From Chloranthus sessilifolius (taxonomy: Eukaryota; Streptophyta; Magnoliopsida; Chloranthales; Chloranthaceae), in contig CM037587.1 of NCBI GenBank assembly GCA_021018995.1, positions 89,153,251 through 89,217,250 on the forward strand: a stretch of 64,000 bases of DNA. Reading direction: 5' to 3'. A program made the translations under genes and the position numbers. Below are positions 1-64,000 of the stretch, in pieces. Every line of letters begins with the position of its first letter. The stretch's first letter is position 1. The notes below the pieces were generated by a model. It was given only the letters and a program-made list of their open reading frames with translations. It was not told the origin of the DNA and did not search any database.

Positions 1-2598
1 GTGAGGTAAGTACTGATAAGATGGTTACATGACTGCTTAAGGACCCTATAAAAGAGGCCATCATTTTAAAGCCAAGTAGCCAAAAAGCATCCCTAGATGT
101 TTATGCCCTTTTTCTACCCAATTCGAGCCTCTAGCCTTTCCTTCATTAACCCCTCCCAGAAAAAGGAAAAATGTGTGTATATACCAACAAAAAAAAGAGA
201 GAAAAAGAGTTATCATTGAAATTTTTAAAAAAATCATAAAAGCAAAATCCCAAAAAGAGAGTCTGAAAAAAGTAAAAAGAATAAAAAATAGAAAAAAAAA
301 TGGGATAGAAAAATCATGGGGCATGTACAGTAAAAATCCCCCAAGGAAGAAGTGTATTACGGCAGCTGGAACCTAATCAAGAAAAACCTTTTCCTGAGAA
401 TACCTTCAAAATTCCTAACCTATCCCTTTCAACCCATGGTCATGATTTATCCCATAAGAAAGTCCTCTTTAAGGTCTACGAGCAGTCATGGTATCCGTTG
501 AGTCAGCACGAGCTAAGCTGAGAGACAACATAGAACTCCATCCAATCGGCTATGACGAAATTGACGTCCATGTCGTGACCTTTGAAATTGGAAAAAAAAA
601 AATACAAGCTTAAAGAAAAGTGGACATGGTGAAAACCTGAAAGGGCACTATAGGTAAAAAGAGCGAGCTTGTGCAAACTAGGTGAAAACTTGAAAAGGCA
701 CCTGGGATAAAAATGTATACCCATGGACGTAGTGAAAACCCGAAACGGCGCTACGGGTAAAAAAGAGGGCAATAACGGGCATGAAAAATACCCATATTGG
801 GCACTATGAGTAAAAATGTTCAAAGAAGAGAGAAAGAAAGAAAATCACTAGTTACTCCTTTGGTCACGTACAAATTACCTGGTCGCCAACTGGGCCGCAT
901 ATGTTAGCTCAAATCAGGTCCTTGCCAGGAATATCTTCATAACTACACTATCAAATGTATGACCCGAGGTAAGGATAAAAGGTTGATCCAATCCAAAGGG
1001 ATGGACGTTCCAACCTTGGAAAATTCTAGACCCCACTCAAGTCCGACTGTATGAATCGGTTCGGCTATGCTCAAAATGGGACCCGTTACTTCGCCTCATT
1101 GTTAAGGCATCAAACAAAAAAAAAAAGAATAAAACAAAGAAAAAACAACAAAAGGAAATCTAAAAATTCTAAAAAATAGTTACCCCTTCCATGTATATAT
1201 TTACAGCATCGTACTTCTATCTCAAAATGAAGAAAAAAAGAATAAAAAAATCTAAAAACAAAAATCCAAAAAATATATATATCTTGAAAAATGAAAAAGT
1301 GTAGGTAAAAAGTTTGCTTCTCCTTTTGTTAATTAGGATGCATATTTGTTACCTATATAAATAAAAAAGGGACTAACATTTTCTTGAGAATGTGCAAGAA
1401 CATCAAATGGTCCAAAGCTTCGAGGCAGGCAACCTCTCAGTCATGGGCAGAGCAGAGGAACCAACTCACAACTCACGTCGGTCTATCCAAGAAAAAAAAT
1501 GAAAAAAGCAATCATTTGAAAAAGGAAAAAAAGAAATTTATGATTTCGTTGTACTTTTTGTTACATACTCTCTACGCACATGCGTGCTTCAATACGATAA
1601 AATGTCAATATTTTTCCAACAACGTAGTTGTGCTAAATTAATATCCTAAGTAAAAGGTTCGCCTTAAATCTTGGGATCCTACTTCAAAGTAGGAGCGATA
1701 GTATCAATCCCGATCAAACAGTCAATGTTTCGATCAATTTGATTTCATCGCTAAATGAAATTACATATCAAACAACTATGTTCAAGCATGGATGCGGAAG
1801 GGATCTTTTCCCGTGTTTATTCTCGAGTGCAGAATTAAAATCTGCAGGTATCCCTATAAAGTGTACGTCTTACATCTGGGTATCCGTAAGATGGTCGTTT
1901 GTTCTCATAAATTATACCCGAGCGGGAACTGGGTTAGGACTTCCTTTCACCTTTATTATTTATCACCCCTAATGGGTCCATGTTTTTATATAGTTGATCC
2001 ATTTGTAAGATCATAGTCCAAAGTGGCACACACTCCCAAAAAGCATTGCGATATCAATATTCGCTGTGTTCAGGTAGTTATGCGAAATTAACTTTGGGAT
2101 TGATGATTTCCCTCAAACACTCTGAACCCTACCTCGTGTAGGGGCACCCATGGAAGATCAAATGGGGCAATCAATGCCTCATGAGATTAGATACAAACTA
2201 TTGGATCTTCGTGTCATTTCTTTATGCTAATCTTAAAGTATGGGTCGATCACCCTCCCGCTCCCGGGCTATTTTATTCAGAATGAAACTTAAACATTAAA
2301 CATCATTAATCATTTCACCATCTCGGTTATGCCCAGTAATGTTGCTAAGCGCTTGGAGACCGATAGTCTCAAGGAATGAACATTTTCCCAAGTGATGGGC
2401 TTCCGCTACTCTCCATCTCGAGTGACAGATGTTTTCCCAAGTGTTGGGCTTACGTCACTCTCCATATTTTTTGCTTTTTTTTTATGTTTGAGATTCATTT
2501 GGAATATAGTGGACCCGATGGCATTCACCTTCGGCCTCTTCAGATGTCTCTTTCTTTGACATGCGTTCATTAGTGATCGAATACCAAAGAGGAGCATC
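1..2598 (+). mobile_element. Tat-type gypsy element A, 3' non-coding internal part
   Basis: This stretch is collinear with 27411-30244, the region between the integrase frame and the 3' LTR of element B. The first 70 bases match the end of B's pol and the start of its trailer with scattered changes. No coding frame is credible: the open frames are A-rich, low-complexity or disrupted. A long non-coding spacer between pol and the 3' LTR is typical of the Tat clade of Ty3/gypsy elements. The left part of A (LTR, gag, pol) lies outside the window. Confidence 0.8.
620..820 (+). repeat. Minisatellite in the 3' trailer of element A
   Basis: About four imperfect copies of a roughly 50-base unit with the core gtgaaaacctgaaagggcac followed by a tract like tatgggtaaaaa. 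The corresponding array in element B lies at about 28055-28255. Presence at the same place in both elements shows the array predates their split. Confidence 0.7.
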
Positions 2599-2944
2599 TG
2601 TAGACACCCAAATTTGGCCCAAGGCTCGATTGACCCATACTTCGAGAAAGGTTTACCCTCAAGTTTTTTAAGGCATTTTCAAAACCCTTATGAATCATCT
2701 CAAAACCATTAGAAATCATCCCAAACCCTTAAAACCCTTCCCGAACCCTTAGAAAGCTCAACCAGAATAGTGGTTGTAAAGAGGAGTGCCAAAGTTTACA
2801 CAGACCTCTTATGGAGTTGAGTCTAATACCACTAGAAATAATATGTTCTTAGCTTTCCAACGAGCCAAGAATCACCTTCATCTGAGTTATATATTAAAAG
2901 TTATGGCATTTTGAAAAATGTGAAAAAGTACAGGATTTTACACT

Positions 2945-3012
2945 TGCATATATAAAGTATATACTAGCCAAAAATCCCCAGATTTAGCCTAGCGTATACT
3001 TTATATATGCAA
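2945..3012. repeat. Inverted repeat in the U3 part of LTR A
   Basis: A 17-base arm (gcatatataaagtatac) is followed about 30 bases later by its exact reverse complement. The same position in the other LTR copies holds palindromes of different sequence (see 17216-17395, 18519-18690 and 30619-30711). Confidence 0.75.
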
Positions 3013-3725
3013 GGCCAAATTAGTCTTCTTCCAGCCTGAGAATGAACTTCTTTGGCCCAAAAATGAGTTTTTTGCTTTTGGGGGTTTGACTTATAGACCA
3101 TCTCGGACTTCGGGGTTTGTTTCTTTAAGACCCTAGTACCCCCACTAGCTCTCTTTATCACCCTTTTGCCATTCAAGTCATCACCCATAATCTACCATTA
3201 AAACTCAATTCCCACCTATCCAAGCTCCCAAAAAGCAAAAAACCTTAGATTTTCTATTACCTAATTCCTAAACCCAATTAAAACTTAAAAACCTCCCTAA
3301 TCCTCCCTTCCTCTATAAATAGAGAGCCACCCCCCTTGTTTAAGGTATCTTTTGAAATTTCCAAGAGAAGAAACTCTATTAATTTTCTCCCTCATTTGCC
3401 TAGATCTAAGTTTTTTCCAAAGCTTAAAGCTTTAACCCATCAAAACCATCATTCCTAACCATCAATCCTTCAAAGCCTTAGAAGTTAGAACCCTTCTCTA
3501 ACCTATAGTGCTATCAGAAGCTCATCAGTATCACTCTCGCTCGAAGATCCACAACGGTGCTACAAGGGCTCGAGAGCTCTAACTCTCCCCTCTATTCCTC
3601 TACCTTCTTTGTTTTTCCTCTATCCAAGAATTGATCCATTACGCCGCCAAAATTTTTGCGAGCGCGAAGGGCTCAATAGGATCGAAGTGCCTTTAAGCAA
3701 GGGGAAGTGCCGCTTATTTTTCCCT

Positions 3726-3728
<3 letters not shown>

Positions 3729-3801
<73 letters not shown>
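3729..3801. repeat. (TA)n(TG)n microsatellite
   Basis: About 44 bases of alternating TA followed by about 28 bases of alternating TG inside LTR A. The other LTR copies lack it, so it expanded after insertion of A. The overlapping open frames are repeat artefacts. Confidence 0.95.
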
Positions 3802-3804
<3 letters not shown>

Positions 3805-4074
3805 ATACACGTAAACATAAACTTAGCCATAGTAGAGACCGCTTACGAGCGGGTTGATCGGGGTGCCTAACACCTTCTTGATCGATAACCGAAGCCCCTA
3901 CCCAAGAGCCTTTGGCCAAAATCGGTAAATCGGAGTCATATTTTTACACTTTAGTGCTCATATATCAATTTTGAGATATCCTGGGTCACCAAAAGCTCCA
4001 GGTGGTGACTCCATCCCTGACTTCTTTTAGTGAGCGCATCGTCACGACGGATTAATAAAATCCACGATTGCACA

Positions 4075-4950
4075 CTTCTTTAGGATGGTTAGATCATCCC
4101 TGACTTTAGTTGGTTCGATGTCAAGGACGTGAGATGGATCAAGCAAGTTCTTGAGTAACATAGATACATTGAACACATTATGAATACCGACAAAGTGTGT
4201 CAAAAGTGAAATTTGGTAAGCCACCTTGCGGATGCGATCAGTGATGACAAAGGATCCCACGTATCTCGGACTTAATTTTCCCCGCATTCCAAAACGCATG
4301 ATTCCTTTAGTCAATGACGCACGGATGAAAACCAAATCTCCAATCTCAAATTCTATCAAGCATCTTCTGTTGTTGGCATAGGCTTTCTGATGATCCTGAG
4401 CTTCTTTAAACTTCTGTCGAATAATTCTAACCGTTTAATTGTGCTTTATATAAGTTCTGGCCTAAGCATCTTCCTTTCACCAGCCTCGTCCCAATAAGGA
4501 GGTGTTCTATAGCTTCGGCCATAAAGAGCTTCAAAATGTGACATTTCGATGCTTGCCTGAAACCTACTGTTATAATAAAACTCAATTAAAGGAAGGTGGT
4601 CATCACAATTACCCCAAAAATCTAACTTGCAGGCTTGAAGCATGTCTTCTACGATCTGACTAACTCTTTCGGTCTACCCATCAGTTTCTAAATGGAAGGT
4701 TGTACTGAAATCTAGTCTCGTACTCATTGCTTCTTAAAATTTCTTCCAATGCTATGAGGTAAACTTCGTGTCTCTATCAAAAATAATACTCACAGGGACC
4801 CCACGGAGTTTGACTATTTCCTTCAGGTACGTCTCAACAAGTTTATCCCCACTATCGATATTCTTGAAAGGTAAAAAGTACGCTGACTTAGCCAATCAAT
4901 CTACAATAACCCAATTGGCATTGTGCTTCCTTGAGGATCTCGTTCTGTAA
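4075..4950 (-). pseudogene. Integrase C-terminal part of element D (broken)
   Basis: The minus-strand frame from 4359 to about 4080 gives FEIGDLVFIRASLTKG, followed by KLSPRYVGSFVI and FNVSMLLKNLLDPSHVLD. This is the GPY/F-type integrase tail found in plant chromoviruses (a region like VGDFVFLKVSPTKG then KLSPRYIGPFEI). The last codons before the apparent stop at 4042 come from LTR A, not from the element. Upstream (4446-4643) the fragment reading DFWGNCDDHLPLIEFYYN corresponds to the end of the catalytic core. Most of the core with its D,D residues is absent or scrambled. Confidence 0.75.
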
Positions 4951-5820
4951 GGTTGCAACATCGGGAAGGTACAATCTATCTTTGAATAGGAGAGTCCCAT
5001 CGACACTCACGAAAAAATCCACTTTAGGGCCCTCGGCTAACTGTCCCACAATCTTGGAAACTTTGCGATCTAGGGGCTGCTCAGTTTTGATACGGTCAAC
5101 AAAGGTAGGTTTGACCATCATACTAGCTAGATACACTCATTCACCGACTCTATCAAATCGCACATCCAACTTAGCAATCTCATCGAGCGGCATCCAAGCT
5201 TTCAGATGTGCTAGTAGTCCTGAGGATTTCTGACTTAGATCATTAGCAACTATGTTTGCTTTACCCGGATAGTAATTAATCAAACAATCATAGTCCTTCA
5301 TGTACTCAATCCATCGTCTCTACCTCAAGTTCAGATCCTTTTGAGAGAATAAATATTTGAGACTCTTGTGGTCCGTGTAGATCTTGAAGGTCTCACCATA
5401 TAAATAGTGCTACCAAATTTTAAGAGAAAAGATGACTACTGCCAACTGAAAATCAGGAACCAGATAGTTCTTCTCATGTGTTTTCAACTATCTCGAGTCA
5501 TACGCAATAACTCTCTTACATTGCTCCAACAAACATCCAAGTCTCTGGCGTGAGGCATCCATGCAAACTTCATAATCACCAGAACCAGAAGGTAAAGTGA
5601 GTATGGGAGCTGTCGTGAGCTTCTACTTCATTAAGTTAAAATTCTGCTCACACTGATTGGTCCACTCAAACTTGTTGTTCTTACGGGTTAGCATAGTGAG
5701 CGGTAGTGCCAAACGAGAAAATCCTTCCATGAATTTACGATAATATCCGATTAAGCTGAGAAAACTTCTCACTTTGGTGACATTCTTCGGTGCTTGCCAC
5801 TTTGCGACAACTTCAATTTT
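4950..5820 (-). pseudogene. RNase H and linker of element D (broken)
   Basis: Fragments read TDHKSLKYLFSQKDLNLR and RRWIEYMKDYDCLINYYPGK, the end of the RNase H domain of a gypsy pol. Upstream, a stretch like QCEQNFNLMK is the RT-RNase H connection. Several stops lie within a few hundred bases. The downstream part (4888-5136) is the spacer before the integrase zinc finger. Confidence 0.75.
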
Positions 5821-6354
5821 TTATGGATCCATATAAATCCCTACTATAGAAATCACATGACCCAAGAAAGCTACCTTCTCAACCCAAATTTCACACTTGC
5901 TCAATTTCACGTACAACTTGTGCTCACGTAGAGTCCATAGAATAATACAAAGGTGGTCCTTATGAGCTTTTTTTGTGCGAGAATAAATAAAAATATCATC
6001 AATGAACATGATGACATAAACTCTCTAAATACGCGGTTCCTTAAGTCCATAAATACGGCAGGCACATTCGTGTGTCCAAAAGGCATAATAAGACACTCGT
6101 AGTGTCCATGCCTTATCCCAAAAGCAGTCTTCAGAATATCTTCTGCTCTGACTTTCAATTGATGATATCCAAACCTAAGATCTATCTCTGAAAAGTAAAT
6201 AACACCATGCAGCTAATCAAATAGGTCATCGATACGAGGAAGAGGGTATCGATTTTCACAGTCACATTATTCAGCTACCGGTAGTCAATATAGAATCTCA
6301 TCGAGCCATCTTTCTTCTTTACGAATAAGACCGGTGCTCTCCATGGCGACTCAC
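5821..6354 (-). pseudogene. Reverse transcriptase of element D (broken)
   Basis: Minus-strand frames give [20 protein letters not shown] and [20 protein letters not shown]. The first matches the RT block TRYGHYEFLVMPFGLTNAP and the second contains the catalytic FIDD box, still intact. The upstream block [19 protein letters not shown] is at the E junction. Stops and a frameshift between the two blocks make it inactive. Confidence 0.85.
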
Positions 6355-8821
6355 TGTTGGGGATTCTGAGTGTGCTTACTTTATTGGTTGGTGATAAAAA
6401 CAATTTAAAATCAAGGAAAGAGTAAAACGGGGGATGAAATCAGCACAACTAAGAAGTCCTAGACCTGCAAGATACAGGGTCCATTGTGGCAAGTTTTGAT
6501 AAGTAAGAGTTTGTCCCACAGGGAAAGATGATCCACAGCTCCAAGGGAGTCATCTCTAGTAGTCCTTCCAGATCTGACTACAGATCTGGCAATCCTTAAG
6601 GGAAGGGAGTTTAAGGTCACTTAGTTTACAGATCCTAAGGTAGCCTAATGTCTAAACTACAGAAAGGGTTAAGAGGATGGATGGAGTGTGGAAAATAAAT
6701 ATAAAAGGATGAGAAGTATGTTATTGAGCCTAGATCAGAGGAGTTTTGTAACTCAGATTCAGATCTGATGTTATAGAAATCTTGTCCAATGGCTACGTTA
6801 TCACCACTGAGGAGAAAGGATCCAACCCATCTCTCTGCCATGATTCAATCCCTTAAGGTTATAACCTGTCCACTCAAATGGTCACAGACTATCCCATAGG
6901 GGAACCACAATCCAGGGATGGGTCAAAACAAGTTAATCATTGTAGGCACTATTTCATCCAGGCTACCAGCTCAAGAATCCATAGGGAACCTCAACCTCTA
7001 AAGCTCTATGTGTGGGGCTAAGGCTGTATAGGACCATAATAGCCTAGACATATAGAACCAGCAAGAGATTGAGTACAACCTTCGATCTAGTTGTCCATTG
7101 CTTGAGTGAGGCTACAATGGTCCAGTCACAAGCCTATAATCTTTATAACCATATCAGATCTAACATCTGATAGCGGATCTGTATAAATATAGGGGAGTCT
7201 GCCTCTGTACAATCTCCCACCAGGCTAATACAAGCTCAGGTGCAAAGAAGAAGGATCCATCTTGGATCGGTGGATTAGAATCACCCTAAGGCTATAACCT
7301 TTCCACTTGAATGGTCACAGATTATCCCAGAGGCTATCCTCCTCACGGAGCTCAAGACAAAATAAGAATATTGCTGCCACCACCATGGTCACAAGGCTAC
7401 CAGCTCAAGCTCCCATGGGGATTTCAGATCTAGTGGGTCCTGTGGTGGGGCTAAGGCTGTATATGACCATGATAGCCTGCATAATACGTGTCACTTGGAT
7501 CTGAAAGTGGGTCTTATTAATCACCTCTCCATTGCTTAAATCACGCCAAAGCAATGGTGACCTTGCACGAGCGAATCATATTCAAACATAAATCCCACAA
7601 AGTACAAATCCTATTACAAAACTTCCATTAAACTAGTTCAAAATGCATACAAAGACATAGCCAGCAAGTGTTGGACTATGGAGAGAAGGAAAAAGAAAAA
7701 GAAAACTACTTACAGCTACAAAAGAAAAGAAAAACGATCTCAGATCAAATCTCCAAGAGATGAGAAGTGTTCCCAGATTTGTTCTAAGATTTTCCAGGAT
7801 GTCTAAACCTAAGCTAAGTATGGGTTTATATAGCAGTGGTGTGGCAGCGTATTAGGGTTAGGAAACCCTCACGTGGCCTAATAATGATCCTTGGATGCCT
7901 AAAGGCACGTGCACGGAGATTTAAGCATGGGAGTGCATGCCCTAATCGCTAGAAATTCCCAGAAGGTCCTCTGCTGAAGAGATGGAAGTTGAAGTTCAGA
8001 GCTTCGCTAGGTAGCTATTGTTTCCCAGACTTGTTGTGTGGTAGCTCTTGCTCTTCAGGAGGATGGTTTGACATTGAAGCTTCAACCGTTGCGAGGTTGC
8101 CTTGGTTTGCTCTTCAGGCAGTCGCGCGATAGAGAATTACACTCTCATTGGATTGGGCTTCGCGAGGTTGAGTAGACATCAAAGCCTCAGATGTCGCGGG
8201 GTTGGAGTTCACGCAGTTGCGAGGTAGCTGTGCATTCGCTGGGTTAATCTTCGCGAGGATGGCTCTGTCTTCGCAAGGATGCTTTCTTCTTGAATAGCGC
8301 GAGAACTGTGCGAGGAGTTCTCTTCTTCTAATATTTGCATCCCGCGGCTACTGCGAGACAGTTGTGCGAAGCGTCTTCTAAAGCTCTCTCTCCTCAGCCA
8401 TTCTGAGCGAACTGTGCGAGGTTGAGAGAGGTCTGCTTTTAACTATGCGAGACTATGCGATGTGTTCTACTCTTGAGCTTCGCGAGAGCTGCGCGAGTTT
8501 GTACTTCTGAAGCTCTTCAGTCACTCAACTGCGCGAGAAGTTGTTGTAAAGTCTTGAGAAGCTCAGTTGAACTGTGCAAGGCATATTTCTCCTGAATCCT
8601 CTAAAGCTTGGGTCAGCTGCGCGAGGCTCATTTCAGGTCTGGATTCAGAGTTCATCCTTCTGAGAGACTTCTGGTGCCAAAACAGGCTCCTTAGCAGGAT
8701 TCCTGGCCGTATTTCACTGCTGATTATTACCTACATAAAACAGTTAACAAGAACTTATTAGATGGCTAAGAGTCTAATCAAAGGTTAAGGGGTGAAAAGT
8801 GGTACTTTTCAGGTCTTAACA
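6355..8821 (-). mobile_element. Solo LTR E of the F family, inserted in element D
   Basis: This is the reverse complement of the LTRs of element F (32673-34716 and 43043-45490). On the plus strand it starts TGTTGGGGATT and ends CAGGTCTTAACA, so on its own strand it has TG...CA ends. Flanking 5-mers are ctcac (6350-6354) and cttac (8822-8826), a target duplication with one mismatch. The RT frame of D breaks exactly here, between the protease-side spacer and the block [20 protein letters not shown]-like ctatataaaccc on the minus strand lies near 7821-7834. No internal region is present: a solo LTR left by LTR-LTR recombination. Confidence 0.9.
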
Positions 8822-8826
8822 CTTAC

Positions 8827-9400
8827 TACAATGGATAAATTCCTTTTCATATAACTCATGCAACTGAATCTCTAATTCCTCCAATTCTGTTGGTGACATT
8901 CGGTATGAAACTTTCTCAATCAGTAGGGTACCAGGCGCAAGATCAATCTTGAACTCTACCTCTCGGCCAAGTAGAAGCCTAGGTAATTCTTCTAAAAAAC
9001 ATCGACAATCACTATCAAGTGTAGAAAGTAGGGATGCTCCTCCCCTTTTAATACCACAAAACTTGAATGAAGGATTTCCAATCGGTCGAAAGACGACTAC
9101 TTTAGAAAAGCAATTTGTAGAGGCGTGATAAGCTGCTAATCAATCCATGTCGAGGATTATGTCGAAGTCTTGGAATTCGAGTATCATAAGATCTACGTGT
9201 AACTCATGTGTCCCAATTACTGAGATCGTAGCTTTGTAAACTTTAGATGCCACCATTACTTCTCTTGACGGCATAAAAAATGCACTCGAGTAAAGTAAAC
9301 ATTCACCCAGCTTGTACCTCTTGACGCACTTGGTACAAGGTTCATACAGAACATAATGGCGTTGTTGGGTATGAGTAGGGGTTGCAATTTTCTTATTCTA
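8827..9400 (-). pseudogene. Aspartic protease region of element D (broken)
   Basis: The minus-strand frame gives DFDIILDMD, a stop, then LAAYHAS, corresponding to the conserved FDVILGMDWL..YHA segment after the protease active site. The stop replaces the tryptophan codon. It is followed by LAPGTLLIEKVSYRMSP, the linker leading into RT (usually PGT.PISKAPYRMAP). Confidence 0.8.
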
Positions 9401-10482
9401 GGGAGCTAAGGCATTAATGGGATATGTCGTACCTACAACCATTCTCGAAATAAGTTGAGCAGTGGTCGCCCCTAGATGGGTGTAACCTGACGAAGGTGCA
9501 AATCTCTGATAACAGGAGATAGGAGTGGCTCTCTGAAATGGGCGAATCTGAGAGTACGGCACGAATCGCTGCAGTCTCTATACCGGTGCATGTCAAGAAG
9601 GAGGTGCTCTCGGAGTGACGGACGAAGGTCCTTCCCGAATTAGTTTACCCCTCTGAGCTGCCTGGTGGGCTACATGTTGAGCACGCATCTCTTCGTTTTC
9701 CTATTCCTAGATATGAGCTCGTTCCAGAAGCTCTCCATAAATTGAAATTTTCATTGTCGCGACTCTACTCCTGATATTGGGGTTGAGTCCCTTTTGAAAG
9801 TGATAACACTTCTCAGCTTCATCGCCTACCAACATAAAGGTGAATCGAGAGAGTCGATCAAACTTAGCCTTATATTCAGTCACGAACTTGGTTCCTGGCT
9901 GTAAAGTCAAGAACTCACTCTTCTTCAGAGTCTTTGTGGCATCTGAGAAGCACTTGCTATAAAACACTTATCTAAATTACTGCCAAGTTCAATGCTCTTC
10001 TTCTTGTCTATTCGCCAAACCTTTGGCTAGCATCAACCAACTCTGTGCATCTCCTTTTAGACACATCACGACATAAGGTACTTTCTCATTTTCGGTGGGC
10101 ATAGAAACTTTGAAGATTTTCTCCATCTGGGTGATCCAATCATCGACGATATCTGGATCCAACTGATCTTAGGAACTTTGGAGGTCGGGCCCTGCTAAAG
10201 GTCACGTACCCATTGTGATTATTATTCTCAAACCGAGGCGGTGGTGTAACCTGACTGCAGTGAGCAGGATTGTTCAATTGCTGGGCAATAAGGTCGTGAT
10301 AAGTCTTTGTTAGCTACTCCAGGTGTTGGTTGAAGGATCGGTCCTGCAGTCTCCTGCTAATGAGACTCATTCAACTGGACCACATGTTGTTGTGCGGCCG
10401 TTAACTCGCGCAACATATGCGCTATCTCTCTTTCTTCTCGTTGAGAGGAAGATCCCTCACCAATCCTTCGCAGAGGCATCAT
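9401..10482 (-). pseudogene. Gag of element D (broken)
   Basis: An ATG at 10482 on the minus strand starts MPLRRIGEGSSSQREER. After several stops the clean segment 9707-9967 gives LQPGTKFVTEYKAKFDRLSR and KCYHFQKGLNP, the Retrotrans_gag family signature (family knowledge: LKQG..SV..YE.KF..L..). It lies directly downstream of the primer site. The zinc-knuckle part at about 9400-9650 is degenerate. Confidence 0.8.
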
Positions 10483-10560
10483 AATCTTGTTTTAAAAATT
10501 CTAAGACTTAAAAGTCGTAATAACTTAAGTCCATAAAGTCTAATAGGAAGAAAAGCCTAC

Positions 10561-10572
10561 GCTCTGATACCA
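10561..10572 (-). other. Primer-binding site of element D
   Basis: On the minus strand TGGTATCAGAGC, the standard plant primer site complementary to the 3' end of initiator tRNA-Met. It lies 3 bases from the LTR edge at 10576, fixing both the orientation and the LTR boundary. Confidence 0.9.
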
Positions 10573-10575
10573 CTC

Positions 10576-13500
10576 TGTCACGACCCGAAATTCTACCCCA
10601 TCCCCAAGGGCCTAGAATTCTAAGTTATGACCTGCACGCATCCTAGATACTCTAAGCATACATATACATAATCAGAGTTCTCGAGAAAATATGTTTCCAC
10701 GAAATCCATGAATCCAATAAAAGAAGGTGGAATATAAGGGCAGCCATAAATAAATAAATAAGTGTGATAAAATCCAAGAAATATCTCATAATTAATACAG
10801 AAAATAAAAATCAGACATAAATAAAAGTACGAGCCTATAAGTAAATCATAACAGTATGAAACTAATCTCAATACCGAAACTACAACTATCAATAGTTGGC
10901 ACTTGGGTTAAAATTAACACCAAAGTCCTCCTGGTAACCTGCTATGTCTCCCTCCCAAGCCTCCTGGTACTCAGTGTCCATGGGATCAATGAAATCAACA
11001 CCAATAGGATCAGAATAGCCAGCATCCACTCCGTCGATATAGTCACCTGAAATAGATATATGTCATAAGGGATGAGTTGCTAAATAATATGCAACTCAAT
11101 AGATACACCAACAATCTATCCTATTCTACTCAGGTGTATTGTGGGTGCATCATGTGAGTGATAATAATAGCATATCAACCAACTATAAGAAGGAAACAAT
11201 AAATTCCTATATATCATAGAGTTTATATTATACCATAAATATAATACTATGATCTAGACACACTCATATCCTAATATATCTCACCTATTTCATTTTATTA
11301 TTCTCGCACATGCATCTATATATCACATGGGCATACCTAATATATTCATAAATCTTATATGACCTTTGCCAGAGACTTTGCTCGAGCCTACCATATGAGG
11401 GTCACCACAGTAGCTTACCATCATAACATAACGCTCTCCAAAATATACTCATACACTCCATCCAACCTAATTGGGAGACATGACCAAACGTAACTTATAG
11501 CATATACATACTGTCTCCCAGAGACCCGTCTTGGTTGTAAGAAATTGTTGCCCTTATGATGGCTATGTAAGGAACGACACGTATAGACTTAAGTTATTAA
11601 TCTTATACTAGCCTACACAGTGGCGTCTTATTATCATACTCATAACTTATCTTATCTTGCATATTCATATCATAACATACTTTTATAACTTAATTTTAGG
11701 ATGAGCTATAGTGGGATAACTTCACTAAACTACGCTTCCCAAGGAAAAGATTTCGTAGTAAGTTGGATGTACTTCGTGTCGCAGCCATACTACAGTACAG
11801 GGGTTACATTCATACTACCGTAGAGACTTCACTACAACTAAGGCCTAAGGGTCGAATCTCATATCATAACTTATATTTTATCCTATCATATTAAAACTTG
11901 GGGTGATAGGGTCATCGCATATGTCAAGGTATATGAGGCTAAACTGAAATCGCACTCACCTTATTTGCCATGATGTCTCATACTACCATGAGTTGTAAAG
12001 CATGTGAATACGATGTATTACTCGCTTCAATACCATCTTAGCGAATCATCACGCTCAATCATAGACATGATCTCAGACACTCTCGTACATATGACCTAAC
12101 ATGTCCATAACTCGTATAACAAGATCAAGATGAAAGCATGAAACTTTTCTTACTAGAAAATATATTTATATTCAAGATTTTGTTTTGTTTATACGTATAT
12201 ATGTTTATATATCACACAAATACAAATATAGAATAGAGTAGTTATTAGTGTGAATTCGAGAACATGGAGGTCAAAGTTCAATTTTTACGAGGGCATCGAA
12301 TTTCTAACTCTTCATGCTATCGAAGAGGTCGCATTGAAGCGATAAAATTAATATATATATATATATATGAATTACTATAATTGAATGCTTAAATTGAAAG
12401 ACATTACAATTTAAAGTTAGGTAAATCACGATCATCAATCGAAACATTCAAGCGATTAATATGGATTAAGCGTTGGTCGTACTAAAGTGAAATTATAAGG
12501 TAAATAATATCTTTTGTTCAAACGAGAATCGACCAATCGATTTTAAAATCGATCGATTGAAATTATAATATATAAATATATCATTTAATTTGGATCAGAA
12601 TCGATCGATCGATAATTTATAATCGATCCATCGAATTTAAAGTAAACAGGTGAATCGGTTCTATCCATAATTGATCGATCGAATAGAAGGAATCGATCGA
12701 TCTAATATATAATGCAAGAAGGATAATCGATTCACTTCAGAATCGATCAATCAATCTAGGCATCGATCGATCAAAAATGAAAAAATAAATAAACATATAC
12801 ATATATATATATAATGGTCTCTGTCCAGAATTGATCTATCAAGAGTTAGGATCGATCAAAAATAAAAGGTATATATATGTATGACATGGTCTCAGTGAAG
12901 AATCGATCGATCGGCCATATACAGAAAATATGTAAAGTCAACTTCGTCCAGAATCGATCGATCAAAAATGAAAGTCGATCGATCAACCATTAATAAAAAA
13001 ATAAGCATAGTTGATTCAGTTCAAAATCGATCGATCAAAAATGAAAATCGTTCAATCGACTGAGTAAAGAAAAATATACCCTTTTGCTCGGCCTAGAATC
13101 GATCGATCGTAACTTGAAATCAATCGATCGATTTTGAAATTTTTATACTTTCTAGGGTTACGAATATAAGATTAAAATGACAAAAAATAATTAAAATGCA
13201 TTTATGGCTTGGGTTATCCATTCCATTCCTTTTAATAGCAATTTTATATAAAAGTAATCTCCAAGTTCATTTTATTAGCCCGTCGATATGCGATCGAATG
13301 TACCCTACGCGACGGAATCTGAGAAGAACAAGATGGAATCATGAGTACCCACCGCTTGAAGCGTGAACGGTATATCTACGACGATTAGGGTTGAGGAGAT
13401 TGACATTCAACGTGATGACTCGTCCAAAGTTTTTTCTTCTACTTCCTCCTTAATCTTGATGGTGGAAATAGATCACGGTGGTTCTTGTGGAAGAACACAC

Positions 13501-13741
13501 AAAAGATTTTAGGGAAAGGATTAGGGAGTTTTGAGAAGATTTTTAAGGGAGGGTAGATTGAGAAGAAGTTGTGATGACTAGAGTTTCTTAGGAGAAGAAA
13601 AGAATAAGAGATGGCTAGGGTTCCTTAAAAGATTAGAATGAGAAGAAAAAAGAATTACGTAACTTAAATAGAGTTTTCTAAAATAGGGTAGGTTCCGGTG
13701 TGGAGCGCTAGCACCGAGTATAGTGTAAAACACATATAACA
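10576..13741 (-). repeat. 5' LTR of element D
   Basis: The inner edge is certain: plus-strand TGTCACGACCC at 10576, next to the primer site. The outer edge is uncertain; I place it at the ...ATAACA ending at 13741, which would give TG...CA ends and a length near 3.2 kb. A minus-strand TATA-like ctatttaag lies near 13658-13667. The middle carries the ATCGATCGATC array. A truncated relative in the same orientation lies at 48550-50050. Confidence 0.65.
12520..13140. repeat. Array of ATCGATCGATC palindromes in LTR D
   Basis: Well over ten occurrences of atcgatcgatc or one-base variants, irregularly spaced by roughly 20-60 bases and separated by AT-rich filler. Pairs such as aatcgatcgatcaaaaatga recur. 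It begins after the gcattgaagcg motif that is shared with the truncated LTR at 48.6-50.0 kb. Confidence 0.85.
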
Positions 13742-15518
13742 CTATTAAATAGATTTAAGAAAAATCCAGGTTGTTATATTTTATCTGGTTTATTGTTAAA
13801 AAAAATTGAAAAATGAAACAAGAAAAAATGGACAATTTGTTACGTACTTAATTTTTTTATGAATTAAGTTATAAATAAATACCCAAACAGCCAGAAGTGT
13901 AGTTTTAAAAATATTTCAAATGCGTTATCTGTATTACTAAGTTGTTTACTAACTTAAGATTCTTCTTCTTCAACCAAGCTTTTACATGCTTGATCAGACG
14001 ATGCTCAAATTTTTCACACATTGAACCTAGAGATAATGGGCCTACAATCAGATGGTCAAATTTTGGTTCTACATGACACACAGATTTTGGTTCTGAATCA
14101 CCTTTCAAAATGCGTGTCATGTGAAATAAAAATCTGACCATCCATTGGTGGGATCCTGATCTCAAGATCCATTCTGTATGAAGATTCGGGGGGAAAAGGG
14201 ATCTCCATTGTGTCACTATTTGAAGATTCGGGCAAATACTTTTGGGTTGAAAATAAAGGTACTCTTTCTAATATCTAAATAATATATATAACATTGGATA
14301 AAGATTTCATTAAGTGAGTTTAGTAAGGAAATCTCCTTTAACTAAAACTCAAATGACCATGAATTAGGAATGATTTGTTTGTCATCTCTTTACTATTGTA
14401 AGTAGTGATGTCATTGGTCAAGCCAAGATTTAGGGTTTAGGGTTTTGGGTTGGTAAGTGACTCGGCCAATCCCGAGCCCGTTTCAATTTTAACACCTTGT
14501 TTGAATGGTATTGACAGTTTGGCACATGCTATGTTTTTCTTACTAACTTATTTTGGGGATTGAGCCTGTTGCCCAATTGAAAAGTAACAATATTAAAACC
14601 TCTAGGACACAGGTTCAATCCTATCTTAGTTATAAAATAAAGGGATAATGGCTCATGACCAACATTTAAACACCAAATTAATATTTAAATGATCTTACAA
14701 TATTGAAATTAGACTTCTTCTAGCATCCGGTAAACATCTATGATCAATCTAAATTTTCTAAGTGAGAATCTATCATTAGAGCATGTCTCAGCCCAAAGAA
14801 ACATACCTATGTGAACAATCCGATGACAAACTATAATATCAGGCACTAAAGTTAAAAACAACATTTGATATTATAGTCCACAGATTGGATGATTTAAATC
14901 TCTCTAAAACACTATTTTTGAGTCTATTGCACTTAAATGTATTATCTATCACTTCACCGGTAAGGATCACCCCATCTTAAATCATTGGGGTATAAGATCA
15001 TTTAAACATAGTTTTGGCCCTGAAATATATAAATAAATAAAAAGCTCTCATATTGTTTCATTTTCTTAGAGAGAATCACTAATAAAAAAAAATGTTATCT
15101 TCATAAGGTGTATTGTATGACAATATTCATTTTCTGACCCTTGGAATGCAAAGTGATGATTGTCCAAATTAACCTACAAATGCCTTTTCCTTTTTAATTA
15201 GATGAAAAATTGCAGTTCTTAACATTCTTGGAAAGAAAACATTTCAATCTGTAATAATTGTTTTGGATACTTTTCAAATTACCTCATACACTGCTCATCT
15301 CAAATTGATAGCTTTTCTTAAATTTCCAAATCTCCTCGTATCACCCTCCACAAGAAAATATGATGGGTTTAATTCTTAATTGGTTGTTGAACTATTTCAG
15401 TCTCCATGCACAGGTTCTCTTACATAGGAGACATGGCATTATGTCCAATGCACGTGCTTCCCACTAGTATTTATATGTAAGAGAAATGAGAAGACGCATC
15501 ATGATCCCAATATCAGTA
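13742..15518. other. Intergenic sequence without recognisable genes
   Basis: AT-rich, no coding frame above background. A pair of telomere-like heptamers (ttagggtttaggg) occurs near 14431, too short to be a telomeric tract. A tRNA-like box-B motif (aggttcaatcc) near 14611 suggests a decayed SINE. The open frame at 13905-14216 on the minus strand has no family signature and is not called. Confidence 0.6.
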
Positions 15519-16357
15519 TTGTCAAAGGTGTGTCTAGGCGCACCCTCTGCACCAGCGCCTTGCAACTTAGGCACAGGTGCAGAGACGCATGCCTACGCGT
15601 GCGCTTTTTGTGCCTAGGTGCAAAAGCTCAAAAGCGCACCTAGGCACGCCTCAAATTACTTTAATATAAAAATAAGTTAAAATTTCTTATACAACCTAGA
15701 ACTTGTACACGAGCTAGTGACGCGCACCTAGGCATTTTCTTTTTATGCCTAGGAGCACCTCGAGTTATTTGAATACAAAAAAAATAAAAAAATCTTATAA
15801 ACTCGTAAACTAGTTAAAGTTAGACATATTTCTATTAAGTCTTAGCTCAAGTTTATAAGTTGAAGTGCTACACTCGAGAGTCGAGAATTAGAGCATCTTT
15901 TCTAGTTACTTGAATTAGAGCATCCTTTCTAGTTACTTAGACCCCTACGTGCTAGTTTATTAAATTGTATTTTCTGGTGTACATAAATACATAATATCTA
16001 ATTATTTATGATATTTATTTATTTCTTGTATTTCATATTTATTGATTACCTGATTTCTATCATAGATTTATAGCATTTTCTTTTAATTTTTATATACATT
16101 TATGATTTATGCTTCAAATTTTATTTTATTTTTGTTTTTATACATTTAAAAATTTTAAATGTCAAATTATTAATAGAGATATAAAATACAATTTATCGAT
16201 AGAAAATATATTATCTTACACTAATATAAATATATAAATATGTAATTATTTAAAATAAAAATGCGCCTCAAAAAACAAAGGCAATCGCACCTTTACGCTT
16301 AGACCTCGCCTAGGCCCCAGGGACTCTTCACCTCGGGTGCGCCTAGCGCTTTGACAA
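15519..16357. mobile_element. Non-autonomous inverted-repeat DNA transposon
   Basis: Left end ttgtcaaag followed by tgtctaggcgcacc; right end ggtgcgcctagcgctttgacaa, its near reverse complement. The interior is AT-rich, without a transposase frame, and contains further internal copies of the gcgcacctaggc motif close to both ends. Element length 839 bp. No convincing target duplication was found, so the superfamily is not assigned (hAT-like is a guess). Confidence 0.65.
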
Positions 16358-16435
16358 CAATGTCCAAAACAACACCTGTTTTAGGTTAATCAATCATGGG
16401 ATTATGCATTGATTTTGGGATTATGCAACGGATCA

Positions 16436-16567
16436 TGCCCAAATGTTTTAGGTAGTACTTGATCGATCTTTTCTAGGTTGTCATGGCACCCGCTCCTCAT
16501 GATGGGTGCCACATGGTGCCTATCTGACGTGGATGCAACCGTCAAGGCTGCCTCCTATTCCAAAGCA

Positions 16568-16633
<66 letters not shown>

Positions 16634-16805
16634 TATTACGTCCATATATACATATATAGAGAGAGGGAGGCCTAGGACTATGCAATCAGTTGTAGGGCTA
16701 GTTCCTTTAACCATGCCAGCTGGGCATCATGTGGAACCTGTCATGAGGATCAGGTGCCATGAAAATTTGAATGAAATCGATCAAATACTATATAAAATTT
16801 GGGCA
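16436..16805. mobile_element. Long-TIR MITE cut by LTR B
   Basis: The left arm from 16436 (tgcccaaatgttttaggtag...) and the reverse complement of the right arm ending at 16805 match for roughly 100 bases with scattered mismatches. The shared blocks include a tgatcgat segment, catggcacc, cctcatga and ccacatg. The central loop is a (CT)n(TA)n tract. The right arm ends exactly where the LTR begins at 16807, suggesting the LTR inserted at or within the end of this element. Confidence 0.75.
16567..16625. repeat. (CT)n(TA)n microsatellite
   Basis: Alternating CT then alternating TA at the centre of the MITE. Both overlapping plus-strand open frames (leucine/serine and tyrosine/isoleucine runs) are artefacts of it. 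Confidence 0.95.
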
Positions 16806-16806
16806 C

Positions 16807-18090
16807 TATAGACACCCAAATTTGGCCCAAGGCACGATCGATATGTACTTCGAAGAAAGGTGTGCACCCGAGCTTCTGAGAGCACTTTCCAAACTCTTAG
16901 GAGTCAACCCGAACCCTTATGAACTAACCCCAAATACTTAGGAGTCAACCCGAACCCTTAGGACTATCCCCAAACCCTTAAGAGCCAACCCAAACCCTTA
17001 GAAAGGCCGACCAAGCCCATAGGACCTAATCTGAACCAACCAAAGAAGCGGATAGAAAGAAGCATGCCAAAGTTTACACAAACACCTTATTAAGCTAAGG
17101 CCTATACCATTGGAAAGTAGAGGTTTTCAGCTTTCCAACAAGTAAAGAATCGCTCAATTCCGAGTTGTACGTCAAAAGTTATGGCGATTTGAAGAACAAG
17201 GTAAAATGCAGGAAATTACACATGCGTGCATAGTATGCAAGCATGTGCAATTTTCCGCAAAATTTACACATGCATGCATAGTATGCATGCATGACCAAAT
17301 TTGGCTTTTTCTTTAGAACCCACCAGCATGGGGGCCAACTTCTCTGGTTTGAAAAGCCCAAAAATAGGCATGCGTGCATAGTATGCATGCATGCCCATTT
17401 TCTTCATTTTTTTTGTGAAAATGGCTGAATTGAGCCTTGGGGGTTTGACTTGTGGCCTACCCCAAAGTTTGGGGTGGGTTTCTTTAGGACCCTAGTGACC
17501 CAACTAGCCTAAACCCAAACCCTTTTGCCACTTAAACCCCCACCCTATCATCTACCATTAAAACTCAATTTCCACTCCTCTAGGCCCTAGAAAACCTTAG
17601 ATGACACATTACCTAATTTCTAAGCCAATTTGTGACCTAATCCCTCACTAATCACCTCAACCTATATAAATAGAGACCCACCCCTCCTTGTTTAGGAAAC
17701 CTTTTCCAAATCTAAAAGAAGAAACTCTACAAAATTAGCTCCCCATTTTCAAGCATCAAGCCTTCCCAACCTTGGAACCCTAACTCATCGCTCATAACCC
17801 TCATACTTCTCTCATCAACAACCGTCAATCCTTCAAAACCATAGCAAGTTAGAACCCTTTCTCTAAGCCTATTTCTATCGGAAGCTTATCGGTGCCACAT
17901 CCACACAATGATTCGACCGCGGTGCTACAAGGGCTCGAGAGCTCCGGCTCTCCCCTCTATTCCTCTACCTTATTTGCTTTCCCTCTATCCAAGGATTCAA
18001 GTCGTTACGCCGTTGAAATTTCGGTGTTAGCGAGAGCTTGATAGGATCATACTGCCTTCGGGTAAGAGGAAGTGTTATTTTCTTGCTATT
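16807..18090 (+). repeat. 5' LTR of Tat-type element B (3' end lost)
   Basis: Starts TATAGACACCC (TG changed to TA) and follows the LTR sequence through the TATA-like ctatataaatagag at 17663 and the R-like block reading agagctccggctctcccctc. Homology stops near 18090, in the block after gaagtgttatt. The last roughly 230 bases and the CA end are missing or displaced by 18091-18890. The five bases before it (ggcac) do not match those after 31721 (atgga). Confidence 0.75.
17216..17395. repeat. Palindrome cluster in LTR B 5'
   Basis: Three copies of a dyad around gcatgcatagtatgcatgc, separated by spacers of about 45 and 65 bases. They occupy the same LTR position as the unrelated dyads of LTR A and of the LTR at 30245. 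Confidence 0.8.
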
Positions 18091-18141
18091 GAACTTAAGC
18101 AAACTCCCTTAAAATTGAACCAAGAGGGGGACTTAATTAAT

Positions 18142-18435
18142 TTATTCGGGCAGGTAGCTTTTGCAAAAGGAGGGAATTTTAGGTAGTGATACACTTGTCC
18201 TGATTTTCGGTAGAGCAACAGCCGTAGTGGTGATGATCTTGAAAGGAATCACCTCATCCAGTAAATGAGAAGGCGCTCGCTCCGTAGGTATATCGGGTGG
18301 GTAACCAGAATTGTTATGAAGCTTAAACCCTTGGGGGAGCGCATTAGTTACACTGAATCGACCTTGTATCCTCTAGGCGCGATAAGGAGGGACCTGATAA
18401 CAAGAAAAAATAGTCCCTGAAAGCACTACTTCCAG
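18142..18435 (-). other. Unidentified open frame inside the LTR B junction
   Basis: The minus strand reads about 98 codons with a single stop, including NALPQGFKLHNNSGYPPD and EVIPFKIITTTAVALPKI, then a stop at 18142-18144. Composition and codon pattern look protein-coding and unlike the surrounding LTR, and the segment has no counterpart in the two other LTR copies. I do not recognise the family. It is probably a captured or inserted gene or transposon fragment. Confidence 0.4.
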
Positions 18436-18518
18436 AAAATCCAAAAAAAATAGACTAACTTGGGTCTACTGCTGCTGTCCAAATATATATATATATATAT
18501 ATATATATACTTTTTAGC

Positions 18519-18690
18519 CTAACGTGTATAATATACATGCTAAGCCAAAATTCTCCAGACTTAGCCCTGCGTGTATAATATACACGCTAAGCCAAAATTC
18601 CAGAGTTTCTAGCTTAGCATGTATAATATACACACTAAGCCAAATCTCCAGAATTTTAGCCCTAGCGTATATAATATATACACTAGCCTG
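18519..18690. repeat. Fourfold palindromic minisatellite
   Basis: Four copies of a roughly 45-base unit built on gcgtgtataatatacacgc followed by taagccaaaattccagac-like spacer. The same dyad occurs twice in the LTR at 30245. It follows a (TA)n run at 18484-18509. Confidence 0.85.
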
Positions 18691-20400
18691 TTCTGGCTCA
18701 AGCGGCCCAAATCTAAGGCCTTTTTCACCATTCCCAGGCCCCCTGCTTAGCGATTTTAATACCCTCAATAATTCTCACACCACTGACACCTAAAATGCCC
18801 TCGCCGGTCAAGAGAGGTCGCCCTCTTATTGACTCTTCTGAGGGATATTCGTCGCGTGGATTTTCGTTCCCTTACATAAATCAAAGGTCCTCCTTTGATT
18901 CTTTCAAGGTATATCGAAATCCCATCGTGGGAGGCATTAAGGGTGTAAATACCACCTAAAAAGGGAGTTCTAAGGCCCCGAAAAAGCTTCATATTGATCC
19001 AAGGAAGAGGAAATTTGTATTTATTATATACAAAATCCAAAAATAAACTAAAAAAAAATTAATCAAACCAAAAATCCAAAAAAAGAGAACTTGTCGTGTC
19101 GGAACAACGACATCACCTTACCCACCATCATCCCGTAGGAGGAGGAAGAAAATGTTCGGGCCTCACCCGAGGAATCCATACCCGACCCACCGCCAAACCA
19201 TGTCTTGGGCGATGGACCCGACTTACGCAAACCCCGATTCATCCCCAACACATTCCCAAATGAAGGAGATACCCATCTTTGACCCCCCAACCCAATCTCC
19301 ATTCAAAGTCGCTAGACCATTCGATGCACCCATTTTCTCATCCACACCCATTCAAAATTTACCCATTTTTTCATCCACATCTACCTAAAATCCATCCACA
19401 TACACCCCATTTTTCACCCTATTTCCCCTCAAATCCAAATAACCCTAATTTTCCCCCATCCACCACCGCTCAAAATTCACCCCATTTTCCCCCCACACCA
19501 ACCCAGGTCATGCCCAATTTTCCACAGCCCTCCACTTCAAATACACTTAAATTTTTCATATACTTCCATCCAAAATATCCCCATTTTTTCTCAAACAATA
19601 CCTAATTTTTCCCCATCCACATCCCATATACCCCATCTTCCCTCCAACCCAAATACACCCAATTTTCCCCATCCACCCGGGACATGCTCAATTTTCCCTC
19701 ATTTACCCAGGTCATGCCCAATTTTTCACCCACATCCACTCAAGCCATGACCAATTTTTCATCCACATCCCACCATGCATTACCACCAGTCCACACATCT
19801 CCCCCATCAAATGAACCATCCCTTTCCACACTCATGACTGATCTCATGGTCATATGGAGGAAATGATGAGGGCTTACACAGCATGGAAGGCCTCTCAAAA
19901 CCTTCCTCATCCACCGCAAATACCCGATCCCCATCAAACCTTCCAAAATTTCTACACCCCATTTGTCCAAAATCTCAATCCTACCCAACCACCCATAATC
20001 CATACCACCCAAAACACCCAACATCAGCCATGGGACCCTGCAAGTGGGCCTCAAAGGCCTAATACCATTCTTCAAACTGGCATGAGCCCCATTTATCCAC
20101 ATTCCTCACACCCAACCCAATATGGGGATCCATCTCATACTGTCAAACATCCCCAATTCACCCATCCTCTTACATCCCAACCCAATCAATAAAACCCCCA
20201 CCAAGCACAATGGCCTCATCAGGCACCTATCCAATACCCACAGTTTACCCATCCATTTATCCCCCAAATCACCCAGCAAATCTTCCCCCACTCACAATGG
20301 CCTCACCAAGCAATTTCATAAACCTTCCAAAATCCAATCAATTCCATTCCTCCACTAGTTATTGATGCAAGTAATTAATATGAGGAGGATAAAACCCGAA
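18691..20400 (+). other. 5' internal leader of element B, proline-rich in all frames
   Basis: After a stretch resembling the post-LTR region at 31722-31870 (tggattttcgttccctt, then ggtatatcgaaatcc), the plus strand becomes strongly G-poor and C-rich from 19150. All three frames are open for long stretches and encode Pro/His/Thr/Asn-rich strings. Units such as aggtcatgcccaattttcc repeat at 19506, 19711 and nearby. Corresponding regions occur in element C (32180-32640, 45540-46080). It may be the N-terminal part of gag or an untranslated leader; the composition alone explains the open frames. Confidence 0.6.
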
Positions 20401-21720
20401 ACAGTGGAGCCTACATAGGGGTATTTACCAATTTCATCCTCTTACAACCCGTATTAACCAACCCATAGGCAGTCCAAAGTGAATGGAGGCAGCCTGTTGA
20501 GGGACCAGTCCCACCATCTAGAGAGTCAGAGCTGCTAAAAGAACAGGTGGACAAGATCCAAAAATAGCTGATGAAGATGGGCAGAGCAGAAATCCATGCC
20601 ACTAATTTTTCTGACCTATGCTTATTTGCAGAGGTACCTTTACCCCCAAAATTCAAGATGCTAACATTTGACAAGTACAATGGCACGGGTAACCATATTG
20701 CACACTTCAAGTCCTACTGTGGGGACATATTTCAATACGGCGGAGATGAACGACTCCTCATCAACATATTTCAGAAGAGCCTCATGGGCCCAGCTTTGAG
20801 ATGGTTCACTTCCCTTGAACCATCTATGATTAAAACTTGAAAATATTTGACCCACCTGTTCCAAGAAAAGTATGTCTACAACATAGACATCGAGCCTCGT
20901 AAATCTGATCTAGCTCACCCAAAGCAGAAGTCCAATGAAACATTCAACAACTACCTGGGAAGATGGAGGGCATTGGCAGCCTAAGTAAGAACCCGAATAC
21001 CTGACGATGAGCAGATTGAGAGATCTCAAAAAGCACTCTACCAATCATCTCGGATTTCTTGGTGTACCAGCAGCAATCCAGCTTTGCTAACTTGGTAAGG
21101 AATGCCAATCATTGTGAGGATGTAATAAGAGAGGGGCAGTTAAATAAAACTATAACCAGCAGTGTCCGCAAGTTCACAAAGAAGAGGAACGATAGAAGAA
21201 ATAGGGCAGATGTGCAGACAATCATAAATACACAGCCTAGCACCAGTATAGCCCCATTCGAGTTTGAGGCAGCACAGCCAGTCCCAGCACGAGTCAAACC
21301 AGTACAGAGAACAGGCAATGGGCAGGGGCACTGATGACCCCAGAATAAAGAAGGGCCCGATTCAATCAAGTTTTTATGCCACTGGGGAAATCCTTGAACA
21401 TCCTTTTACCATTGTTGGCTGAAAAAGATCTTGTTACTCCCTTCCAACCGTGCCCGCCAGCAAACCCAATCCTAAGAAACTTTGATCCCAAATACTCATT
21501 ACAATTTCTACCAAGGGCCAGGTCACCCGACTGGCCAATGCTTTCCCTTGAAGCATGCAATATCTGATAGAAGCCGAAAAAATCATCCCTCCGACTCTTC
21601 CCTCGGCAAACCAGCATGCAAACATTTATCAGATTCTGTTGTCGCCGCACCCACCAGGAGGAACGGGCCCAAAGCCCGCTATCAACATGAAAGAGGAAGA
21701 CGGGAAAGAGTTTGATCCTT
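20401..21720 (+). pseudogene. Gag of element B (broken)
   Basis: Contains the Retrotrans_gag segment: PPKFKMLTFDKYNGTGNHIA, QKSLMGPALRWFTSLEPSMI, and, after stops, ETFNNYLGRWRALAA. In-frame stops at 20838 (TGA) and 20982 (TAA) fall where element C keeps TGG (46588 region) and CAA (46732). A knuckle-like segment, YNFYQGPGHPTGQCFPLKHA, follows near 21500 in another frame. Such an FH..GH.T..C..LK motif is usual at the gag end of Tat elements. Confidence 0.85.
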
Positions 21721-22359
21721 CATAATATATCAGTGTTAGGGAGAACTTCATAGCACCAAGGTAAGAAAATTGAAAATATGGGAACATAAGAGTAATCAAG
21801 CCTTTAAACTTGGTTAATTACTTCCTCAATACAACACCCCAAACAGAGCCCTTAGATCTAAGGATGTATTTCCCAGTACCAGCTCCTGTCAATTATGTCC
21901 AATTCAGCTTATCTCCATGTCAACCATATACAACACCAACCCCCTCCAATTACTTGATGCCCGATATTTCCCCATTACCCCCTCCAGCACTGATTAGCTA
22001 CCATTGGCTTCAGTCAACCACATCACCACCAATGCAGTCATCCACGATTCCCGTAGACCCCATGAGGCCCACTTTTATCGCTCCTCCAACCTATCCACCT
22101 CTAACAAAAGTTAACCATGTCTTATCTAGTTATTCGGCACCACCAATCCAGGAGCCTTTGATACCCTCGTCTAACATGTTTCAGAAGGTCGACCTATGAC
22201 CCCCACCAGATCTCGCTTAATTACAATCAAGCATATATCAATGCGGGCAGCAGCAGAGAGGGGGCAGTTGATTTTATTATATGATCTATCAGGATCTCTA
22301 AGCAACCCGAGGTACCAGTACTAGCCCAATCAGAAGAGAGAAAGGAACCCCTAGTAGTG

Positions 22360-23040
22360 CACCCATTTGAAAAAAATGAGCCAAGAATACGCGTTGGAAA
22401 CACAGTTTAAAAGAATGCCAACTCACATCACCGTCTGGGACCTGCTAATGACGTCTCCACTCCACCATCAAGATCTAATGGGAGCATTGAAAAATATGCA
22501 TGTGTCCATCAAAGTATCCCCAGATGAGGTAGGGCAGGTATTAGCTCCTAACGCCATCTCATTTTCATACGTCGATCTTCTGAATGAGGGAAACAATCAT
22601 TCCAAACCCCTCAATATTATAGTAGAAGCAGGAGACTTGCTGATTCCGTTAGTACTAATAGACAATGAATCGGTATTAAATGTGTGCCCCCTAAGAACTG
22701 TAATTAAAGATAGGGGTTGATCCCTCCACGTTCAGGCCAGTTAGAACAAGCATAAGAGGATTCGATAACACATGGAAGTAAATAATAAGAGAAGTCGATC
22801 TTGAGCTCACCATTGGGCCAATAACCTTCTGTCCCGTTCCAAGTTATGGACATCAAATCCACCTTCAATCTGATGTTGAGATGCCCATGGTTGTACAAAC
22901 TCAGGGCAATACCTTCAACCTTGCACCAAAAGCTCAGATTCTTATCGGATCAGAAGGTCATCACCATTCTGGGTGAAGGACAGGAGGAAGGAGAAAAGGT
23001 CACACACAACATTGAGAACCTTAAGATATTGGATGTGTAA
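22360..23040 (+). pseudogene. Aspartic protease region of element B (broken)
   Basis: The frame 22367-22720 includes ITVWDLLMTSPLHHQDLMGA, then PLVLIDNESVLNVCPLRT. The latter is the Tat protease active-site block (usually ..LIDGGS..N..P..T), with the glycine-glycine pair altered. The segment continues in another frame with ITFCPVPS-like and MDIKSTFNLMLRCPW pieces (usually F.V.DI...YN.LLGRPW). Element C carries the same start of this region at 48145-48549. Confidence 0.75.
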
Positions 23041-23960
23041 CACTCAACTGAAGACACAAATCTTCATAATTTTTAATATGATGTCTCAGCAGTGGCATCA
23101 AAACCCCTCAAAAATGTCACCGAAAAAGTTAGAGGAGGAATGGTTGCGGCAATGGCGATGCTTCAGAAATTGGGCTATCAAAAGGGAAAGGACTAGGTCC
23201 CTACCTGCAAGGAAGAAGAGACCCAGTCAGGGCCAAAGGCGGCCAGCTAGTCAAATTCAACTTAGGCTATAAGCCTACCGAAGAAGAAGTTCAAGAGGCT
23301 AAGGAGAAGGCCCGAACCATCGTCGTAGCCAAAGCCAAGGGATAGACCTGGAGGATGAGTCCCCTCTACGGCCACACATCAGAAGCACATTTGTAAGTGT
23401 CGAGGTCATTAAAATCGATCAAAATGGGGCAACACAACTGACCCGCACAAAAGGGTCGTTGTCCATGAGACTAATCCCCACATCATTCCCCCAAAGATTG
23501 AAATAGACCTAGCCTCGCTTTCACTCTTTGAAGAAGAGGTAACCCTACCTGCACAGCCACCCATCCTGAACCATCTAAAACCTATGCTAATATTTGAAGA
23601 CCAGGTTCAAGATGAACCCATGGTTAACATGTTAGGGTTGACCCTCAAAAGTCATCTCAATCAGCCTCCTCCACAAAATCAGGTAAAGGTGCGGCACCTC
23701 AAATGAGAAACTGGGCTTCTATGCCCATAACTCTAGAAGCATCAAATGGTCATAAATACGGCACCAACTTACCAAAAAAAAAAACCTATAAAAAGAGAGA
23801 TTAGCCCTTGGCAAGTAATGTCATGCATGTACAGAGACCTGTGTTTCCAAGGGCTAATTTTTGAAGAAAAAAAATATCCTGAAAAAATAGAAAAAATACA
23901 AAATCCAAAAATATTATCTTTTAAAATTCTCGAGAAAAAAAAAATGATGTCTTAAATGAA

Positions 23961-25410
23961 ATGCCCACTCGACGTGAAGTCGACCTCTTTCTTGTAAAAA
24001 TACAAGAAGAGGTAAGAGTCACGGATCTGGATTGCAAGGACTTAATCAAGGAGCTACCCAATGAGCTCCTTGAACAATATGTCAATTTTGTGCATGACCC
24101 TCCCCAGATCATTGAAGAGACTGAAGAGGTCAATCTGGGGACTGAGGAAGATCCTAAAATCACCAAGATCGGAATGTCGTTGTCTTTTGAGGAAAGAAAA
24201 GGCATGATTGATTTTCTTTGGTCATACCAAGACATCTTCACATGGCCATACGAGGATATGTTTGGTTTAGACACCGATTTAGTCGAGCATGAGTTGCCGC
24301 TATATCCAAGTGTTAAGTCGGTCAAGCAAAAATTGAGGTGACTCTGGCCAGAGTAGATGTTGAAAGTGAAGGATGAAGTCATCAAATAGTATGATGCAAG
24401 GCTTCTCATGGTCTCCAAATACCTGCAGTGGCTAGCCAACATCATCCTAGTATCGAAGAAAGATGGAAAGGTTTGTATGTGCATCAACTTCAGAAACCTT
24501 AACAAGGAGAGCCCGAAAGACGACTTCCCTTTACCACACATCGACATCTTGGTCGATAATATAGCTAGGCATGAGATGCTCTCATTCATGGATGGACTCT
24601 CCAATTACAATCAGATCAAAATGGCGGAGGTAGACCAAGAAAAGACAGTGTTCATCACCCCATGGGGAACCTTCTGCTACCGAGTCATGTCATTCGAATT
24701 GGAAAAATGTTGGGAGAACATATCAGAGGGAAATGATGGCACTCTTTCATGACATAATGCATCGAGAAATTGAGGTGTATGTCGACAACATGATAGCCAA
24801 GCCTCAAGAGAGAGGTGATCATCTGGTGAACCTCCAAAAGTTGTTTGAGAGGCTGAGAAAATACAGGTTGTGTATGAACCCTCATAAATACACATTCGGT
24901 GCCATGTCAGGAAAATTATTGCGCTTCATCATCAGTAGGAGAGGCATTGAAGTCAACCCAGTCAAAGTCAATGTTATCATTGAAATGTCACCGTCATCTA
25001 TCGAGAAAGAAGTCAGGGGCTTTCTAGGCAGAATACAGTACATCAGTCGGTTCATTGCACAGTTAACTTTTATCTACACTCCGATCTTTAAGCTACTAAA
25101 GAAAGATTCTCCCGTCAATTGGAACGACAATTGTCAGGTAGCATTCGATAAAATCAAGGATTACCTCCTTAATCCTCTAGTTTTGGTACCACTAGTACCT
25201 GGGAGACCACTCCTAATGTACCTCGCTATAATAGAATTTTCAATGGGATGTGTCTTAGGGCATCATGATGAGACTAGAAGAAGAGAACAGGCCATCTACT
25301 ATCTGAGCAAGAAGTTCACGGATTATGAGACACGCTATTCTCATCTGGAGAAAGCATGCCTGACTCTCGTATGGGCTATACAAAGGCTTCGTCACTACTT
25401 ATTATCTTAG
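23961..25410 (+). pseudogene. Reverse transcriptase and RNase H of element B
   Basis: 23961-24341 is the pre-RT segment (EHELPLYPSVKSVKQKLR). 24408-24752 holds NIILVSKKDGKVCMCINFRN, then FMDGLSNYNQIKMAEVDQEK and TPWGTFCYRVMSF. 24733-25410 carries the polymerase box as YVDNMIAKP (second Asp of YVDD changed to Asn), the thumb FLGRIQYISRFIAQLT, and the first RNase H ending RYSHLEKACLTLVWA. Two stops near 24341-24355 and a frameshift near 24710-24740 inactivate it. The order and the YVD-MIAK wording are typical of the Tat clade. Confidence 0.9.
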
Positions 25411-25431
25411 GCAGTTCTCCTCCTGGCTCGA

Positions 25432-25911
25432 ATGGATCCATTAAAGTATTTATTTGAAAAGCTGGCTCTCACAGGCCGAACTATGCGCTTACAACTTCTC
25501 TTATCTGAGTTTGACATCACGTATGTCACCCAAAAGTCAATCAAGGGGCAAGCACTCGTTGATCATCTTGCCAAGAATCCCTTACTTGACTACGAGCCTC
25601 TGAGAACCGAGTTTCCTGATGAGAACATCTTATTCATGATAGAAGATGACTCAGAGGAGACAGAAGAGTCCTGGGTAATGTACTTTGATGGGGCATCAAA
25701 TGTTGAAGATCAAGGCATCGACTCTATTCTAATCTCACCAAAAGGGTCCCACATACCAGTCTCCATCAAGCTCAATTTTCCCTGCACCAATAATATGGCC
25801 GAATACGAAGCCTGCATAGCTAGCCTACAAATAGCTCTTGACCTAAACGTGACTCATCTTAGGGTGTTTGGTGACTCACAGCTGATCATATGCCAGACCA
25901 ATGGAGGCTGA
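25432..25911 (+). pseudogene. Connection and second (archaeal-type) RNase H of element B
   Basis: After the connection (MRLQLLLSEFDITYVTQKSI), a further RNase H fold begins: WVMYFDGASNVEDQGID, then NNMAEYEACIASLQIAL and LRVFGDSQLIICQ. The three acidic positions (D in YFDG, E in NMAEYEA, D in FGDSQL) are visible. A second RNase H between RNase H and integrase is the hallmark of Tat elements. A stop follows at 25909, and the frame continues at 25912 with KTKDEKLNPYHEHLEDL. Confidence 0.9.
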
Positions 25912-26012
25912 AAAACCAAGGATGAGAAGTTAAACCCATACCATGAACACCTCGAAGATCTGATAGCATGCTTTGACGATGTCACTTTCTCCTATGTCCC
26001 ACAAGCAAGAAA

Positions 26013-27420
26013 TCACTTTGGCGATGCCTTAGCAACGTTGGCATCAATGTTCAAAATTTTATATGGCATCGACATGAAGCCTATCATGATTGAGCAAAGA
26101 AACGAGTCGACCTTTTGCCTCCAGATTGAGGGATCCACAAAGTTAGATGATGAGCCTCCATGGTTCTCAGATATCAAGAATTTCTTTGAAACACAAGCTT
26201 TCTCTAAAGGTACGTTCAAGATGGACAGGCAGACCATCCAACGTTTAGTGGCGAACTATGTCATCTATGGCGAATGCCTCTACAAGCGATCATATAATAA
26301 TATCCTGCTCAGATGTCTAATTGAAAGTGAAGCAGCCAACATCATGAAAGAGATCCACGAGAGAGTATGAGGGGCCCACATCAATCGGCACATGCTCGCT
26401 AAAAAGATCCTACGATAAGCATATTTCTAGACCACCATAGAAACTAACTTTTACAAGCACATTCAGCAGTGCTACAAATGTCAAGAACACTCTAGTCTGA
26501 TACATCCCTTGCTATAAATCTACACAGCATGACCACTCCATGGCCATTCGCGACATGAGGCATCGATGTCATCGAAAAGGTTAATACGAAAGCATCCAAC
26601 GGGCATCAGTTCATCCTCGTCGCCATTGAGTACTTCACCAAATGGGTAGAGGCGGCATCTTACGCGAGCATCACAGCCAGTCATGTTGAAAAGTTTATCA
26701 AGAATAATATCATTTATCGATTTGGCGTGACCAAGGACATCATCATGGACAATGGCACCAACTTTGCAAATAAGCACATTAGAGCCCTATGCGAGCAATA
26801 CAAGATCAAACATCATCGCATGTCACTATATAAGTTGCAAACTAATAGGTCGTCAAAGCCACCAAGAAGATAGTTGTCCGCATCCTTGAAAAGATGGTTG
26901 TCACATATCAAGACTGAAGTGAAAAGCTACCATTTCTACTATGGGCCTACTTAACGTCAATCTATACCGCTACAGGGGCAATACCGTTCTCCCTTGTGTA
27001 TGGAACTAAGGTCGTGCTACCAGTTGAAGTTGAAGTACCTTCACTTCATATCCTCATCGAATCTGATCTATCAAAAGCTGAACGAGAAAGATCTCGTTTT
27101 GAGCTGTTGAACCTAATCGATGGGCTCCTAGCCTTGGTTCACACCTAGGGTTATCAGAGGAGGATCGCATGTGCTTACAACAAGTGTGTTCGCACTCGAG
27201 ATTTGAAAGTGGGTGACACAGTACTCAAGGAAATCTTTCCTTCTCTACACGCTGATCCGAGAGGAAAATTCAAACCCAATTGCGAAGGGTCCTACATCAT
27301 CTGAGAGGTACTGCCTGGATACGCGCTTCATCTCGTCACCATGGACAGAGAATATTTTTTCAAGCCCATCAATGTTGGATATGTGCGATGATTCTACTCC
27401 TATTCTCCCGTAGCAAAGTA
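26013..27420 (+). pseudogene. Integrase of element B (broken)
   Basis: Zinc finger: GAHINRHMLAKKI with QQCYKCQEH downstream (HHCC). Core: GIDVIEK with the first Asp, and DNGTNFANKHIRALCEQYKI with the second. In the third block the usual QTNG.VEA.NK reads, after a one-base slip near 26850, as VVKATKK, so the catalytic Glu appears replaced by Lys. The tail ends at RTRDLKVGDTVLKE and KPNCEGSYII. Numerous stops. The pol homology ends near 27415, where the long 3' trailer begins. Confidence 0.85.
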
Positions 27421-28054
27421 AGTATTGATAAGATGGATGCATGAATGCTTAAGGACCCCATAAAAGAGGTCATCATTTCAAAGCTAAGTAGTTAAAAAGT
27501 GTCCATGAATGCTTATAGCCTTTGCTACCCAATTCGAGCCTTTAGCCTTTCCTTCATTAACCCCTCCCAAAAAAAGGAAAAATGTGTGTATATACCAAAG
27601 AGAAAAAGAAAAAGAGTTATCATCAAAATCTTAAAAAAATCAGAAAAGTAAAATCTTAAAACGAGGATATCTAAAAAAAAAAAGTAAAAAGAACAAAAAA
27701 ATAGAAAAGAAAAGAGATAGAAAAATCATGGGGCATGTACAATAAAAATCCCCCAAGGAAGAAGTGTATTACGATAACTGGAACCCTATCGAGGAAACCT
27801 TTTAACCCAAGTATACCTTCAAAATTCTTAACCCACCCCTTTCAACCCATGGCCATAATCAATCCTCAGAGAAAGCCCTCTTTAAGGTCTATGAGCAATC
27901 ATAATATCCGTTAAGTTAGCACGAGCCAAGCTGAGAGACAACACAGAACTCCATCCAACCGGCTATGACGAAATCGACATCCATGTCATGGCCCTTGTTA
28001 TTGAAATAAAAAAATATATAAAATAAAAATGAAAATATACAATCTCAAAGTAAA

Positions 28055-28260
28055 ATGGACGTGGTGAAAATCTAAAAGGGCGCTACTGGTAAAAAGAGCG
28101 AGCTTATGCGGACCAGGCGAAAACTTGAAAAGGCATCTAGGGTAAAAATGCAAAAAACCCATGGACATAGCGAAAACCCGAAAGGGCACTACGGGTAAAA
28201 AAGAGGAAAATGATGGGCTTGGTGAAAACCTATCTTGGACGATGTGAGTAAAAAGGTTAG
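28055..28260 (+). repeat. Minisatellite in the 3' trailer of element B
   Basis: About four copies of the gtgaaaacctgaaagggcac-type unit, matching the array at 620-820 in position and unit but with copy-specific substitutions. Confidence 0.7.
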
Positions 28261-30228
28261 AAGAAAAAGAAAAAAAAAATCACCAGTTACTGCCGGGTCA
28301 CATACAAATTACCTGGTGGCCCATCGGGTCGCTCATGTTGGCTCAAAACGGGTCCTAACCAGGAATATCTTCATAACCGCACTGTCAAACGAATGACCTG
28401 AGGTAAGGATAAAAGGTTGATTCAATCCAAAGGAATAGACGTTCCAACCTTGGTAAAAATTTTGAGCGTCACTTAGGTCTAACCGCATGAACGGGTTCGA
28501 CTATGCTCAAAATAAGACTTGTCGCTTCGCCTTATTGTTAAGGCATCAAACAAAAAAGAAGAAAATAAAAACTCAAAAATACATATACCCCTTCCATATA
28601 CATATTTACAGCATCGTACTTCGATCTCAAAATGAAAAAAAAAAAATCTTTAAAAACAAAAATCCAAAAAAAAAAAATATATATATATATATATATAAAT
28701 CCTTAAAATGAAAAAATATAGGGTAAAGTTGCTTCTTCTGTTAATTAGGATGTATATTTTTTATCTGTATAAATAAAAAAGGGACTGACATTTTCTTAAG
28801 CAAGTGCAGGAACATTAAATGGTTGCCAGCCTCTAAGCAGGCAACCTCTCGGCAATGGGCAGAGCAAAGGAAGCAGCTCACAAGTCGCGTCGGTCTATTA
28901 AAAATAAATAAATAAATAAATAAAATAAAATAATGAAAAAAGTAATTATTTGAAAAAGAAAATAAGAAATATGTGTTTACGTTGTACTTTTTGGCGCACA
29001 GCTACGTACATGTGTGTTTCAAATGCGGTAAAATATCAATATTTTACCGGCAACGCAGCTGTGCTAAATTAATATCCTAAGTCTAAGGTTCGCTTTGGAT
29101 CTTTGAATCCTACTTTAAAGTAGGAACAACGGTGTCAATCCCAATAAGACAGTCAATGTTTCGATTGGGTTTATTCCACCGCTAAATCTTTATGTTGAGC
29201 GCTTCGTTTTTAGATTCATGTGAAATCAAGTGTCTTAAACTTCAAATTCCTCAGAAAAATGGGTCAATTGTTGGTTAAGACCAACCTGTCAAAAAGGAAA
29301 TTACCTATTGAATGACTATGTTCAAATATGCACTCAGAAGGGCTCATTCTAGGGTGCGGGCTTTGAAACTTGTATTTATATGGTATCCCTGTAAAGTGTA
29401 CGCCATGCGTCTGAGTATCCGTTGGATGATTGTTTATTCCCGTAAATAATGCCTGCATGAGATTTGGGACTGAACTTCCATTCCCTTTTAGTTTTATTTA
29501 CCCCTGATGTATGTATGTTTTTTACATAATTGTTCGTTTGCAAGATCATCATTAGTGGACACCAAGATTGAGTGCCTCCTTTGGTAGACGCCCAATTTTG
29601 GTCGGATCTGTTCCATATTATTTGAAGACTGGGTACTCTAGGTCATGTTGATCCAAGGCACATTATCAAAAGTGGCACACACTCCCAAAAAATATTGTGA
29701 CATCAATATTCGCTCCGCTCGGGTAGTTGTGCTAACTTATCTCCAGGATCGATAAGTTCGCTCAAAGATCTCAAACCCTACTTTGCATAGGAGCACCTGT
29801 GGCCGATCAAATGGGGCAATCAATGCCTCATGAGATTGGGAACAAACTGTGAATCTTCACGTCATTGCTTTACGCTAATCTTTAAGTATGGGTCGATCAC
29901 CCTCCCGCTCACGGGGCAGTCTTGTTCGAAATAAATCTTAAACATTGCGCATTTTTAAGTACACCATCATGGTTTTTCTCAATAATGTCGCTAAGCGCAT
30001 GGGTATCGGTAGCCTTGAGGAACGGACGTTTTCCCAAGTGTTGGGCTTACGCTACTCTCAAGTGACACATATTTTCCCAAGTGTTAGGCTTACGTCACTC
30101 TCTATTTAATTATTTTTTATTACTTTCTTGATGTTTGAGATTTGCTTCGAATATAGTAGACCCGTGAGCATTGCCTTGAGCCTCTTCGGATGTCTCTTTC
30201 TTTGGCATGCGATCACTAGTGATCGGAT

Positions 30229-30244
30229 ACCAAAGAGGGGCATC
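30229..30244 (+). other. Likely polypurine tract of Tat element B
   Basis: The stretch ccaaagaggggcatc immediately before the LTR; at element A the counterpart is ccaaagaggagcatc (2583-2598). Purine-rich second-strand primers next to the 3' LTR are required for LTR retrotransposons. Confidence 0.6.
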
Positions 30245-31721
30245 TATAGACACCCAATTTTGGCTCAAGGCTCGATCGACACATACTTCGAGCAAGGCGT
30301 ACCCCCCGAGCTTCCAAAAGCATCTCCCAAACCCTTAGGAATCATCCCAAAATCCTTAGGAATCATCTTGCCCTTAGGAATCAAACCTAGCCTTCCCCGA
30401 CCCATTAGAAACCTTCCCAGGCCCGATTCGAACCCTCCTGGGCAGTGGATAGAAAGAGGAGTGCTAAAGTTTTCATAGATCTCTGCTAGATCTGAGCCCT
30501 ATACCATAAGAAAGAGAATGTTCCCAGCTTTCCAATGAGCAAAGAATTGCCTCAATTTGAGTTGTATATCAAAAGTTCTGGCAATTTTAAAACTGTGCAG
30601 AAATGCAAGAAATTACACTAGCATGTATATTATACACGCTACGCCAATTTTTATACTCTCAGGGAATACTGTTCCCAAGCCTAGCGTGTATAATATACAC
30701 GCTAGGCTTAGGAATAGTAATTTTTGGGAAAATGTCCAGATTTCGAATTTAGAGTTTGACTTGTTGACCACCCCAAAGTCCGGGGTGAATTTCTTTAAGA
30801 CTATTGGACCCCTATTAATCCTATTTTCAACCCTTTAGCCATTTAAAGCCCTACCCTATCATCTACCATTAAACCCATTTTCCACCTATCTAAGCTCCCA
30901 AAACCCTAGAAAACCTTAGATCCCTATTACCTAATTGCTAACCCAATTAACCCTTTAGCCCTTCACTAATCGTCTCCTTTTCTATAAATAGAGAGTCATC
31001 CCCCCCCCCCCCCCCCTTGCTTAAGGGCTTAAAAATTTTCCAAAAGAGAGAAAATCCTATAGAGTTCTCTCTTCCGTTTTGAGCACTAAAACCTCCAAAA
31101 TTTTAGAACTAAGTTCACTCTTCTAGATCCCATTTTCTATTACAAAACCCTTAGATTTGTCTAGAACTAGGCCTTAGCCTTCTTGTCCTACCTTCTAGCT
31201 TCCAAGCCTTGGAGGTTCAAACCCATTCCTCAACCCATTTACTATTGGAAGCTCACCGGAAGAGCATCAACGCAAAGGTCCACAGCGGTGCTATAAGGGA
31301 CCGAGAGCTCTGGCTCTCCCCTCTATTCCTCTACCTTCTTTTCTTTTCTTCTATCCTAGAATTTGAGCCGTTACACCGCCGAAATTTCGGTGATTGCGAG
31401 GGGACTTAAATAGGATCGGAGTGCCTTCCGGCAAGGGGAAGTGTTATTCATTTTGTTTCTTTTTTATATTGTTTAGCCATAAGTAAAGACCACTTACGAG
31501 CGGGTTGATCGGGTGCCTAACACCTTTTTGATTGATAACCGAAACCCCTACCCAAGAGCCTTTGGCAAAGACCGATAAATCGGAGTCATATTTTTGCACT
31601 TCGATGCTTATGTATTAATTTTTGAGGTATCTCGGGTCACCAAAAGCTCTGGGTGGCGACTCCATATTTTTTTAGAAAGTGTGCATCGTCGCGACGGACC
31701 CACAAAGTCCACGATTGCACA
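30245..31721 (+). repeat. LTR shared between Tat elements B and C
   Basis: Starts TATAGACACCC and ends ACGATTGCACA; 1477 bp, collinear with LTR A. On its left is the 3' trailer of B with a purine tract; on its right is the 5' internal leader of C. It therefore serves both as 3' LTR of B and 5' LTR of C. A TATA-like ctataaatagag lies at 30982 and a run of 16-17 C at about 31001. Confidence 0.85.
30619..30711. repeat. Palindromes in the B/C LTR
   Basis: The dyad agcgtgtataatatacacgct occurs perfectly at about 30679-30700, with a diverged copy at about 30620-30640. It sits at the same distance from the LTR start as the different dyads in LTR A and LTR B 5'. Confidence 0.8.
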
Positions 31722-32672
31722 ATGGATTTTTGTGCCTTTATATAGAACAAAGGATTTCATTTATTTCTTCAAAAGTGTATCGGGATCCTACCGTGAGAGG
31801 CATTGGGGGTGAAAGCCACTCGAAAGGGAGTTCCCAAGACCCAAAAGAGCACCGTAAGAGGAAAGAGGTTCCAAAAAAAAAAATTCACTTCAAAAAAAAA
31901 AAATTTTAACAAAAAATAAATAAATAAATATATATATATATCCAAAAATCAACAAAAATCAACAAAAACCAAAAAATCAAAATCCAAAAAGAGTAAGTAG
32001 TATCGTATCTATGGCATCGCCAAACCTGTCCTCGTCCCGTAGGGAAGAAGAAGGAAAACATTCAGTCCATATCCGAAAAATCCTTACCGCACCAGCCAAC
32101 AAACCATATCTTGGGCGGTCGATCCAACCGCCTTTGATCCGGACTCATCCCCACCACATTCTCAATCAAAGGAGATTCCTATCTGCATTCGGCTCACCCA
32201 ACCCCCATTTATCATCACCAGCCCATTCAGTGAACCCAACTTTCCATCCACATCAACCACACCTCCACATACACCCCATTTTCGTTCCACATCCAATCCA
32301 AATCCACCCCATTTTTCTACAACCACCCAAGTCATGCCCAATTTTCCCCCATCCACTCCACATACACCCCGTTTTACACCCCATTTTTCACATACCTCCA
32401 CCCAAAATACACCCCATTTCTCTCCCACATCAACCCCAAATACACCTCATTTTCCCACACATCCAATTCAAATACACCTAATTTTCCCCCATCCACCCAA
32501 ATCATTCCCAATTATCCCTCATCCACACAAGTCATGCCCATTTTTCCCCATCAACACAGTCATGCCCAATTTTCCCCACACATCTACTCAGGTCATGCCC
32601 AATTTTTCTCATACAACCCCCTAATCAAAAGGGCTATCCACCTCCACTAACTCCATGGCCATGATGGATGAC
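31722..32672 (+). mobile_element. Tat-type element C, 5' internal part (before insertion F)
   Basis: Begins tggatttttgtgcc right after the LTR, as at 18858 in B. It then follows the B leader: the ggtatcgtatctatggcatc-like stretch and a G-poor, C-rich stretch with repeated caagtcatgcccaattttcc units (32331, 32520-32600). The frame 32011-32481 is proline/histidine-rich. It is interrupted by F immediately after atgac (32668-32672) and resumes at 45491. Confidence 0.8.
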
Positions 32673-33560
32673 TGTTAAGACCTGAAAAGTACCACTTTTC
32701 ACCCCTTAACTTAGCCTTTGATTAGACCCTTAGTCATCTAATAAATGCTTATTAAGTGTTTTCTGTAGGTAATAAACAGCACGGCAATAAGGCCATAAAT
32801 CCTACTAAGGAGCCTATGTTGGCACCAGAAGTCCCTCAGAAGAATGAACCATGAATCCAGACCATAGAAGAGCCTCGTGCAGCTGACAAAGCTCCAGAGG
32901 ATTCAGAAGAATACACTTCGCACAATCCTCGCGAAGTCCCAAGATTTCACGCAGCTCCCTGAGCTCAAGAAGACCCTCTCACCTCGCGCGATTCAAGTAA
33001 TGCCTTAGGAGAGAGAGCAGAATCCGCCACAGTGCCACGCACTAGCCGCGAGATGCAAATATCAAGAGAACCTGTCGCGCAGTTCAGGAAAGCCTCACGA
33101 GGATCCTCGCGAATATCCATTAAGAAATGAACTTCTTGCGTAGTTCTCGCGCTGTTCAGAAAGGAAGCAGTCTCGCAAAAGCTAGAATTAGCCTCGCAAA
33201 GTGAAATGGAATGCTCGCGCAGTTCTCGCGCTATTCACAATTATCAATCCAACTGCGCGAAGCCCAACCCAGTGAGAGCTCAACTGTCTACCTCACGACT
33301 GCTCAAAGCATCAAGAAGCTGTAACCCTGCGATGTCTGAAGCTTCAATGTTGAATTCAACCACGCGAAGATCAGAGTTACCATGCGACAAGTCTGGGAAT
33401 CGACTGCAACCTGGCAAAGCTCTGAACTCTAACTTCCATCATTCTGCAGAGGACCTTCAGGGGATTTCCAGCGATTAGGGCATGCACTCCCACGCTTAAA
33501 TCTTTGTACACGTGCCCCGAGGCATCAAGGATCACTATTTGGCCATGTGGCATCATTAAA

Positions 33561-33607
33561 ATTAGGGTTTCCTAACCCTAATGCGCCGCCACCCCACTGC
33601 TATATAA
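33561..33607 (+). promoter_or_regulatory. LTR promoter of F: inverted telo-box pair and TATA box
   Basis: attagggtttcctaaccctaat, written here as the two arms attagggttt and aaccctaat, is an imperfect palindrome of telo-box motifs (AAACCCTAA). It lies about 20 bases before ctatataaa at 33600. The 3' LTR has the same arrangement (43989-44036), and solo LTR E carries a related copy on the minus strand (7824-7872). Telo boxes are known near the start sites of plant housekeeping genes; a role here is inferred. Confidence 0.6.
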
Positions 33608-33806
33608 ACCCAAACTTAGTTTAGGTTTGATATCTTTGATTTTAACATAGACTTGATCTGAGATCGTTTTTTCTTTTCCTGTAACTGTAAGTAGTTTCTT
33701 TTTCTTCTTTTTCTTCTCTCCATGGCCCAGCATTTGCTGGCCATGCCCGTGTACGCTTATTGAAATTAGATTAATGGAGTTTTTGTGATAGGATTTTTAC
33801 TCTTAG

Positions 33807-33872
33807 GAGTCTACCTCTGCACAATCTCCTACCAGGCTTAACAGCTAAGGCTCGGGGAAGAAGGATCCATCT
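33807..33872 (-). repeat. Inverted LTR segment within the 5' LTR of F
   Basis: This piece is the reverse complement of 44581-44648 in the 3' LTR (shared core ctcggggaagaaggat). The roughly 345 bases that precede it in the 3' LTR (44236-44580) are missing. Solo LTR E keeps the 3' LTR arrangement, so the 5' LTR is the derived one. Confidence 0.85.
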
Positions 33873-34722
33873 CCCCATATAGTTGTATAGGCCCGCCATC
33901 AGATGTTAGATCTGATCTGGTTATGGAGATTGTAGGCTTGTGACTGGACCATTGCAACCCCACTCAAGCAATGGACAGCTAGATCTAAGGTGGTACTCAA
34001 CCTCTTGCTGGTTCTATGTGTCTGGGCTATCATGGTCCTATACAGCCTTAGCCCCACACATAGAGCTTTAGAGGTTGAGGTTCCCTATGGATTCCTAAGC
34101 TTTTGTAGCCTGGATGAAGCAGTGCCTACAATGATTAATTTGTTTTGACCCATCTCTGGGCTGTGGTTCCCCTATGGGATAGTCTGTGACCATTTAAGTG
34201 GACAGGTTATAACCTTAAGGGATCGGGTCATGGCACAGGGACGAGTTGGATTCTTTCTCCTCTTTGGTGATAATGTAGCCATTGGACAGGATTTCTATAA
34301 CATCAGATTTGAATCTAAGTTACAAAACTCTTCTGATCTAAACTCAATAACATATTTCTCACCCTTTTATATTTATTTTCCACACTTCATCCATCTTCTC
34401 AATCCTTTCTGTAGTTAATTCATTAGGCTAGCTTAGAATACTTAGGATAAGTGACCTTAAACTCCCCTCCTTTTAGGACTGCCAGATCTGTAGTCAAATC
34501 TGGAGGGACTACTAGAGATGGCTCCCTTGGAGCTGTAGATCACCTTTCCCTGTGGGACAAACTCTTACTTATCAAAACTTGCTACAAATGGACCCTGTAT
34601 CTTGCAGGTCTAGGATTTCTCAATTGTGCTTATTCCATCCCCTATTTTACTCTTTCTTTGATTTTAAATTGTTTTAACCACCAACAAATAAAGCAAGTAC
34701 ACTGAGATCTGCAACAAGTTTT

Positions 34723-34740
34723 TGGCGCCACTACCGGGGA
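34723..34740 (+). other. Primer-binding site of element F (tRNA-Asp-like)
   Basis: tggcgccactaccgggga, starting 6 bases after the LTR. It matches the complement of the plant tRNA-Asp 3' end at the outer blocks (tggcgcc and ccggggа-type end) with differences in the middle four bases. tRNA-Asp priming is typical of Athila elements. Confidence 0.75.
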
Positions 34741-35071
34741 AAGATGATCTATTAGTAGACCCTTAGTTTTTGTATTTTTAGTATTTTTTATAGATGTGAA
34801 TAATTGATACTGCTGATATAATTTTGAATCTTTCTTGCAGATCAAGACAACAACAGAGAAGGACATTGGACTGCATTTGGAGATTAGCTACCTCTGTTTG
34901 CAATTCTCTAACCTTTAACACCTAGTTTAGTTTCTTTGAAAATTATATAGCAGTTGTTTAATATAGTTGTAAATGTATGTCTTCTTAAATTAGCTGTAAA
35001 TTTGTTGAAAAATTCTTTGAATCAAGTGCAATGTGCATGCAAGGAGTTGTCCCTGCTAGTGGTGTGTTTGT

Positions 35072-36613
35072 ATGCTAGGTAGGAGGTCTCATAGTCCTAC
35101 TTTAGAGCCTTTCAACCCTGAGATAGAAAGGGGTAGAAAACTTGGCAGGAACAGGCACACCACAGTAGAGCCCCCAACTGAATCTGAGACAGTAATCATG
35201 GGTGAAGAACAACCCAGAACTCTCAAGGAGTTGAATGCTCCGGATGACTATAACTCTCCATTCAGCATTCAATTCCCTGATGTTCAAGGGAATTATGAGA
35301 TCAAAACTTCAATCATCCAGATGCTGCCCTCTTTCCATGGGCTCAGCAAGGAGGACCCTTATAAGCATATTGACCAATTTTTGGCCTTGTGCACCACTTT
35401 CAATATTGCTGGTTTGAGACCTGAGGCTACAAGGCTCAGGCTCTTTCCCTTCTCTCTGAAGGATAGGGCTAGTACCTAGTTGGCTACTCTTCTCAACAAT
35501 GGAATCACTACATGGAAAGTCCTGCAGACCAAGTTCCTGACAAAGTTCTTCCCTGAGACCAAAACTAGCCAGTTGAGGAAGGAGATTCTTGCTTTTGCTC
35601 AATCCCCAACTGAAGATTTTAATCAAGCCTGGGATAGGTTTAAGGAAATACTCAAACAATGCTCCCACCACAAGATCCCAGACTGGCAGCTTGTACAAAG
35701 CTTCTACAATGGGATTGATGAGAAAAATATAGATATGGTAGATGCCTCTTGTGGTGGAACCTACATGCACAAGACTGCTGATGAGGCATGGAAATTGTTT
35801 GAGGTGATTAGTGAAAATGCTTTTCAAAAACCATCCCTGGCAAGAACTACTCAGGAGTCTGAGTCAAAAGTGGGGCCTGCTACTGGGTCAAGAGGAAAAG
35901 TTTATGAGGTGTCTGGGAATAATGACCTGCAGCTGCAGATGGCAAACCTCTCAGGGAAGTTTGAAAAATTACTGACTGTGATATAACCCAGAAGGGCTGC
36001 TCAAGTGGGGGAGGCATGTCTGATATGCCAGTCCCCACAGCACACAGTAGAGGAATGTCCATCTACAGGGCAATATCCTGAATTGGTTTTGGAATATGCT
36101 GTTGCTGCTCAATCTTATGGCCAGCAACAATCTGGGGACTACAATAGATAGCCATATGGATACCAGCACCAAAATATTGGTTACCAATGGAGAGACCACC
36201 CAAATCTGAGGTGGAGGCAAGACAATTACATGCAGCCCCAGCATATGTTGGCCTTACCCCAAAGGCCACAGCAGCAGTTCAACCAAGGATATGTCCCTAG
36301 GTCTAATTTCCAGCACCAACAGCGGCCCCATCAGCAACAAAATCAATTGGTCTTACCCTCATCTCAGCCCAGGAATACTTCTTTCGAGGACCAGGTCTTG
36401 ACCTCACTGTAAAACCTAGGGTCCTTGGCTCAGACTGTGAATTCTCATGGTCAGAGCATAAAGAAGTTGGAAGAGCAGCTAGGCCAAATATCGAATGTCT
36501 TAGCTAAAAGAGAAGAGGAAAGGTTGCCCAGCCAGCCAGTGGTAAATCCCAAGGGCCAATTTTTGATTGGTGAAGGATCCTCAAACCCTGAGGGGCAGGG
36601 GGATCTTTCATGA
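35072..36613 (+). pseudogene. Gag of element F, one frame with four stop codons
   Basis: A single frame of 513 codons from ATG 35072 to TGA 36611-36613, free of frameshifts but with in-frame stops at 35477 (TAG), 35984 (TAA), 36149 (TAG) and 36410 (TAA). Residues about 60-235 are a Retrotrans_gag domain (FHGLSKEDPYKHIDQFLALC; FFPETKTSQLRKEILAFAQ). Near residue 315 a CX2CX4HX4C zinc knuckle (CLICQSPQHTVEEC) is intact. The C-terminal part is glutamine-rich (QQQSGDYNR, QRPQQQFNQGY). All four stops can derive from CAG/CAA glutamine codons by C-to-T change. The gag ends where pol would be expected to start. Confidence 0.9.
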
Positions 36614-37510
36614 AATTGATTCACAAATCTGTGCATGGTGTATGTTATGTATTTTAGTATGGTTTGTTCTTTTTACTATTTTTAGGAAATTTTAGTGAAC
36701 TTGTCAGAGTTTGAATGTATATGATCTGAACAATTCATCTGCTTGCTTTGCTTCTGGTCTCCTTTGAATTAATGCTTGTGAATGAATGAATGATGATTAG
36801 ATTGTGTGATTATGAGAATGCTTTTTTTTTGCTTGTTGTTGGATATGAGGTTCTAATTAGATGCTTTTTGGAGCAATTGCATGATTCATTATTGGGAAAG
36901 CATAGAGAGTCCTGTTGTGAATGTATAAGGGTGCCCCGGACGAGAGCCTGTGAGAGAATCCACCCACAAAGCTAAGGTCAAAGGCTGACTGGTGGGTGTG
37001 TGCATTTTTAACTCTGTTTAAGCCGTCGCGCGGTTCTGAAGATGTGGCTTGGCTCCCTCTCGCGCAGATCATAAGGAACTGCTATGATGTCGCGCATTTC
37101 AAACGCTGTTGTGTGAATTCCTCAAGCAGTTTGGATGGCCATCCAACCTCGTGACCCACTCACTTCTATCCAGCGAGCAGATCATTTCAAAGCGCGCCAA
37201 GCCTCGCGATTTATATAAGCCAACCCCTCGTTGCTTGCCTTTTATATTTTCTCTTTCTTCTCCAGCCAGCGAAACCCTAGCTCTGACTCCCATTAATCTC
37301 TCTCCTCCAGCATCCAGCTTACAATCCATCATTCACCTTCTCATTCTGGGGATTTGTTCCTAAAGCCTCTTCCACCAGTTGCCCCCTACTCAGAACTCTC
37401 ACGGTCTCTTACACATCAGATTAAACAGAACCCTAATTTTTAGGGTAAGCCTCAGCTCTCAACCTTTATTTTTCAGTTTGCCAACTACCACTCACAGAGG
37501 AGAAGTTCCA
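36614..37510 (+). promoter_or_regulatory. Spacer with promoter-like block before ORF2
   Basis: The first 400 bases are AT-rich and non-coding, with no pol remnant. From about 37020 to 37200 words such as tcgcgcgg, ctcgcgcag and gtcgcgca recur, resembling the LTR. A TATA-like ttatataagc follows at 37211, then pyrimidine-rich sequence, telo-box-like aaaccctag (37272) and aaccctaat (37431), and the first ATG of ORF2 at 37511. The spacing is that of an internal promoter with a leader of roughly 250 bases. Confidence 0.5.
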
Positions 37511-40500
37511 TGGCCCCTAAGAGTGCACCTGTGAAAAGAGCAAGGGATAAGGCTCCCATTGAGCCCACTCCCAAGAAAGCCAAGTACTCTGAGGCGCCAC
37601 AAAAAGGGAAGGAGGTGATTTAGAATGTGGCTGCGCTACAACCTGATTATTCTACACCCTCTGAGCTCCTGACTCCCATTCCCTTGGAGCCTGAAGCCGT
37701 TTTTTACCTCTCTTTCTTTGAAACGAAGCCTCTGTTAGCCCCTACCATTGAGTTTATCCGTAAAGCTGGTTTGACCCCGCTGCTGCAAGCTACCCTGCAC
37801 TAGCCTACCCTAGACTAGTATAACTCTTTTACCAGCACATTAGGGCTAGACCAGACCATCGTGGACAGCCATGCCTCCTAGTGTTGGTTGACAATTTTGA
37901 CATATTACTCAACCCTGAGTTGATTGCTAAAGTAATGGGTATCCCTGCTATTTTTAACCCCAACTGTGGTTATGGCCCCCCTCTGTGTGCCCCTATTGAT
38001 ACCATTGCACAAGCCCTTACCAGAGGGTTGAAGGCCACAGGGGATTCCATCAGGAGAAGAGATCTAGACCCCAAACTCCTGTTCATTGATCAAGTTCTCC
38101 GAAAGAACATCTATTATGCCGGCCATCAGCAGGAGAGGAGGACCTCAATTGTTGATGCTCTCTATTCCTTCTCTCGGGGCCACGGATTCCATGCTGCCAG
38201 GTTGATATTTGAGGCCATGAAGGATATTATGGTGAAAATAGGGCACAAGAAGAAGCTCCACACTCTCCCCTATGCAAAGCTCATCACTAAATTGCTCTTG
38301 AGGGGAGGGTACAAGATATCAGTGGGGGAGTTAACTATTGACCTCCCCCCTACCACTTTCGCAAAGCGACAATGGGGAATCAGCAGGAGTCTGATGGATC
38401 CCAGCAAGAAGAAGAAAGCTCAGACTGCTTCTGAGAAAGGAGAGGGGACTGCTGCTGCGAAGACCACCCCTGCTCCCAAAAAGGTGGCTAAAGCTCCTGC
38501 TTCCAAGAGAGTGGTGCAAGCTCCGGTCACTTCTGCTTCTGCAGCAATACCCCCATCCACCACACCTACCCCTCCATCCGTTTCTTTTCCTCTTCCATCT
38601 CTCCCTTTCCCTCTTTTATCTGCCTTTTCCATACCCACTCCCGAATTCCCTGTGATTCGTTCCTGGGAGGAAAGTGTTGGCCCCCATGGCATCCCCCTAC
38701 CTTCTCCCACATTGCCTCAGTACACACCCCCAATTCCCCCACCATCTGAACTAAACCCTGACAGCCCTCCCTTGATAACCTATCTTAAAAAGAAACCCTC
38801 TCACACAACCCCTGCCATATCTTCACCTACCCCAACCACCCCTATCATTCCCACAGACACACCACATATTGACCAACCCTTCGTCCAACCCCTCCCAACT
38901 ACATCGCCACTCCCAAATCTTGACTTTAACCTCGCCACTACTTCAGGATATCAAGCCTTCATGACCACCTTGCTTGACACCCTACCAACACATGATATCC
39001 CTCTCCCAGATTCTCCACTTCCTTCCCCACATCACTCACCAGACCCTCCATCTTCTCCTACAACATTCCACCATGCCCCTACTTCCTCTTTCCAACCTGT
39101 TGCCTCTTCTTCTCACACTCTACCCCAACCAAACTCAGACACACTTACCCATATCCTTTCCCTCATACACGACATTCAGACCCAACTCTCCAACACAACA
39201 CATACCCAAGACCAAATGCAAACTGACATCACCAACATCAAATCCACCCTTCACACATTGACAAAACCACACATCTCTGCACAACCACCTTCTACCCCAC
39301 AACTCCAGTCCCCTTCCACTTCTGCCTCCACAGTCCAACCAGACCTCCACCCCCTTGACTTACCTCCAACCCTCCCCTTCCAAGACACCATACCCCACCA
39401 TTCCTTCCCCACTTTACCTATCCTTCCCCCATTCATATTACCTCCCCCCCACTTTTCCCCCCCCCCCCCCCAAACAGACCCCCTTCCCTTCCCATCCACC
39501 TTTCCCATTACCACCCCCACATTTTTCACCCCACCATTACCTTTCCGACCCTTCACCATTCCATCTTTCACTTACCCCACCATTACCTTTTCGACCCTTC
39601 ACCACCAACCTTGGTGACCCCCTTCATTTACTTTCCCACCCATGTCTTCCATCCCCTCTTATCCTACCCCTCCTCATTCCACTAACCACTCCACACAAAC
39701 CGAGATGTAACCTTCTCCCCCCTCCTCATCTAGACTTCACCTGCTGCATTACTTTACCCCCACAGGACCAATCACCTTCTACTTCTTCCACTCCCTTTCT
39801 CCCTATTTTACCAAGGCATTCATACTACACCCCTCCTTACTTCACCCTCCTCCATGCCATGCGGGACAATGCCTACATTAAGAGGGATGCTCTTCATGGC
39901 ATGGCCCAACTTCGACAAGCCATCGAATACCCCTTGCTGCAGAAAATGAGTGACTTGAAGCTTGCTCACAGAGAGCAGCTGCGAGATATTTTCAAGGGGT
40001 GGGAGAGTATTTTGGAGACCCTCACTGCGGCAAAGGCTGCTGCTACTTACTACAAACTAAATGCGGAGATGGAGAAGGGCAATGCCGAGCTGGCGCAGAA
40101 GAGAACCCGGATGTTGAAAAATAGACTGCACAATGCTGAGGAGATCCACAGGCTCACTAAGGGGCTTTCTGATGCCAACCTCCTTTATGCTGAAAAGCAG
40201 ATAGAAATTTTGCAAAAAAGGGTGGCATCGCTGTCAGGCCAACCATTTGAGGTCACCCCTCTGGCTACAGCACCCCCCGAGGCCCCACCTTCCACACCCC
40301 CCGGGCCATCATCTTCCATTCCCCCTGCTCCTCCATCTACATCCCCTGCTCCTGCCCCTCCTACACAAGTACCTCCACCACCTCCACCATTAGTGCCTCC
40401 CCCTGCTACATCTCCTACACCTAAGCGAAAAAGGGCTGCTCCCAAGAAACCTTCTCCCTCCAAACGAGCCACAGCTGCCCAAAAAGGTAAAAAGCCTGCA

Positions 40501-41133
40501 CCTCAATCCCCACCACCAAAGGCCACCAGAGCTTCTGCTCAGGATCACCCCCATGGTCAGTTGCTTTCCAAAGATGAACGCAGACAGGCTGATGCAACCC
40601 TTGGATTGTATCCCACTGCTCTTTTCCCCTCTGATTCAGATTCTAACTCTGCCCCGCCTGTGGCTCCAAGTGCTCCTCCTTCTTCCGCCACTACTGAGCA
40701 AACTTATCCTTAGCAAAGGAAAGTTACTGCCAAGAGGACTACTCGCCCAACTGCCTCACTGAAAATTGGAAAAGAACAATCTGCCCAGTCTGAGGAGGCA
40801 CCACCACTGACCCAGAAAGATAAAGGCAAGGGCCCAGTTGTCCCTCCAGAGCCAGTCAAGGCAAAAGCTACTCTTATTCCCCCTCCGACTCAGAAAGGGC
40901 AAGCCTCCAAAGGGAAGATCCCCAAAGGAAAGAGTCCCATCAAATCCCCTGAGCCCACCACTGACAAATCTTTCGCAATCCCTCCTGAAGCAAAGACCAG
41001 AAAAATGAGGGTCCGGGCACCAACCAAGCCCAAAACTGACGCCCAAAGAAAGGAAGAGCGAGAACGAAAGAAGAAAGAGGAAGAGGCTCTCCTTCAAGCG
41101 CATGCCAAGCAGATGGGTTGGGACCGATTTTGA
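37511..41133 (+). pseudogene. ORF2 of element F: plant transposon protein domain with proline-rich linker and basic tail
   Basis: Begins MAPKSAPVKRARDK at 37511 and ends KQMGWDRF at 41133, about 1,200 codons, broken by a few stops (37621, 37801, 37813, 40711) and two frameshifts (near 37875 and near the poly-C run at 39457-39472). The N-terminal third (to about 38400) contains FDILLNPELIAKVMGIP and RRTSIVDALYSFSRGHGFHA. This resembles the putative plant transposon protein domain (Pfam PF20167 type) found downstream of pol in Athila-like elements. About 38430-39850 is Pro/Ser/Thr-rich. 39850-40230 is a charged helical, probably coiled-coil, segment (MEKGNAELAQKRTRMLKN). The tail is Lys/Pro-rich with KRKRAAPKKPSPSKRA, a likely nuclear signal. 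Function unknown. Confidence 0.75.
39457..39472 (+). repeat. Poly-C tract at an ORF2 frameshift
   Basis: About 16 consecutive C. The frame used upstream (to 39617) and the frame used downstream (open from 39355) differ by one and overlap around this run, so a length change of the run is the simplest cause of the shift. Confidence 0.8.
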
Positions 41134-43030
41134 TTCACCCTCTGATTAGCTTGTACTTGGGATTTTTGCTTCTTCTGCATTTCTTTTTCACTTTTTTTCA
41201 TTCATTTTGTACATTTCTATCATATAATAGATTGTCTTCTTTTGTCTTTCTTATTTTTCGTTGTCTTTTGTCTGTGTGTTCAATGTTATGTCCTTTTAGT
41301 ATGCTTTAATAATTCTGCTACACATACACCTTTGAACCAGTGTGGACACTACTCCTCATAGGTTTGGGGGTGTGGCAGGCAGCCCCTGCCAATGGAATAG
41401 TTAACCTAAGTGCAGCAGAATCCTGTGAGTAATATGGAAATGGAACCATGTTCACTAGAGAATCTGAAAAATAATGAAATTTAAAATTTCTTTCCAGACT
41501 TTAGGCATTATAAGCTTGTAATATTCCACATTTCCATGATAATATCACCAAGGATACTCACTTGTACCAGCACTTAGTGAATCACTAGAGAGAGAAAAAG
41601 GTAAGGACATACTTAAGAATTCAAAGGAAGACCATAACCAGTGAGATTTGGGCCTATACAAAAAAATTTCCTTGAGGAGTGACTAAGGCAATTTCTTCTA
41701 GCCCTAAGAACTAGCGGAGTCACTATGCTCACTAGAAGTTAGGCAACTCCAAGTTGAAACAACTGACAGTACTCATGATACTTAAGAAAGGATCAAGGCC
41801 TTCTGTTGGACAGTTTGAGCCTAAATAGACCAACCTGAAGCAACTGCCCTTGTTCATACCCCCTTTGAGCTTTAAATCCTAAATTTCTTTAAAATGCACC
41901 TGAGTACTTATACCTGAACCTAATTATCTGATTTAACCCTACCCTCACTCTGAGAATTCATAAGGTAAAGGAGAAAGAGTTGAAGATAGACTAGCTATGG
42001 TCAACATTAGGTGAATAAAGAAAAAATACCTCAAAATTCTGGCAGTGTGGCAACTGAAAAAAAAATGGTGGTATTTCAGAAAAGCAAAAACAAAATTTTT
42101 AAAAAAAAAAAAAAAAAAAAAATGCATCAAAAAGAAGCAAAAATAATAATGAAGAGGAGTAAGAGAGGAGTCAAGAGGGAACTTTCATTGGAAAAATTAA
42201 AATCAAGAAGAGAAACTGATTACTTCAAATCTGAAAACCTCAAAGAAAATGAAAGGAGCTGAATTAAAGAAGGTGAAGTCATGAATCATCTCCATCACCT
42301 ACTAATTTCTCAAGTTTGCACCCCTTTTCAACCTTCCATTCTTTTTAACCCCACTCCATAAGCCACATTACAACCCAGCTAAAAGCCCTTGTGATCCAAA
42401 GTTGAGTGAGCTGCCATGTGGAGATGAAGAGTTACCCAATCTATGGTAAGGATCTGTCAATGATGCCAGAACTTCATAGCTATGCCTATGCTCATGCTTA
42501 CAGACCCATTTGGGGGATGTAACTGCTCTTGAGCTTGAGAAAAAATAAGACCCTCAACAGTTCTTTATGAGAGTATGCCCTGGAGAGTTTTTGGTCTGAT
42601 CTTGAATGCATTAGGTGTGACCTACAACCTAAATCTTGATCCAGTGATGACCTTAATGTTGACACTCCTGTGTAGTGTCTTTGGTGTAAACTGATTGGAA
42701 ATGTTGTGCTTTCATGAAAAGCTTATACTATTTAAATGTCTGTGCAGCCATTGTGTTTAAATTTCTTTTATTCCTACTGATTCAAAGGTGAACCAACTCT
42801 GTTTCTTGACTGTTCATCTGATAAATTGCACTTTTGTTAGCTGCTTCATTGTGAAGTTTGTGGGTGTCTTCATTGAAAACCCTCAGGAGACTTCACTCCT
42901 CCACTAGGGATCACCTAGGGGTTTAAAAGGCTTAGTACATATGCTAAATATATCCGTGCTCCCTACGAAAGTGGTATTTTAATTCTATAATTGATTTAGT
43001 GTAGCTTTGCTAAGGGACTAGCAAAGATTA
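41134..43030 (+). other. 3' untranslated region of element F
   Basis: No coding frame. Contains a polypurine-like ggtttgggggtgtgg at 41363, a poly-A run at about 42099-42121 with a lysine-rich artefact frame, and otherwise unique AT-rich sequence. Confidence 0.75.
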
Positions 43031-43042
43031 GGTTTGGGGGTG
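43031..43042 (+). other. Polypurine tract of element F
   Basis: aggtttgggggtg directly before the 3' LTR at 43043. The same purine block recurs at 41363, 1.7 kb upstream. Confidence 0.85.
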
Positions 43043-45490
43043 TGTTAAGACCTGAAAAGTACCACTTTTCACCCCTTAACTTAGCCTTTGATTAGACCCT
43101 TAGCCATCTAATAAATGCTTGTTAAGTGTTTTCTGTAGGTAATAAACAGCAGGGCAATAAGGCCATAAATCCTGCTAAGGAGCCTGTGTTGGCACCAGAA
43201 GTCCCTCAGAAGAATGAACCATGAATCCAGACCATAGAAGAGCCTCGCGCAGCTGACAAAGCTCCAAAGGATTCAGAAGAATACACTTCGCGCAGTCCTC
43301 ACGAAGTCCCAAGATTTCACAAGCAAGCTCTCGCGCAGTAGAGTGATGGAAGAGCTTCAGAAGCCATGAGTCACACAGCTCCCGTGCAGTTCAAGAAGAC
43401 CCTCTCACTCTCGGCTCGCATGCGCAATACCGAGAGAGAGAGCTTGATCTTGCCTCTCGCTGCACACTGGCCAGACACTATCAAGAGAACCTATCACGCA
43501 GTTCAGGAAAGCCTCAAAGCCTCGCGAGGATCCTCGCGAAGATCCATTAACAAATGAACTTCTCGCGCAGTTCTCACGCTATTCAGAAAGGAAGCAGTCT
43601 CGTGAAAGATAGAATTAGCCTCGCAAAGTGAAATGGAATGCTCGCGCAATTCTCGCGCTATTCACAATTATCAATCCAACTACGCAAAGCCCAACCTAGC
43701 GAGAGCTCAACTGTTTACCTCGCGACTGCTCAAAGCATCAAGAAGCTGCAACCCTGCGATGTCTGAAGCTTCAATGTTGAATTCAACCACACGAAGACCA
43801 GAGCTACCACGCGACAAGTCTGGGAATCGACTGCAACCTGGCGAAGCTCTGAACTCTAACTTCCATCATTCTGCAGAGGACTTTCTAGGGATTTCCAGCG
43901 ATTAGGGCATGCACTCCCACGCTCAAATCTTCGTGCACACACCCTGAGGCATCCAAGGATCACTATTCGGCCATGTGGCATCATTAAAATTAGGGTTTCC
44001 TAACCCTAATGCGCCGCCATCCCACTGCTATATAAACCCAAACTTAGTTTAGGTTTGATATCTTAGATTTTAACATAGACTTGATCTGAGATCGTTTTTT
44101 CTTTTCCTGTAACTGTAAGTAGTTTCTTTTTCTTCTTTTTCTTCTCTCCATGGCCTAGCATTTGCTGGCCATGTCTGTGTACGCTTATTGAAATTAGATT
44201 AATGGAGTTTTTGTGATAGGATTTTTACTCTTATGGGATTTGTGTATTTGTGAGTTGTTTTGTGCAAGGCTGCTGCCTTGAGATCCGCCATTGCTTTGGC
44301 TGTGTTTCAAAGTAATGGAGGACTGATTTTAAGGATCCACTCAGATTCAAGTGACCTGTGTGTCTGGGCTATCATGGTCCTTTACAGCCTTAGCCCCACC
44401 ACAGGATCTACTAGATCTGAAATTCTCATGGGAACCTGAGCTTGTAGCCTTGTGACCATGGTGGTGGCAGCAATTAACTTGTTTTGTCTTGGGCTCCGTG
44501 AGGAGGATAGCCTCTGGGATAGTCTGTGACCATTTAAGTGCACAGGTTATAGCCTTAGGGTGAATCCAATTCGCCGATCTAAGATGTATCCTTCTTCCCC
44601 GAGCCTGAGCTGTTAAGCCTGGTAGGAGATTGTGCAGAGGCAGACTCCCCATATAGTTGTATAGACCCTCCATCAAATGTTAGATCTGATCTGGTTATGG
44701 AGATTGTAGGCTTGTGACTGGACCATTGCAGCCCCACTCAAGCAATGGACAGCTAGATCTAAGGTGGTACTCAACCTCTTGCTGGTTCTATGTGTCTGGG
44801 CTATCATGGTCCTATACAGCCTTAGCCCCACACATAGAGCTTTAGAGGTTGAGGTTCCCTATGGATTCCTGAGCTTTTATAGCCTGGATGAAGTAGTGCC
44901 TACAATGATTAATTTGTTTTGACCCATCTCTGGGCTGTGGTTCCCCTATGGGATAGTCTGTGACCATTTAAGTGGACAGGTTATAACCTTAAGGGATCAG
45001 GTCATGGCATAGGGACGAGTTGGATTCTTTCTCCTCTTTGGTGATAATGTAGCCATTGGACAGGATTTCTATAACATCAGATCTGAATCTGAGTTACAAA
45101 ACTCCTCTGATCTAGACTCAATAACATATTTCTCACCCTTTTATATTTATTTTCCACACTTCATCCATCTTCTCAATCCTTTCTGTAGTTAATTCATTAG
45201 GCTAGCTTAGAATACTTAGAATAAGTGACCTTAAACTCCCCTCCTTTTAGGACTGCCAGATCTGTAGTCAGATCTGGAGGGACTACTAGATATGGCTCCC
45301 TTGGAGCTGTAGATCACCTTTCCCTGTGGGACAAACTCTTACTTATCAAAACTTGCTACAAATGGACCCTGTATCTTGCAGGTCTTGGATTTCTCAGTTG
45401 TGCTGATTCCATCCCCTGTTTTACTCTTTCTTTGATTTTAAATTGTTTTAACCACCAACAAATAAAGCAAGCACACTGAGATCTGCAACA
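43043..45490 (+). repeat. 3' LTR of element F
   Basis: 2448 bp, TGTTAAGACC to GCAACA, followed by target duplication atgac at 45491-45495. TATA-like sequence at 44028. It keeps the segments deleted or inverted in the 5' LTR (near 43325-43375 and 44236-44648), as does solo LTR E, and therefore represents the ancestral arrangement. Confidence 0.95.
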
Positions 45491-48400
45491 ATGACATGGT
45501 GAGGGCATATACTGCTTGGAAGGTCACCCAAAGCCTTCCTCATTTACCCCAAATACCAATAAAGCCTCCAAAATCTCTACACACCCCATTCCCCCAAAAT
45601 CTCAATCAACCACCCAAGGCCCCTCCCATCAACCATGGGGCCATCCGAGTGGGCCTCAAAGGCCCAACACCCAATCCCAAGTCCATTTAGGCTCAAACTT
45701 GAGAGTGACATTTTCAAACCCTCCATCATTACCCCAATTTCCCACATACACCTACACCCAACAAGCCTCCATTTCCTGCCAAATAATAAACTCATCTCAT
45801 CCAATCCCCCAAGCCAGCATAAGCCGCATTCATCCATATTCCTCTCACATTATCCAATATGGGAATCCATCCCAAACCATCAACCAGTCCCAATTTACCC
45901 ATCCACTCTCTCTCTAATCCAATCAGCAAAATTCTCATCAAACTCAGTGGTCACACCAAGCACCCATTCAACCTGCCCTACAAACCTATCACCTATCCCC
46001 TTGCGCTACAAACCCATCACCAAAGCTTCCCTCACTTACAATAGCTTAACCAGGCACCCATCTAACCTATGTTGAATCAGCAAGATAACCTCATTCCTCC
46101 CCCATTCATTGATACGGGTAACCAATATGAGGAGGATGAGGCCCGAAATAGTGGGGCCTATATAGGGGCACTTGCCAATTTTATCCCTCCACAACCCACC
46201 TTTACCAACCCACGGACTATTTAGAATGAAGGGGGATAGCAATTGGGGGACTAGCCCCAGCATTGCCCTCAAGAGAGTCAAAACTGCTAAAAGAATAAAA
46301 AGATAAAATCTAAAAGCAGTTGATGAAGCTAGGGGGGACTGAGATCCACGCCACAGATTTTTCAGATCTATGTCTATTTGTCGAGGTGTCTTTGTCACCT
46401 AAATTCAAAGTATCATCATTCAAAAAATACAACGGCACCGGCAACTTTATTGCACACCTCAAGTCATATTGTGGGGACATGTGTCAGTACGGTGGAGATG
46501 AACGACTCCTCATCAAAGTATTTCAAAAGAGTCACCAGGTCAGCTTTGAGGTGGTTCACCTCTCTTGAACTATCTATGATAAAAACTTGGAAAGACCTCA
46601 CCCACTTGTTTCAAGAACAATATGTCTACAACATGGACATTGGGCAGCGCAAGTCTGATCTGGCCCGTCTGAGGCAGAAACTCAATGAGACGTTTAACGA
46701 ATACCTTGGAAGGTGGAGGGCCCTAGCATCCCAAGTAAGGAACCGCATCCCGGACGAGGAGCAAATCAAGATGATCTCAAAAACCGTCCTACCCATTATC
46801 TCTGATTTTCTGGCATACCAGCAGCAAGCCAATTTTATTGATTTGGTAAAGAACGCCAACCGCTGTGAAGACACGATAAGAGAGAGGTGGTTAAACAAAC
46901 ATACAACCAATGGAACCACTGGGGCTCGTAAATTCACCGAGCAGAGAACTGAGAGAAGAGCAGGGGCAGAGGTTCAAACTATAATGACCACGCTGTCCAA
47001 CACTAGCATGGTAACTTTTCGGTTTGTGACAGCACAGCCAGCACCAGCACCAACAAATCAGGCTCCAAGGCAGAACAATGTCCCCTAGGGGCAGCAGACC
47101 TCTGAGCAAAGAAGGGCCTGCCTTAACTGAGTATTCACTTTGTTGGGGCAATTTAGTCAGGCAGCAGACCGCCTTACTAATCGAAAAAGGCTTAGTCACT
47201 CGGCTTTAGCCGCAATCCCTGTCGAATCCAATTCCAAGAAATTATGACCCCAATACACACTGTAGTTTTTACTAGGAATCGGGGCATCCTATTGATCGGT
47301 GCTTTCCTTTGAAGCACGCAATAGAGGATTTAATAGAGGGAGAAAAGATCATCCCTCCAACACCTCCCCAAGCAAATCCCCATACCAGTATACTGCAGGT
47401 GCCATTACCACTGCATCCACAAGGGGGAATGGGCCCAAGGGCTACCATCAACATGATGGAGAGGGAAGCAAATGAATTTGACCCCTCCAAATACATCATC
47501 GGAGGAGAAAGCCCTGCATTGCCCAGACAAAGGGATCAAGAAAGAGAGACGATAGGGGTGGTTGAACCCTTGTGTTAGGCGATTATTTTTCGAGCCCAAC
47601 ACCCTAGGTAGTGTCTTTAGATTTAAGGCTATACCTCCCGACACCCACGCCTGTTAGCCACATTCAGCCTAGTTGGACCCCACCTCCACAATACCAATTA
47701 TATCTTACATTGACCCCCTCAATTATATGATGCCCAATTTTTCCTCGCCTTCTGAGTCAACTCCCGTCAACCACATTTGGCCCCATTTCGCCACACTATC
47801 ATCAGCCCATCTACCTTCAACTCCCGCACCAACCCAATGCAGTTGGCCTAGTATTATCGCACTGCCACCAGTATATTCAACTCCAACACCAACCCAATGC
47901 AGTTGGCCCAATTTTGCCACATCATCATTAGTCCAGCCACTTCCTGTACCAATTAACCATATTTGGCCGAGCATTGCCACACCAACCCCGCCAGATATTC
48001 AGCATCTCCATCCGCCCTATTTCAAATTCCCGGACTAGCATATGATCCCCATCAGGTCCCGCTCAACTACGAACAAACTGATGCCAATATTGGTGGCACC
48101 AATATCGGGGAAGTAGAATTCATTACAAGACCAAACAGCCAGAAGTGTCAACACCGACCCAACCAGAAGAAAGAAAGGAACTCATGACAGTGCATCTTAT
48201 GGAGAGAATGAGCAGGGAGTATGCGTTAAAAACTCAGCTAAGAAGAACTCCAGCGCATATCATCATCTGGGACTTGCTGATGACATCACCACCATACTTT
48301 AAAGCTCTAATGGTGGCCTTAAAAGATGCACGTGTATCCGATAAAGTCTCCCCAGATAAAGTAGGGCAAATGATTGGCCATGTATTGGCCCATAAAGTCA

Positions 48401-48549
48401 TTTCATTCTCCGATGTCGATCTCCCAGTAGAAGGAGGGAACCATTCTAAATCCCTAAATATCACAGTCAAAACAAAGGACCTGGTAATACCTCCTACCAT
48501 AGATGAGTTGCATCCATACATAGACGCCTACATTCCAAGTTCCATGTGA
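45491..48549 (+). pseudogene. Tat-type element C, rest of the leader, gag and start of the protease region
   Basis: Continues element C after insertion F. 45540-46080 is the proline-rich leader. Gag at 46320-47090 is less damaged than in B: YNGTGNFIAHLKSYCGDMCQ, then across a frameshift LRWFTSLELSMIKTWKDLTH and ETFNEYLGRWRALASQVRNR. The knuckle region near 47270-47340 reads CFPLKHAIEDLIEGEKI. 48145-48549 corresponds to the protease-proximal part (HIIIWDLLMTSPPYFKALMV). The element ends near 48549, where LTR-like sequence of the D family begins; RT onward is missing. Confidence 0.8.
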
Positions 48550-48869
48550 CTGTGAAAGAAACTCCACCGTGACGAAGGCCTATATCATGTGTCAAGTCTT
48601 AATTCTTAACTTATCATGCCCATGCCCTATCATTATTTTCTACATGATGAGTGTCACTTGATGATAGTGAACATATATATAATATAAATGAAACTATAGC
48701 ATCCATCCTAAGCATTTCATATTCTTGAAGAAAATTAATATAGAGCATAACACATAAAGCATTAAAATAAAATAGAGAATAAGAAATATTTAATTATATT
48801 TATTTTGTGATTTAGTCAAAAATACTCTTCACTAGGATTAGTTGTCTCTATAGAACATGGTTATTGATC

Positions 48870-48904
48870 GGTACAGTGATCAAATTTGTTTTGATCACTG
48901 TACC
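48870..48904. repeat. Perfect hairpin in the truncated LTR
   Basis: A 15-base arm ggtacagtgatcaaa, a 5-base loop tttgt, and the exact reverse complement of the arm. Confidence 0.9.
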
Positions 48905-49164
48905 AATATGAATATACAATGAGTGGAGTCCTCATATAAGTGTGATGAAAGGTTCAAGTTTTGACTTCACAGATGGCGTCAAATTCTAAAGTTTCTATGC
49001 TATTATGAAGATTGCATCGAAGCGATGAAAATTGATATATAATACGTAATGATCAAATAACTACGTAAAAAGATATGACGATTTTAAGTTAAACTTATCA
49101 TGACCAATCATAGATCACGATTTAATGAAAAGAGGTCACGATGGAACATGACTGTGCACAAAGG

Positions 49165-49376
49165 GGTCACAATTGCTTGCACGGTATCACAATTTGAGTG
49201 AACAATGTCGCGATTTGAGTGAACAGCGTCACAATTTGAGTGAACAATGTCACGATTTGAGTGAACAGCGTCACGATTTGGGTGAACAGCGTCACGATTT
49301 GGGTGAACAGTGTCACAATTTGAAAGGCAATTTGAATCGTAAATGTCACAATTTGAATCGTAAATGTCAAAAATGG
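49165..49376. repeat. 21-bp tandem repeat
   Basis: About nine copies of gtcacaatttgagtgaacaat with variants at the last three bases (aat/agc/agt) and at the fifth base. Alternation of aat and agc suggests a 42-bp higher-order unit at the left. The last copies replace gagtgaaca with gaatcgtaa. All six frames through it are artefacts. Confidence 0.95.
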
Positions 49377-50050
49377 CTATTTTGACCAATCGTGGTTGGA
49401 TTTTTCAAGCATACTCTAAGATTTTCAGCTACTATCCGAGATCTCTTTCTTCTCTAATCTTTCTTAGATTTAAATTTAGGGTTTCTTTATTTATTTGGAA
49501 AAAAACTGAATAATTTAGATGGATCAAGAGGCACCCACCTAATTGAAGCATGAATTGATTCCCGCGGCATTTTGGTTTGACGAAGATCAGATTCGAGTGA
49601 CGATTTGGCCGAGAATTTTTTTCTTACGATCGAATCTTTGCACCGATGAAGATCCTTGATGGGAGAAATTAGGCTTCAGAATAGGATACACTGGTTGATG
49701 ATAAGATTGGAACCCACTGCATAGTTTTGCAATGAAACCCGATAGTGATGGAGATCCTGCGTAGAGGGTGTAGAAGATGGAGTTGTCGGAGCTTTTGCAA
49801 AGAAGAGAAAACAGAGAGAGAGACGGCTGAGAGGAAGAATGGCGTATAAATTTTTAAATCTCTTTAGGTTTTGTATTTATAAAAAAAAAAAAGAATTAGG
49901 GAAAGAGTCTCAAATGGTAGGTTAATCTTTGCTATAGAAGCAAGAGTCCTTTTAGGATTTTAATTGCTTACCAAAAGAAATCCCATGAATATTGGGATTA
50001 AAATTTGTCTTAGTTGTTTAAGGTAACACAACTCTTGGAATTTCGGTCAT

Positions 50051-52343
50051 TATTTTTGTGTAGCCCGAATCTTAATTAGAAATTTCTAAATTTATATTAT
50101 GTGGACCATGATACAGTGTGTGCTCACATACCGGGTCTTGGTGCTTCACCCATCTATTACCATTAAATGGGATCCAAAAGACCTGGATCATTACACTAAT
50201 CTTCTACTAAATTTATAACATCCCATGGTCCAAATGAAGGTGATTAATGGAGGAGTGATGCTAAGCCACTAGGGGCTCATGCACTCAACTCAAACTCTCA
50301 TTGCACCATCACCATCAAAGGATGGATCTTGGGTCATTCGATTCTCATCATGGGTGATGAGGAGGTGGTGTGTGATCACTTCAATAACACACACCACTAT
50401 CCCACCCTAAACATTCATGCTATCAAAGTTCAAAACCGAAATCATGGAAAATCTTTAAAGAAAACAAGATTTCTAACTCTTTTTTATGTAGAATACACGT
50501 CAAGCTTTGGACATAGTCCAAGCTTTGCCTATTTTGGATCATTGGATGGTCATGCATGATCATGGAGATCACATGTATGGTCATCCTTACTTCTATTCTA
50601 TCTCAGCTTAAGAAATCTCAAAGAAGTTCAAAAAATCTCAAAGAAGTTCAAGAAAATCAAAGAGAAAAAGAGATTTTCAAGCGAAGTCCTACTCTAACTA
50701 TACTAGAACTTCAAAACTATAAAAGACCAAGACTTTACCTCAAACTCTTACTTTAGCTTGCTGTTTTGCACATAATTTTGTGGAGATATAGGCTGGGATG
50801 GGGCTAGTTTTGAGGTACGTTAAACTAGAAGATAACGGGAGTTCAATGGTGGATTCACTAGTTGGATGTGGAGCACCAAGGCTAGAGATGGAAGGAGCTC
50901 TCATGGAGAAAAATGGAGGAAGAAGATAAAATGAATGGAGGGAGGTTGGAATTCGATATTTGCAAGGGATGGTGGGGGACAAGCTTGATCTTCCCAAGCT
51001 CTACTCTCTCTCTCCTTTCACATGCGAATGGGATGGTGCAACCCACTTGGGTTCCTCTCTGCACCTTCCATCTGGTCTCCTCCATGATTTTCTCTCCTTT
51101 TTGGGTCCTCAATTTTTGTGAATGTCCACATTTCTAGTAATCTAGTGGTGCATGCTCCTAACTCAATCTTAATTATACTTTAGATTTTCCCAATGTGAAA
51201 TCCATGGTCTTAGATGGAGTCAATTTTGATTAATGAGATTAAAGGTTAGGATTTGTTAGAGATTGGCAAAATTTCTAATTTCAATTTTTGAAAATAAAGA
51301 ATTTATTTATAATTGCACTTGGACTTCCTTTTTATTTACTAGAAATGCCCTTGTTTCATACAAGGCACACATACATAGTTAGATGTATTTGTGCATTTGG
51401 CTCCCTTGGATGTATGAGTCTAGGTTTGACTTAATTTATTGATCATTATCATGATGATCATCAAAATCCACACCATAGATAATAATCTCCACATCATCAC
51501 CTTGGCTCAGTCCCAATTCAGATAATTTCTCAGGTCAGGACCAATCATCAGTCAATCTGGGTCCTTAACATGTGGTTTGAGATGTTGGGTGTGTAGTTAC
51601 TTAATTACTATCACACCCACTCAATTTAAAGGGGTGTCCTATGGGTGCCATTAGGAATAACTCCTTCTCATACAGTTATAAGTGGATGCTTAACATTTTT
51701 GAATGGACCTGACCTCAGGCAATCACCTGACACAGTCAGGTCTTAGTCAACTAGTTGACTGACACTGGTTTCAAGAGGCAGGTGTTCCTAAAAAGTTGTT
51801 GTAGTTGAAGCTGGTTTAAGCGGGTGAGGGGTGTTTTTGTTAAGTCTTGTGATTAATTCGATGCCGATACCAAGGCAGCACTTTCACTCTGACATCCCTA
51901 TTTGGAACATGGATAACCATTTCGTCCAATCTTGACTTACTATGGTGATCTCATTTTATAAAATTACTCTGCATTTGGGAAAGAGTCTTTGTGGGCCGAG
52001 AGACACATACTCTGGCGATCAAATGGTTGGATGAGAAGGTGGTGATCAAATGAGAGTTCAATACAACATCATACACAAATAATGGACTTAGAAAATCATC
52101 CCCACAGAGTTGGCAAAGAAAATCAAGATTGGTTTCAAGAGCCCTACCTTCTTTAAATTCGGCCTACCTACTATAACAGATTTAGAATTAACTCTAGTAA
52201 GACAAATCTTCCCAGATTTGATTGAATCTACTCAGATTAATGTGGCTTGCATATATTTGTGAATCCGCTCACATATATGTAAATCTCTATCCAGGTTTAT
52301 GTGAATTTGTCTAGCTTTGTGTAGATTTTTGTGAATTTACTAA
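50051..52343. other. Intergenic sequence without a recognised gene
   Basis: AT-rich with a few short open frames (for example 50329-50559, 50913-51137) that show no family signature or codon bias. A direct repeat of aaatctcaaagaagttca occurs at 50615-50655. Confidence 0.6.
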
Positions 52344-53368
52344 GGGCCTGTTTGGATAAAAACACGAAATGTGGGAAAGTAAAATAATATTCCTATATTT
52401 TCTCATGGATATCTAACCTGTAGGAAACCATAGTATTCTTTCGTTTCCCTTTGTTTTCCGCTGTTTGGATAACTACATTGCTAGCTGGGAAAACTCAGGA
52501 TTAACCAAATCCTGTGTTTGGATACATATGCAAGAAATTATAGGAAAATAACATATATTAATAAAAAAAATAGCCAAATGACCAAAAAATTATATATGTA
52601 CTAAGTTTTTTTTTCTCTTTACATTTCTTAGTAAATTGCTCTAGTGGTAGACTTAGTGCTTTGTGAAGGTTAGGTTCTAGGTTCAAACTTTGTTACATGT
52701 AATAAATTGTTAAAAATAAGTCCCTCTAACACTTAAATAGATAGAGGAGAGCTTAAAAGTAGGCCAAAATTATGAGATTTAGTTAAGCAAAATCAAAGAA
52801 GAAATATTTGATATGAAAACAAATATCATAAAAAAAAAATTATTTGAAGATTTTTGATAATTTTTTGTGATCAAGATAATTTTGGATGGATGAGAATCCA
52901 CGAATATAAATTAGGACCCCTAAGGCTTAGTAACAAATTTTTAGAAAGTTTGGGTGGTCAATTGAGCACCTAAATCATAACGTGGTTCTGCTTCTAATTT
53001 TTGGGGATGTGTGTCATATAGAATCAATATCAAACCGTCTGATAGGGCCATCGTGATCTTAAGATCTATCATGAGGAAGATTGAAAAAAAAAAAAACAAT
53101 CTCCATCATCTTATTTAAATCAGTCAATGGTTTTCGTCAGTGAAAATTGTGAGGTATTATAAGAAGAGTGTACGGATGAGAAGTTCGAAGATTTGGAAGA
53201 TAGAAAACCGAGGGACCCCTTCGGCATTTCTTCTCGAATTTTGACGGAAAATGTGAAGATAATTTCCAATCTTTTAGATGTTATCCAACAACGGGAATCT
53301 CGACAATTCATTTGCCACATATGAGTTTTCCCTTATTCCCACCATTTCCCTTAAAACCAAACAGGCCT
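52344..53368. mobile_element. PIF/Harbinger-like non-autonomous element
   Basis: Left end gggcctgtttgg and right end ccaaacaggcct form a terminal inverted repeat that stays recognisable for about 35 bases. It is flanked by taa at 52341-52343 and taa at 53369-53371, the 3-bp target duplication expected for PIF/Harbinger. No transposase frame is present. Inside, tgctctagtggtagac and ggttctaggttcaaac (52637-52695) look like box A and box B of a tRNA-derived SINE. Confidence 0.7.
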
Positions 53369-53371
53369 TAA

Positions 53372-54405
53372 GAGTTGTGTGGATTTGCTCATATTAAGAT
53401 AATTTCCATACATCCGCTCGGACTAGATTTATGTCAATTTACCTAAATATATACAAAATCAATCCAAATTTCCATGAATCTGCCTAGATTGCGGAAATTA
53501 TAATTAATGGATTGGAAACAGCAGAAATCCAATAATAGGATGCTTGTAAGTGGCTGCCCAGACTTGCATTGCTGGGCTCACTGCACTTGGATCGCGCCAC
53601 ATCAGCAGTCTGTTGAATGGTCTGCCGTTTCCTGTCACCATAAAACATTGTCCCAAATTTGCCAGTCTATCAAGATATTTATGGTTCTGTCTAAGGTTTA
53701 CAAGAGATTTCTACATCATCCAATGGGGGCTTAAAATGATAAACAAGTATCTTCTTTCCTTTCAAGGATGTGCTCAACTGCAAAAGGGCAAACCCGGGTC
53801 TGCCAAATCCATCCTAAATGTGGCTACCAGCAAAGCCAAAAACACTTGAGAGACGATCAAAAGAATGCCGAATTGAGAGCTGTCGATTGCAAAGAGGAAC
53901 CAGCAAAAAGCTTCCGAGTCCCCAAAATAATCGATAGTAGCGAAAAACATACAGGGCGTGAGACGTGTCCCAAGAAAACTCCAACTATCAAAAATAAAGT
54001 AAATACGGATCACGTTGTGGCATTCGAATAATGCAGTCTCTTTTTCCTTATAAAAATACATTTGAGATGAGCTTTAATCCTATTAAAATATAAATTTACA
54101 AAACTACAACCAAGATGAACTACAATTACCCCCACCCACCCAAAAAAAGAAAAAAAATATATATTCAAGCTGATTCAAAAATAAAATTACTATATTACCC
54201 TTATGGCATTAATAAATCCATTCAAAAGTTGAAATTATAGAAGTGCCTTCATGATTAAAAACTATCAACGTATCATTAAGATGGACATAAAATATATTCA
54301 CCACCAAAAATTAATAAACTACTACTCCCCTCAAGCAGATCGAAGGTGAAACCAATTTCATCAAAATATCATCATTTGAGAAGGAATCATGCACCAAATT
54401 AAGGG
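53372..54405. other. Region with an unidentified plus-strand open frame
   Basis: 53768-54031 reads as 87 codons including CQIHPKCGYQQSQKHLRDDQ and ETCPKKTPTIKNKVNTDH, ending in TAA-type stop context after HVVAFE. Base composition is more balanced than its surroundings. I recognise no family. Overlapping frames at 53507-53849 cover the same stretch. It could be an exon of a gene converging on the Ca2+-ATPase or a transposon remnant. Confidence 0.3.
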
Positions 54406-54570
54406 TAGAGACGGTGTTAAACAAAGTGAACTCTCTCACACACGCATACAGATATATACACAAAATATATCAGTTCTTCTTTTGCATTGGAACAACAGGT
54501 GGGTGGTATGCGCGACACATGTGGATGTATGTGAGAGATAGAGAACAAACTTTGTTTAACACCGTCTCTA
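54406..54570. mobile_element. Short MITE with perfect 22-bp terminal inverted repeats
   Basis: The left end gagacggtgttaaacaaag (preceded by ta) and its exact complement at 54549-54570 form a 22-base perfect inverted repeat around 165 bp. Further matching blocks (ctctctcacaca against tgtgagagatag) extend the stem. If the outer TA on each side is a target duplication, it would be a Tc1/mariner-type MITE; this is not certain. It lies about 380 bp past the Ca2+-ATPase stop codon. Confidence 0.85.
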
Positions 54571-54946
54571 GGCTGATAATTATCTTCATTTTACAGTTTA
54601 TTTTTGTTTACAAGAACAAGATTTTTGAATATGCTGTAACAAAAAATAAATAAATTATAGCATCTTCATATTTGCAAACTCAGGCAGAAATAAAAAGTGG
54701 GTAAGTTTCTACACATTTTCACAATATTACTTTTTCATGTACATCATCCAGTCTCTTTAAGTGGCGTGGATACACGAAGCTTAGTCATGTACATGATCCA
54801 GTCTATTAAATCAGCATAAGGAGATATGTATTTAGTCAACTTGGGACATGAAACAACCAGCACAAAGGGAGCCAAACCAATGAAAGAATTTCATTCTAAG
54901 CATCATGTGTACAGTGTCGTCCTTCCACTCTCTATAATCTCCCCTC

Positions 54947-54978
54947 TTAAGCATCTTCCTTCAGCGGCATCTGTCGAC
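54947..54978 (-). CDS. ACA: ACA putative last exon
   Basis: 32 bases after acceptor AG (54979-54980): completes an Arg codon, then RQMPLKEDA and TAA at 54947-54949. The acceptor is preceded by a pyrimidine-rich stretch. This exon is supported only by phase and splice sites. Confidence 0.6.
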
Positions 54979-57900
54979 CTGAAAGATGGTAATCTTTAAG
55001 AATTACACGAACTTGTGATCGGGTACCAGATGATAGTAATTTGAATCCCAGTTTTTTTTTTAAATGCTTAACCATACAGAAAAAATGAAGGGCAAGTGTT
55101 AAAATTACGTGGTCGTTGGCAAGATCCCCTAGTAAAATATTCGCTGAATGGAGTTTCTGGAACCGGTATTAGCTTCCCAACAAAAGCTAGCGGCCAGCTG
55201 TAAAAGGGGGAAAAAATTGAATTTTAAAGAAAGAAAAAAATACAAAAGTTGTGATTTATATTTGAAGATATACATTACTCCTTGGCCACAGCTTCACACA
55301 TTGAAAATAATATTATTCTCTTTTCAAATTGCACCAGCAATCATAGTATTCCCAAGTTGTGGGGATGCAGGTACATTGCTTTAGTTTCTTTCATACCTCT
55401 CTTTATCCTAACAATTACACATTGTAATTGAATTTATGGGGGAAAAAAAAAAACATGGTGAAGAAATCTCTCTATTTTAAATGTTTGCAAATTTGAGATG
55501 TTTCGTAGCTCTCAGAAAGATTTGTAAAACGCTGCAATAGTTACTCAATATCAACGTCAGAAACTTCACACCCCAAAACCAACCTTACAAAACCGATAGC
55601 AACAGAAACAAGCCACAGCTTCCAGTTGAGTTTGACAGTCGAAGTAAATTTCCCAAGGAATTCAATAATCAAAACCTACAACATGGAGGATTCATGTAAT
55701 TATGCATGAAAGAAATGGCATAAAGTTGAAAACTAAAATTTAAAACTTAATTTTTTTTCTTACCTGGAATACAATAGTAACGCTAACTATCCCCATGAAG
55801 AGGGGGTTTTTAGTGACCCCACTAAAGACATTCAGTTCATCTGGCTTTCGAGCATTGAACTCGTTGAATACCTGAATAGTGAAACATCAGTTGTTGCATT
55901 TATAGGTAAAATAACAAAAATAATCAATGTAATCACCAATTCTTTTAAACAATTTGAAAGCCTAACTTTACAGAATAAAATTTATTGGCAAGGATAAGGC
56001 TATAATTTCATCACTCGTGCAATCATCTTGTTAACTGGTTAACATGATAATCACAAACATCCATTTTAGCAAAATAATCAAGGTTCCGTAAGAAGCCCTG
56101 AACATAAATGAGTGGAGAAATAAGTCTTGCAAAGCTGACCCTAAATAAGATGGGATTGTGTGGGCACATAACTCAGCCGTAAGGATTATATTGCATATAT
56201 TCTTTTTAAGGAGTTAAAAGTCAATGAATCAATGGAGTGAATTTATCCACTCAGACTACAGAGAGACTTGAATTTTTTTAATCAAGTGTAACATTAATTT
56301 AGGTAGTGTTGTACTATGCAAAGCTATCACCAAATTTATGGATCTTAAATTTTATGGATTGCCGATTGGATTCTCACAGAACCCCTAATAGTGCAAGATA
56401 GTAAACGGATGATGATTAGACTTACCTGGCAGAGTACAAACGTGTTGAATATTAAGGTGTTCTTCACTTGATCAGCATGGTCCCTGCTATCGTGCTTCAG
56501 ATGAAGAATATTCCTACCGCCAAAGTTGAGAACAAGGAGAACGATCACTTGATATAAAGCCTGTAATCATCAATGATACCCGCAGATCAGCAAATATAAT
56601 AAGATAGTAATCATTAAAGTTTAAGTTAGTACAACAGCAAAGGCTGCCAGTATGGAGTACTAGGGGAGTTACGTACTTGGACACTTAAGTTTCTCCACAT
56701 GATATTTGTGATGAGAGGTTCACTGAGAAGGGAAAAGAAAGTCATAAAAAACATCAAACAAATTCAATGAAAATTATATCATGTATTTATTATGGCTTTG
56801 CATATCTGGATACGGAAAATTTGTAACATACTCTTGAGAATAAAAAATCACTGCAATTAAAGGTGTGGCCAAGCTCACCCCATGCGCCTCGCATGAGATT
56901 TCTAGTCACAGTTTAGTAAATGTGCCTTTTACTATTAATGTAGTATATTGTAAAACATGTCATACAATAGAAGAAGTGTAATGAACTATAAATGCCCTTT
57001 AGTTTTTAATATAAAACATTACATAACATATATTAAAAAAAAGTTTATGCCCTGAGGTATTTAAACATAGGGGATTTTATTTCAATAATGAGAGAGGAGG
57101 AAAGAATAGAAACTAGAAAAGAAAAGAGGAGAGGAAGAGGGTATGCAAAAATTTTCTATGTATCTAGAATAACAGGTTTAATAACCTGTAAGCCTGTTAC
57201 CATAGATTTAAAGGCCATTGCTTGGTGCAATGGTAAAAGGTCAAGTGTGAACATGCAAGTTCGAGTCTGAAGAGCAGCTACTTTGTGTATAAAAACCAGT
57301 GCTTAAGTTGGTATCCCGTCAGCACAACGTATGTACGGACCAGTACTGGGTAATGGCCATTTTTTGGCCCGTTACCAGAGATTTAGAAACATGTTATTGT
57401 GGATTCAGAAACCTACAATAATAGGTTAAGATACCTGTAACCTGACAATATAGATTCAGAAATCTGCTGCTAGCTTCTTACTCGGAAGATCAGAAAATGA
57501 AACTGAACTCCTGACATTATGTGGTGCAACTGAGCAAATGTGGAGCTGGGACAGGAAGGTACGCCAAGCAAGGTACTGTCGCCTCAGTAGATATCTCTTT
57601 CCGTTCCAAACAGGAGGAACTCAGTTCCTATCTCTTACATGGCTGGGCTAAGAAAAGAAATTATTTCTTCATGCGTGTACTTAGATGCAAGATCATGATA
57701 TACTTCCCAACGTCGTCTCAAGAAGCTTATCTCCTCTTCTAATCCATTGCTCATTTCCCTGCTTGAACCTATGTCTAGATCTGCTTCGGGTATTCGTAAA
57801 TTGCCTACATCAATCAAAGCAATTTCTGACTTCTCTAGTGACATTCGTAATAATGGTTCAAAATTTCGTCTTGAAGCAATACGTATCATCCGATATGTAT

Positions 57901-60753
57901 CGGTTCAAGAGTGCTCCGGTACGATACAATGGTATGTATCGTACCTACTAAAAACTGCCCATATTATCGAGCGATAATATCTCTTAGATTTACACTATTT
58001 CAATGGATTGAAGGCCCATAATCACCGCGTCTGACTCAGAATCTTTCTCCATTCTCCACTAAGGTAATTTTCGATTGATTATTTATTTCAATAACCTAAA
58101 TGTTATTTTTTTATTTTTTTATTTTTTTTAATGAAAATACGTAGATCTAAGTTAGATCTCCCCATCTAAGTTACAGATCTGCCTATCATTATGGTAAAGT
58201 ATTAGTTTTAAATTAGGTTTGCACCATAAAATTAGGAATCTTATGGAGAAAAAACCCTAATTTAACCTCAAAATTAGGCTTTTACCCCTAATGTCACCCA
58301 AATAACAAATTAGGGACAAAATCCTATAGTTAAACCTAAGTAATTAATTCTTCATAATATTGATTAATATTTTCTTTTGATAACTAATATTAATTTAGGA
58401 ATCAGGAAATGATGAAGATGATGATGATGATGATGATGATGAGGATGAGGATGGAGATTACAAGGTTGCAAAGGTCAGCATCCATGAGAGAGTCTACGAG
58501 ACGTAAAATGGGTCCTAGGGATCCCTTACCTATACAAGCAACAAAATGCTAAGCAGACCAAACTTAGCACTACCTTATGGAAGAAATTGAGAAAGAAACT
58601 GGGGAAGAAACTAGGAAATAGTATTACTAAATTTATAGTTTTCAACCACATTCCAAGTCACTTGGTAGAGTCCCCCCTACTTCAAGAGTATGATTGATAC
58701 TAGTGCAGATGCAGGGCAGGTGATTAAGACACCTTCTGCATATGAAGTAGTTGGACTCTTATTAGATGACGAGCATGATAAAAATAAAGAGTATGTCAAG
58801 AGTTTGAAGAAGTATGGATGAGAAAGGTTGCACAATCATGTGTGATGGTTAGATTGGATTGGGGAGAGAGAGAGGTGGTGCAAATAGTGACAGACAATGC
58901 CGCCACCCATAAAGCGGCTGGTGTAAAATTAATGCACAAGCGTCGCCACGTTTATTGAACTTCATGTGTCGCGAATTGTGATGACCTCATTCTTGAGGAG
59001 TTGAGAAATGAGAAGGCCAAACTTGAGAAGGCCAAAATTGTCATTGCAAAGTGGAGGAAGATTACTACATTCATATATAATATTGACAAATTAGTCAACA
59101 TAATGTGGACATTGATTGTTAATAGCAAACTCCCAAAGTCTGACGTTACACGATAAGATACCCAATTCTTGGCGCTCCAAAGCTTGCTTAAATATATGAC
59201 ACATTTGAAGATGTTGGTGTCCTCTCAAGAGTGACTAGCCTATGAAGCAGGTCTTCCCATGGCAAAAAGACATGCATGCATTCAAATATCAAACACCATC
59301 TATAGCAATTCTTTTTGGGTAGATGCTGAATACTTGGTGAACGAACACGGTGCGCCACTCATACAAGAGCTGAGATTGGTTGATGATGAAGACAAGCCTA
59401 ATGGGGCATGTATGAGTCAATAGACATGACTAAGTTGGTCATACAGAAAAAATGTCCTTACAAATAAAAGCGATACTGGAAAGTCATTGGCGAGATAACG
59501 AAAGAAGCATAAACATGTACTAATATACCCTTAAAAATTTCAGAAATGCAGAAAGCTTAGCTCAAGGGCCACAATTTCACAAATCATTTTAAATCAAATC
59601 GCATCAAGCCCTTGCCAAACATCCATCATCCATGATGCATTAATTATATAAGTACAAATCTAAAACTCCAATCACTTTTCATTTTCAACTTGTTTTTTTT
59701 TCAATAATTCCTAATCTAATAAACCATAGAATACCTAAACAGATGAAAGAAAACAAAAGAAGTGTGAACATGTACTAATGTATCGTTAAAAACTCCAAAA
59801 TGCTGAAAGTTTAGCCTAAGGGCCACAATTTAAAAATATCCATTTTAAGTCAAATAAACATGTAGCACCTGTAAACATCCTTGATCAATTAATATTTTAC
59901 GTTAAAAATTTAAGTTCCTACATTTTATTATAATCTAAAATAGCCTAACACTGTTTTATAGAGGTCTAATGGAAACAATTCACCATCATAACAATTTCAA
60001 AAAAATGAAACGATAGGCATCATTGATACGATGATAGTAATAGGTATCAGCAGATACCCGAAGGATACTGATACAAATATGTGGCAGTGCCAGTGAGGCC
60101 AAAAACTGTTATAGATGTCAGCGGTACAGTGTCGGCCAATACTTTAAACTATGATAATCATATTTGGCATCGTAAGCTGGGATCAAACTCATCAAGTTTA
60201 TGTTGTTACATGTAGTCACAGTATAATAACTAAAGCACAAATGAATCATGAACGCTAAGAGCGTAAACTTTATTAAGTGAAAGGAAAACTGAAAAGATGA
60301 AATTAGCTTGTGCTTGATGCAAACATGTACAAACAATGATATAAAGCTAATTCCAATATCAATAATAACTGGTCACATTTTTTCTGACAAACAAAAATGA
60401 GGCAAGGTGTGTCTTTTCATCTTCCATAGCCACAAACAACGTGAAGAGAAAATTTGGCTTTGTAAAGGTTGAGATCAAACAAAAAAAATATTTAAAACGA
60501 CTACGGAACACATGTATCACATGATCTGAAAGAGTCACCCAACATTAACAAATAGCAATCTTTTATGATCCAACTGGAATTTTATCCTTTTCGAAGAGGT
60601 AGTTCATGAGATGCAGAAGCCCATAAACCAGTAAAATTCAAAGAAGTTAAAAAGGTGGTTATTCAGATTTATAGTGGCTCAAACCATTCCACGGTCAGCT
60701 AATTCGAAACGAATGCTATCATATCGGATCAGGGTCAAACCATAAATTTTAAG

Positions 60754-60836
<83 letters not shown>

Positions 60837-63457
60837 CCCTCTTCATTGTGAGGTTAGAATCTTCCCTAGACCAAAATGCCCTCATGTGGTGGCACTTTGG
60901 TAAATAAATGAAGGGCAAAGTTGTCCTTTTGCTTTTTCGATGGCGAACTTTTAATTACAAGTTTGCGGTGGCAAACTTGTAATTATAAAAAGTAAATTAC
61001 AAGTTTGCCATCATAAAAGTAAAAAAGGGCAGTTTTGTCCTTCATGTATTTATTATAATGACACACCACAGTATTTTGTTCTAGGGACGATGCTAACCTC
61101 ACAGTAAAGAGGGGTGAGGTTAGCATTCCTCCTCCTCTCTATTAGAAAAAGAAAAATAAATCATCTACAATTAAGAAAAACAAATAACCATATATTCTCA
61201 TTCCTATCAATCAATATTTAGAACTTATACGAAAATTTTCATATAAATTCTTGTAATTTTCAATAACCATCAAAATCAAGGATGAGCAGCTCTCAAACGG
61301 ATTCAGTGGGTAAAACCATAAAAAGGCTTCTCATAGGTTATAGAGATTAGAGAAGACGAAAAAAGAATGGAGCTTGCTAGCACTATGAGATCAATAATAA
61401 AAGCACACAGAAAGGGATGAGATGGAAAAGAGTAGAATCAATCATCTCGATCGAATCTAAATCAATACAATTAAATTTGAATAGTATAATTAAAAAAGGG
61501 AATCATATGATCTGATAACACTGGCTACAGACGTAGCCTGTAGTCCAAAGACCAATAAACAGAGTGATATTCAACTTTGCAAAAAAGATCATCAATTACA
61601 AGGAGAGATGCTAATTTACTAGTTGGGTGGATTTGAAGGTACCATGGATGATTTTTTCACCTCTTCCTTCACGGAGTAACTTGTGAGAACAGCTGCTATG
61701 AAGCTACAGCAAGACCAAAAAGAGCAAGGTCTCCTCTCTAAAACTCTCTGCTACTACAACCAGAGAGGAGCAAACTCAACTCTTCCTTCACTCCAAAGAG
61801 TAGCGAAGAGTGCTCAGAAAGGCCTATGTAAGTAAGAAAACTATTCAAAATAACACTAAACGGAACAGTGGTCAACATCCCACAATCACCTTTTGAAAAC
61901 AGGACTTTTGGATTCACAACAGGCTTCAGCCTATCAGCCCCTGGGTGCTCTACAGATATATTTGGAGTATATGGTATGCATTGTATCAAGTATCAGCCAC
62001 AACATATACGAATCGGCGATATGAACCAGTCCGACCAAGAACCGATACCAGTCAGATACTGGTATTGGACTGGCATCGTCTTGTATTGGACAATACTATT
62101 GTGTATCAGCCGATATGTCAATATGTATTGGCCGATACAAAATAGTATCAACTGACGCTGACTACTCTTTTATTTTTATTTATTTTTTCAATAAAAAGTG
62201 ATTCAGTATTGGCCGATACATATCGGTTCAAAGAATGTACCAATACCCAGTACCGTTACCTAGTTTGATACCTTGATGGTATGTCTAAGATTCCAGTCTA
62301 GGTATGTGGAGAAAAAGATGATCGTGTTGGCATTCGTACTTCTGTACATATTTCATATCCCAGAATCATTCTACCCAATTCACTAACATGAAATAACTGG
62401 AATTGACAAGCGCATTTTGATTGCACCAGCATACATATTTTGCATGCACAGATGGTGCATGCTTCTACTAAGCCTATGGATTAAGCTCAATCTATTCAGT
62501 GGCTTGACAACTTAATCAACTTGGACAACTTTTTGTCGACTATAGTAACCATGCAGGATAAATATCCATCCAACAAAGCTGAGTCAACTTCAGAAAATTG
62601 CAAGATAAATATTTATTCTTTCAACACATGGCAAAGATGGCAATTGATAGAAACCTTTATTTATTGAATTATAGGATATTCCTACAAATCCAAGATTTCT
62701 AACCTTCGACCAACTGGAGGTCTGTGCATAAGGTGATCTGTTGGCGGTTCAGTAGCCAATGCAAGAGCTCCAAGAGTATCCATTATGAGATTGACCCAAA
62801 GGAGCTGTACATAGAAGAAATAGTTAGAACAAAATAAAGGAATTCAATAATCAAGGGAAAAGATATGCCTTCCAAGCTCCAACCTGTACTGCATTCAACG
62901 GAACAGCGCCTGAGGAAACTGCAGCCACAACGTTTATTATTAGAGCTGCAACATTTACGGTGAGCTGGAACTGGATAAATTTCTGAATGTTTGCATATAC
63001 AGAACGCCCCCAACGAACAACCTAAACATCAAATGTAACTTTTTAATGCAAAATGTAATCTAATGTATACCTCAACTAAAACTGAAGCAAATGTAAGTTT
63101 TTATCCTAATATGTACACCAACCTTGACAACTGAAGCAAAATTGTCATCCAAAATAATGATATCTGCACTTTCTTTGGCAACCTCTGTACCTTGGATGCC
63201 CATTGCGAGACCTATATCCGCCTAAAAACCAAAATGATGGAATTGAAAATGTGACCTCAGAAAACAAAGATATACTACTCACGAGATATTTAAAATGCTT
63301 GCAGACGAAATTGACAAAACTAAAGTAAGAAATATCAAACCTCATGGAGTGCAGGAGCGTCATTAGTGCCATCTCCAGTTACAGCAACAACATGGCCTCT
63401 TTTCCGCAATGCTTGCACAAGTAGAAGCTTGTCACTAGGAGAAGACCTTCCCATCAC
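54947..63457 (-). CDS. ACA: Plasma-membrane-type autoinhibited Ca2+-ATPase (ACA8/9/10 group), 3' ten exons
   Basis: P-type IIB Ca2+ pump that exports Ca2+ from the cytosol using ATP, with a calmodulin-regulated N-terminus in plants (family knowledge). Exons, minus strand: 63341-63457, 63123-63221, 62884-63021, 62704-62804, 56677-56722, 56426-56560, 55764-55871, 55584-55675, 55109-55197, 54947-54978. All introns are GT-AG. The coding length is 957 bases, 318 codons plus stop, with every junction in phase. The part shown starts at [10 protein letters not shown] in the P domain, has the hinge [13 protein letters not shown], then helices 5-10 with the ion-site segment [17 protein letters not shown]. 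Helix 10 ends at [10 protein letters not shown]. Length and motif order match the last third of ACA8/9/10. The N-terminal exons, including phosphorylation site DKTGTLT, lie beyond the window. No frameshift or stop: apparently functional. Confidence 0.92.
55109..55197 (-). CDS. ACA: ACA penultimate exon: end of helix 10 and C-terminus
   Basis: [20 protein letters not shown] then FTRGSCQRP, with donor GTAATT at 55107-55108. If this donor is not used, the frame reads on for 13 more residues to a stop at 55068-55070. The spliced form is preferred because it joins the last small exon in phase and gives a basic tail like other ACAs. Confidence 0.8.
55584..55675 (-). CDS. ACA: ACA exon: helix 9-10 segment
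   Basis: 30 codons plus [22 protein letters not shown] then [10 protein letters not shown]. The split AG-C codon gives Ser at the junction to SWPLAF. Confidence 0.95.
55764..55871 (-). CDS. ACA: ACA exon: [10 protein letters not shown] loop and helix 9
   Basis: 36 codons, [20 protein letters not shown] then [16 protein letters not shown]. The FNEFNARK segment contains the helix 8 end conserved in IIB pumps. Confidence 0.95.
56426..56560 (-). CDS. ACA: ACA exon: helices 7-8
   Basis: 45 codons, [19 protein letters not shown], then [20 protein letters not shown] and TFVLCQ. The lumen/extracellular loop wording ILHLKHD..DHA is typical of the ACA8/9/10 group. Confidence 0.92.
56677..56722 (-). 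CDS. ACA: ACA small exon: loop before helix 7
   Basis: 46 bases: one base completing a Ser codon, then [15 protein letters not shown]. The family usually has Arg-Arg before EPL; here the split codon gives Arg-Ser. Donor is GTACGT after CAA. Confidence 0.9.
57205..57330 (+). repeat. tRNA-derived SINE-like fragment
   Basis: A box-A-like gcttggtgcaatggtaa at 57220 and a box-B-like agttcgagtct at 57258 with tRNA-like spacing, within a short repeat-like stretch. It resembles the head of plant SINEs of the Au type. No clear tail or target duplication. Confidence 0.45.
58400..59480 (+). pseudogene. hAT-type transposase (DUF659 region) pseudogene
   Basis: Starts near an acidic run from (GAT)n at 58406-58455. 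Recognisable blocks are [53 protein letters not shown], then [16 protein letters not shown] and [10 protein letters not shown]. These match the DUF659 and following region of plant hAT-like transposases (VVQVVTDNA.N...AG.LL; F.NSP....M......G). Several stops and at least one shift. It lies on the strand opposite to the Ca2+-ATPase. The dimerisation domain at the C-terminus is not visible. Confidence 0.75.
60755..60830. repeat. (TA)n microsatellite
   Basis: About 76 bases of uninterrupted TA next to the left end of the MITE at 60836. The tyrosine-isoleucine open frame on the minus strand is an artefact. Confidence 0.95.
60836..61115. mobile_element. Palindromic MITE in the ACA intron
   Basis: Left end accctcttcattgtgaggtt and right end aacctcacagtaaagagggg are near reverse complements. 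Nested inside are a second inverted pair (aatgaagggcaaagttgtcc against ggacaaaactgcccttt read in reverse) and a perfect 14-base stem (aattacaagtttgc, loop ggtg, 60953-60984). An extra copy of the end, gtgaggttagca, follows at 61114. No frame. Confidence 0.75.
61960..62290. repeat. Dispersed gatacgtatcggc-type repeat
   Basis: Dense in the words tatcggcc, cgatac and tggtattg, with the right end gatacatatcggttcaaag. Related sequences lie at about 57875-57960 and 60020-60165, on both sides of the hAT pseudogene. They are probably ends of a hAT-related non-autonomous family. Confidence 0.5.
62704..62804 (-). CDS. ACA: ACA exon: transmembrane helix 6 and Ca2+ site
   Basis: 33 codons plus two bases. 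[20 protein letters not shown] carries the helix 6 Asn and Asp that bind Ca2+ in IIB pumps. It ends [13 protein letters not shown] and an AG completed by the next exon, 6 kb away. Confidence 0.95.
62884..63021 (-). CDS. ACA: ACA exon: transmembrane helix 5
   Basis: 46 codons, [20 protein letters not shown] through [20 protein letters not shown] to LNAVQ. Helix 5 is the membrane continuation of the P domain. Phase 0. Confidence 0.95.
63123..63221 (-). CDS. ACA: ACA exon: ADIGLAMG segment
   Basis: 33 codons from [20 protein letters not shown] to DDNFASVVK, the end of the P domain leading into helix 5. Phase 0 at both ends. Confidence 0.95.
63341..63457 (-). CDS. ACA: ACA exon: P-domain hinge
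   Basis: 39 codons, [10 protein letters not shown] to NDAPALHE. It contains the invariant TGDGTND hinge whose Asp residues coordinate Mg2+ in P-type ATPases. Acceptor AG at 63458-63459; donor GT at 63339-63340. Confidence 0.95.
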
Positions 63458-63629
63458 CTATACATCAAATATTAAGATCAATGTATTGCTGCTATTACGC
63501 TCTAACATATACGTAATAGAAGCTCCATGAGTAAGGCTGTACAAAACAATCTAAGTTTAAATAATATGATTAGGAAAGGACAAAAGGCATATTCAATTAG
63601 GTGTCAACTATCGAGGTATTAAAATGAAT

Positions 63630-64000
63630 CATACAATGAAACTATGAGAGAGTACTGGAGCAACGTCTAAGACGAGAACCAAATATTTTTGAGAAACAAT
63701 TTGGGTTAATGTAAGAAAGATAGAAAACTGAAACCATTTTCTTGTTGAGACAATTTATGGAAAAGTTAAGAGAGAAGGAAAACTTTATGTATGATTTTCT
63801 ATGATTTGGAGAAGATCTATGACAGGATGCTGGATAGGAATCTTCTGAACACCATTACATTCCAAATCAATATATTGAAATTATTCATGACATGTACGAA
63901 GAGAGGGTACCCAGTGCAAAATTATGTGTGGAGAGAGCGAGTTCTCTATTGGAGTTGGGAAGCATCAAGGGTCGGCTTTGAGTCCTTATTTGTTTGCATC
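63630..64000 (+). pseudogene. LINE reverse-transcriptase fragment in an ACA intron
   Basis: In changing frames the plus strand shows TETIFLLRQFMEKLREKENF, FYDLEKIYDRM, YIEIIHDMYEE and KHQGSALSPYLFA. These are the RT blocks of a plant non-LTR element (F.PGRST.EAI.LLRQL.E, FIDLEKAYDRV, Y......MY.G, HQGSALSPYLFAL). Frameshifts and a stop between blocks make it dead. It runs past the right window edge and is antisense to the Ca2+-ATPase. Confidence 0.85.

Follow-up and report, generated by a model that had tools for sequence, protein, structure and literature searches.

The 64,000-nt stretch of the Chloranthus sessilifolius genome analysed here (the window) contains element F, an LTR retrotransposon predicted to carry gag and a second long reading frame (ORF2) without pol. 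Is this layout new, and how would ORF2 be expressed?

Structure and decay of element F

Element F is an old, decayed copy of a plant LTR retrotransposon. Its parts, together with a related solo LTR (E) elsewhere in the window, are:

6355–8821, minus strand: solo LTR E, which belongs to a related older subfamily and has 11 CGCG cores in its U3 (LTR comparison)
32668–32672, no strand: target-site duplication, left copy, ATGAC (sequence)
32673–34716, plus strand: 5' LTR (LTR comparison)
32930–33366, plus strand: CGCG array in the 5' LTR U3, CTCGCGMAG-type, 11 cores, with a TATA box downstream at 33601
34723–34740, plus strand: primer-binding-site-like sequence, beginning TGGCGCC
35072–36613, plus strand: gag reading frame, interrupted by four premature stops (ORF list, Pfam, motif scan)
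37510–40713, plus strand: ORF2, broken, with its ATG at 37510 (ORF list, translations, Pfam)
43031–43042, plus strand: G-rich tract adjoining the 3' LTR, a weak polypurine tract
43043–45490, plus strand: 3' LTR, with a TATA box at 44029 (LTR comparison)
43246–43813, plus strand: CGCG array in the 3' LTR U3, 10 cores
45491–45495, no strand: target-site duplication, right copy, ATGAC (sequence)

The intact ends of the original prediction were recovered (LTR termini TGTTAAG...CAACA), as was its exact 5-bp target duplication. The predicted primer site holds up as a primer-site-like sequence starting 6 nt past the 5' LTR end, with an imperfect match, estimated at about 15/18, to the tRNA-Asp end. 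It resembles the type described, in the available literature extracts, for Diaspora/Calypso, whose tRNA-Asp primer site lies 5 bp past the LTR. A G-rich tract does precede the 3' LTR, but as a polypurine tract it is weak because the run is broken by TTT.

C-to-T and G-to-A are the commonest changes in the decay of F after insertion, and the two LTRs diverge by K2P 0.354 at CpG sites versus 0.054 at non-CpG sites. A 67-bp segment of the 5' LTR (33806–33872) is inverted relative to the 3' LTR, with a deletion of ~0.35 kb alongside. The middle of the U3 is divergent (windows with K2P 0.19–0.23); LTR exchange is unnecessary as its cause, since CpG sites diverge far faster and indels cluster in this part of the U3. 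The further family member predicted from E is real: this solo LTR has flanks GTAAG/GTGAG (4/5 alike), and its CGCG site positions are poorly kept, 5/11 aligning with one in either LTR of F.

The gag frame matches Retrotrans_gag (PF03732, E=1.8e-16) at about 35495–35719 and has a CCHC zinc knuckle at 36017. PF03732 is typical of Ty3/gypsy elements; no RT was found in F by which to place it. Described originally as free of frameshifts, gag indeed has none, but in-frame stops occur at 35477, 35984, 36149 and 36410, all ahead of the gag end at 36611. In a protein search the gag piece had no relative at E≤0.001 among 13 candidates, from a collection that may hold few plants.

ORF2 had been described as 1,200 codons long. 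We found it in pieces over two frames, about 1,070 codons in length and ending at 40713, with stops at 37621 and 37801 and at least two frame shifts (37824–39617 is open in one frame and 39262–40713 in another). As in the Athila lineage, it is an extra ORF downstream of gag in the sense orientation. The middle of the protein is Pro-rich, a basic KRKR stretch lies at 40423, and the hydropathy profile shows no strong membrane segment (top 19-residue value 1.53). Its N-terminus matches PF20167 weakly (E=2e-5, 25 bits, against a curated cut-off of 45 bits), and the longer piece reaches 18.1 bits, also under that cut-off. Single-sequence structure prediction of the N-terminal piece gave a mean pLDDT of 38.9. 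The Athila ORF-1 domain PF03078 is absent from the Pfam matches of F at E≤5 and at E≤1; it is reported in 16% of Athila elements and is therefore not a required feature of the lineage, most members being without it. Protein searches with two ORF2 pieces (7,990 and 76 candidates) yielded no relative at E≤0.001 in a collection with perhaps few plants, and none of 5 pattern matches in viral contigs was a relative.

Search for pol and comparison with pol-less families

No pol domain was detected in the pieces of F that were scanned, in line with the predicted lack of RT, RNase H, integrase and protease motifs. Pfam gave no pol-family match for 12 gag/ORF2 pieces (4 at E≤1 and 8 at E≤5, three of the 8 overlapping pieces scanned at E≤1) or for 7 other interior pieces at E≤1; this profile scan covered the longer pieces of the plus strand. 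As a positive control, pol pieces from a different element of the window matched RVT_1, RNase H and RVT_3, and in tblastn three pol pieces of that element had no match in the F interior at E≤10. A six-frame motif scan of F found nothing but the zinc knuckle; alone it is weak evidence, because the decayed control region also escaped its strict RT and integrase patterns.

A gag and Athila-type ORF2 without pol, originally proposed as a distinct configuration, is not a new layout, being already known in Arabidopsis. In the available text of PMC2410132 (2008), 7/11 tabulated Arabidopsis Athila families are without pol, and 5/7 of these (II, IIIa, IVc, Va with X81801, and VI) keep gag and a downstream env ORF. 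Like them, F has LTRs, gag, a downstream ORF and no pol that we could find. A gap of 0.7–2.1 kb precedes their env ORF, and they are propagated with outside enzymes; gag stop and ORF2 start lie 896 nt apart in F and 708 nt apart in X81801 (PMC2410132). The LTRs of F are longer (2.0 and 2.4 kb versus about 1.3–1.8 kb; PMC2410132). Compared by layout, F further differs in being broken and in having an ORF2 that is Pro-rich, contains a basic stretch and lacks a strong membrane segment. The original suggestion was that the gag and ORF2 proteins may act in cis in packaging; for the Arabidopsis families, purifying selection is found on both ORFs, and the same text does not decide between action on behalf of their own element and action in trans (PMC2410132). 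TR-GAG elements likewise retain gag and have lost the enzymes, and one, an ATCOPIA63 copy, was shown to transpose in ddm1; as described in the accessible part of PMC8704663 they have gag as their sole ORF, unlike F.

F can fairly be read as a non-autonomous, pol-less gag and ORF2 element mobilised by outside enzymes. The whole family may lack pol, though only one interior was seen. That single interior, with E a solo LTR, also fits a private deletion, in which the rest of the family would keep pol between the two genes and F alone would have lost it; in that case the promoter proposed below would simply be the env promoter usual in an autonomous Athila. Athila6A, too, is reported to have an ENV ORF promoter (PMC4977677), and a deletion that ended upstream of such a promoter would resemble F. 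We consider this rather unlikely, given that the layout of F fits the published pol-less families and that pol-less elements were never observed within pol-bearing families, as far as the available text of PMC2410132 goes.

A motif common to the LTR U3 and the block upstream of ORF2

Between gag and ORF2 lies a promoter-like block that the original prediction had overlooked:

37027–37208, plus strand: CpG-rich block containing six CGCG cores, with the U3 array motif CTCGCGCAG at 37059
37212–37219, plus strand: TATA box TATATAAG, the sole TATAWAWR on the plus strand of the 8.3-kb F interior

The region 36614–37509 holds 6 CGCG against 0.55 expected, and 0/300 shuffles held as many; the core was picked for testing after being noticed in F. 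The window contains 8 exact copies of CTCGCGCAG (0.03 expected), seven in the U3s of the F/E family and one at 37059, all 8/8 in the element sense and none in the rest of the window. With a matrix trained on the E U3 alone, without any letters from F, we found that 37054 and 37020 rank first and second among 113,946 non-LTR positions, scoring 17.8 and 14.3 as against 11.3 for the best site elsewhere. The LTR U3 and the block upstream of ORF2 thus have a motif in common.

Could this be chance, or mere CpG-rich sequence? The observation comes from one element in which the core was seen before testing, and the rest of the window has a CpG observed/expected ratio of 0.58; strong loss of CpG in other parts of F accounts for part of the CGCG contrast. 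Nor does the likeness extend beyond the motif: the inter-ORF region aligned locally to the LTRs no better than shuffles did, and none of the 10-base words repeated in the E U3 occurs within the F interior, so the common signal is a short motif only. The E-only ranking and the absence of CTCGCGCAG from the rest of the window argue against chance, which we regard as improbable. The inter-ORF block as a relic LTR was not supported, 47, 14, 59 and 76 of 100 shuffles being as good in the four comparisons.

The TATA box at 37212 alone is not rarer than chance (153/300 shuffles), and TATATAAR occurs 27 times in the window against 7.7 expected. Downstream of it, the leader 37245–37509 is pyrimidine-rich, lacks ATG and has a AAACCCTA box at 37272. 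This combination resembles a plant gene promoter and leader, as would be seen had ORF2, promoter and leader been transduced from a host gene instead of descending from the Athila 3' ORF. Such a capture is highly improbable: the upstream motif is that of the F/E family's own U3, and PF20167, weakly matched by ORF2, also occurs in the 3' ORF of a sunflower Athila, according to a partial source. The block may instead act as a promoter of the element's own, and an internal ORF2 promoter with the LTR motif seems to be the only fresh feature of F.

A proposed two-promoter programme in a putative pol-less Athila-type family

We think it somewhat probable that F is a decayed non-autonomous Athila-type copy from a pol-less gag and ORF2 family, served by enzymes in trans and equipped with an internal ORF2 promoter bearing the U3 motif. 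Genomic RNA would start at the LTR TATA box and gag would be made from it, while a pol-bearing relative would supply reverse transcriptase and integrase in trans. ORF2 would probably be translated from a separate transcript begun at the internal promoter (TATA 37212), and F would have decayed after insertion. Since the internal promoter has the U3's upstream motif, gag and ORF2 would switch on together without splicing.

Other systems offer partial parallels. An internal promoter for the 3' ORF is likewise reported in Athila6A; the available text of PMC4977677 makes no mention of a motif common to the LTR, and full-length Athila6A is treated there as autonomous, unlike F. In Sireviruses a repeated motif that forms CpG sites lies upstream of both the LTR TATA box and env, but they are Ty1/copia elements and their motifs are palindromic, mostly with a CGG-CCG core, in place of the CTCGCGMAG of F (PMC2829016). 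Their env promoter is not conclusively identified (PMC2829016, in part). Grande gene23, an accessory gene at the 3' side, has a promoter of its own, as we propose for ORF2, and its product is nuclear; it is antisense to gag-pol in an element drawn as gag-pol (PMC7264820, in part). A legume Ty3/gypsy 'ORF2' was set aside as a counterpart because it is antisense to gag-pol in the accessible part of PMC4093653.

It is not settled how plant retrotransposons express their 3' env-like gene; the proposals comprise splicing, stop suppression and internal promoters (PMC2829016, in part). For the Athila lineage an internal promoter has been reported, and its tie to the LTR is not described in the literature covered (PMC4977677, in part). 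We tentatively suggest a two-promoter programme in a pol-less Athila-type Ty3/gypsy family, in which CTCGCG(C/A)AG in the U3 and before the ORF2 TATA box would let one host factor activate both genome RNA and ORF2. This would be the Ty3/gypsy counterpart of the Sirevirus arrangement, with ORF2 a co-regulated accessory protein and not an envelope. The motif common to the LTR and the inner promoter makes a direct, cheap reporter test possible.

Structure and age of F

F is an LTR retrotransposon of probable Athila type on the plus strand, and its ends are intact, as originally predicted: both LTRs carry matching termini and ATGAC lies on either flank of the pair.

Features of F
32673-34716, plus strand, 5' LTR with termini TGTTAAG...CAACA
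35072-36613, plus strand, gag frame with four premature stops and no frameshift
37510-40713, plus strand, ORF2, the broken second gene, with stops at 37621 and 37801
43043-45490, plus strand, 3' LTR with termini TGTTAAG...CAACA

The K2P distance between the two LTRs is 0.073 (2,037 sites), or 0.038 without CpG sites and 15 bases either side of gaps (1,694 sites). E, a minus-strand solo LTR of a related older subfamily (6355-8821), served as outgroup to polarise 111 changes, of which 58 were C>T or G>A, the bias expected from decay of methylated DNA. At 1.5e-8, a rate taken from a study of Athila families (PMC2410132), F would be ∼1.3–2.4 million years old, which gives scale only, as this Brassicaceae rate may not be the host's.

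In the 5' LTR, 67 bp (33806-33872) run in the opposite orientation to their counterpart in the 3' LTR (44582-44648; 95.5% identity) and adjoin a deletion of ∼0.35 kb, which reads as a local inversion-deletion. The LTR also contains an old tandem duplication (44356-44560 and 44788-44994, ∼432 bp apart, 75% identical) with counterparts in E (7284-7477 and 6842-7050). E itself is inserted in a minus-strand reading frame of another element (8822-8998) that by eye resembles gypsy reverse transcriptase. Elsewhere in the window, a direct-repeat series (110-3972 and 27521-31622; 76–93% identical, spaced 27.4–27.7 kb) looks like the LTRs of a large outer element. Two further stretches, 20514-20779 and 46266-46531, are related (76% identical), the second overlapping a long reading frame (46333-47088) that by eye resembles another gag.

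Gag, ORF2 and the absence of pol

The gag frame is a real but decayed gene, because the other two frames across the region carry 26 and 41 stops. It matches Retrotrans_gag (Pfam, 1.8e-16) and a motif scan placed a CCHC knuckle at 36017. The predicted lack of frameshifts held, but the four premature stops mean that gag is not intact.

No pol domain was detected by Pfam in plus-strand pieces of F (sets of 4, 8 and 7, three of the second overlapping the first; some short pieces were left out). Three further pieces in the last set of 10, taken as positive control from a plus-strand retroelement with decayed RT/RNase H (24634-26370), matched RVT_1, RNase H and RVT_3 (24634-26367). These control pieces had no tblastn match in the F interior at E≤10, and both searches bear out the reading of F as pol-less. 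Patterns for RT, integrase and protease were absent from all six frames of F, although these strict patterns also missed the decayed control region.

ORF2 had been described as a single open frame of 1,200 codons; instead it has two stops and at least two frame changes, one before 37824 and another between 39262 and 39617. Its N-terminus matches PF20167 weakly (2e-5, 25 bits, under the cut-off of 45), and partial similarity to this family is reported for a sunflower Athila 3' ORF (PMC11728184). The product has a proline-rich middle and a basic KRKR stretch at its end (40423). A 19-residue hydropathy scan found no clear membrane anchor, since the top value was 1.53 in a segment containing proline. 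By inference, ORF2 encodes something closer to a nuclear accessory protein than to an envelope.

Gag plus ORF2 without pol had been proposed as a new configuration; pol-less Athila families with gag and env are, however, already published; both of their ORFs show purifying selection, and they are most simply explained as being mobilised in trans (PMC2410132). F is real, pol-less and broken, and its layout is not new.

A motif common to U3 and the region upstream of ORF2

The observed/expected ratio of CpG is low in gag (0.05), in ORF2 (0.24) and downstream of the TATA box in the F LTRs (0.15 and 0.12), as against 0.58 across the window outside F and E. It reaches 0.78 and 0.75 in the U3s of F, 0.74 in that of E, and 0.98 at 36980-37211, before ORF2. 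All 27 CGCG sites of F lie in its two U3s (11 and 10) or at 37027-37205 (6); 33 occur outside F, 11 of them in E's U3. The word CTCGCGCAG occurs eight times in the window (0.03 expected): three times in E's U3, one and three times in those of F, and once at 37059.

Since the motif was first noticed in F, a matrix was trained on E's U3 alone (11 CGCG sites, two overlapping); its CGCG core was still picked after seeing F. When the whole window was scanned on both strands with all three LTRs masked (113,946 positions), 37054 and 37020 ranked first and second (scores 17.8 and 14.3, with 11.3 the highest elsewhere), and the inter-ORF region held 6 of the 15 top-scoring positions. Nine-base words that recur in E's U3 number 27; of these, CTCGCGCAG alone was present on the plus strand of the F interior, inside this CpG-rich block, and three had a single occurrence apiece in the remainder of the window. 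None of the 16 repeated ten-base words occurred in the F interior. A TATA box follows the block at 37212, and no ATG was found in 37245-37509. Three points weigh against the promoter reading: the TATA box is not rare taken alone, no longer homology was found between the block and U3, and no more than 5 of the 11 CGCG cores in E line up with a core in either F LTR, so that the sites turn over.

An ENV ORF promoter has been named in Athila6A (PMC4977677), and Sirevirus elements carry repeated, mostly CpG-forming motifs both in LTRs and upstream of env (PMC2829016). We found no report, in the open-licence literature consulted, of an LTR motif common to an Athila internal promoter. The motif common to the LTR U3 and the putative ORF2 promoter is the part of F that deserves follow-up.
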